37,879 nt of DNA from Thermoplasmata archaeon (GCA_021789945.1 JAJYIS010000006.1:1-37879), one strand, 5' to 3'; numbered from the stretch's first letter, positions 1 through 37,879 are shown. Notes: generated from the letters alone by a model not told the origin. A program made the numbers and translations.

Positions 1-1
1 C

Positions 2-2362
2 AACGCGAGCGACGACACTGGCCTGGCGGGCTGGTGGATATACCTGTACAAGTTCGTGGACGGCAAGCCCGTCATGGTCGGAGAGACGATGACGAACGAG
101 ACCGGGGCCTACAAGTTCTGCGACCTCGGGCCCGGGACGTACTTCGTCTCCGAGGAGACCAGGGACGGCTGGATACACACGAGCCCGAGCTCGTCTGGGA
201 ACATCACCCTGACATCGGGCCAGGCCGTGAGCTTCGACTTCCTGAACTTCCAGCTGGGCACTATAACCGGGTGGAAGTTCGAGGACCTGAACAGCAACGG
301 CGTGTGGGACCAGGGCGAGCCCGGCATCTCCGGCTGGCCGATACACATGGTCAAGGACGGCCTGCCGACGGTGTACACCACATGGACCAACTCGACCGGC
401 GGGTACACCTTCAGCGGCCTGATGCCTGAGGCGGACTACTACACCGTCTACGAGAACCCGCTCGAGAGGCCCTGCTGGACCCCGACGACCACGATCGCGT
501 TCGCCGTGAAGATGTACTCGGGCGCGAACATCGAGCTCGACCCGTTCGGGAACTTCCACAACGTGAAGATCACGGTGTTCAAGTACGAGGACGTGAACGG
601 CAACGGCGTCTCCGACAACGGAGACAAGCCGCTGGCCAACTGGACGTTCGACCTGGTGAACTCTACCGGCGCCATCGTGGCGACCGGCAAGACGAACGCC
701 ACGGGCGAGCTGACGTTCGTGATAACCCACGCGGGCAACTACACGATCCGCGAGGCGACCTACGCTGGCTGGCAGGCCGTGAACCCGGAGAGTGGAGAGA
801 TCAACATCACCGTCGTCTCGGGGCACGCGTACAACGTACTCTCGCAGGAGGAGCAGTACTACTATCCGTTCGGGAACTTCCAGCCAGGCACGATCACCGG
901 CATGAAAGGCTATGACTGGCTGATGAACGGGCTGTTCGACGGCGAGGACTACGGGCTCGGGAACTGGATCATCAACCTGCACGGGAACCTGACCGCTGGC
1001 GGAACGGTGGACCACACGGTCCTGACCGCGTCCGACGGCAGCTTCGAGTTCTCAGGGCTAGACGCGGGCGTGTACACGATCACCGAGGTCGTGCCACTGG
1101 GCTGGCACGCGACCCGGCCGTGGAGCGTGAACGTGACCATACACAGCGGCGACAACGAGAAGGTCCTGTTCATGAACGTGTACTGGGGCACCGTCTGGGG
1201 CTACAAGTTCTACGACAAGGACTTGAACGGCTCGATGGACCCGAACGAGCCCGGACTGTCCGGCTGGACCATCGTGCTGAACGGCACGAGGGACGACGGC
1301 ACCCATGTGTACGAGACCTGCATCACGAACGAGACGGGCTACTACGCCTTCACTGACATACAGCCGGGGAACTACACGATCGACGAGCTCCCGGTGGCGA
1401 CCTGGCAGGCGACGACTCACCTGCCGTTCGAGTTCAGCGTCGGCGGCGGAGGCGCGTTCGACCTGCAGTTCAACATCGGCAACATACAGTACGCCAAGAT
1501 CTGGGGCTACAAGTTCCTCGACACGTACTCGCAGACCTATCCGTTCTGGCCGAACGGCGTGCGCGACCCAGGCGAGGTCGGCCTCGGCAACTGGGAGATA
1601 ACCCTGGACGGCTGGACGATCGACGGAGTGCACGTGCACGAAGTGGTCTACACCGACAACATCGTGGACATCGGGTACTACGAGTTCGACAACCTGCTGC
1701 CCGGAACGTACACCATCAGCGAGACGCTCCTGAAGGGCTACTGGGCGACCACCCAGCTGAGCACGACGGTCATGATCTATCCGTTCCCGTACGGGCCGGT
1801 GACGAAGCACATCGACTTCGGGAACCTGATACCGTCGGCGGACCCGCAGATCAACTTCGTGCTGCAGAAGGGCTGGAACATGTGGTCGACGCCGGTGGAT
1901 GTCGCAGGCCTGAACGCGGAGACCCTGCTGCAGAGCGTGGGCTCGCACGCGGTCCTCGTCACGAGGATCGACAAGGCGGGCAACTGCCTCGACAGCTACG
2001 CTCCTGGCGACTACCAGCTGGGCATAACGCCGTTCCCGATCGTGACCGGACAGGGATACTACATCGCGGTCTCGCAGGACACGGTGTTCCAGCTCGAAGG
2101 CTACCTGCCGGGCGTGAGGACCGAGAGCCTGAGCGCCGGGTGGAACTTCATCGGGCACGACGGGCTCAAGCCGATGCTGGCCAGCCAGTTCCTGGCACAG
2201 GTCCAGGGCGGCACGGCGCTGCTCATCATGGGCTACAACCCGAACACCGGCAACCTCGATACCTATGTGATGGGCGACGGCTCGATGTACGACTTCGAGG
2301 TCTCGCCTGGAAGGGCGTACTTCGTGTATGTCCTGGGACCGGCGTCGATAACCTACACGTGA
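2..2362 (+). CDS. Secreted/surface SdrD B-like repeat protein (5' truncated by window edge)
   Basis: Frame is open from base 2 (NASDDTGLAGWWIYLYKF...). One partial and five complete repeats of the type '(G)YKFYDKDLNGSMDPNEPGLSGWTI...ETGYYAFTDIQPGNYTIDE' typical of SdrD_B/Cna-B-like Ca-binding domains. C-terminal ~170 aa 'GWNMWSTPVDV...AGWNFIGHDG' domain common in archaeal surface proteins. Confidence 0.85.
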   Translation, partial: NASDDTGLAGWWIYLYKFVDGKPVMVGETMTNETGAYKFCDLGPGTYFVSEETRDGWIHTSPSSSGNITLTSGQAVSFDFLNFQLGTITGWKFEDLNSNGVWDQGEPGISGWPIHMVKDGLPTVYTTWTNSTGGYTFSGLMPEADYYTVYENPLERPCWTPTTTIAFAVKMYSGANIELDPFGNFHNVKITVFKYEDVNGNGVSDNGDKPLANWTFDLVNSTGAIVATGKTNATGELTFVITHAGNYTIREATYAGWQAVNPESGEINITVVSGHAYNVLSQEEQYYYPFGNFQPGTITGMKGYDWLMNGLFDGEDYGLGNWIINLHGNLTAGGTVDHTVLTASDGSFEFSGLDAGVYTITEVVPLGWHATRPWSVNVTIHSGDNEKVLFMNVYWGTVWGYKFYDKDLNGSMDPNEPGLSGWTIVLNGTRDDGTHVYETCITNETGYYAFTDIQPGNYTIDELPVATWQATTHLPFEFSVGGGGAFDLQFNIGNIQYAKIWGYKFLDTYSQTYPFWPNGVRDPGEVGLGNWEITLDGWTIDGVHVHEVVYTDNIVDIGYYEFDNLLPGTYTISETLLKGYWATTQLSTTVMIYPFPYGPVTKHIDFGNLIPSADPQINFVLQKGWNMWSTPVDVAGLNAETLLQSVGSHAVLVTRIDKAGNCLDSYAPGDYQLGITPFPIVTGQGYYIAVSQDTVFQLEGYLPGVRTESLSAGWNFIGHDGLKPMLASQFLAQVQGGTALLIMGYNPNTGNLDTYVMGDGSMYDFEVSPGRAYFVYVLGPASITYT

Positions 2363-2372
2363 GCAGGAACGC

Positions 2373-3044
2373 ATGAGAAACCTAACCAAACGCGGGCTGG
2401 GTTTTTACAGCCCGTCGGGAAACCATTCGATCAGCTCGGCCTTTCGACCGCTAATCGACCGTGAGGAAGTGACATACGGGTGGAGGCGGTTACGGGCCTC
2501 GGACGTCCGTCCGGGCATCGCGATGGGTTTCATGGCGGTCGGCAGGGGTTTGAGGGATCCGAGGACATTGGCGGCCATATCCGTGCTGGTGGTCGCGCTG
2601 ACCTTATCGACCATGCTCTTCGGGGGGTCCGAGCGCGGGAGCGCGTACACCTGGCCCGTGAACGTCAGGGGCTTCGTGACCGATTCCGTCGGCAACCCGG
2701 TCCAGGGGGCCAACGTGACGGTCGACATGATGTCTGGAGCCACCGTCAGGGCGACCAAGTACTATGATGCGACCCTTTCGAGCGGGCTGTACTCTGTCAC
2801 CTTCCAGTCGTCGGAGTGGGACCCAGGCAACACCATCGTCGCGATCGCCACATACGGCATCTATACGAACCAGAACAGTACCGTCGCCGCTGCGGACCCG
2901 ATCCAGTATGTCAATGTCACCCTGGCGATGACCATTCCCGAGTTCGGGAGCGTGATGGGCCTGTCTACTTCGTTCGTCACGATGGGCATGGTCGCGATAG
3001 TCATACTGGCCAGCCGGAGGCGGAAGGACCGTCTGGCTCCTTAG
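2373..3044 (+). CDS. Secreted protein with carboxypeptidase-regulatory-like/Ig-like domain and PEF-CTERM-like sorting tail (actual start possibly ATG 2523)
   Basis: N-terminal hydrophobic segment (LAAISVLVVALTLSTMLFG), one beta-sandwich-like domain, C-terminus 'IPEFGSVMGLSTSFVTMGMVAIVILASRRRKDR' = PEF motif + TM + basic tail. Confidence 0.8.
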   Translation: MRNLTKRGLGFYSPSGNHSISSAFRPLIDREEVTYGWRRLRASDVRPGIAMGFMAVGRGLRDPRTLAAISVLVVALTLSTMLFGGSERGSAYTWPVNVRGFVTDSVGNPVQGANVTVDMMSGATVRATKYYDATLSSGLYSVTFQSSEWDPGNTIVAIATYGIYTNQNSTVAAADPIQYVNVTLAMTIPEFGSVMGLSTSFVTMGMVAIVILASRRRKDRLAP

Positions 3045-3073
3045 CGGCGGGAGAGCAATGGAATGCATAAAAT

Positions 3074-3080
3074 CTATAAA
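3074..3080 (+). promoter_or_regulatory. Putative archaeal TATA box for ORF 3126
   Basis: CTATAAA in 'gcataaaatctataaagacatgg' about 46 nt upstream of the ATG. Confidence 0.4.
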
Positions 3081-3125
3081 GACATGGCCTCCTTATCTGC
3101 TTCGCATCGATTGAGGTGGTCGTAG

Positions 3126-3617
3126 ATGCTCCTCCGGTTCTGCAGAGTGCGCTTCGCATACGCCATGACCGTCGCCTTGGCCGTCGCCATGGTGGGCATG
3201 GTGCTCATGGCACACACTTCCAGTGCGGGCGTCTGGCCCTTAAACGTCAGGGGCTACGTCTGGGACAACAAGGGCAACCCGGTCCCGAACATTCCGGTCA
3301 CGGTCAACATACTCTACCAGAGCAACGGTTCCGTGAGGTCCACTTGGACCACGACCACCACCTCTATCGGGTTCTACTCGAAGAGCGTCGACTCGTCTGG
3401 ATGGGATACAGGTGACACGATACAGGTCATCGCGACGCACAACAGCAACCAGCAATCCAACTCGACGACAGCGACCGCCGCCGCAATCCAGTATGTCAAT
3501 GTGACATTCCCGTACGAGATCCCCGAGTTCGGGCCTGGCTGGGCCGGACTCGTGGCCGCGGGCGGTGCTGTCGCGGCAGTCGGAGTCGCTCTGACGATCT
3601 TCCTGAGGCGCAAGTAG
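3126..3617 (+). CDS. Paralogous secreted protein with PEF-CTERM-like sorting tail
   Basis: Signal peptide-like N-terminus; shared motifs with preceding ORF (WPxNVRGxVxDxxGNPV, SxWDxGxTI, IQYVNVT); C-terminus 'EIPEFGPGWAGLVAAGGAVAAVGVALTIFLRRK'. SD-like GAGGTGG upstream of ATG. Confidence 0.82.
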   Translation: MLLRFCRVRFAYAMTVALAVAMVGMVLMAHTSSAGVWPLNVRGYVWDNKGNPVPNIPVTVNILYQSNGSVRSTWTTTTTSIGFYSKSVDSSGWDTGDTIQVIATHNSNQQSNSTTATAAAIQYVNVTFPYEIPEFGPGWAGLVAAGGAVAAVGVALTIFLRRK

Positions 3618-3871
3618 AGGGCCGGAGGGCGACGGGCCGCACATGCCTACGCTGATGCTCATTTCGGGGGCCGCGCCGTCCCAAACCGCTATCAGTTTTG
3701 AGAATAGTCATTTATAGGGGTCGGTCGATGGAGCTTCGCCCCAAATCCGCACACTGACTCGACACAGGGGCCTCGGGCTAGACAGGGATGGGATGCTTTA
3801 TAACCGATGATAACCACGCGGCACCGCTTAATAGGCGTGCCCAAGGTAGTGAAACCACGGGATGATCCTCC

Positions 3872-6800
3872 TTGGTGGGTCTAGATGCCGAGCTCAGGGT
3901 GTCTACGAGGAGTCACACGGCCCCTCCACTCAAGCGCGGGCTAGCGGTCGCGTTGACCGTCGCCGTGCTCATGCTCCTTCTCGTTTCGTCATTCTCACCG
4001 ATCGCGGGAGCCGCTTCCGGCAACAGCTCTGCGGCCTCGAACGGGCATCGGGACACTACCCCTGCATCTGCCTCGCCCGCGAACTCGCACTCAAAGCGCG
4101 AATCGTGGGATTGGCCGAAGCTCGCTGACAAGACCGGGTATGTCAATGTCATTGTCTCTTGGTCCTCGAACCAGGACCCGAACTCCAGCGCCGGCTCGCA
4201 CGACGGCAAGTTCCGCGGCCTCATGGCCGAGCTGAGGAGCGGAATGAAGGAGCGGTACACGAAGGCCCTGACCGGCTTCGCGGCCCACATCAGCCTGGGA
4301 GCAGTGGACGAGTACCTCCAGAGCGATGACGAATCGTTCCAGGTATATCCGGATTACACGGTGAACGCGACCGCCTCTGGCGATATGACGAGCATCGGGG
4401 CGGACCAGGTTTGGGCGACCCAGGACCCGACGGGCGCTGCTGTCACAGGCAAGGGCATAGTGGTAGCGGTCATAGACACCGGGATCGACTACATGCACCC
4501 CGACCTGGGCGGCGGCTTCGGGCCTGGCTACAAGGTCATAGGCGGCTACGATTTCTACAATAACGACCCCGACCCTATGGATGACAACGGCCACGGCACG
4601 CATGTCGCTGGTGTGATTGCCGCGAGCGGAGGCATGACGGGCGTGGCCCCGGGAGCCTCCCTGTTGGCCTACAAGGTGCTGGGCCCGGACGGTTCCGGAA
4701 GCGTCAGCAACGTGATCGAGGCGATCGACAGGTCGATGGACCCCAATCAGGACGGCGACACTTCCGATCACGCAAACATCATAAGCATGAGCCTGGGCGG
4801 CCCGGGCCAGAGCGGTGACCCCGTCTGCACCGCAGTCGAGAACGCGGTCAATGCGGGCATCGTCGTCGTGGTCGCCGCGGGCAACGACGGCCCCGCGATG
4901 GGCACGGTCGCATCTCCGGGCCTCGCCCCGGACGCGATCACGGTGGGCGCAGTCGACAACAGCGGAGTCCTCGCTTCCTTCAGCTCAAGGGGCACATCGC
5001 CGAACCTGTCCATCAAGCCAGAGATCTGCGCCCCCGGCGTGAACATCAACTCGACGGTGCCGTTCTCGGGCGCCGCCAGAAGCTCTCCGACGGGCTATGC
5101 GATCATGAGCGGGACATCGATGGCGACACCTCATGTGAGCGGTGCTGCAGCGCTCCTGCTCCAGGAGCACCCCGGCTGGACCCCGATGCAGGTGAAGTCA
5201 GCGCTGGTGTCGGGAGCCAACCGGGTGAACGAGTCCGTGTGGGCGGCCGGCTCTGGAGACCTCTGGATCCCGGCGGCAATCAACTCCAGCCTGTTCTTCT
5301 ACCCCTCGATCGTATCGTACGGTCTCGCCGGGAGCGCCTCGAGCACCGTGAACATCTCGAACTCCGGATCAGGCGTGACGCTCACCCTGACCTCCTCGGA
5401 CTTCTTCGAACTCGACGCTGACGGGACGATGCTCCCGACCGTCTGGACCAACATCTCCTCGGCCAACCCTGCCTCCGTGTGGGCGGGGTCCGCGTCATCG
5501 ACGACCTCGGCCATCACCGTGCCCATGCCGACCGCGCAGATCCCTGAAGGATACTACGACGGCCAGGTGACTGTCTCCGGCGGGTCCTGCTCTGTCCGTT
5601 TGCCATTCGGGTTCGCGGTCCTGTCCCGCCTCAACGTACACGTGCTCGACGCGAACGGCACGGAGGTCTACGACCCGTACGGCGGAGTCTGGGTGTTCAA
5701 TGACCCGAACGGGAGCGTCGCCTTGGGCATACGGGGCAGCGTCGACGAGCCCGCACCTCCGGCCAGCTTCCTGCTGCCCTCGGGCAACTACTCCGTGCAC
5801 TCCTTCGGCCACCAGCTCCTGTACCAGTTCTCGGACCCGTTCGTCCTCGGAGCGAACATCAGCCTGGCCAGCCTGGAGACCAGGGATGTCTACCTGACGA
5901 TGTCCAGCGCTCGCATTTTCACCCTGGACCTTCAGACTGATGCCGGCCTCCCGATATACGTCAAGGACTACCGCGTCTACGGTAGGTACGTGGGCGACCA
6001 CAACATCTCGTTCCAGTTGGTCGGCTCGGACTACTCCGTCACCGGAAGCGAGGTGTTCTCGCTTCCGATGTCGAAGAACATCTATGTCTCCGACACGGAC
6101 ATCGCGATCGGCATCTCGATCTCCGGATTCGCATATTCCCCTGCAATGTGGGACTTCATGTCCCGCAACTGGCAGCACTGGTACGAGTACACGGGCTCCG
6201 ATTCCACGACGTTCTACCCTGAGGCGAGCGCTGACCTGCAGTACCTGCTGGCCTGGGAGTTCAACGGGATCAGCTCCGCGACGCCGACCATGCTGTCACT
6301 CGTTCCCGGAGAGTATTCCGTCTACGACACGAAGTACGACATACCGGGGATGCTGTCCGATGTATGGTGCGACTGGGGCACCCTGAGGCCGATAGGAGGG
6401 GACTCTGCGTTCTACATCCGCAGGGATACGGACACCTCTCTGAACCCGTTCTATTCCGGCATGACGAGAAGGACCATCGTCCAGGGCGTCTTCTCCGAGG
6501 TGTACTTCCCGGCAGACCTGTTCGAAGGGTTCTTCGAGAGGGAGTTCTACACGCCCAACTACACGAGCCTCGTCAGGGCGAACACCGCCGCCGAGGTCTA
6601 CATGCCCGACCGCAACTTCCTGACCCCGATCGACGATGTCGCTTCCGTCGAGAGGGTCGGCGCAGGCCCCTTCTATCCTGCGGTCAGGACGGCGAACACT
6701 GCGGATTCGTTCGTGCTCTACCAGCCGCTGCTCAGGGACCAGTCAGGGGCCAAGGTGGGCGGGATGTCCCTGCCCCAGATGTACCTGTACCTCAACGGCC

Positions 6801-9799
6801 AGCTCTACGGGGCCTATCAGATCGCCGAGCACCTTGCCAGGCCGGACGCGATGAGGATCACCTCTCTGTCAAGCCCTGGGAAGTATACGGCCGACATCGA
6901 CTACTCGCCTGTGCCCCAGATATGCGGCAATGTGAACATCGAGCTCGGGTTCACGATCCCAGGGACAGACATGGATCCTCCCCAGATCACGGGGCTTAAC
7001 ATGTCACAGAGGTTCGTCCCGGGCGACATCGTCCCGATAACGGTCAACGCGATAGACCTGGGCTCTTCCCCGACCGTCTCCATCTCCTGGAGAGCAGGAG
7101 CGGCGTCCCCGTGGGTCTCCATCCCAGTGACTGCGCTCGGCGGTTCGTCGTTCGGCGCGGCGATACAGACTTCGTCCAGCACGACCTCGATTGACCTGAT
7201 GATCACGGCGACCGACGCCGCGGGGAACTACCTGAAGTACACGGCCTCGGACGCCGCGGAGGCGCAGGTCCCGGTGGTCTTCGATCTCTCGGCGTCTTCG
7301 AGCGACGTCAGCTATAGGAACGGGGATGCTTCCGTCGTGCTGACGGGAACGCTCACCGACGCTCTGGGCAACCCTCTCTCGCCGATCGCCGGCGTGCCGA
7401 TCGAGCTGTCGGCCGGCGGACGCAAGGTCGCGATGATCCTCGACGAGTATGTCGCGGACGGCACGCATTCCCACAACGGCACGATACGGTTCGAATGGCA
7501 CTTCAACCCGACATACATCTTCACCGGACCGAACGAGACCGTGGACATAGACGCCTCGTTCGACCTGGGGATATATCAGCCAGTGCACTGCACGATCACA
7601 CTCCACTCGATTTACTTCTACGATCCTCCCCCGGTCATCACGCTGGTCTCGCCTGTGAACGGCTCCCTGATACCGGCGGGCCAGACGATCGATCTGCAGA
7701 TCACCGACAACGGCCCGTTCCAGGTTCAGATGTCCCTCGACGGCGGAGCCCAGAGCGCGCTCCTCAGCCCGTACGACATCAGCACCTCGTCCTGGACATC
7801 GGGAAGCCATGTCCTCCGGATCACTGCCACTGACGACCAGTTCGTCTCGACCACGTGCACCTTCAACTTCGTCGTCGACACGACCTTCCCAGTCATACGG
7901 ATTATCGACCCGCTCCCGGGGTCCTCGGTCCCGGTCGTATGGACGCTCGTGGCCAACGTGACGGACGACCATCTCGGCCAGGTGACCTACGCCCTTGACG
8001 GAGGCTCACCTCAGGCCCTGCAGAGTCCGTACACCATAAACATGACGGGCTGGGCGATAGGCTCTCACACGGTCGTCATATACGCGGTCGACCTCGCAGG
8101 CCACCATTCCTCGAATTCGACGACCTTCCAGATAGTCTCTAGCACGCTCGTCCTCACCCTGGTCAGCCCGCAGAGCGGCGATGTCGTCCATTCAGGCGTG
8201 CCGATTTCGTTCACCGTCCTTTCCCTCGGAGCGTGCACGAACAGCTGGCAGGAGTCCGGGACATGGCACTCGCTGGGCAATCAGACCTCGATCTCAACGG
8301 TTGGGTGGCCGGAGGGACCCCATACGGTCACGATCAACTCCACCGACGCCTACGGAGGCTGGGGAGAGATATCCGTCTCCTTCACGATAGACGACACTCC
8401 GCCGACCATCGTCCTCGTCTCACCCGCCAACCAGTCCTTCGTGTCCTCGACGGACAAGCTGAGCGTGGCCGTCTCCGATGCGAACTTCAAGAGCGTCTCA
8501 TGGACCCTCTGGGGAGCCACTCGGACAAGCTCCTCGGCGAGCCTTTCGATATCCCTCACCCCCAACCCAGGCGACGGGATGTTCTATGTCGACGTCAAGG
8601 CCCTCGACAAGGCCGGCAACCAAGCGAGGGACCTCTTCGTGTTCGCTCTAGACTCGTCGCCGCCCGCGCTCTCGGTGAGCGGGTTCGTCTCCGGACAGGC
8701 CGTCCGGCCGGACCAGGTGATAGCGGTCAACGCGAGCGACGCGTTCCTGTCGTCGGTATCCTTTGTCGTCGACTCGGGTCCGCTGGTCGTGCTCCAGGCA
8801 CCTTACACCTTGAACTGCAGCTCTCTGGCCCTCGGATGGCACATGATACAGCTTCGGGCGGATGACTACTCCGGGAAGAGCACCATGCTGAACGTCTCGC
8901 TGTATGTTGACGGCGTCGCCCCTACCGTGGTGACGGAGTTCCCGTCCGTCGCGGAGGCGAACACCTCCCTAGTGCTCGAGGCGAACATAACCGACGACTT
9001 CGCCGTTAGCAAGGCCATGCTCTACTACGAGCTCAGGGACGGCGCGTTCGTCTCCGTCCTGCTCCACGGATCCGGCTCGATATACTCGGCGACAGTCCCC
9101 GGGAGCTCTCTGTGGGACGGGATGGTCGCCTATGTCGTCGCCTATGACTTCGTCGGGCACTCGACCCAGAGTCCGGAGGTCGCGCTGCACATCTCAAGCG
9201 CTGCGACCGCTCCTGAGACCCCCGTGAACCATCAGGGCTTGCCGTCGTACCTGAACCTCGGGCTCGTTTCTACGCTCTCCCTGGCCGTCATCTGCGGCTC
9301 CGTCGCGTTGTTCTTCGCCCTTGGCCGCAGGCGGCACGACGAGCCTAGGAAGACAATCTCCAGCAAGTTCGGCCGAGGCAGCTCCGGGCCAAGCCCCCTG
9401 AATGCCGATAAGACGACTCTCGCTGTTCATGACTCGGCGGTCGTCGCGTGGCAGGCTCCTGGCAGGCAAATCGACGCGCCGATGCCGAAGACCCGGGCGG
9501 CCGACATTGTCGTTCCACCGGCCCCATCCGTAGCGGTCCCTCAGCCGGAGCAAGTGGGACAGCCGGAGCTGATCGATGCGATCCCGACCGTCAAGTTGAA
9601 GTCTCCCGAGCCCGAGGCGGTGGATGCTGCCGACGGGACCGACTACGGGGACCTCATCATGAAGGAGTTGGTGTTCCCGAGCCTGCTCAACTCCGTGTAC
9701 GAGAAGGAGCAGGACCACCTGTTCGAGGAAGTTGACAGGAAGCTGGACGAGCTCGAGCAGATCCTCGCGAAGGATTCGAAGAAGACTTTGGAGAAGTAG
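3872..9799 (+). CDS. Giant membrane-anchored subtilisin-like (S8) serine protease with multiple Ig-like repeats and cytosolic tail
   Basis: Signal peptide (GLAVALTVAVLMLLLVSSFSPIAGA); catalytic motifs DTGIDYMHP (Asp), HGTHVAGVIA (His), SGTSMATPHVSGAAALL (Ser); six or so repeats of '[SP]xxG..V...vS..D...v.w.ldgg...l..pY..n...w..GsH.v.i.A.D..G'; TM 'LGLVSTLSLAVICGSVALFFALGRRRH' then ~180 aa tail. Confidence 0.93.
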   Translation: MVGLDAELRVSTRSHTAPPLKRGLAVALTVAVLMLLLVSSFSPIAGAASGNSSAASNGHRDTTPASASPANSHSKRESWDWPKLADKTGYVNVIVSWSSNQDPNSSAGSHDGKFRGLMAELRSGMKERYTKALTGFAAHISLGAVDEYLQSDDESFQVYPDYTVNATASGDMTSIGADQVWATQDPTGAAVTGKGIVVAVIDTGIDYMHPDLGGGFGPGYKVIGGYDFYNNDPDPMDDNGHGTHVAGVIAASGGMTGVAPGASLLAYKVLGPDGSGSVSNVIEAIDRSMDPNQDGDTSDHANIISMSLGGPGQSGDPVCTAVENAVNAGIVVVVAAGNDGPAMGTVASPGLAPDAITVGAVDNSGVLASFSSRGTSPNLSIKPEICAPGVNINSTVPFSGAARSSPTGYAIMSGTSMATPHVSGAAALLLQEHPGWTPMQVKSALVSGANRVNESVWAAGSGDLWIPAAINSSLFFYPSIVSYGLAGSASSTVNISNSGSGVTLTLTSSDFFELDADGTMLPTVWTNISSANPASVWAGSASSTTSAITVPMPTAQIPEGYYDGQVTVSGGSCSVRLPFGFAVLSRLNVHVLDANGTEVYDPYGGVWVFNDPNGSVALGIRGSVDEPAPPASFLLPSGNYSVHSFGHQLLYQFSDPFVLGANISLASLETRDVYLTMSSARIFTLDLQTDAGLPIYVKDYRVYGRYVGDHNISFQLVGSDYSVTGSEVFSLPMSKNIYVSDTDIAIGISISGFAYSPAMWDFMSRNWQHWYEYTGSDSTTFYPEASADLQYLLAWEFNGISSATPTMLSLVPGEYSVYDTKYDIPGMLSDVWCDWGTLRPIGGDSAFYIRRDTDTSLNPFYSGMTRRTIVQGVFSEVYFPADLFEGFFEREFYTPNYTSLVRANTAAEVYMPDRNFLTPIDDVASVERVGAGPFYPAVRTANTADSFVLYQPLLRDQSGAKVGGMSLPQMYLYLNGQLYGAYQIAEHLARPDAMRITSLSSPGKYTADIDYSPVPQICGNVNIELGFTIPGTDMDPPQITGLNMSQRFVPGDIVPITVNAIDLGSSPTVSISWRAGAASPWVSIPVTALGGSSFGAAIQTSSSTTSIDLMITATDAAGNYLKYTASDAAEAQVPVVFDLSASSSDVSYRNGDASVVLTGTLTDALGNPLSPIAGVPIELSAGGRKVAMILDEYVADGTHSHNGTIRFEWHFNPTYIFTGPNETVDIDASFDLGIYQPVHCTITLHSIYFYDPPPVITLVSPVNGSLIPAGQTIDLQITDNGPFQVQMSLDGGAQSALLSPYDISTSSWTSGSHVLRITATDDQFVSTTCTFNFVVDTTFPVIRIIDPLPGSSVPVVWTLVANVTDDHLGQVTYALDGGSPQALQSPYTINMTGWAIGSHTVVIYAVDLAGHHSSNSTTFQIVSSTLVLTLVSPQSGDVVHSGVPISFTVLSLGACTNSWQESGTWHSLGNQTSISTVGWPEGPHTVTINSTDAYGGWGEISVSFTIDDTPPTIVLVSPANQSFVSSTDKLSVAVSDANFKSVSWTLWGATRTSSSASLSISLTPNPGDGMFYVDVKALDKAGNQARDLFVFALDSSPPALSVSGFVSGQAVRPDQVIAVNASDAFLSSVSFVVDSGPLVVLQAPYTLNCSSLALGWHMIQLRADDYSGKSTMLNVSLYVDGVAPTVVTEFPSVAEANTSLVLEANITDDFAVSKAMLYYELRDGAFVSVLLHGSGSIYSATVPGSSLWDGMVAYVVAYDFVGHSTQSPEVALHISSAATAPETPVNHQGLPSYLNLGLVSTLSLAVICGSVALFFALGRRRHDEPRKTISSKFGRGSSGPSPLNADKTTLAVHDSAVVAWQAPGRQIDAPMPKTRAADIVVPPAPSVAVPQPEQVGQPELIDAIPTVKLKSPEPEAVDAADGTDYGDLIMKELVFPSLLNSVYEKEQDHLFEEVDRKLDELEQILAKDSKKTLEK

Positions 9800-9801
9800 C
9801 G

Positions 9802-10794
9802 TCAGCTGCCTGGGACGGTGCTCTCAAGTCCGGTGCGCCTTTCCGGGACGGTCTTCTCGAACTTGTCTAACCATATGATTATCAGCGTCCAAAATACCGT
9901 CACGAAGATGACGAAGACGACGATCCCGATGTACGCGTGGAAGAATATGAGCGCCGGGTGGCCGTAGAGGTGGCCCACGAAGATCGTTATCGTCATCCTG
10001 AGGATGTTCGAGGCCCATGTCATCAGGAGGCCGAGGCCCAGTGCGAGCAGGATTCTCCTGTCCACATTCTCGTAGCGCACCAGGACGAACGCGAGGAACG
10101 CCGAGAAGAACAATCCCGCGGAGTATAGGCCGCTGCATCCGGAGCCGATACCCAGGAGCAGCATCTTGCCGCCGTACTCGTACGATATGAGGTTCGAGAT
10201 GCCGTAACCGCTCAGGTCGAGCTGGGCGCTCGCATGGACTCCCAGCAGGTTGACGACCGACACGACCGGCTGGGTTATGGAATAGTACTCCGAGTACGCC
10301 GTGACCTTGTAGAACGAGTCGCCGGTGACGACCTGGTAGATGTTCCAGATCACCGCGAACACTATGGTCATGAACATGAGATACAGCACGATGAAGTCCT
10401 TCTGCATCGCGAGCTTCGTCGGTCCGGTGTAGTAGAGGACCAGGGACAGCCCGAAGAGCGTGACGATGAAGTCCGTCATTTCAAGGTCGCTTCTCCCTGC
10501 GACGACGATCTTCCAGACGGACCATAGGAGTATGATGAGGAACCCTGCGGCAGGCAGGGCCGGCACGAGGATCTTCTTCGGAACGTATCTCGAGAAGAAC
10601 GTGAAGAGCAGGCCTTCAGGCAGGGGGCCGGACACCTTCTCCTGTCTGAGAAGCGAGTATATTACGAGAAGAAGGCCGACAGCGATGAATATGATCTCGA
10701 CGAGATACGCGGAGTGGCCGAGGTAGTGGTTGTACAATGCGCCTACGACCAGCAGGGAGCCGAGGAGCATCAGCCATTCCCTTGGGGGCCTCAC
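9802..10794 (-). CDS. Exosortase/archaeosortase family protein
   Basis: Polytopic membrane protein with exosortase-family catalytic signatures 'GIGSGCSGLYS' (Cys), 'ASNILRMTITI' (Arg) and 'FFHAYIGIV' (His). Confidence 0.92.
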   Translation of the reverse strand: MRPPREWLMLLGSLLVVGALYNHYLGHSAYLVEIIFIAVGLLLVIYSLLRQEKVSGPLPEGLLFTFFSRYVPKKILVPALPAAGFLIILLWSVWKIVVAGRSDLEMTDFIVTLFGLSLVLYYTGPTKLAMQKDFIVLYLMFMTIVFAVIWNIYQVVTGDSFYKVTAYSEYYSITQPVVSVVNLLGVHASAQLDLSGYGISNLISYEYGGKMLLLGIGSGCSGLYSAGLFFSAFLAFVLVRYENVDRRILLALGLGLLMTWASNILRMTITIFVGHLYGHPALIFFHAYIGIVVFVIFVTVFWTLIIIWLDKFEKTVPERRTGLESTVPGS

Positions 10795-10881
10795 GGGACC
10801 AGCTCAGGTCGCTCGTCGTATATAATCGTTGACGCGCGCAGTCGTCAGGCGGTATCCGTCTGGCCATGATGCTGGCTTTCA

Positions 10882-11430
10882 TCACTGCTCTGCGGTCTCC
10901 CTTCCGCCAGGCGCCTTCCTCGCTCTCGTCAGGAAGATCCCGGATGCCGTGAGCACGACCAGCATGATCGCGACCTCACTGACGGTGGTGAACCTCGTGG
11001 TCAACGATGGAAGCAGGAGGCTCAGGAAGAAGGTAGCAACGGGTTCTGAGGCAATGACCACTCCCGCAAAGACGACGGAAAGGGTGATGCCCCGCCGCGC
11101 GTGCGGAGTGCTTGGAATCATGTCGCCGCTGGGCGCGAGCGCTGCCCATGCGAGGACGAACATCGGTATCATGAGTCCGGATATCGCAGCCAGGAGAGGC
11201 CCCATGTCCAGCACCGTCGTGAAGTTCATGGATGCGGCCGCTGCCGTGCCTGTTATCAGGAGGCCGAGCACCGACGCGTTCCTGTAGGAATAGCGGCTCC
11301 CGAGCGCGATCCCCAGCGCGCCGATAACGTAGGCCAGCACCGTCAGGATGGTGATGGTGGAGAACAGCGCGAGGTCCACGATCGCGATGATGACAAGCGT
11401 GGTCGCGAGTATCCACGACCGCTCGCTCAT
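10882..11430 (-). CDS. Polytopic membrane protein, function unknown, operonic with DUF58/MoxR/archaeosortase
   Basis: About 5-6 predicted hydrophobic segments; start overlaps the DUF58 stop (11427-11430), implying translational coupling. Confidence 0.8.
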   Translation of the reverse strand: MSERSWILATTLVIIAIVDLALFSTITILTVLAYVIGALGIALGSRYSYRNASVLGLLITGTAAAASMNFTTVLDMGPLLAAISGLMIPMFVLAWAALAPSGDMIPSTPHARRGITLSVVFAGVVIASEPVATFFLSLLLPSLTTRFTTVSEVAIMLVVLTASGIFLTRARKAPGGRETAEQ

Positions 11431-12878
11431 GTCCTCCCCCTCCTGATCGCCCTTGCGATGCCCGCGGCAGTGTCTGCGGGACCGACCCTGATGAAGGACG
11501 CGCCCATCCCTCTGATGCTGCCCTCGAGCTTGATCGAATCGCCTAGGTCGCCGTACATACGCTCTATCGTTCCTGTGTCGAGCTCCTGAAGGTCCGGCCC
11601 GTACCAGTCATCGAACATGCCGACGACGAGCATGCGGTTGTTCGTCGCCTTGCACAGCTTCGCGCTCAGCAGGACGGCGTTCCGGGACGACATGAGGTCA
11701 GTCACCACAATGAACAGCTGCTCCTTCCCGCGGCCCGCCGCGATGAGCTCCTTGATGCCGCCGTCCAGGCCGTAGCCCAGCCTGCTCCGGGCCTTGGACG
11801 CCGACAGGCCTTGGAGTGTCGTAAGGAACTCCTCGCCCTTGCCCGAGTCGGAAGCGCTTATTGCGCCCGCGGACGCGACCGCGCGCGTGTCCTTGAGTTC
11901 CTCGGTTCCCGAGCGCCGGTCGGCGACATCCATCGCCCCGGGGGCGCTCCTTAGGATTTTGACCACCTTCTCGAACTGGCGCCTCCCGAGCCCCGGCGCG
12001 ACCTTGTCGATCACCCTCACCTCGTCGAACACCGCGACCCCGGTCGGATGATAGCTGCTGATGAGGACATTGGAGAGCTGCATGGACAGGTCGACCGCAT
12101 GGTCCACCTTCGCGATCCTGTGAGTCTTCAACCTCATGCTGCTGCTGCAATCGACGAACACCATCGTCTGGACCGCGCCCTCCTTCCGGTATGTCTTGGT
12201 CATCAGCTTGCCGAGCTTGGACAGCATCTTCCAGTGGATGTCCCGGGGGCGGTCGCCGGGCACATAGTCCCTGATCCCGTCGAACTCGAGCTCCCTGAGG
12301 ACGACTGCAGGGTTCCTGCCCATGCCGGAGAACTCGAGGTGCTCCCGGCCGGCCATCTTCTTCGCCGTATCGAGGCTCGCCTTCTGAGTATGGACCGTCA
12401 GGTCGCTCTTCTGCTCTATCACCTGATGCTCCGTGAACAGCCCGTACGCGTCGGTCCTTTCGATGGTCATTCCCTTGATGGAGTGTGGGCCCCGCTTGGA
12501 CGGGACCATTGTGTACGAGAGCTTCAGTATCGACCTCGGCGGCAGTGCGATTGTCGCCCTGTTGCTGCCCGCGGCTACCGTGCAGTCCTCGGGGATCTGG
12601 TCGATGAAGGTCCCCCGGATCGTCGTAGAGTGCCTGTTTAGGACCTCGACGGCGACGGCCACCGGCTCGTTAGCGAACACCATGTCGTCCAGGATCTGTC
12701 GCTCTATCTGCAGGTCCGTACTCGCCAGCTCGTACGAGAACTCCCTGTGCGCGAACACGTAGCAGCTGACGAAGACGATCGATACAACTGCGTAGGAGAT
12801 GTTCGAGTACAGGACGCCTATGAATGCGAATACGATTGAAACCGAAAGAAGTGCGGTGCCGATCGTGGTCGAGCGCAA
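11427..12878 (-). CDS. DUF58 domain protein with vWA-like region
   Basis: Two N-terminal TM segments; DUF58 signature 'RDYVPGDRPRDIHWKMLSKLGKLMTKTYRKEG'; MIDAS-like 'VFVDCSSSMRL'. Confidence 0.92.
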   Translation of the reverse strand: MRSTTIGTALLSVSIVFAFIGVLYSNISYAVVSIVFVSCYVFAHREFSYELASTDLQIERQILDDMVFANEPVAVAVEVLNRHSTTIRGTFIDQIPEDCTVAAGSNRATIALPPRSILKLSYTMVPSKRGPHSIKGMTIERTDAYGLFTEHQVIEQKSDLTVHTQKASLDTAKKMAGREHLEFSGMGRNPAVVLRELEFDGIRDYVPGDRPRDIHWKMLSKLGKLMTKTYRKEGAVQTMVFVDCSSSMRLKTHRIAKVDHAVDLSMQLSNVLISSYHPTGVAVFDEVRVIDKVAPGLGRRQFEKVVKILRSAPGAMDVADRRSGTEELKDTRAVASAGAISASDSGKGEEFLTTLQGLSASKARSRLGYGLDGGIKELIAAGRGKEQLFIVVTDLMSSRNAVLLSAKLCKATNNRMLVVGMFDDWYGPDLQELDTGTIERMYGDLGDSIKLEGSIRGMGASFIRVGPADTAAGIARAIRRGRT

Positions 12879-12899
12879 ACTCCCTCACACATTCCAGTT

Positions 12900-13871
12900 C
12901 TAGCCGCCCTTGAACTCTCCCTTGGGCACAGGCACCGACGAGAGGATTGACTCGGTGATTCCGGCTCTCGTCAATCCTCCGAGTTCTGCCTCCGGGGAGA
13001 GTATGAGCCTGTGGTCGAGGACTTTGTGCGCCATGGCCTTCACATCGTCCGGGATCGTGTACGACCTGCCGTGGATATACGCGTGGGCCTTCGAAGTCTG
13101 GAGGAGGTGGATCGCGCCTCTCGGGCTCAGGCCGAGGTCGAGGTCGTCCAGGGCCCTTGTCGCCCTTGCGATCTCCTCGACGTAATCCAATAGGCTCGGG
13201 TGCACGTGTATCTTCCATATGTCCTTGCTCATGTCGATGATGGCATCCCTTGCCAGGACCATATCGAGCTCCTGCTCCTCGGAGCTCTTCAGCTTGAGTA
13301 TGTCGACCTCCTGCTCCTTCCCGAGATAGTCCATGACGGATTTCACCATGAACCTGTCAATCTGGGCCTCGGGAAGCGGGTACACCCCCTCGGTCTCGAT
13401 CGGGTTCAGGGTCGCGATCACCATGAACTGGTCCGGGAGGTCGAAGGTGTCGCCCTCGATGGTCACCTGCCTCTCCTGCATCGCCTCCAGGAGCGCGGAC
13501 TGCGTCTTCGGGGGCGCCCTGTTTATCTCGTCCGCGAGGATCAGGTCGGCAAATAAGGGGCCTTTCCTGACCTCGAAGTCCGTCGAGCGCTGGTTGAAGA
13601 AGTAGTGGCCCGTGATGTCCGCCGGGAGAAGGTCCTGCGTGAATTGGATCCGCCTGTACGACAGCCCGCATACGGACGCGAACGCCTTCGAGAGGGTGGT
13701 CTTCGCGACCCCGGGAACCCCTTCTATGAGGAGATGCCCTCCGGACAGGAGGCATATCAGGAAGTCGTCAATCTGCTCCTCGTAGCCTACAACGGACTTG
13801 GCGACCTCTCTCTTGACCGCCTCGACCGCGCTCTCGACATCTTCGGGGGCCCTGATCTTGGTGCTATCCAT
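12900..13871 (-). CDS. MoxR family AAA+ ATPase
   Basis: Walker A 'GVPGVAKTTLSKAF', Walker B 'LILADEINRAPPKTQSALLEAMQE', MoxR-typical 'FMVIATLNPIETEGVYPLPEAQIDRF'. ATG at 13871 preferred; upstream GTG at 13964 is in frame. Confidence 0.95.
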   Translation of the reverse strand: MDSTKIRAPEDVESAVEAVKREVAKSVVGYEEQIDDFLICLLSGGHLLIEGVPGVAKTTLSKAFASVCGLSYRRIQFTQDLLPADITGHYFFNQRSTDFEVRKGPLFADLILADEINRAPPKTQSALLEAMQERQVTIEGDTFDLPDQFMVIATLNPIETEGVYPLPEAQIDRFMVKSVMDYLGKEQEVDILKLKSSEEQELDMVLARDAIIDMSKDIWKIHVHPSLLDYVEEIARATRALDDLDLGLSPRGAIHLLQTSKAHAYIHGRSYTIPDDVKAMAHKVLDHRLILSPEAELGGLTRAGITESILSSVPVPKGEFKGG

Positions 13872-13940
13872 CCTTTCACGCCCTAGTAGGAGCTGAGATT
13901 CAAACCGGGAGCTGAGGCCGAGCGACTCCCAGCTCGTCCT

Positions 13941-13964
13941 GTGGATTCTTCCCTCAGAATCCAC
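13941..13964. repeat. Perfect 9-bp inverted repeat (hairpin) in moxR leader / pdo 3' region
   Basis: GTGGATTCT-TCCCTC-AGAATCCAC; arms exactly complementary, 6-nt loop. Confidence 0.7.
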
Positions 13965-14024
13965 TCATCGATAATGAACCTATGCCCTCGGGTCTGTTGC
14001 AGGTTCTGGCGCCGCCAGTATACC

Positions 14025-14690
14025 CTAGCCGTACATGCTGTCTATGAGGGCGGTGTCGGAGTCCTTCAGCTTGTCGAAGAAGTCAGCCTCTTGGATCGCC
14101 CCGGTGATGTCGGTGTTGTCGTTCAGCACGATCTTCGGGACCCCCATGACCGAGTGTCTTTGGGCAAGGTCGGCAAACAGCTGCGAGTCGATGATCTCCG
14201 CGGTCACCTTCTGTGACTCTATCGCCGCCCTGTAGGCGTGCCTCGCCACAATCGGGCAGTAGACGCAGGTCGTGAGCACGAATATCTTTATGTTCGCCCT
14301 CCTGCGCACGGTGGCCATTATGTTCCTGGCCTTCGGCGAGAGGTTCGCGTGAGAGTTCGAAAGCTCGACCATGGCATCTGCCAGAGGACCGAGCTCGTGC
14401 CCGGCAGGGACTCCGTAGTACCTGATTCTCGAGAAATCCCCCTTCGTCAGTACAATCACCGGATGGTTCTCTACCCTCAGGTCGCTCATCCGTTGGTTCT
14501 TCCCGTTGGCGACCTTCTCGACCTCCAGCTTGATCTTCGGGCTCAGCGACGAGAACGTCTGCGCGACGTCAATGACGTCCTTGGATATCGCCATCGAGTC
14601 GTCGACGAAAACGAGCAGCGTGACCTCGTCCCTCATGCCGGAGGCGAACCTCCGCTCCAGGGCGCTCCTGTCTCCCTCGCCCAGAATCAT
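14025..14690 (-). CDS. Protein disulfide oxidoreductase / glutaredoxin-like protein (archaeal PDO type)
   Basis: Two thioredoxin-fold halves; C-terminal 'IKIFVLTTCVYCPIVARHAYRAA' CxxC and 'VMGVPKIVLND' cis-Pro loop; N-terminal half lacks CxxC (VFVDDSMAIS). Confidence 0.85.
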   Translation of the reverse strand: MILGEGDRSALERRFASGMRDEVTLLVFVDDSMAISKDVIDVAQTFSSLSPKIKLEVEKVANGKNQRMSDLRVENHPVIVLTKGDFSRIRYYGVPAGHELGPLADAMVELSNSHANLSPKARNIMATVRRRANIKIFVLTTCVYCPIVARHAYRAAIESQKVTAEIIDSQLFADLAQRHSVMGVPKIVLNDNTDITGAIQEADFFDKLKDSDTALIDSMYG

Positions 14691-14703
14691 GCTGGTCGGC
14701 CTC

Positions 14704-15051
14704 CTACATCGATTCCAGGACTATATCTCCGTATGCCTGGATGAAGTACTCCTTCGCCTGAGCCAGCCCGTCCCTTCCGGCCGAGGTGAGCTTGTACACG
14801 CGGGTGTTGCCCTTCTTTGTCGACTCGACCAGGCCCCTCTTCTGCATGTCCTTGAGCGTCGGGTAGAGCGTCCCCGGGTTCGGCTTGTCGGCCTTGCGTT
14901 TGGCTATCTCCTCCGCGATCTCCATACCGTACATCGGGCCCTTGGACAGTATGTGCATGATCAGGAAGCTGAGCATCCCCCTCATATCGCAGCATACCGG
15001 CGCCCTGCAGCACTCGACATCTATGCTGGCTTCGCCTCGCCTGGCCGTCAT
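14704..15051 (-). CDS. PadR family transcriptional regulator with Cys-rich N-terminus
   Basis: 'MLSFLIMHILSKGPMYGMEIAEEI...PNPGTLYPTLKDMQKRGLVES...TRVYKLTSAGRDGL' PadR wHTH; N-terminal extension VECCRAPVCCD. Confidence 0.9.
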   Translation of the reverse strand: MTARRGEASIDVECCRAPVCCDMRGMLSFLIMHILSKGPMYGMEIAEEIAKRKADKPNPGTLYPTLKDMQKRGLVESTKKGNTRVYKLTSAGRDGLAQAKEYFIQAYGDIVLESM

Positions 15052-15085
15052 CCTTGATGATAATGCCTGGGTAGATACTTAAACT

Positions 15086-15099
15086 ATTGTGCGTACAAT
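15086..15099. promoter_or_regulatory. Operator-like palindrome 1 (ATTGTGCGTACAAT)
   Basis: First of four 14-bp related palindromes between divergent padR and microORF/arsM. Confidence 0.75.
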
Positions 15100-15113
15100 A
15101 TTGTGCGTCCAAC
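15100..15113. promoter_or_regulatory. Operator-like palindrome 2 (ATTGTGCGTCCAAC)
   Basis: Directly abuts palindrome 1; same ATTGKRYRTMCAAY consensus. Confidence 0.72.
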
Positions 15114-15130
15114 AGTGTTATATAGTCTAT

Positions 15131-15144
15131 ATTGTATATCCAAT
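15131..15144. promoter_or_regulatory. Operator-like palindrome 3 (ATTGTATATCCAAT)
   Basis: Same consensus, 17 bp after palindrome 2. Confidence 0.72.
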
Positions 15145-15158
15145 ATTGGGCATACAAT
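15145..15158. promoter_or_regulatory. Operator-like palindrome 4 (ATTGGGCATACAAT)
   Basis: Directly abuts palindrome 3; same consensus. Confidence 0.72.
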
Positions 15159-15179
15159 AGCCCAAAAGGAGGAACGAAA

Positions 15180-15296
15180 ATGATGAACGTAGAGATGCTC
15201 GCAAGGGCAACCAATATCGCCAGATACGACCGGCTTAGGAAGTTCAGGTGCACCAAGAGCCACTGCATCCTGATGGACCGCGCCTCTCGGCAGTAA
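15180..15296 (+). CDS. Putative 38-aa Cys-containing microprotein (not in supplied ORF track)
   Basis: ATG at 15180 preceded by strong SD (aaaaggagg, 15164-15172); MMNVEMLARATNIARYDRLRKFRCTKSHCILMDRASRQ*; CX4C motif; lies between the operators and arsM-like gene. Confidence 0.6.
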   Translation: MMNVEMLARATNIARYDRLRKFRCTKSHCILMDRASRQ

Positions 15297-15338
15297 GTCC
15301 ATCTAGCTGGGCGTGGATAACCTGAGAAGGTCGAGATA

Positions 15339-16205
15339 ATGGCCAAGAGGAATATGAGTCCCAAGGCCCGCGCAGGGCCGGGTTACAGGAAGAGCAAGCC
15401 CAAGTTCAGTCCAGAGGACGTCCGAAAGGCTGTGAGGGAGAACTACACGAAGCTGGCTCTGACTCAGGCGCCGTGCTGCGGTACGACTCAGTCATCATCG
15501 TGTGGCTGCGGCACGCTGTATCCGCAGGCCGAGATCGTGTCGCTACCATCGGAGGCCGTCGCTGTGAGCGCTGGCTGCGGAAATCCGACAGCGATCGCCA
15601 GCCTCAAGGAGGGCATGACTGTCGTGGACCTGGGCAGCGGTGGCGGCATAGACTGCTTCCTGTCCGCCAAGAAGGTCGGGGGGAAGGGCAGGGTCATAGG
15701 CATCGACGCCACCCCCGAGATGATCTATCGTGCGCGGAAGACCGCCGAAGAGAACGGGTACAAGAACGTCGAGTTCAGGCTGGGCGAGATCGAGCACATG
15801 CCGCTCGAGAAGGAGACGGCCGATGTCATCATCAGCAACTGCGTCATCAACCTCTCACCGGAGAAAGAGCAGGTCTTCAGGGACGCCTTCAGGGTCCTGA
15901 AGCCAGGCGGCAAGCTCGCGGTGTCGGACATAGTTCTGTTGAAGGACCTCCCCAAGGACATGGTCGATGACATAGGCACATGGTCGAAGTGCGTAAGCGG
16001 TGCGGTCAAGGAGTCGGAGTACATCGGCGCGATGAAGAAGGCCGGCTTCGAGAGGATCAAGGTCGAGGAGCGCGTGGTGTACTCCCATGAGGAGCTCAAG
16101 GGATATGCCGAGGGCACGGTCTCGATCGATTCCCCGAAGCTCAAGGGCGTCGACCTGTCGGACCTCGTGGCGAGCTACAAGATAAGCGCCTTCAAGCCCA
16201 AGTGA
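15339..16205 (+). CDS. arsM: Arsenite methyltransferase-like SAM-dependent methyltransferase
   Basis: '[44 protein letters not shown]', '[40 protein letters not shown]', '[13 protein letters not shown]' and N-terminal CCG; the NCVINL and KCVSGA Cys positions are ArsM hallmarks. Confidence 0.88.
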
Positions 16206-16220
16206 CATATCCAGAGCGTC

Positions 16221-17270
16221 TCACTGCAGGGTGGACATGAGGTTGTCCTCGAACTGCCATTGGACCTTGAAGTGCTCGTTGGGATCCTTGAGAAGCGAGT
16301 ACCACCAGTAGAACGTGAAGATCCCGACCGTGACGATCGAGAGCAAGAGGTAGAGCCAGAACGACCGCTCTGGCAGCGTCCACGCGGAATATGGCGGTCC
16401 TGGTTTGAAGCCGAGCTTGGAGAGCGCCTTCCGAGCGGAGGAGTAGAACGCCGCGTTCCTCCTGTCATGCACGAACATTGATTTCCCGAGGAAGTTGAAC
16501 ATGTATAGCGTGAAGACTATCACGACGAGACTGAACAGGTAGTTCAGCCCTGTCAGCGAGTCCAGCGTGCCGCTGTAACCTCCCCAGAAGGCCGCACTGA
16601 TGAAGGCGATGGTGACCAACATCGGGATCACCGCAATGAGCAGCGTCCAGAAGATGGGGCTTCTTCTCTCCTCCCCGGCGAGGGATTCGTTGTCCATCTC
16701 CTCCATGGTGGAGAGCTCGGGGGCTACGAATGTCTTCAGGTTCCCTGAAGATGACGCGGATCCGACAAGGCCAAGAATCCCCTTTCGGAGTTCGTCGTCT
16801 CGAGCGAAATGATCGTTCAGCCTCTTGACCAGCATGAAAACGAGGTATCCCAGACAGACGTAGTATATCGTGTCCCCGACGACTATGGCCTCGATGCCGC
16901 CCCTGGAATGGTCGAGGATAGTCTGGTAGTCTGGCCGCACGTCCGGGTTGGCCTTGTAGAGGTCCAGGGTCGCCGCGAATATCGCCGAGACTCCGACAAC
17001 AGCTGTCACGACAAGGACCGCGATGAGGAAGAATATCCATGTGGGCGATAGGTGCTTGTCAGTCAGGGTCCTTCTCGCGACCGCCTTGGCTATCTCCTCT
17101 TTCGGCGCCTTGATAGCATTCCTGTCGATTTCGGCGGCCCTCGGCAGCGCGTTCCCGCAGATTGGACAAAACGCGAAACTGTCGGGATTCTCCCTCCCGC
17201 ATGTCTGGCACCGCATACCATTTCCCGGCTCTGAACCTTCCTGGTGGCGGATAATCCTTTCCCTGGACAT
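16221..17270 (-). CDS. Zinc-ribbon polytopic membrane protein (DUF4234-like C-terminus)
   Basis: 'MRCQTCGRENPDSFAFCPICGNALP' zinc ribbon then ~5 TM segments; 'SFWLYLLLSIVTVGIFTFYWWYSLLKDPNEHF'. Confidence 0.8.
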   Translation of the reverse strand: MSRERIIRHQEGSEPGNGMRCQTCGRENPDSFAFCPICGNALPRAAEIDRNAIKAPKEEIAKAVARRTLTDKHLSPTWIFFLIAVLVVTAVVGVSAIFAATLDLYKANPDVRPDYQTILDHSRGGIEAIVVGDTIYYVCLGYLVFMLVKRLNDHFARDDELRKGILGLVGSASSSGNLKTFVAPELSTMEEMDNESLAGEERRSPIFWTLLIAVIPMLVTIAFISAAFWGGYSGTLDSLTGLNYLFSLVVIVFTLYMFNFLGKSMFVHDRRNAAFYSSARKALSKLGFKPGPPYSAWTLPERSFWLYLLLSIVTVGIFTFYWWYSLLKDPNEHFKVQWQFEDNLMSTLQ

Positions 17271-17345
17271 CCGCTCGCCCGTCGGGCTGGCGGGATCGGA
17301 CTGAGGGATTCGGGAGGCAGCTGCTGGGTCCCAGCTAACGATGTC

Positions 17346-18848
17346 TCAGTGCTTCCCCATCAGCTTCTTCTCGGCCTCTTTGACCACCTTGGCGAGCTCC
17401 CTCTCGACATCCTTGTCGAGCGGGGTCGGCTGGTGCTCCTTGAGGATATTCTTGACCTTCCCCCTCGCGGCATCCTGGAGCGGCCTGAGCCCCTCCTTCC
17501 TGACCCTCTCGCCTGTGCGCTTGTCGTACAGTTCGGATATCCGCATCTCGCCCGCGCGCAGGTGCTTCATGGTGTGCGGGAGCGCGAGGAAGTTGCCCAT
17601 CGGCCCGACCTTGTCGATCATGTCGAGGGCGAGGCTGTCGTCGTCCACGCCAATGCCGCCCGTGATCCTGAACACGTCGGAATAGATCTCGTCGTCGATG
17701 ACTAGGAGCTCGTAGCTCCCTGCGTTCTCCCAGCCGCCGCCTATCCCGGACAGGTTGTCGGCGCCGGAGAGCGCTGGCAGGAGCGCGGTCATCGTTCGCT
17801 CGATGCCCATCTGCATATCGAATTGGTATACGTCTGAGGTCACACCGTAGACATCCGCGATCATATGGTACCTGTGCGCAATCTGGACGGCCGCCGCCGA
17901 GGCCAGCGCCATCTCCGGGTTCCCCCAGACATTATTCCCGCTCCTCAGGTCCATCATGCTCAACCTGGCGGAGTACTGTATGACGGTCTTCGGCTCGACG
18001 GACTGGACCAGCATGACACCCGCGAGCAGCTCCGCGTTCTGCTGCGCCAGGCCCCCCGCAAGGGTCATCGGCGCGGTCCCGCCCGAGATCGGGCAGGGCA
18101 CGAGGTCCACCGGGACGCCGTACTCCGCGCCCCTGATCATCACATCGGCAGCGTGAGCGTCGTACGTTAGCGGGCTGCTCGGCGAGCCGTAGACATCGAG
18201 CAGGGGCCTCTTCCTCAGGGCCTCCATGCCACCCGTCACGCACGCCCACATCTTGGCCAGTATCTCCACCGTCGGCACGTTGAGCGCGTACCCGGAGATG
18301 CACTTGCTCGAGTTCTTCATCATGGCCTCCATCGACTTGACCACGAGCATCTCGGGCGGGACATCCGTGGCGACCACTAGGTTCGAGATGGAGTGGCAGT
18401 TGGGGAGGGCGTCCATAATCCTCGTGACCTTCTCGACGTCGTCCAACCTCGCCATCCTGACCTCGTTCGTGTCGAGGTCCTTCATGTTCGGGTTTCCTCC
18501 CGTGCCGTGCGCGAACTGGTGCTCCCCGTCGAACTTCATGTCGTTCTTGGGCTCCCGGGCGAAGTAGGTACCGTAGTGCGGTATCTTCCTGATCGAGTCC
18601 TTCACCATGCTCCTTGGGAATGTCAGCACGTCCTTTCTAGAGGGGTGCTTGGCGGCTCCTGCCTTCAGCAGCCTGGCCCGGGCATTCTCGCTGTCGAACC
18701 TCACGCCGGTCCGCTCAAGGATCTTCAGGGTGGCTTCGTGGATGTCCTCCAGCTGGTCGTCCGCAAGGACCTTCAGCTTGAACCTGACCTTCTTGCCTTC
18801 CAAATGAATCGCCTCTCTCTCTCCGGTCCAGGCGCCCCCGAAAAGCAT
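17346..18848 (-). CDS. Trimethylamine methyltransferase (MttB) superfamily protein, no in-frame amber codon (start may be TTG 18800)
   Basis: 'LEDIHEATLKILERTGVRFDSENARARLLKAGA', 'GYALNVPTVEI', 'PISGGTAPMTLAGGLAQQNAELLAGVMLVQ', 'GIGVDDDSLALDMIDKVGPMGNFL'; ORF continuous over 500 aa. Confidence 0.88.
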   Translation of the reverse strand: MLFGGAWTGEREAIHLEGKKVRFKLKVLADDQLEDIHEATLKILERTGVRFDSENARARLLKAGAAKHPSRKDVLTFPRSMVKDSIRKIPHYGTYFAREPKNDMKFDGEHQFAHGTGGNPNMKDLDTNEVRMARLDDVEKVTRIMDALPNCHSISNLVVATDVPPEMLVVKSMEAMMKNSSKCISGYALNVPTVEILAKMWACVTGGMEALRKRPLLDVYGSPSSPLTYDAHAADVMIRGAEYGVPVDLVPCPISGGTAPMTLAGGLAQQNAELLAGVMLVQSVEPKTVIQYSARLSMMDLRSGNNVWGNPEMALASAAAVQIAHRYHMIADVYGVTSDVYQFDMQMGIERTMTALLPALSGADNLSGIGGGWENAGSYELLVIDDEIYSDVFRITGGIGVDDDSLALDMIDKVGPMGNFLALPHTMKHLRAGEMRISELYDKRTGERVRKEGLRPLQDAARGKVKNILKEHQPTPLDKDVERELAKVVKEAEKKLMGKH

Positions 18849-19019
18849 CGGACCCAGGGCCGGAATCTATCGTCATCTGGGCGTATGCGGAACCCCTACA
18901 AATATGCTTTCTCGGAGGCCGATGCGTCTTTCGATCTTAAATGACCATCAAAAGCTAGATGAACCCCTTCCTGTTGGGGGAATCGCTCATATCGTACGCG
19001 GCAGTGGTGATTCCCTAGC

Positions 19020-20573
19020 ATGAGTTCGAGAGTCGGCTCCGAGAAAGGAGATGGTTACGCTACAAAGGTGCTGATCGTCCTCGCATCGATCGCGATCATG
19101 GTCATGTATGTCGAGGCGATGGCGTTCCCGTCTCTCGAGAAGGTCATGGCCTCGTTCAATCTCAGGTATCCCCAGGACGTCTCGCTCGCGTCCTGGGTCA
19201 TTACGATATACCTGGTCGTGGGCGCGGTCTCGATACCCGTCTTCGGGAAGCTCGGGGACATCTACGGCAAGAAGAAGGTGCTCACGATCGCCATGGTCCT
19301 GTACTCGATCGCGGTCACGTGCACCGGCTTCTCGAGGGACATCTCCAGCTCGTTCTACGTCATGCTCGCGTTCAGGGCTTTCCAGGGGCTGGGCATGTCG
19401 ATGTTCCCTCTCGCCTTCTCGATCATCAGGGACGAGTTCCCCGTCGAGCGGATAGCGGTCGCCCAAGGCATCGTGTCCGCGATGTTCGGCGTTGGCACCG
19501 GGATCGGATTCGTCGCCGGTGGGTTCGTGGTCGACAAGTGGGGCTGGCAGTGGACATACCACACGGTGATACCTTTCGTCATCCTCGCCACCCTGTTCGT
19601 CGCGTTCAAAATCCGCGAGTCCCCAGTCAGGATGAACGCCAAGGTGGACTTCCTCGGAGGAGGGTTCCTCGGGCTCACCCTGTTCTCCTTCTTGGTCGCA
19701 GTGACCGAAGGGACCAACATTGGCTGGACCGACCCCGTCATCCTCTCCCTGTTCGCGATATCGGTGCTCGCCCTGGTCGGATTCGTCATCAGGCAGAACA
19801 CCGCGGAGTTCCCTCTCATTCGACCCTCTCTGATGAAGGTCAGGGACATCGCCCTCACGAACCTCGTGGCGTTCATCATCGGGTTCGGCCTGTTCGGCGC
19901 TCAATCGGTCATAGCCCTCATGGCCCAGTTCAAGTTCGGACTCGACCCGCTCAAGACGGGCCTTCTGCTCGTGCCAGCATCCATCGTGTCGTTCATAATG
20001 GGACCGACCGTGGGCATGCTCGTGAAGCGCATAGGGCCAAAGTGGCCTGTCGTGCTGGGGATGCTCATCCCGATCATCGGGTTCATGTACCTCTACTTCT
20101 TCAACGGCACCAAGAGCGACCTGACGATCGGCCTCGCGATCATGAGCGGCGGCCTATCCTTCGCGATGGTCGGGAGCATCAACATGATCATCATCTCGAC
20201 CCCGCAGAGGGAGACCGCCATATCGAGCGCGCTGAACATGATCATACGCACGGCAGGCGGCGTCGTCGGGCCCGCGGTCGCAACGGTCATAATCTCCGCG
20301 AACGAGTTCCCGGTTTACGACCCTATCCATCAAGTGACGATCTATGCGCCGGACCCGAGCGCATACCCGACTGTCTTCCTGCTGAGCGCGATCATCGTCG
20401 TCTTCGGGGCCGTCATCGCCCTGTTCCTGACGGACAAGCGAGCGCTGGGTGAAGGGAAGGGCTTCCATGTCCGGTCTATCAGGAACGGCAGGAAGCCGAC
20501 CAGAGATCTCGGTGGATCCGTGACTTCCCTCGACAGCTTTGACGATCCGGAGCCGAAGCGCAAGAATCGGTGA
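19020..20573 (+). CDS. MFS transporter, DHA2/EmrB-QacA-like (14-TMS type)
   Basis: 'SLASWVITIYLVVGAVSIPVFGKLGDIYGKKKVL', 'FRAFQGLGMSMFPLAFSIIRDEFPVERIAVAQGIVSAMFGVGTGIGFVAGGFVVDKWGWQWTYH'; numerous hydrophobic helices. Confidence 0.93.
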   Translation: MSSRVGSEKGDGYATKVLIVLASIAIMVMYVEAMAFPSLEKVMASFNLRYPQDVSLASWVITIYLVVGAVSIPVFGKLGDIYGKKKVLTIAMVLYSIAVTCTGFSRDISSSFYVMLAFRAFQGLGMSMFPLAFSIIRDEFPVERIAVAQGIVSAMFGVGTGIGFVAGGFVVDKWGWQWTYHTVIPFVILATLFVAFKIRESPVRMNAKVDFLGGGFLGLTLFSFLVAVTEGTNIGWTDPVILSLFAISVLALVGFVIRQNTAEFPLIRPSLMKVRDIALTNLVAFIIGFGLFGAQSVIALMAQFKFGLDPLKTGLLLVPASIVSFIMGPTVGMLVKRIGPKWPVVLGMLIPIIGFMYLYFFNGTKSDLTIGLAIMSGGLSFAMVGSINMIIISTPQRETAISSALNMIIRTAGGVVGPAVATVIISANEFPVYDPIHQVTIYAPDPSAYPTVFLLSAIIVVFGAVIALFLTDKRALGEGKGFHVRSIRNGRKPTRDLGGSVTSLDSFDDPEPKRKNR

Positions 20574-20742
20574 ACCCAGACCTCATGACCAGCTCGAAAG
20601 CGAACCGCTTCGGGCCCGCCACTCTTGCGAGAGTCATTGACGACCCTTCAGGATGAATGGGCATGAAACAAGCTAGATCGATGGACAAGCAGCCCCTATC
20701 GGGGTGCTAGCAGCTTCGCCGAGGAGTAGAATCTAGGTATGA

Positions 20743-21627
20743 CTAACTCATTTTCTTCTTTCCTCTCTCTCGCCCCTCGAAGAAACCCTTCGACTTCAAG
20801 ACCTGCGACATTTCCATCAAGTCCTCATCGTGCGAATCACCGATGGGATCCTTCTCATATCCGGGAGGTGGGTTCATTGTCATCCACCCCCTGAGACGAT
20901 CGTCAGGCCCACCCATATATGACCTTCTCTGGACTAGGGTATCCATGAACCGTCTGGCCTCAAGTGTAAGTCCGAATGCATCTTCACCCTCGATCTTCAG
21001 CCACCCTCTTCTTCGCAGTCTGAGAAATGCTGCGCCCAACAGATCGGCGTTCGGGACACCGATGTTGATTGCATCCATCTCCTCAAGAACTTTGGCCAGC
21101 GAGATTGGTGATTCATTGAGATACAGCGCGTACGCGAGGACAGTCTCTTCGGAAGCGCTGTCTGGTGGATGCGTCGACAGCCATTCCTTCAGCTTCCTAT
21201 GAGCTTCCTCGTATGCTGACAACTCTCCGGCGATCTTGACCAATCGACTCCTGACGCTAGGTCTTAGCCTGTAGACGAAATCTCCTTCCCAGCCTTTCCG
21301 CTTCGCGTCCTCAATTCCGAACGCAATCTGAAGCCATCCTCTTGCTTTCAATCGTTCGAGGGCCAAATCAATCTCATGCTCCTGTGGAACCAGGATTCCA
21401 AGTGACTTTGAATTCTTGACGACCTCCTCAAGATTGCTGGAACGCTCGGTGACGCAGAGCATGTAGGCCAACCATGCATGAGCGGAGAGGTCCAGAGGCG
21501 TCTCTTGTCTCCCTTCAAGTATTCTCAGGACGATCGGAGCCATCTCTGCCGCCCATGACCGATATGACCCCGCCGTATCCCGCATTTCGTCCTCCGCATC
21601 TCTCATTGGCGCTCGGAACCAACGCAA
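20743..21627 (-). CDS. Hypothetical protein with duplicated winged-helix-like units; probable 3' part of a frameshifted longer gene
   Basis: Internal repeat 'LAYMLCVTERSSNLEEVVKNSKSLGILVPQEHEIDLALERLKARGWLQI' vs 'LAYALYLNESPISLAKVLEEMDAINIGVPNADLLGAAFLRLRRRGWLKI'. Confidence 0.65.
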   Translation of the reverse strand: MRWFRAPMRDAEDEMRDTAGSYRSWAAEMAPIVLRILEGRQETPLDLSAHAWLAYMLCVTERSSNLEEVVKNSKSLGILVPQEHEIDLALERLKARGWLQIAFGIEDAKRKGWEGDFVYRLRPSVRSRLVKIAGELSAYEEAHRKLKEWLSTHPPDSASEETVLAYALYLNESPISLAKVLEEMDAINIGVPNADLLGAAFLRLRRRGWLKIEGEDAFGLTLEARRFMDTLVQRRSYMGGPDDRLRGWMTMNPPPGYEKDPIGDSHDEDLMEMSQVLKSKGFFEGRERGKKKMS

Positions 21628-21814
21628 CCAGATTACCTTCCACTCTAATGTCTTCTTCTGATAGAATAATCATGCGATATGACCCTGTGGGATCCCCCAT
21701 GAAGTCGAGCCAGTATCCCAGGATTCCGAGGTCTATTCGGGGGTTTGGGCACTGGAACCAAGCCTCGTTTTTGAAGAGGCCCTCGCGCCTTTTCCTCCCT
21801 GAGCTCTTCGGAAT
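21515..21814 (-). pseudogene. Protein-like sequence downstream of an in-frame TAG, terminated after an apparent frameshift; possibly the middle part of a broken gene
   Basis: Same frame as ORF 21815-22405, immediately after its TAG: IPKSSGRKRREGLFKNEAWFQCPNPRIDLGILGYWLDFMGDPTGSYRMIILSEEDIRVEGNLVALV... Confidence 0.4.
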
Positions 21815-22405
21815 CTAAGATTCCCAGAGCCTCTTCTTGTAGATGGGAAGGATTATCTCTCCTGCTTCTTTTGACACCACGAGCCTGTACTTCTTGCCAT
21901 CGACCATCAAGAAGCTTTCGAGCACATTCTTCTTCTCCTTGTATTTGAAAACATCTGAGTATCTGATCTCGCAATATTCGAAGGCACCTGCGTCGATGAT
22001 TGCTTTCGCCATGAATAGCGGAGGGACTTTGGAGTAGCCATCACTCCCATGATGCCGACGCCGAACTTCCCTCAGGTCTGGTACGCGCAAGAAAACAACC
22101 CTTGAATCCGTTATGAACAAGCTCCCACGGCCGTCCGTGTCATAGAACACAATACCTGTTCCGTCAGCGGATGGGAATCTCGGATCAGGGAACCAGTTGG
22201 TCCAGCCTCCATGGAAGAAGATAAGCTGGTTATGCAAGACCCCCAAGAGTTGCTCGCCCGCATTGAGCAGGATTTCGGCCGCCAATTCAACGCGGTCCTG
22301 GGATTCCCCACTTTGACTAATCTGTAGACGGTGCCCCTCCCACTCTTGTTCCCAACACGCATTTACGACCACCTCGTCTGAGGTAACATCGCCTATTCCC
22401 CCCAT
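21815..22405 (-). CDS. Hypothetical protein, possibly PH/GRAM-like fold
   Basis: 'GTGIVFYDTDGRGSLFITDSRVVFLRVPD...FEYCEIRYSDVFKYKEKKNVLESFLMVDGKKYRLVV' has beta-rich PH-like pattern; ends in TAG. Confidence 0.6.
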   Translation of the reverse strand: MGGIGDVTSDEVVVNACWEQEWEGHRLQISQSGESQDRVELAAEILLNAGEQLLGVLHNQLIFFHGGWTNWFPDPRFPSADGTGIVFYDTDGRGSLFITDSRVVFLRVPDLREVRRRHHGSDGYSKVPPLFMAKAIIDAGAFEYCEIRYSDVFKYKEKKNVLESFLMVDGKKYRLVVSKEAGEIILPIYKKRLWES

Positions 22406-22435
22406 GGACTTTTCCTAGAGGCTTAGTGGGTGATT

Positions 22436-23413
22436 CTATTGATCCTGAGTGGAGTACCAGGACAGTTTCGATTTCTTCAGGTGCTCCTTGACTGCTATCT
22501 TGGCCGCCGCCCGGACCGCTTCCTCGCTCGAATGCGCGGGCGCCCATCCGAGCTTCTTCATCTTCTTGCCAGACAGCAGGAACACGGGCACATCCCCGGC
22601 CCATCCGCTCTCGCCGCCGGTGTACTTTGTCTTCACGCCCTTGAGATGGGTCTCATCGATGAGTATCTTCACGATGTCCTTGACGCTCGTCTGGTCCTCC
22701 GCGCAGAGGTTGAAGTAGTTCAATCTGTCCCTAGCGTTCCTTAGCCCGAAGACCATCCCGTCCACGCACTCCTCAACGAGCATGTACGATTTCCTCTGCT
22801 TTCCGTTCCCGAGGACTTCGAGCCTTCTCGGATTCTTGTTGAGCTTCGCGACAAGGTCGTAGAGTATCCCGTGCGTGCTCCTATGGCCCACCACGTTCGC
22901 GAAGCGGTATATCCAGGCCTTAATCCCATACAATTCGGAGTATGCGGAGATTAGCCCTTCGCACGCGAGCTTCGAGGCGCCATAGAGCGATATCGGCAGA
23001 AGCGGCCCGTAGTCCTCTGGCGTCGGCAGAGTCTCGGCCCTTCCGTAGATGGTCGAGGTCGACGAGAACACAAAGTTCTTGATGTCGGTCCTCCGGGCGC
23101 ATTCCAGCGTGTTGTAGGTGGCGATCGTGTTCTGCTCCAGGTCCACCATCGTCGATGCGGTCCCCTTTCTGATGTCGGGGTTCGCGGCCAGGTGCCAGAC
23201 GGTGTCGTGGCCGCGCATTTCCTTGGCAAGGGTCTTCACGTCGAGGAGGTCGGCCTTCACGAATTTGAAGTACTCGTTGCTGAAATGGTGCGAAATGAAC
23301 TCCTCTTTTCCCGTGCTTAGATTGTCGTAGACTGTGACGCCGTTCCTTGGAGCCAGTCTGTCGACCACGAAGCTCCCGATGAACCCCGCACCGCCGGTCA
23401 CGAAATGCTGCAT
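22436..23413 (-). CDS. NAD-dependent epimerase/dehydratase (UDP-glucose 4-epimerase-like SDR)
   Basis: 'MQHFVTGGAGFIGSFVVDRL', 'FVFSSTSTIYGRAETLPTPEDYGPLLPISLYGASKLACEGLI' (YxxxK). Confidence 0.92.
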   Translation of the reverse strand: MQHFVTGGAGFIGSFVVDRLAPRNGVTVYDNLSTGKEEFISHHFSNEYFKFVKADLLDVKTLAKEMRGHDTVWHLAANPDIRKGTASTMVDLEQNTIATYNTLECARRTDIKNFVFSSTSTIYGRAETLPTPEDYGPLLPISLYGASKLACEGLISAYSELYGIKAWIYRFANVVGHRSTHGILYDLVAKLNKNPRRLEVLGNGKQRKSYMLVEECVDGMVFGLRNARDRLNYFNLCAEDQTSVKDIVKILIDETHLKGVKTKYTGGESGWAGDVPVFLLSGKKMKKLGWAPAHSSEEAVRAAAKIAVKEHLKKSKLSWYSTQDQ

Positions 23414-23436
23414 TTTCCGCAACTCCCTTTATCGCT

Positions 23437-23462
23437 GGCGGCCACCAAATCTCCTGGCCGCC
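23437..23462. repeat. Perfect 8-bp inverted repeat in epimerase promoter region
   Basis: GGCGGCCA-(10 nt)-TGGCCGCC flanked by TAAAAAA. Confidence 0.6.
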
Positions 23463-23529
23463 TAAAAAAGCTTCTTGGGCCGTGCGGATGGCCCGCGAGT
23501 GCCCTCCCGTCCCGTCTAGTCCGCTGTTT

Positions 23530-23575
23530 CATACAGAAATGTATTATACGCATAAGTATTATACTTAAGTGTATG
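23530..23575. promoter_or_regulatory. AT-rich 46-bp imperfect palindrome with two GTATTATAC units (candidate operator/promoter of ATPase gene)
   Basis: CATACAGAAATGTATTATACGCATAAGTATTATACTTAAGTGTATG; GTATTATAC at 23541-23549 and 23556-23564, CATACA/TGTATG at ends. Confidence 0.6.
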
Positions 23576-23630
23576 AAGGGGCGCCGGGCCGGCCTTGCCC
23601 CGGGACGAGCGCCCCGGAAAGGTGCAGAGG

Positions 23631-24740
23631 ATGGAGAACCCGTTCAGATATGGCTCGGTGGTGACCGGGCAGGATTTCGTCGACAGGGACAAGGAGCTGG
23701 AGCTCCTGGCCAAGGAGCTGCGGAGCGGACAGAGGATCCTGCTCTTCTCGAACAGGAGGATGGGGAAGTCGTCCCTCCTGAAGGAGCTGGCAAGGAGGTA
23801 CAAGAAGGAATTCATATTCGCTCATGTGGACCTGTACGGGGTGGCGACCAGGAACAAGTTCCTCGAGCAGCTGGTAGGGGAGGTCTCCAGGGCCGGCTAC
23901 ACCACTCCGGAAAAGGTCGTGTCGGCCCTCGCCGAGTACATCAAGGGCGTGCGGTTCAGGGTGGTGATCACCCGCAGCGGGCATGTGGGCATCGAGCTGG
24001 ACCAGGCGGATGTCAGGGACAACGAGCTGGCCGAGGTCATCGACTTCCCTGAGAAGGTCGCCAAGAAGCGTGGGAAGCGCGTGGTCGTGATACTGGACGA
24101 GTTCCAGGAGGTGCTGGCGATCGGCGGGGTCCCGCTCGTGAAGACGATGCGCTCAAGGATGCAGTACCACGCTCATGCCACCTACATATTCTCCGGGAGC
24201 AAGCGGAACCTCCTGAGGCAGCTATTCCTCGAGAAGGAGGGCGCCTTCTACAAGTCCGTCCGGCCGATCGAGCTCGGGCCGATCTCGAGGTCCGCCTTCC
24301 AGGACTTCATAGCCGACAGGTTCAAGGCCGCCGGGGGGCACATCGACCTGAAGCTGGCCAAGCGGATACTCGACGCGAGCGAGGGCTATCCGTACTACGC
24401 CCAGCAGATCGCCCACGAGCTGTTCGACATGACGAGGTCACCGACCTCGGCCGAGGAGGTCGAGGACGCCATCGCGGTCGCGGTCGAGCACCAGATGCCT
24501 GCCTTCCTGGTGCTCTGGGATTCCATCAGGAGTCCGCTCCAGCGGAGCTATCTCCTGGCAGTGGCGTCCGAGCCTCGCGTCCCCCACGGCACGGTCTTCA
24601 TCGAGAAGCACAGGCTGAGGTCTTACTCACACATCCAGCGGATCGAGAAGCAGCTCGAGGCCCGGGGCCTCATCGAGTCCGGCGAGATAGTCGACCCCAT
24701 GTTCGCTCTTTGGCTCAGGGGCCTCAGGAGGGCTCCCTGA
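23631..24740 (+). CDS. Archaeal AAA/STAND-type ATPase with C-terminal winged helix
   Basis: 'FVDRDKELELLAKELRSGQRILLFSNRRMGKSSLLKEL' Walker A, 'VVVILDEFQEV' Walker B, 'ATYIFSGSKRNLL', C-terminal 'SYSHIQRIEKQLEARGLIESGEIVDPMFALWLRG'. Confidence 0.88.
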   Translation: MENPFRYGSVVTGQDFVDRDKELELLAKELRSGQRILLFSNRRMGKSSLLKELARRYKKEFIFAHVDLYGVATRNKFLEQLVGEVSRAGYTTPEKVVSALAEYIKGVRFRVVITRSGHVGIELDQADVRDNELAEVIDFPEKVAKKRGKRVVVILDEFQEVLAIGGVPLVKTMRSRMQYHAHATYIFSGSKRNLLRQLFLEKEGAFYKSVRPIELGPISRSAFQDFIADRFKAAGGHIDLKLAKRILDASEGYPYYAQQIAHELFDMTRSPTSAEEVEDAIAVAVEHQMPAFLVLWDSIRSPLQRSYLLAVASEPRVPHGTVFIEKHRLRSYSHIQRIEKQLEARGLIESGEIVDPMFALWLRGLRRAP

Positions 24741-24818
24741 GCTCATACGGGCGCCTATGTCCTCTATTTGACCCCATCTCAATACGGTTATCTTCTCCGA
24801 TGCTCATGCGGAACGACT

Positions 24819-25901
24819 ATGCTCGTCTCCGTGGTCGTCGGGACCCGCCCAGAGATCATCAAGATGGCCTCTGTGTTCTTCGCCCTCAAGAAGGCGAAGT
24901 TCCAGGTCAGGCTGGTGCACTCTGGCCAGCACTACGACTACAAGATGTCGAAGGTGTTCTTCGAGGAGCTCGAGCTTCCGGAGCCCGACTCGTTCCTCAG
25001 CGTCGGCTCGGGCCCGCCCGGCCAGCAGACCGGAGATGCCCTCGCCAAGTTCGAGAAGGAGTTCGCGGACCCGAGGCCTGACTGCGTGCTCGTCGAGGGG
25101 GACACCAACACCGTCCTCGCGGGGGCCCTCGCCGCGATGAAGAGGCACATCAAGGTGGGGCATGTGGAGGCGGGCTTGAGGAGCTACGACCTCAGGATGC
25201 CCGAGGAGCTGAACAGGAGGCTCGCGGACCACGCGTCGGACTACCTGTTCGCGCCCACGGACGACTCGGTCAAGATCCTGAAGGGCGAGAGCGTCTGGGG
25301 GAAGATCTTCAGGACGGGGAACACGGTGATCGACGCCACCATCCGATATCTCCCGAAGGCCGAGAAGACATCGAGCGTGATGTGGGACGTCCCCTGGAAG
25401 AATTACGCGCTCGCGACGCTCCACCGGGCTGAGAACGTGGACAACCCGGAGGTGCTCCAGCAGATGGTGGAGATCCTCCATGGATGCCCAATCCCGGTCG
25501 TGCTGCCCCTGCATCCGAGGACCGACCTCAGGCTCAGGGAGTACGACCTCAAGGACAGGGTGGAGCGCTCCAAGAACATCAAGCTCCTCCCTCCGGCGGG
25601 TTACCTGGACATGCTGCTCCTGATGAGGAACTCCAACTTCGTCCTGACGGACTCCGGCGGCATCCAGGAGGAGGCCACCTCGCCCGTCATGAAGCGGAAG
25701 GTCTTCGTCATGAGGAAGAGCACCGAGCGCCCCGAGGCCGTCCGGGCAGGCTACTGCAAGGTCGTGGGCACCAGGTCGAAGGCCGTCCTGCGGGAGCTGC
25801 GGAGGTTCGCGGACGACCCGAAGACGTCGTTCAAGCCCTGTCCCTACGGCAGGGGCGATTCCGGCGAGAGGATAGCCAGGATACTCAGAAGGGAGCTCTA
25901 G
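24819..25901 (+). CDS. wecB: UDP-N-acetylglucosamine 2-epimerase (non-hydrolysing)
   Basis: 'VVVGTRPEIIKMASVFFALKK', 'VHSGQHYDYKMSKVFFEEL', 'VLVEGDTNTVLAGALAAMKRHIKVGHVEAGLRSYDLRMPEELNRRLADHASDYLFAPTD', 'LTDSGGIQEEA'. Confidence 0.95.
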   Translation: MLVSVVVGTRPEIIKMASVFFALKKAKFQVRLVHSGQHYDYKMSKVFFEELELPEPDSFLSVGSGPPGQQTGDALAKFEKEFADPRPDCVLVEGDTNTVLAGALAAMKRHIKVGHVEAGLRSYDLRMPEELNRRLADHASDYLFAPTDDSVKILKGESVWGKIFRTGNTVIDATIRYLPKAEKTSSVMWDVPWKNYALATLHRAENVDNPEVLQQMVEILHGCPIPVVLPLHPRTDLRLREYDLKDRVERSKNIKLLPPAGYLDMLLLMRNSNFVLTDSGGIQEEATSPVMKRKVFVMRKSTERPEAVRAGYCKVVGTRSKAVLRELRRFADDPKTSFKPCPYGRGDSGERIARILRREL

Positions 25902-25966
25902 GCGGGCCAGATGTTCGGCAAATTCTCATATAGTGTCCACATGGTTAGGTCGGTGCGATAGGAGCC

Positions 25967-26452
25967 GTGGAGCCCATGCCCAACAAGATCAAGAAATGGT
26001 CGATGCTGCAGATATGGCGGATGCAGCAGATCGCCCAACTGGCCTCCCTCGTGCTGCTGGCCATGAACCTGTCCGTCCTCATATGGGAGCGCGTGAAGTG
26101 GAGGGACCCGTTCTTGGGGAACTCCATCACAGGCATCGGGTTTATCATGCTAATGCTTGTCGCTGTCATCTGGGGCGTTGCGATAATCTGGGACCTGCGG
26201 CTCAAGATGTGGAGGGAGCAGCAGACGGTCGTCGTTGAGAAGAACCCGTACACGAAGGAGAAGATGACCGCGAAGGAGATTGTCATCTATGAGAAGCTCT
26301 GGCTTCCTATCCTCGAGAGGCTCGGCAAGGACGACCCCAAGTTCTTGGAATCCGCTCGTGCGCTGAAGATTTGGCTCGACAAGGAGTTGGAGAGGGACCA
26401 CGTCCTTGCCCACGATGTCGATGAGCTCTATGGCCACATCGAGATGAAGTGA
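25967..26452 (+). CDS. Small membrane protein with two TM helices, unknown function
   Basis: 161 aa; hydrophobic stretches 'IAQLASLVLLAMNLSVLIW' and 'GIGFIMLMLVAVIWGVAIIWDL'; soluble helical C-terminus. Confidence 0.7.
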   Translation: MEPMPNKIKKWSMLQIWRMQQIAQLASLVLLAMNLSVLIWERVKWRDPFLGNSITGIGFIMLMLVAVIWGVAIIWDLRLKMWREQQTVVVEKNPYTKEKMTAKEIVIYEKLWLPILERLGKDDPKFLESARALKIWLDKELERDHVLAHDVDELYGHIEMK

Positions 26453-26464
26453 CCGGGGCCGGCC

Positions 26465-26482
26465 GTCCACGGAGCCGTGGAC
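26465..26482. repeat. Perfect 8-bp inverted repeat adjacent to TATA box
   Basis: GTCCACGG-AG-CCGTGGAC, 4 nt upstream of TTATATA. Confidence 0.6.
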
Positions 26483-26485
26483 AGC

Positions 26486-26492
26486 TTATATA
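26486..26492 (+). promoter_or_regulatory. TATA box of a probably leaderless glycosyltransferase gene
   Basis: TTATATA centred ~28 nt upstream of ATG 26517. Confidence 0.55.
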
Positions 26493-26516
26493 CCCGCCTG
26501 TCCAATCCTTGGCCAC

Positions 26517-27425
26517 ATGCCTCTGACCATCTGCGTCGTCATCGTCACCAAGGACAGAAAGGACGATGTGATGCGTCTCACGGGCTCGTTGTCGAGGCAG
26601 ACCCGGGCTCCCGACAAGATGGTCTTGGTCGACTCCTCGGACGACCCCGTCACGAAGGATCCCATATGCGACTTGCTGAAGTGCGACCGCGGGCGGGTCG
26701 AGATCATACCCGGCAAGTGCACTCTGCCTGAAGGCCGCAACAGGGGCCTCGACGCGGCCGATTGCGACCTCGTATCCTTCATCGACGATGACACCGTGCT
26801 CGAACGGGACTACTTCGACGTCGTCGCGAGGTTCTTCGAGGCCGATGACAAGCGTGCGGTCGCCGGTGTGGAGGGCGAGATCACCAACCTTCCGGTGGGG
26901 AGGCTGGGCCGAGAGTCCGCGATCCATGCTCTCAACGCGATGTTCTTCCTGTCATATCCCGGCAGAGGCATGTTCAGGCTCTCCGGGACCTCGAGGCCGC
27001 TTCAGCGGTCGTCCGGTCCGGCAGCTGTCAGCGTCTTGAGCGGCGCGAACATGACCTTCAGACGGGATGTCCTGATGCGGTTCAGGTTCGACGAGGGCCT
27101 CAGGGGCGGGAGGTTCAGGGAGGACCTGGATGTCTCCGCCAGGCTGTCGAAGGAGTTCATGCTGTACCATCTTCCCAGAGCCCGGCTGGAGCATCTCGTG
27201 ACACAGAGCGCGAGGCCGACCTCGACAGCAGCGGTCGTGTCCGACCTGAGGAACCAGCGAAGGTTGTTCCAGAAGAACTTCGACACCGGCCCCAAGAGCC
27301 GGCTGGCATTCAGGATATCGGTCCTGGGACTCTTCCTGCATCTGTTCGTGGACCGCCATGTAGACGCCATCGGGCCATTCTTGAAGGAGCTTTCCGAAGG
27401 GGATCGCGGGCCGTCCGGCCACTAG
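26517..27425 (+). CDS. Family 2 glycosyltransferase
   Basis: 'TICVVIVTKDRKDDVMRLTGSLSRQTRAPDKMVLVDSSDDP', 'PEGRNRGLDAADCDLVSFIDDDTVLERDYFD', 'GANMTFRRDVL...EDLDVSARLSK'. Confidence 0.9.
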   Translation: MPLTICVVIVTKDRKDDVMRLTGSLSRQTRAPDKMVLVDSSDDPVTKDPICDLLKCDRGRVEIIPGKCTLPEGRNRGLDAADCDLVSFIDDDTVLERDYFDVVARFFEADDKRAVAGVEGEITNLPVGRLGRESAIHALNAMFFLSYPGRGMFRLSGTSRPLQRSSGPAAVSVLSGANMTFRRDVLMRFRFDEGLRGGRFREDLDVSARLSKEFMLYHLPRARLEHLVTQSARPTSTAAVVSDLRNQRRLFQKNFDTGPKSRLAFRISVLGLFLHLFVDRHVDAIGPFLKELSEGDRGPSGH

Positions 27426-27504
27426 GCGCCTCGGTCCTTGGGGGTCCGATGGACTTCCAAAGTCCTCGGCCCGGCTGTCTCCGCTCGGGCCGACCGTGAA
27501 GCCA

Positions 27505-27512
27505 TTAAATAT
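27505..27512 (+). promoter_or_regulatory. TATA box of a probably leaderless gene
   Basis: TTAAATAT centred ~27 nt upstream of ATG 27535. Confidence 0.5.
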
Positions 27513-27534
27513 CGACACGGCATCACTTCATACG

Positions 27535-28707
27535 ATGCCGGAGCGATTGCGCATCGTCTTCTCGAGCCACCCTGCGGAGTGGGTGGATAGGAACATGGTC
27601 GACACCCTCCGTGAGATGAACGTCGACCTGTCCGTCTATGATTGGAGGGAGGGCTACGATTTCTACAGCCCCGAATGGCAGTCTTCCCAGAGGAAGAGGA
27701 TGAACCAGGGCCTGCTCAAGTTCGTCGAGGACAGGTCACGGAAGGCCCCCGTGGACCTCCTGATCACGTACTTCTGGCGGCACCACACGGACGGCAAGGT
27801 GATCGACAAGATCAGGGACATGGGCGTGCGCTGCGTCAACTTCGGGTGCAACAACCTGCATCAGTTCCATCTCGTGAAGCCGCTCATTGGCCACTATGAC
27901 TATCATTGGGTGACCGAGAGGGACGCGGTCAAGCTCTTCACGGACGCTGGAGGGGCGGCAGTCAGGGTCCAGATGGGCGCGAACCCGAAGTACTACTTCC
28001 CCGTGGACACGGCGAAGATCTACGACATGTCCTTCACGGGCTCGTGCTACGGCGAGCGGTCCGACGTGTTCGACAAGGTCGCCAGGGCGGGCATCGCCTT
28101 CCACGTCTTCGGCTTCAGGTGGGGCTCGAAGCGCTCGTTCCACAGGATAATCGGCGAGCAGCTGATCCCCTGGAGGGTCCTCTACAAGTACGAGGGGGCC
28201 GGACTCGAGGCGGGCAGGGAGGAGCTCATCAGACAGGTCCTCGAGACCGAGCATCTAGTGAGAAGGCTGGGCGGGATCGGGTTCGAGAAGTGGCCGGCGC
28301 ACCATCCCGAATTCCTGCCGCTGCTGCACGGCCCCATCCCCTTCAAGGACATGGTCCGCCTGTTCTCCGAGAGCAGGATATCCATGAACTTCTCGGCGTG
28401 CGGGAACCCGTCCGACATGCGCAAGGGCCGGCTGGTGCAGGTCAAGCTCAGGGACTTCGAGGCCCCCATGAGCGGCGCCGTGCTGTTCACGGAGTACCAG
28501 GACGAGCTCAAGGAGTTCTACGAGATCGACAAGGAGATCGTCTGCTATCACGATGTCCCGGACCTGATCGAGAAGGCAAAGCGCCTGCTGGCGGAGCCGG
28601 ATGAGGCCGCCAGGATCGGGGCAGCGGCCCGTGCACGGTCGCTCAGGGACCACACTTGGCAGAACCGGTTCCAGGAGCTGTTCTCGAAGCTGAAGCTGCG
28701 CGCCTGA
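27535..28707 (+). CDS. CgeB-like glycosyltransferase
   Basis: 'DMSFTGSCYGERSDVFDKVARAGIAFHVFGFRWG', 'RLFSESRISMNFSACGNPSDMRKGRLVQVKLRDFEAPMSGAVLFTEYQDELKEFYEIDKEIVCYHDVPDLIEKAKRLLAEPDEAARIGAAARARSLRDHTWQNRF'. Confidence 0.8.
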   Translation: MPERLRIVFSSHPAEWVDRNMVDTLREMNVDLSVYDWREGYDFYSPEWQSSQRKRMNQGLLKFVEDRSRKAPVDLLITYFWRHHTDGKVIDKIRDMGVRCVNFGCNNLHQFHLVKPLIGHYDYHWVTERDAVKLFTDAGGAAVRVQMGANPKYYFPVDTAKIYDMSFTGSCYGERSDVFDKVARAGIAFHVFGFRWGSKRSFHRIIGEQLIPWRVLYKYEGAGLEAGREELIRQVLETEHLVRRLGGIGFEKWPAHHPEFLPLLHGPIPFKDMVRLFSESRISMNFSACGNPSDMRKGRLVQVKLRDFEAPMSGAVLFTEYQDELKEFYEIDKEIVCYHDVPDLIEKAKRLLAEPDEAARIGAAARARSLRDHTWQNRFQELFSKLKLRA

Positions 28708-28717
28708 AGGATTCGCC

Positions 28718-29548
28718 TCAGACCTCGCCCGCACGCTGGGTCGATATCGCGGAATACACCACCGTGTACGCTATCCGGGGAAACCCGGCGCCAAGCCTGG
28801 AGAATGTCCAGTCGTAGACCTCGCCCTTCCCCAGGTAGGTGAACGGCCCCCTGAGGTAGGGGAGCGCGATGGTCTGCCCCCGGGTCCTCGTGACCTCGAA
28901 CCCCTTCGACGAGAGTAGGCTTACCATCTGGTCATGCGTGAACTCGCGAACATGATAGATGTTGCCTGCCCAGATCCTCGGCGGGATGGGAACCCCCAGG
29001 AACGTCTTCTTCAGGCGGTTGGTGAAGTGGGCGGGGTTGGGGGACGACATAACGAGCGAGCCTCCGGCCTTCAAGACCCTCCTGCATTCGTCAAGGAACC
29101 TTCCCGGCTCCGCCAGATGCTCGATTACCTCGAATGCTGTGATCGCGTCCACGCTGCCGCCGGCCAGGGGGATGGCGGTCGCGTCCCCGACCATGTATTC
29201 CGGACCTGGGTGAGACCTTCTCGCGAAGGCGGCGGCCGAAGGCGAGATGTCCAGGGCCACGACCTTCGACTTCGAGGAGAGCATCGCAGAACCGTAGCCC
29301 GTCCCGCAGCCGATGTCGAGCACGGTTCCGCGGTCGGCCCTCGCGACCTCGGAGTATCTCGAGATGTGCTCGAAGCGCACGAGGAACTTGCCCCGCAAGG
29401 AACAGTCATCCCTCTCCCCCACGAGGCCACGGTCCCCGTCGGGGACCTCGCATTGAGATTCCGAAGGCCCTTCGGCCCAACTCAGTGCGACATCCTCCGG
29501 GAGCAGCTCCTTGATCCTCCTGTCGCCGAAGCGATGGTCGTCCTTCAC
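28718..29548 (-). CDS. Class I SAM-dependent methyltransferase
   Basis: 'GTVLDIGCGTGYGSAMLSSKSKVVALDISPSAAAFAR', 'VDAITAFEVIEHLAEPGRFLDECRRVLKAGGSLVMSSPNP'. Confidence 0.9.
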   Translation of the reverse strand: MKDDHRFGDRRIKELLPEDVALSWAEGPSESQCEVPDGDRGLVGERDDCSLRGKFLVRFEHISRYSEVARADRGTVLDIGCGTGYGSAMLSSKSKVVALDISPSAAAFARRSHPGPEYMVGDATAIPLAGGSVDAITAFEVIEHLAEPGRFLDECRRVLKAGGSLVMSSPNPAHFTNRLKKTFLGVPIPPRIWAGNIYHVREFTHDQMVSLLSSKGFEVTRTRGQTIALPYLRGPFTYLGKGEVYDWTFSRLGAGFPRIAYTVVYSAISTQRAGEV

Positions 29549-29602
29549 GGCCCGGCATTATGTGGTGGGCTCTATTAATCCTGATGTCTGGGCCCGGATG
29601 GA

Positions 29603-29610
29603 TTAAAATA
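29603..29610 (+). promoter_or_regulatory. TATA-like box upstream of GT2 gene
   Basis: TTAAAATA centred ~23 nt upstream of in-frame GTG 29629. Confidence 0.4.
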
Positions 29611-29628
29611 CTCATAGAGGGCATCATC

Positions 29629-30603
29629 GTGCGCCATGGATGTTCTGAAGGGCAGGACCGGCACAGCCAGCATCAGGCGGGGATTCGCCTGATCGCCGCC
29701 CCGAAGGTAGTTGTCGTGGTCCTGAACTGGAATGGCAGGGCAGACACGGCCGAATGCCTCGAGTCATTGAAGCTCGTCAAGTATCCGAACCTCGAGGTGA
29801 TCGTCGTGGACAACGGCTCGACGGACGGCTCGGTCGAGGTCTTTCGGAAGGACTACCCGACGATCGACATCATCGAGACCGGGAGGAACCTCGGGTATTC
29901 CGGTGGGAACAACGCCGGCATCCACCGGGCATTGGACAGGGGCGCCGACTTCACACTCATATTGAACAACGACGCCGTGGTCTCCCCTTCCCTAATCGAG
30001 GACCTGACCGCCGCCGCTGGGGCGAACCCCGAAATTGGCGTCTGCGGCCCGACCGTGTACGACTACGGCACTGAAGCCCGAGTCCAGGCGACCGGGGGCA
30101 TGATAGACTGGAACAGGGGCCAGCTACGCGGAATGCCTCCGGGCGGCCCAGAACCATCGTCCGCTGGCAGGACCATCGACGTCGATATCGTCCACGGTTG
30201 CTGCCTTCTCGTCAGGAAGGAGGTGGTGAAGGCGATAGGCGGCTTCGACCAGGGCTTCTTCTCTCACTGGGACGAGATCGACTACTGCGTCAGGGCCAAG
30301 AGGGCGGGGTTCAGGGTCGTATGGGCGGAGAACTCCAAGGTCTGGCACAAGAAGGGCGCCGCAAGGGCGAAGGTGTCCGGGTTCTCGGAGTACTTCAACA
30401 GCAGGAATCGCATACTGTTCATGAGAAAGCATGCGAGCAGGAGCCAGCTCTTCAGGTTCGTCATGTACTACTTCGCCTTCGAGTTCTGGCAGATCGAGGC
30501 CTTCTACATGCGCAGGTTCAAGGACGTCCGGAGATGCACCTCCCAGCTCAGGGGCAGCATCGACGGGCTTCTGGGACGGACGGGCCCAGGGCCCTGGGCG
30601 TGA
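29629..30603 (+). CDS. Family 2 glycosyltransferase (rhamnosyltransferase-like); ORF open from 29560, GTG 29629 preferred start
   Basis: 'VVVVVLNWNGRADTAECLESLKLVKYPNLEVIVVDNGSTDGSVEVFR', 'GRNLGYSGGNNAGIHRALDRGADFTLILNNDAVV', 'FDQGFFSHWDEIDYCVRAKRAGFRV'. Confidence 0.92.
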   Translation: MRHGCSEGQDRHSQHQAGIRLIAAPKVVVVVLNWNGRADTAECLESLKLVKYPNLEVIVVDNGSTDGSVEVFRKDYPTIDIIETGRNLGYSGGNNAGIHRALDRGADFTLILNNDAVVSPSLIEDLTAAAGANPEIGVCGPTVYDYGTEARVQATGGMIDWNRGQLRGMPPGGPEPSSAGRTIDVDIVHGCCLLVRKEVVKAIGGFDQGFFSHWDEIDYCVRAKRAGFRVVWAENSKVWHKKGAARAKVSGFSEYFNSRNRILFMRKHASRSQLFRFVMYYFAFEFWQIEAFYMRRFKDVRRCTSQLRGSIDGLLGRTGPGPWA

Positions 30604-30653
30604 GGCGAGCTGGACGGCATCTCCCGGACTTCGAGATGGCGCAGTCTTAAGAT

Positions 30654-33260
<2,607 letters not shown>

Positions 33261-33267
33261 CGGCCTC

Positions 33268-33867
33268 TCATCGCTCCTTCGCTCCGGCGCATTCCTCCGA
33301 ATCCCTCAGGATCATCGAGAGCATATGCTCGATGAGAAGATGGACATCCTCGATCTGCTGCATGGTCTGGTTCGGAACCACGTACACTATCTTCGCCAGC
33401 TGAGCGAGCTTTCCCCCGTCGAGCCCGGTCAGCCCTATGGTCACAGCGCCTTCATCATTCGCGTAGTGCAGGGCCTTGAGCACATTGGGCGAGTTGCCCG
33501 AGCCGCTGATGCCGATCACGATGTCTCCTCTCTCCAGATGGTTCTTGAGCTGTTCGACGAAGATATCGTCATACGATGCGTCGTTCGCCCAGGCGAGCAT
33601 CGCAGGTATATTGTCCGTCAGGGCGACCGCCTTGAACCTGGCAGCGTCCTTGCGAGAGGCGCCTTTGTTGAGATCCGACGCCATGTGGGACGAAGTCGAT
33701 GCGCTTCCGCCGTTGCCGCAGATGTACACCCTCCTGCCGGCATCTCTTGCCTTCACAAGGGCGGTCACTATCGTCTGCGCCTTGGACGGGAAGTCCCTCT
33801 CCATCGCTTCTAGCGTCTTGACGACCTCGTTCAGGTATTTCACGGCTCTCGCGTCGACATCTCCCAT
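33268..33867 (-). CDS. gmhA: Sedoheptulose-7-phosphate/phosphoheptose isomerase (SIS domain)
   Basis: 'GRRVYICGNGGSASTSSHMASDLNKG', 'DIVIGISGSGNSPNVLKALHYANDEGAVTIGLTGLDGGKLAQLAKIVYVVPNQTMQQIEDVHLLIEHML'. Confidence 0.93.
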   Translation of the reverse strand: MGDVDARAVKYLNEVVKTLEAMERDFPSKAQTIVTALVKARDAGRRVYICGNGGSASTSSHMASDLNKGASRKDAARFKAVALTDNIPAMLAWANDASYDDIFVEQLKNHLERGDIVIGISGSGNSPNVLKALHYANDEGAVTIGLTGLDGGKLAQLAKIVYVVPNQTMQQIEDVHLLIEHMLSMILRDSEECAGAKER

Positions 33868-34847
33868 TAGTAGTCATCTCCGACATAGATGATCTTGGAT
33901 CCTTGGGGTTCTATCTTGAACTCCAGGCCCCTGAGGCCAGTAAGGGCGTTCCTGACGGCCCAATGGCTCTCAGGAGGTACGAATAGCACAAGGAAGCCGC
34001 CCCCGCCAGCTCCCGTTATCTTGCCTCCAACAGCCCCTGCGGAAAGCGCCTTCTTATAGAGCCCGTCGATGGCGTCGTCCGTGATCCCCTGGGCGAGGGA
34101 CTTCTTCAGCTCCCAGCCTTCTCGCAAGGCGGCCCCGAGCTTGTCCACCTGGAGAGATGTCAGGTCGAGAAATAGTCTCTCCGCCTGGTCCCTCATCTTG
34201 TCAAGTGTTTGTATGTTCGTCACGGTGCGCTTCTTCTGCCTAGACAAAATGTCGGACGCCTTTCTCGTCTTGCCTGTATAGAACAGCATCAGATGGTTCT
34301 CGATGTCCCGTTTGGTCTTCGGCGGGCAGATGACGGGGTCCACTGTAACGGTCTCATCGGCGTTGAACCTGATCTGTTGCATGCCGCCGTAGGCTGCGAT
34401 GTACTGGTCCTGCTTTCCGATGGGCTCCCCGAGCTTGTCGATCTCTATCTCACACGCCTCCTCAGCGAGCTTCTTGGGAGATGCTCGGTATCCCTTGAAT
34501 GCGTAGAGGGCATTTAGGAGCCCTACTGTTATCGCCGAGGACGATCCAAGCCCGGTACCTCGTGAGGGAATGTCGGCGATGGTCGTGATCTCAAGGCCGT
34601 TCCTGATGCCGACCTTCTTCATCGCCTCGCGCACTAGCCCATGTTCCACCTTGTCCACTGAGTCCACGATCTCGGTCTTCGAGTAGCTGATCCTGATGTC
34701 GTCATCGAAACGCTTGTTCACCGTCACGTAGACGTACTTCTTGAAGGCCGAACTCACCACGGTGCCGTGACCTGTCTTGTAGTAGTCGTACAGGTCAGTA
34801 CCGCCGCCGGCAAAGCTGACCCTGAGTGGCGTCCTGGAGATTATCAT
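33867..34847 (-). CDS. hddA: D-glycero-D-manno-heptose 7-phosphate kinase-like GHMP kinase
   Basis: 'MIISRTPLRVSFAGGGTDLYDYY', 'IPSRGTGLGSSSAITVGLLNALYAF', 'KQDQYIAAYGGMQQIRF', 'GGKITGAGGGGFLVLFVPP'. Stop/start overlap TAATG with gmhA. Confidence 0.9.
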   Translation of the reverse strand: MIISRTPLRVSFAGGGTDLYDYYKTGHGTVVSSAFKKYVYVTVNKRFDDDIRISYSKTEIVDSVDKVEHGLVREAMKKVGIRNGLEITTIADIPSRGTGLGSSSAITVGLLNALYAFKGYRASPKKLAEEACEIEIDKLGEPIGKQDQYIAAYGGMQQIRFNADETVTVDPVICPPKTKRDIENHLMLFYTGKTRKASDILSRQKKRTVTNIQTLDKMRDQAERLFLDLTSLQVDKLGAALREGWELKKSLAQGITDDAIDGLYKKALSAGAVGGKITGAGGGGFLVLFVPPESHWAVRNALTGLRGLEFKIEPQGSKIIYVGDDY

Positions 34848-34943
34848 CTTGGGCCTCACGGCTAATGAACATTGCCTGAATAAGTAGGTTACTCCAAGTT
34901 CTGCTGAGCGAGTCACCAGACTTGAGCCTGTCTTTATGGGATT

Positions 34944-35813
34944 GTGCGGAACGGAGTCGCAAGCGTCCCCAAGGAGCTAGCAGTAGAGCCCGAGCCGCCA
35001 GGGGGACGCAGTATTTTGTACCCTAAGGGACTTACAGCGTGCGTGGCATCGTTCCTTCGTCGGGCCGTCCTGAGAGCATATGACACCGTGCTCCCGCACC
35101 GGACCAAGAAACGTATCCAGGAGATCGCCTGGAATCAGTTCGGCAGGTTCTGGACTCCGTCCCTGATCCGGAGACTGAAGGATGAGTCCAAGGGCCTCGA
35201 CAGCGTGGAGAAGGCGGTCGACTTCGTCCTCTCCTTCGGATACCTCGGGACGACCATTGCTCCGCTCCAGAAGAGGGAGGAGATCGTCAATCTGCTGCAG
35301 TTAATGGCGTCCTTGAAGTCGGAGACCGTCCTTGAGATAGGTACCGCCAACGGCGGCACTCTGTTCCTGTTCACCAGAGTCGCAAGCGACGATGCGCTCC
35401 TGCTGAGCATGGATCTCCCCAAGACGCCGACGGAAGGCGGCTATCCTCCCCGGATGGTACCGGTGTTCGAGTCGTTCGCCACTCGGGGACAGAAGATAGA
35501 CCTCATATTGGCCGACTCGCACAAGGCTTCCACGCTTGACGAGCTGAGGAGCCGGCTCAAGGACCGCATGATTGATGTGCTATTCATCGACGGGGACCAT
35601 TCATACGCCGGCGTGCGCAAGGACTTCGAGATGTACAGCCCTTTGGTCAGAGAGGGCGGGATCATCGCCTTTCACGACACCGTCGAACACGATCCGGGCA
35701 GCGGCTGCGAGGTGGAGCGATTCTGGAAGGAGATCAAGGGGAGCTACAAGCACGATGAATTCACCTCCCAGCCGGAACTGAGATGGGGCGGCATCGGCGT
35801 CCTCTGGAAATGA
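34944..35813 (+). CDS. Class I SAM-dependent methyltransferase (Methyltransf_24/CmcI-like)
   Basis: 'ETVLEIGTANGGTLFLFTRVASDDALLLSMDLP', 'MIDVLFIDGDHSYAGVRKDFEMYSPLVREGGIIAFHDTVEHDPGSGCEVERFWKEIK'. Confidence 0.88.
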   Translation: MRNGVASVPKELAVEPEPPGGRSILYPKGLTACVASFLRRAVLRAYDTVLPHRTKKRIQEIAWNQFGRFWTPSLIRRLKDESKGLDSVEKAVDFVLSFGYLGTTIAPLQKREEIVNLLQLMASLKSETVLEIGTANGGTLFLFTRVASDDALLLSMDLPKTPTEGGYPPRMVPVFESFATRGQKIDLILADSHKASTLDELRSRLKDRMIDVLFIDGDHSYAGVRKDFEMYSPLVREGGIIAFHDTVEHDPGSGCEVERFWKEIKGSYKHDEFTSQPELRWGGIGVLWK

Positions 35814-36038
35814 CCTGGGCGCTATGCTGTTGGCAGCCACCACGACCTGTTCTTCAGGTACCAGTCGAACACAATAGGAATCCCTGGAAGCATGCCCGAG
35901 GAAGAGACGAAGGCTGTCTTGTGTTCGCTTTGCGAATGCGAGAACGTACCTGCCGCGTGCCAGCAATCGAAGGAGGTCACTCCAGACTCCAAGAGATGAT
36001 GTCTGGATGTGGCGCGGGAGGCATGCGGCTCCGTCCGC

Positions 36039-36800
36039 CTAGGGTCCGGACGTGGAGATCGTTGGATCGTGCTTCTTCTTGGACGTCTTCCCGGCGAGAA
36101 CGGTCCTAAGCCGCCTGTTCCCCGCGTAGACGGCACGATTGCAGACGGCAGAAACGTCCTCATGTGCGCTGCGCAGTCCCTTCATGTCGTGCGCGTCACT
36201 GGCGAAGATGATATTCCTGGCTCCAGTCTTGATCAATGTAGTGAGCAAGGGCTGGGTGGCGTATGCCTTCGGCAGATTCATCTCGACGAAGGCATGTGAG
36301 GAAAGGATCACTCTGGTCAAATCAGCCAGGGTGTCCGCCGGCACTCTAATCTCGTAGTCGAGGAGCAGCCTATCGGGATGCCCGAGGACTCGGACCTCCT
36401 CCTTCTGCGCCAATGAACTTATGACGTCCTGCCACCAGCCGATCAGAGATGCCGGGCCGGACTTCTGCAAGCCTTTCAGCACATTTGGCGGCAGCCCATG
36501 GATCGAACCAACGACGAAGTCGACGCTGCCCGCCGCGCCACGCGAAAGGTTCAGAGCTCCCTCGGAGTCCAGCACCTTCGCCTCAAGTCCGGAGAAGATG
36601 TCGATCCTCCTCCCCAGTCTCGCCCTGAGCGTGCGGATCTCCGCTTCCCTCTCCGCGAGCCACGGAGCCGTCATACGGACATGGTCGACAATCCCCACTG
36701 CCTGAAGCCGTCGCTGCAGGGCGAACTCGACGATCTCGCCCACGGTGAGGCTCGAGTCGTCGGAGTAGCTAGAATGTATATGAAAGTCCATCCTGACCAT
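36039..36800 (-). CDS. PHP domain phosphoesterase-like protein (start possibly 36791)
   Basis: 'MDFHIHSSYSDDSSLTVGEIVEFALQRRLQAVGIVDHV', 'FSGLEAKV', 'VDFVVGSIH', 'FVEMNLP', 'NIIFASDAHDMKGL'. Confidence 0.88.
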   Translation of the reverse strand: MVRMDFHIHSSYSDDSSLTVGEIVEFALQRRLQAVGIVDHVRMTAPWLAEREAEIRTLRARLGRRIDIFSGLEAKVLDSEGALNLSRGAAGSVDFVVGSIHGLPPNVLKGLQKSGPASLIGWWQDVISSLAQKEEVRVLGHPDRLLLDYEIRVPADTLADLTRVILSSHAFVEMNLPKAYATQPLLTTLIKTGARNIIFASDAHDMKGLRSAHEDVSAVCNRAVYAGNRRLRTVLAGKTSKKKHDPTISTSGP

Positions 36801-37863
36801 GGAAGCTCGCGCCCCAGTATCTCGTCATCTTGGTCCCATACCTCGGTTTGGGCACCACGTACTTCTCCCCAAGGCACTCCTTCAAGGCCAGGTAGGGTAT
36901 GTTCACCCCAGCGGCGACGGACAGGATCACGCTCCCGTGCAGTCTGGGGTTGATCTCCAGGAGCTTGAGCTTCTGATTCCTGTCCTCCTTCAGCTGTATG
37001 CCGATCGGCCCGTCGAACTCGACCTTTCGGCATATCTGCCTGGAGATCCTGATCGCCTCGCGGTTGTTCTCCGATACCGCATTGAAGCTGATGCCGGAGC
37101 GCACCTCCGTCCTCAGCCTGGGGATGGCCACGCGGGGCACGCCCTTCGAACAGAGGAGGTCGACGCTGTACTCCTTGCCCGGCAGGTACTCCATCACGAT
37201 GAGCTCGGGGAACTCGCGGACCCCCTTGAGGACCCTCTCGGCCTCCTCGAACGAGATCGAGCTTCCCTCCGGCTTCGACTCGAGGAGCATCTCGGTCGTG
37301 TTCTCGAGGCTGGCTATGTGCCTGAACCCCCTTCCGCCATGCGCGAACGAGGGCTTCATGCATACCGATCGCCCAGGATATCCCAGGTCCCTGCAGGCCC
37401 GTCGGAACTCGTCCAACGATCGGACGATCCTGAACTCCGGGACTGGGACCCCCTCGGGCGCCAGCTTCCTGTACATGGGGGCCTTCATGAGCGCTGTCCT
37501 GATCGATTTCTCCTTGCTTATCGAGACCTTCGTGCCGGTCCGCGACTCGATCGCCTTCTTGTTGGTCGCAAGGCTGACCAGCTCCTCGGTCGAGAGCGGC
37601 AGCAGCGCGTCCGCCTTGAACTCCCTGCAGACGCTGATTATCCGCTTCACATAGTTCGGGGAGCTCCCTCTCGGGACGATCCGGTAGGAGTCCACGAAGG
37701 CCTTCCCTGAAGGGTCGGGGCGGATGTCCGTCCCGAGCACAGTGACCTTGCGTTCGCCGTTCTTCCTGAGGGCGTCCACGATGTTTACGGCGCCAGGTGC
37801 TCCGACGGCTGTGACGACGACTCTCAGGTCCCGCATCCTTGCGTTCGTCACCTGATGATCCAC
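36769..37863 (-). CDS. ATP-grasp protein, carbamoyl-phosphate synthase large subunit-like
   Basis: 'VVVTAVGAPGAVNIVDALRKNGERKVTVLGTDIRP', 'CMKPSFAHGGRGFRHI', 'ELIVMEYLPGKEYSVDLLCSKG', 'GPIGIQLKEDRNQKLKLLEINPRLHGSVILSVAAGVN'. Upstream end near window edge. Confidence 0.9.
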   Translation of the reverse strand: MDHQVTNARMRDLRVVVTAVGAPGAVNIVDALRKNGERKVTVLGTDIRPDPSGKAFVDSYRIVPRGSSPNYVKRIISVCREFKADALLPLSTEELVSLATNKKAIESRTGTKVSISKEKSIRTALMKAPMYRKLAPEGVPVPEFRIVRSLDEFRRACRDLGYPGRSVCMKPSFAHGGRGFRHIASLENTTEMLLESKPEGSSISFEEAERVLKGVREFPELIVMEYLPGKEYSVDLLCSKGVPRVAIPRLRTEVRSGISFNAVSENNREAIRISRQICRKVEFDGPIGIQLKEDRNQKLKLLEINPRLHGSVILSVAAGVNIPYLALKECLGEKYVVPKPRYGTKMTRYWGASFHGQDGLSYTF

Positions 37864-37879
37864 CTCACTACCTCGAAGG

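Follow-up and report, generated by a model that had tools for sequence, protein, structure and literature searches.

Genes and promoters at the locus

The window, by which we mean the whole 37.9-kb stretch of Thermoplasmata DNA analysed here, carries four consecutive minus-strand genes, for a MoxR-family ATPase, a DUF58/vWA protein, a six-helix membrane protein and an archaeosortase, together with plus-strand genes for surface proteins:

2..2362, plus strand: SdrD-B/SpaA-repeat surface protein, running off the window start (PF17210, E 2.7e-52)
2373..3044, plus strand: candidate substrate, 223 aa, weakly CarboxypepD_reg/Big_1-like, with a PEFG-hydrophobic-RRRK end
3126..3617, plus strand: candidate substrate, 163 aa, with a signal-like N-terminus and a PEFG-hydrophobic-RRK end (tail read directly)
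3872..9799, plus strand: giant surface subtilase (S8), 1975 aa (PF00082, E 2e-65)
10794..9802, minus strand: archaeosortase, 330 aa, GTG start (TIGR04178, 44.3 bits, cutoff 23; PF09721, 28.3 bits, cutoff 25.7)
10825-10819, minus strand: TATA box TTATATA, inside the 87-bp gap, first base 31 nt 5' of the archaeosortase GTG
11430..10882, minus strand: six-helix membrane protein, 182 aa (AF2 model with six helices, pLDDT 76)
12878..11427, minus strand: DUF58/vWA protein, 483 aa, TTG start (PF01882, 54 bits, cutoff 23)
13871..12900, minus strand: MoxR-family AAA+ ATPase, 323 aa, ATG start (PF07726, E 9e-62; AAA_lid_2, E 1.5e-19)

The spacings given in the earlier note were exact when the coordinates were re-read: 21 bp between MoxR and DUF58, a 4-nt overlap between DUF58 and the six-helix gene, which starts inside the DUF58 stop codon, and 87 bp between the six-helix gene and the archaeosortase. 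The first two genes, 21 bp apart and scoring above the PF07726 and PF01882 cutoffs, are a MoxR-DUF58 pair. MoxR carries the Walker A motif GVPGVAKT and the Walker B motif LILADEINRAPP, and an alternative open GTG start lies upstream at 13964. The vWA motif of the DUF58 protein reads DCSSS, with D243, C244 and S247 invariant in an alignment across 14 relatives. On the other side, the subtilase gene is convergent with the archaeosortase, their ends lying 2 bp apart. The earlier note had not mentioned this convergent giant subtilase, the TATA box at 10825-10819 or the nearby PEFG-tailed proteins.

A TATA box precedes the archaeosortase in 17/17 loci (16 genomes and one scaffold piece), compared with 0.32 expected from shuffles. 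Its variants are TTATATA, TTAAATA and GTATATA, and its first base lies 16-35 nt 5' of the start codon (28-35 nt in 14 of the 17). The distance from the archaeosortase to the upstream gene varies from 12 to 125 bp while the distance from TATA box to start stays roughly fixed; in L048, with its gap of only 12 bp, the box runs into the stop codon of the six-helix gene. No TATA box was found before the starts of the DUF58 or six-helix genes (0/30), and the region upstream of MoxR holds another conserved element, unlike the archaeosortase TATA box. The window contains only four distinct TATA-like sites, two of which stand exactly 31 nt before a start codon, that of the archaeosortase and that of a glycosyltransferase-like gene at 26517.

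A TATA box at such a distance from the start codon is the arrangement of leaderless archaeal transcripts, and the archaeosortase is thus predicted to have its own conserved promoter of this type. The earlier note had named an archaeosortase promoter in the 87-bp gap, together with a lack of co-expression, as grounds against a functional link, and the first half of this now applies; we rejected a single uniform operon because of the conserved TATA box 5' of the last gene. The four genes are probably not strictly one operon; the simplest model, as far as the sequence indicates, would be a three-gene MoxR-DUF58-six-helix operon followed by a separately initiated archaeosortase, transcribed mainly from its own leaderless promoter, and read-through from the operon into the archaeosortase is possible.

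The archaeosortase and its candidate substrates

Archaeosortases act on exported surface proteins; they anchor major surface proteins and, to our knowledge, few partner proteins are known. The scores against TIGR04178 and PF09721, both above the curated cutoffs, place the protein in the exosortase/archaeosortase superfamily. Its orthologs are polytopic, with 5-8 hydrophobic segments each, and the candidate catalytic residues Cys220 (codon 10137-10135), Arg266 (9999-9997) and His286 (9939-9937) are invariant in an alignment of 13 of them. These residues would be those that catalyse tail cleavage.

For all 13 orthologs the best-scoring model of a characterised family is ArtC (TIGR03762), but the archaeosortase of the window scores 45.6 bits where 100 is the cutoff and is therefore outside ArtC by NCBI's rule. 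ArtC has been reported to recognise PEF-CTERM (PMC5244752). The present archaeosortase resembles it in the conserved Cys, Arg and His and in having candidate substrates with a PEF motif, a hydrophobic helix and a basic tail; it differs in its score, in tails that read PEFG and in its separate position in the tree, where, among class relatives, the MoxR/DUF58-linked archaeosortases form a single, fully supported group on a long branch. The best reading is a divergent, PEF-type archaeosortase of a new clade.

The single well-studied archaeosortase, ArtA of Haloferax volcanii, is likewise polytopic, with a catalytic Cys and Arg and substrates with a tripartite tail; its catalytic residues are Cys173, Arg214 and Arg253, and PssA and PssD, rather than MoxR, have been reported as its helpers (PMC9263693). 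We infer that Cys220 and Arg266 are the counterparts of Cys173 and Arg214, with His286 at the place of Arg253. The two enzymes thus differ in the proposed third residue, as well as in the tail (PGF for ArtA) and in the reported helpers.

The two PEFG-tailed proteins are encoded 6-8 kb from the archaeosortase. A DNA pattern search of the genome located 17 PEFG-coding sites, of which eight lie at the very C-terminal end of an ORF and lead into a hydrophobic stretch and basic residues; two of these eight tripartite tails adjoin the archaeosortase cluster, so the genome carries the PEF-type tails associated with ArtC. Homologs of the 163-aa protein occupy the equivalent place in several relatives, PEFG-tailed proteins lie beyond the subtilase at the matching place in five loci (L035, L037, L043, L045 and L046), and some archaeosortases of other families have PEFG or PEF tails encoded right next to them (L054, L061 and L062). 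Because of these local tails, same-place relatives and other-family neighbours, together with the ArtC-PEF-CTERM report, the assignment of the two proteins as substrates is well supported by context and likely, in keeping with the PEF/PGF-type tails that the earlier note names for archaeosortases in general. The archaeosortase would cut exported surface proteins at their PEFG-hydrophobic-basic tails, these two proteins included.

In most family loci with a long enough contig, the subtilase is next to the archaeosortase. Its C-terminus has no PEF/PGF tail and continues for a long stretch after the last membrane helix, and it was rejected as a sortase substrate for want of such a tail. The PEFG tails also seemed to fall into two classes by the presence or absence of an early proline, a split that we set aside because the classes were picked after looking.

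Conservation within one family and the parts elsewhere

We searched 150 relatives for orthologs and then read wider flanks for carriers of the gene. Close archaeosortase orthologs are limited to one Thermoplasmata family with three genera, and the named records are MAGs labelled Thermoplasmata, Candidatus Thermoplasmatota or Euryarchaeota. Identity among the orthologs is about 49-61% (52-61% in the search and 49-57% across the aligned length). The six-helix gene and DUF58 lie directly upstream of the archaeosortase in all 16 family genomes that carry it, and MoxR is next upstream in 13/13 loci whose contig is long enough; among the 16, one genome (G010) has a six-helix gene recognisable in part only and another (G018) has MoxR interrupted by a run of Ns. 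Two further family genomes show the MoxR-DUF58 side on contigs that end before the archaeosortase position. The 4-nt overlap of DUF58 and the six-helix gene is kept wherever both ends are readable, and MoxR-DUF58 spacing ranges from -4 to 21 bp. Genes upstream of MoxR differ by genus (PadR-PDO in one, others elsewhere), with the four-gene core unbroken. Since the order is kept in 16/16 genomes at this level of archaeosortase identity, it lies far beyond chance: the neighbourhood is real and conserved long-term, not accidental, and the linkage of the archaeosortase to MoxR-DUF58 first noted in this one genome is strict among the family genomes that carry the gene. One apparent second copy of the block (L044, in G009) was rejected as a unit duplication; the piece lies between two 100-N scaffold gaps and shares 86% identity with another bin named in the same series.

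Outside the family the picture is different. We examined 83 archaeosortase-family loci (23 from nearer relatives and 60 across the phylum by TIGR04178), several kb to each side where the contig allows, and found DUF58 in 0/83 and convincing MoxR in 0/83, a single 24-bit AAA+-like match being discounted. Rarity of the archaeosortase beside MoxR/DUF58 in related genomes, which the earlier note named as grounds against a functional link, is thus what is seen beyond this one family, and we rejected the linkage as a general archaeal system on these counts. The family's own second archaeosortase paralog (contig C78 and relatives, L069-L072) also lacks it. Genomes outside the family that have both MoxR/DUF58 and an archaeosortase carry them on other contigs or at a large distance, so their co-occurrence at class level is uninformative.

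The MoxR-DUF58 side recurs without an archaeosortase in 12 loci from other families in the class (L096-L098, L100-L104, L106, L108, L109 and L111), where a small multi-helix membrane protein gene (156-216 aa, 3-6 TM) directly follows DUF58 as it does here; in several (the f7 loci), MoxR and the DUF58 pair run towards each other. Comparison of the 182-aa protein with these positional equivalents did not establish homology, the hhalign E-values being only 0.01-0.2. The protein has no match in Pfam or NCBIfam, its AF2 model has no fold match in the PDB, and its homologs are confined to this family save for one weak match elsewhere (E 4.6e-5).

The MoxR unit and the meaning of the linkage

In the AF2 model of the DUF58 protein, an N-terminal two-helix membrane hairpin and a beta-sandwich are confident and the vWA half is poor. 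Because the hairpin returns to the side of the N-terminus and MoxR has neither a signal nor a membrane helix, the simplest placement of the vWA part is in the cytosol, and the AAA+/vWA part as a whole is probably cytosolic. MoxR AAA+ ATPases with a vWA-domain partner are known in NorQ/NorD and RavA/ViaA (PMC13036017, PMC10585395), although in this locus the vWA partner is of the DUF58 type, anchored in the membrane and bearing a beta-sandwich. In the NorQ/NorD pair, a finger of NorD's vWA domain is engaged by NorQ, and the resulting strain on the NorD linker enables metal to be inserted into a membrane enzyme (PMC13036017). By analogy, the MoxR-DUF58-six-helix operon may encode a cytosolic AAA+ ring that acts on its membrane-anchored vWA partner and the small membrane protein, and that matures or remodels some membrane or envelope client; with a cytosolic vWA part, contact with this putative client would have to pass across the membrane, the six-helix protein being one possible route. 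The chemistry of the archaeosortase on exported tails would have no obvious need for such a unit.

The direct observations (the gene order and its conservation, the conserved TATA box, the catalytic-type residues and the tails) are, on balance, probably best explained by two adjacent envelope units, the MoxR-DUF58-six-helix operon and an archaeosortase with its own promoter, held in strict, lineage-specific synteny; we favour this over either alternative below. The archaeosortase and the MoxR operon would then be neighbours that may cooperate. Counting against this reading, the synteny outlasts ∼50% protein divergence, the archaeosortase clade stands on its own long branch, and a promoter at the last gene is compatible with read-through. 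Such synteny exceeds the usual conservation of mere neighbours, and functional coupling could underlie it.

A stronger form of coupling, closer to the remodelling or gating complex of the earlier note, would be an energy-dependent sorting complex in which the linker of DUF58 is driven by a MoxR hexamer, and the archaeosortase is bound within the membrane by DUF58 together with the six-helix protein, which activate it or present its substrates. The strict four-gene order across three genera (16/16 genomes) speaks for it, as do a distinct archaeosortase clade found only in the MoxR-DUF58 setting, a six-helix protein that is essentially as family-specific as the linkage, and the precedent of MoxR/vWA pairs that remodel a specific client (NorQD, PMC13036017). 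Against it stand the separate conserved promoter of the archaeosortase, the count of 0/83 linked loci outside the family and the recurrence of MoxR-DUF58 without a sortase, so that each part exists elsewhere without the other. The helpers reported for Haloferax ArtA argue against it as well (PMC9263693), and the AAA+ and vWA parts are probably cytosolic whereas sorting tails are borne by exported proteins. We consider such a complex possible but doubtful. That the MoxR-DUF58-six-helix unit is a dedicated, ATP-driven assistant of the divergent PEFG-type archaeosortase in this family we hold to be unlikely.

Least probable, in our view, is frozen synteny devoid of function, in which an island of sortase, substrates and subtilase settled by chance beside the MoxR operon in the family ancestor and has no functional relation to it. 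The restriction of the linkage to one taxonomic family and the archaeosortase's own promoter would fit this, and the convergent subtilase and PEFG-tail genes do form a separate surface-protein island on the other side; but the genes upstream of MoxR change between genera and the four-gene core never breaks.

Our literature search, within the papers it covered, found none naming an archaeosortase and MoxR together and no ATP-driven archaeosortase cofactor, in agreement with the earlier note, which knew of no described system of this composition. With two adjacent units as the favoured reading, an archaeosortase clade that never leaves a MoxR-DUF58 operon yet has its own promoter offers a test case for AAA+/vWA-assisted sorting, and the locus suggests the envelope as the client area of the widespread archaeal MoxR-DUF58 modules. 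If the MoxR unit were a dedicated assistant after all, cytosolic ATP hydrolysis would be coupled to surface-protein sorting; if the two are not coupled, the locus still represents a new, well-defined clade of archaeosortases whose likely substrates are encoded nearby.

Flanks of the MoxR cluster

Genes on both sides of the MoxR-DUF58-six-helix-archaeosortase cluster are as follows.

3872-9799 (+), secreted subtilase, 1975 aa
14025-14690 (-), PDO-like protein disulfide oxidoreductase (169.8 bits; cutoff 185)
14704-15051 (-), PadR regulator
15339-16205 (+), arsenite methyltransferase ArsM (306 bits; cutoff 263)
17346-18848 (-), trimethylamine-type methyltransferase of the MttB family (402.9 bits; cutoff 525)
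22436-34916, cluster of sugar-nucleotide and glycosyltransferase genes (WecB, GDP-mannose dehydratase, heptose kinase-like, epimerases)

The subtilase, which ends in a C-terminal membrane helix followed by a long tail, is a conserved neighbour convergent with the archaeosortase within the family. In the genus of the window, the PDO-like and PadR genes lie upstream of MoxR. A second genus (locus L095) likewise has PDO before MoxR, but other genes occupy this position in further relatives. A conserved element lies 5' of MoxR (about 13950-13990 in the window) and recurs at the equivalent position in L033, L035, L037, and L094 and in L043, L046-L048, and L095. Its approximate sequence in one genus is ATAG-TT-ATTATCGATGAG-GGATTC; other genera have ATACATTCATGAAC-...-GGGATT. 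The element differs from the archaeosortase promoter and is possibly a regulated promoter.

ArsM is divergent from the PadR-PDO pair. The MttB-family gene, found again near the cluster in relatives, probably encodes a non-pyrrolysine member, because no in-frame stop interrupts its 500 codons. The sugar-nucleotide cluster, about 12 kb from the archaeosortase, probably serves surface glycan synthesis.

An apparent cluster copy and a second archaeosortase

In G009, a MAG published as a 'chromosome', locus L044 (G009:C1:2000-19000) holds a 2.7-kb copy of the cluster, flanked by two 100-N gaps (7351-7451 and 10158-10258) and 86% identical to another bin; it looks like a scaffolding insertion derived from a relative.

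A second, divergent archaeosortase (L069, G000:C78:4686-5597; also L070-L072) occurs in the same genomes as the MoxR-linked one, with no MoxR context at these loci. Substrates of this second enzyme may be the proteins with early-proline PEFG tails.
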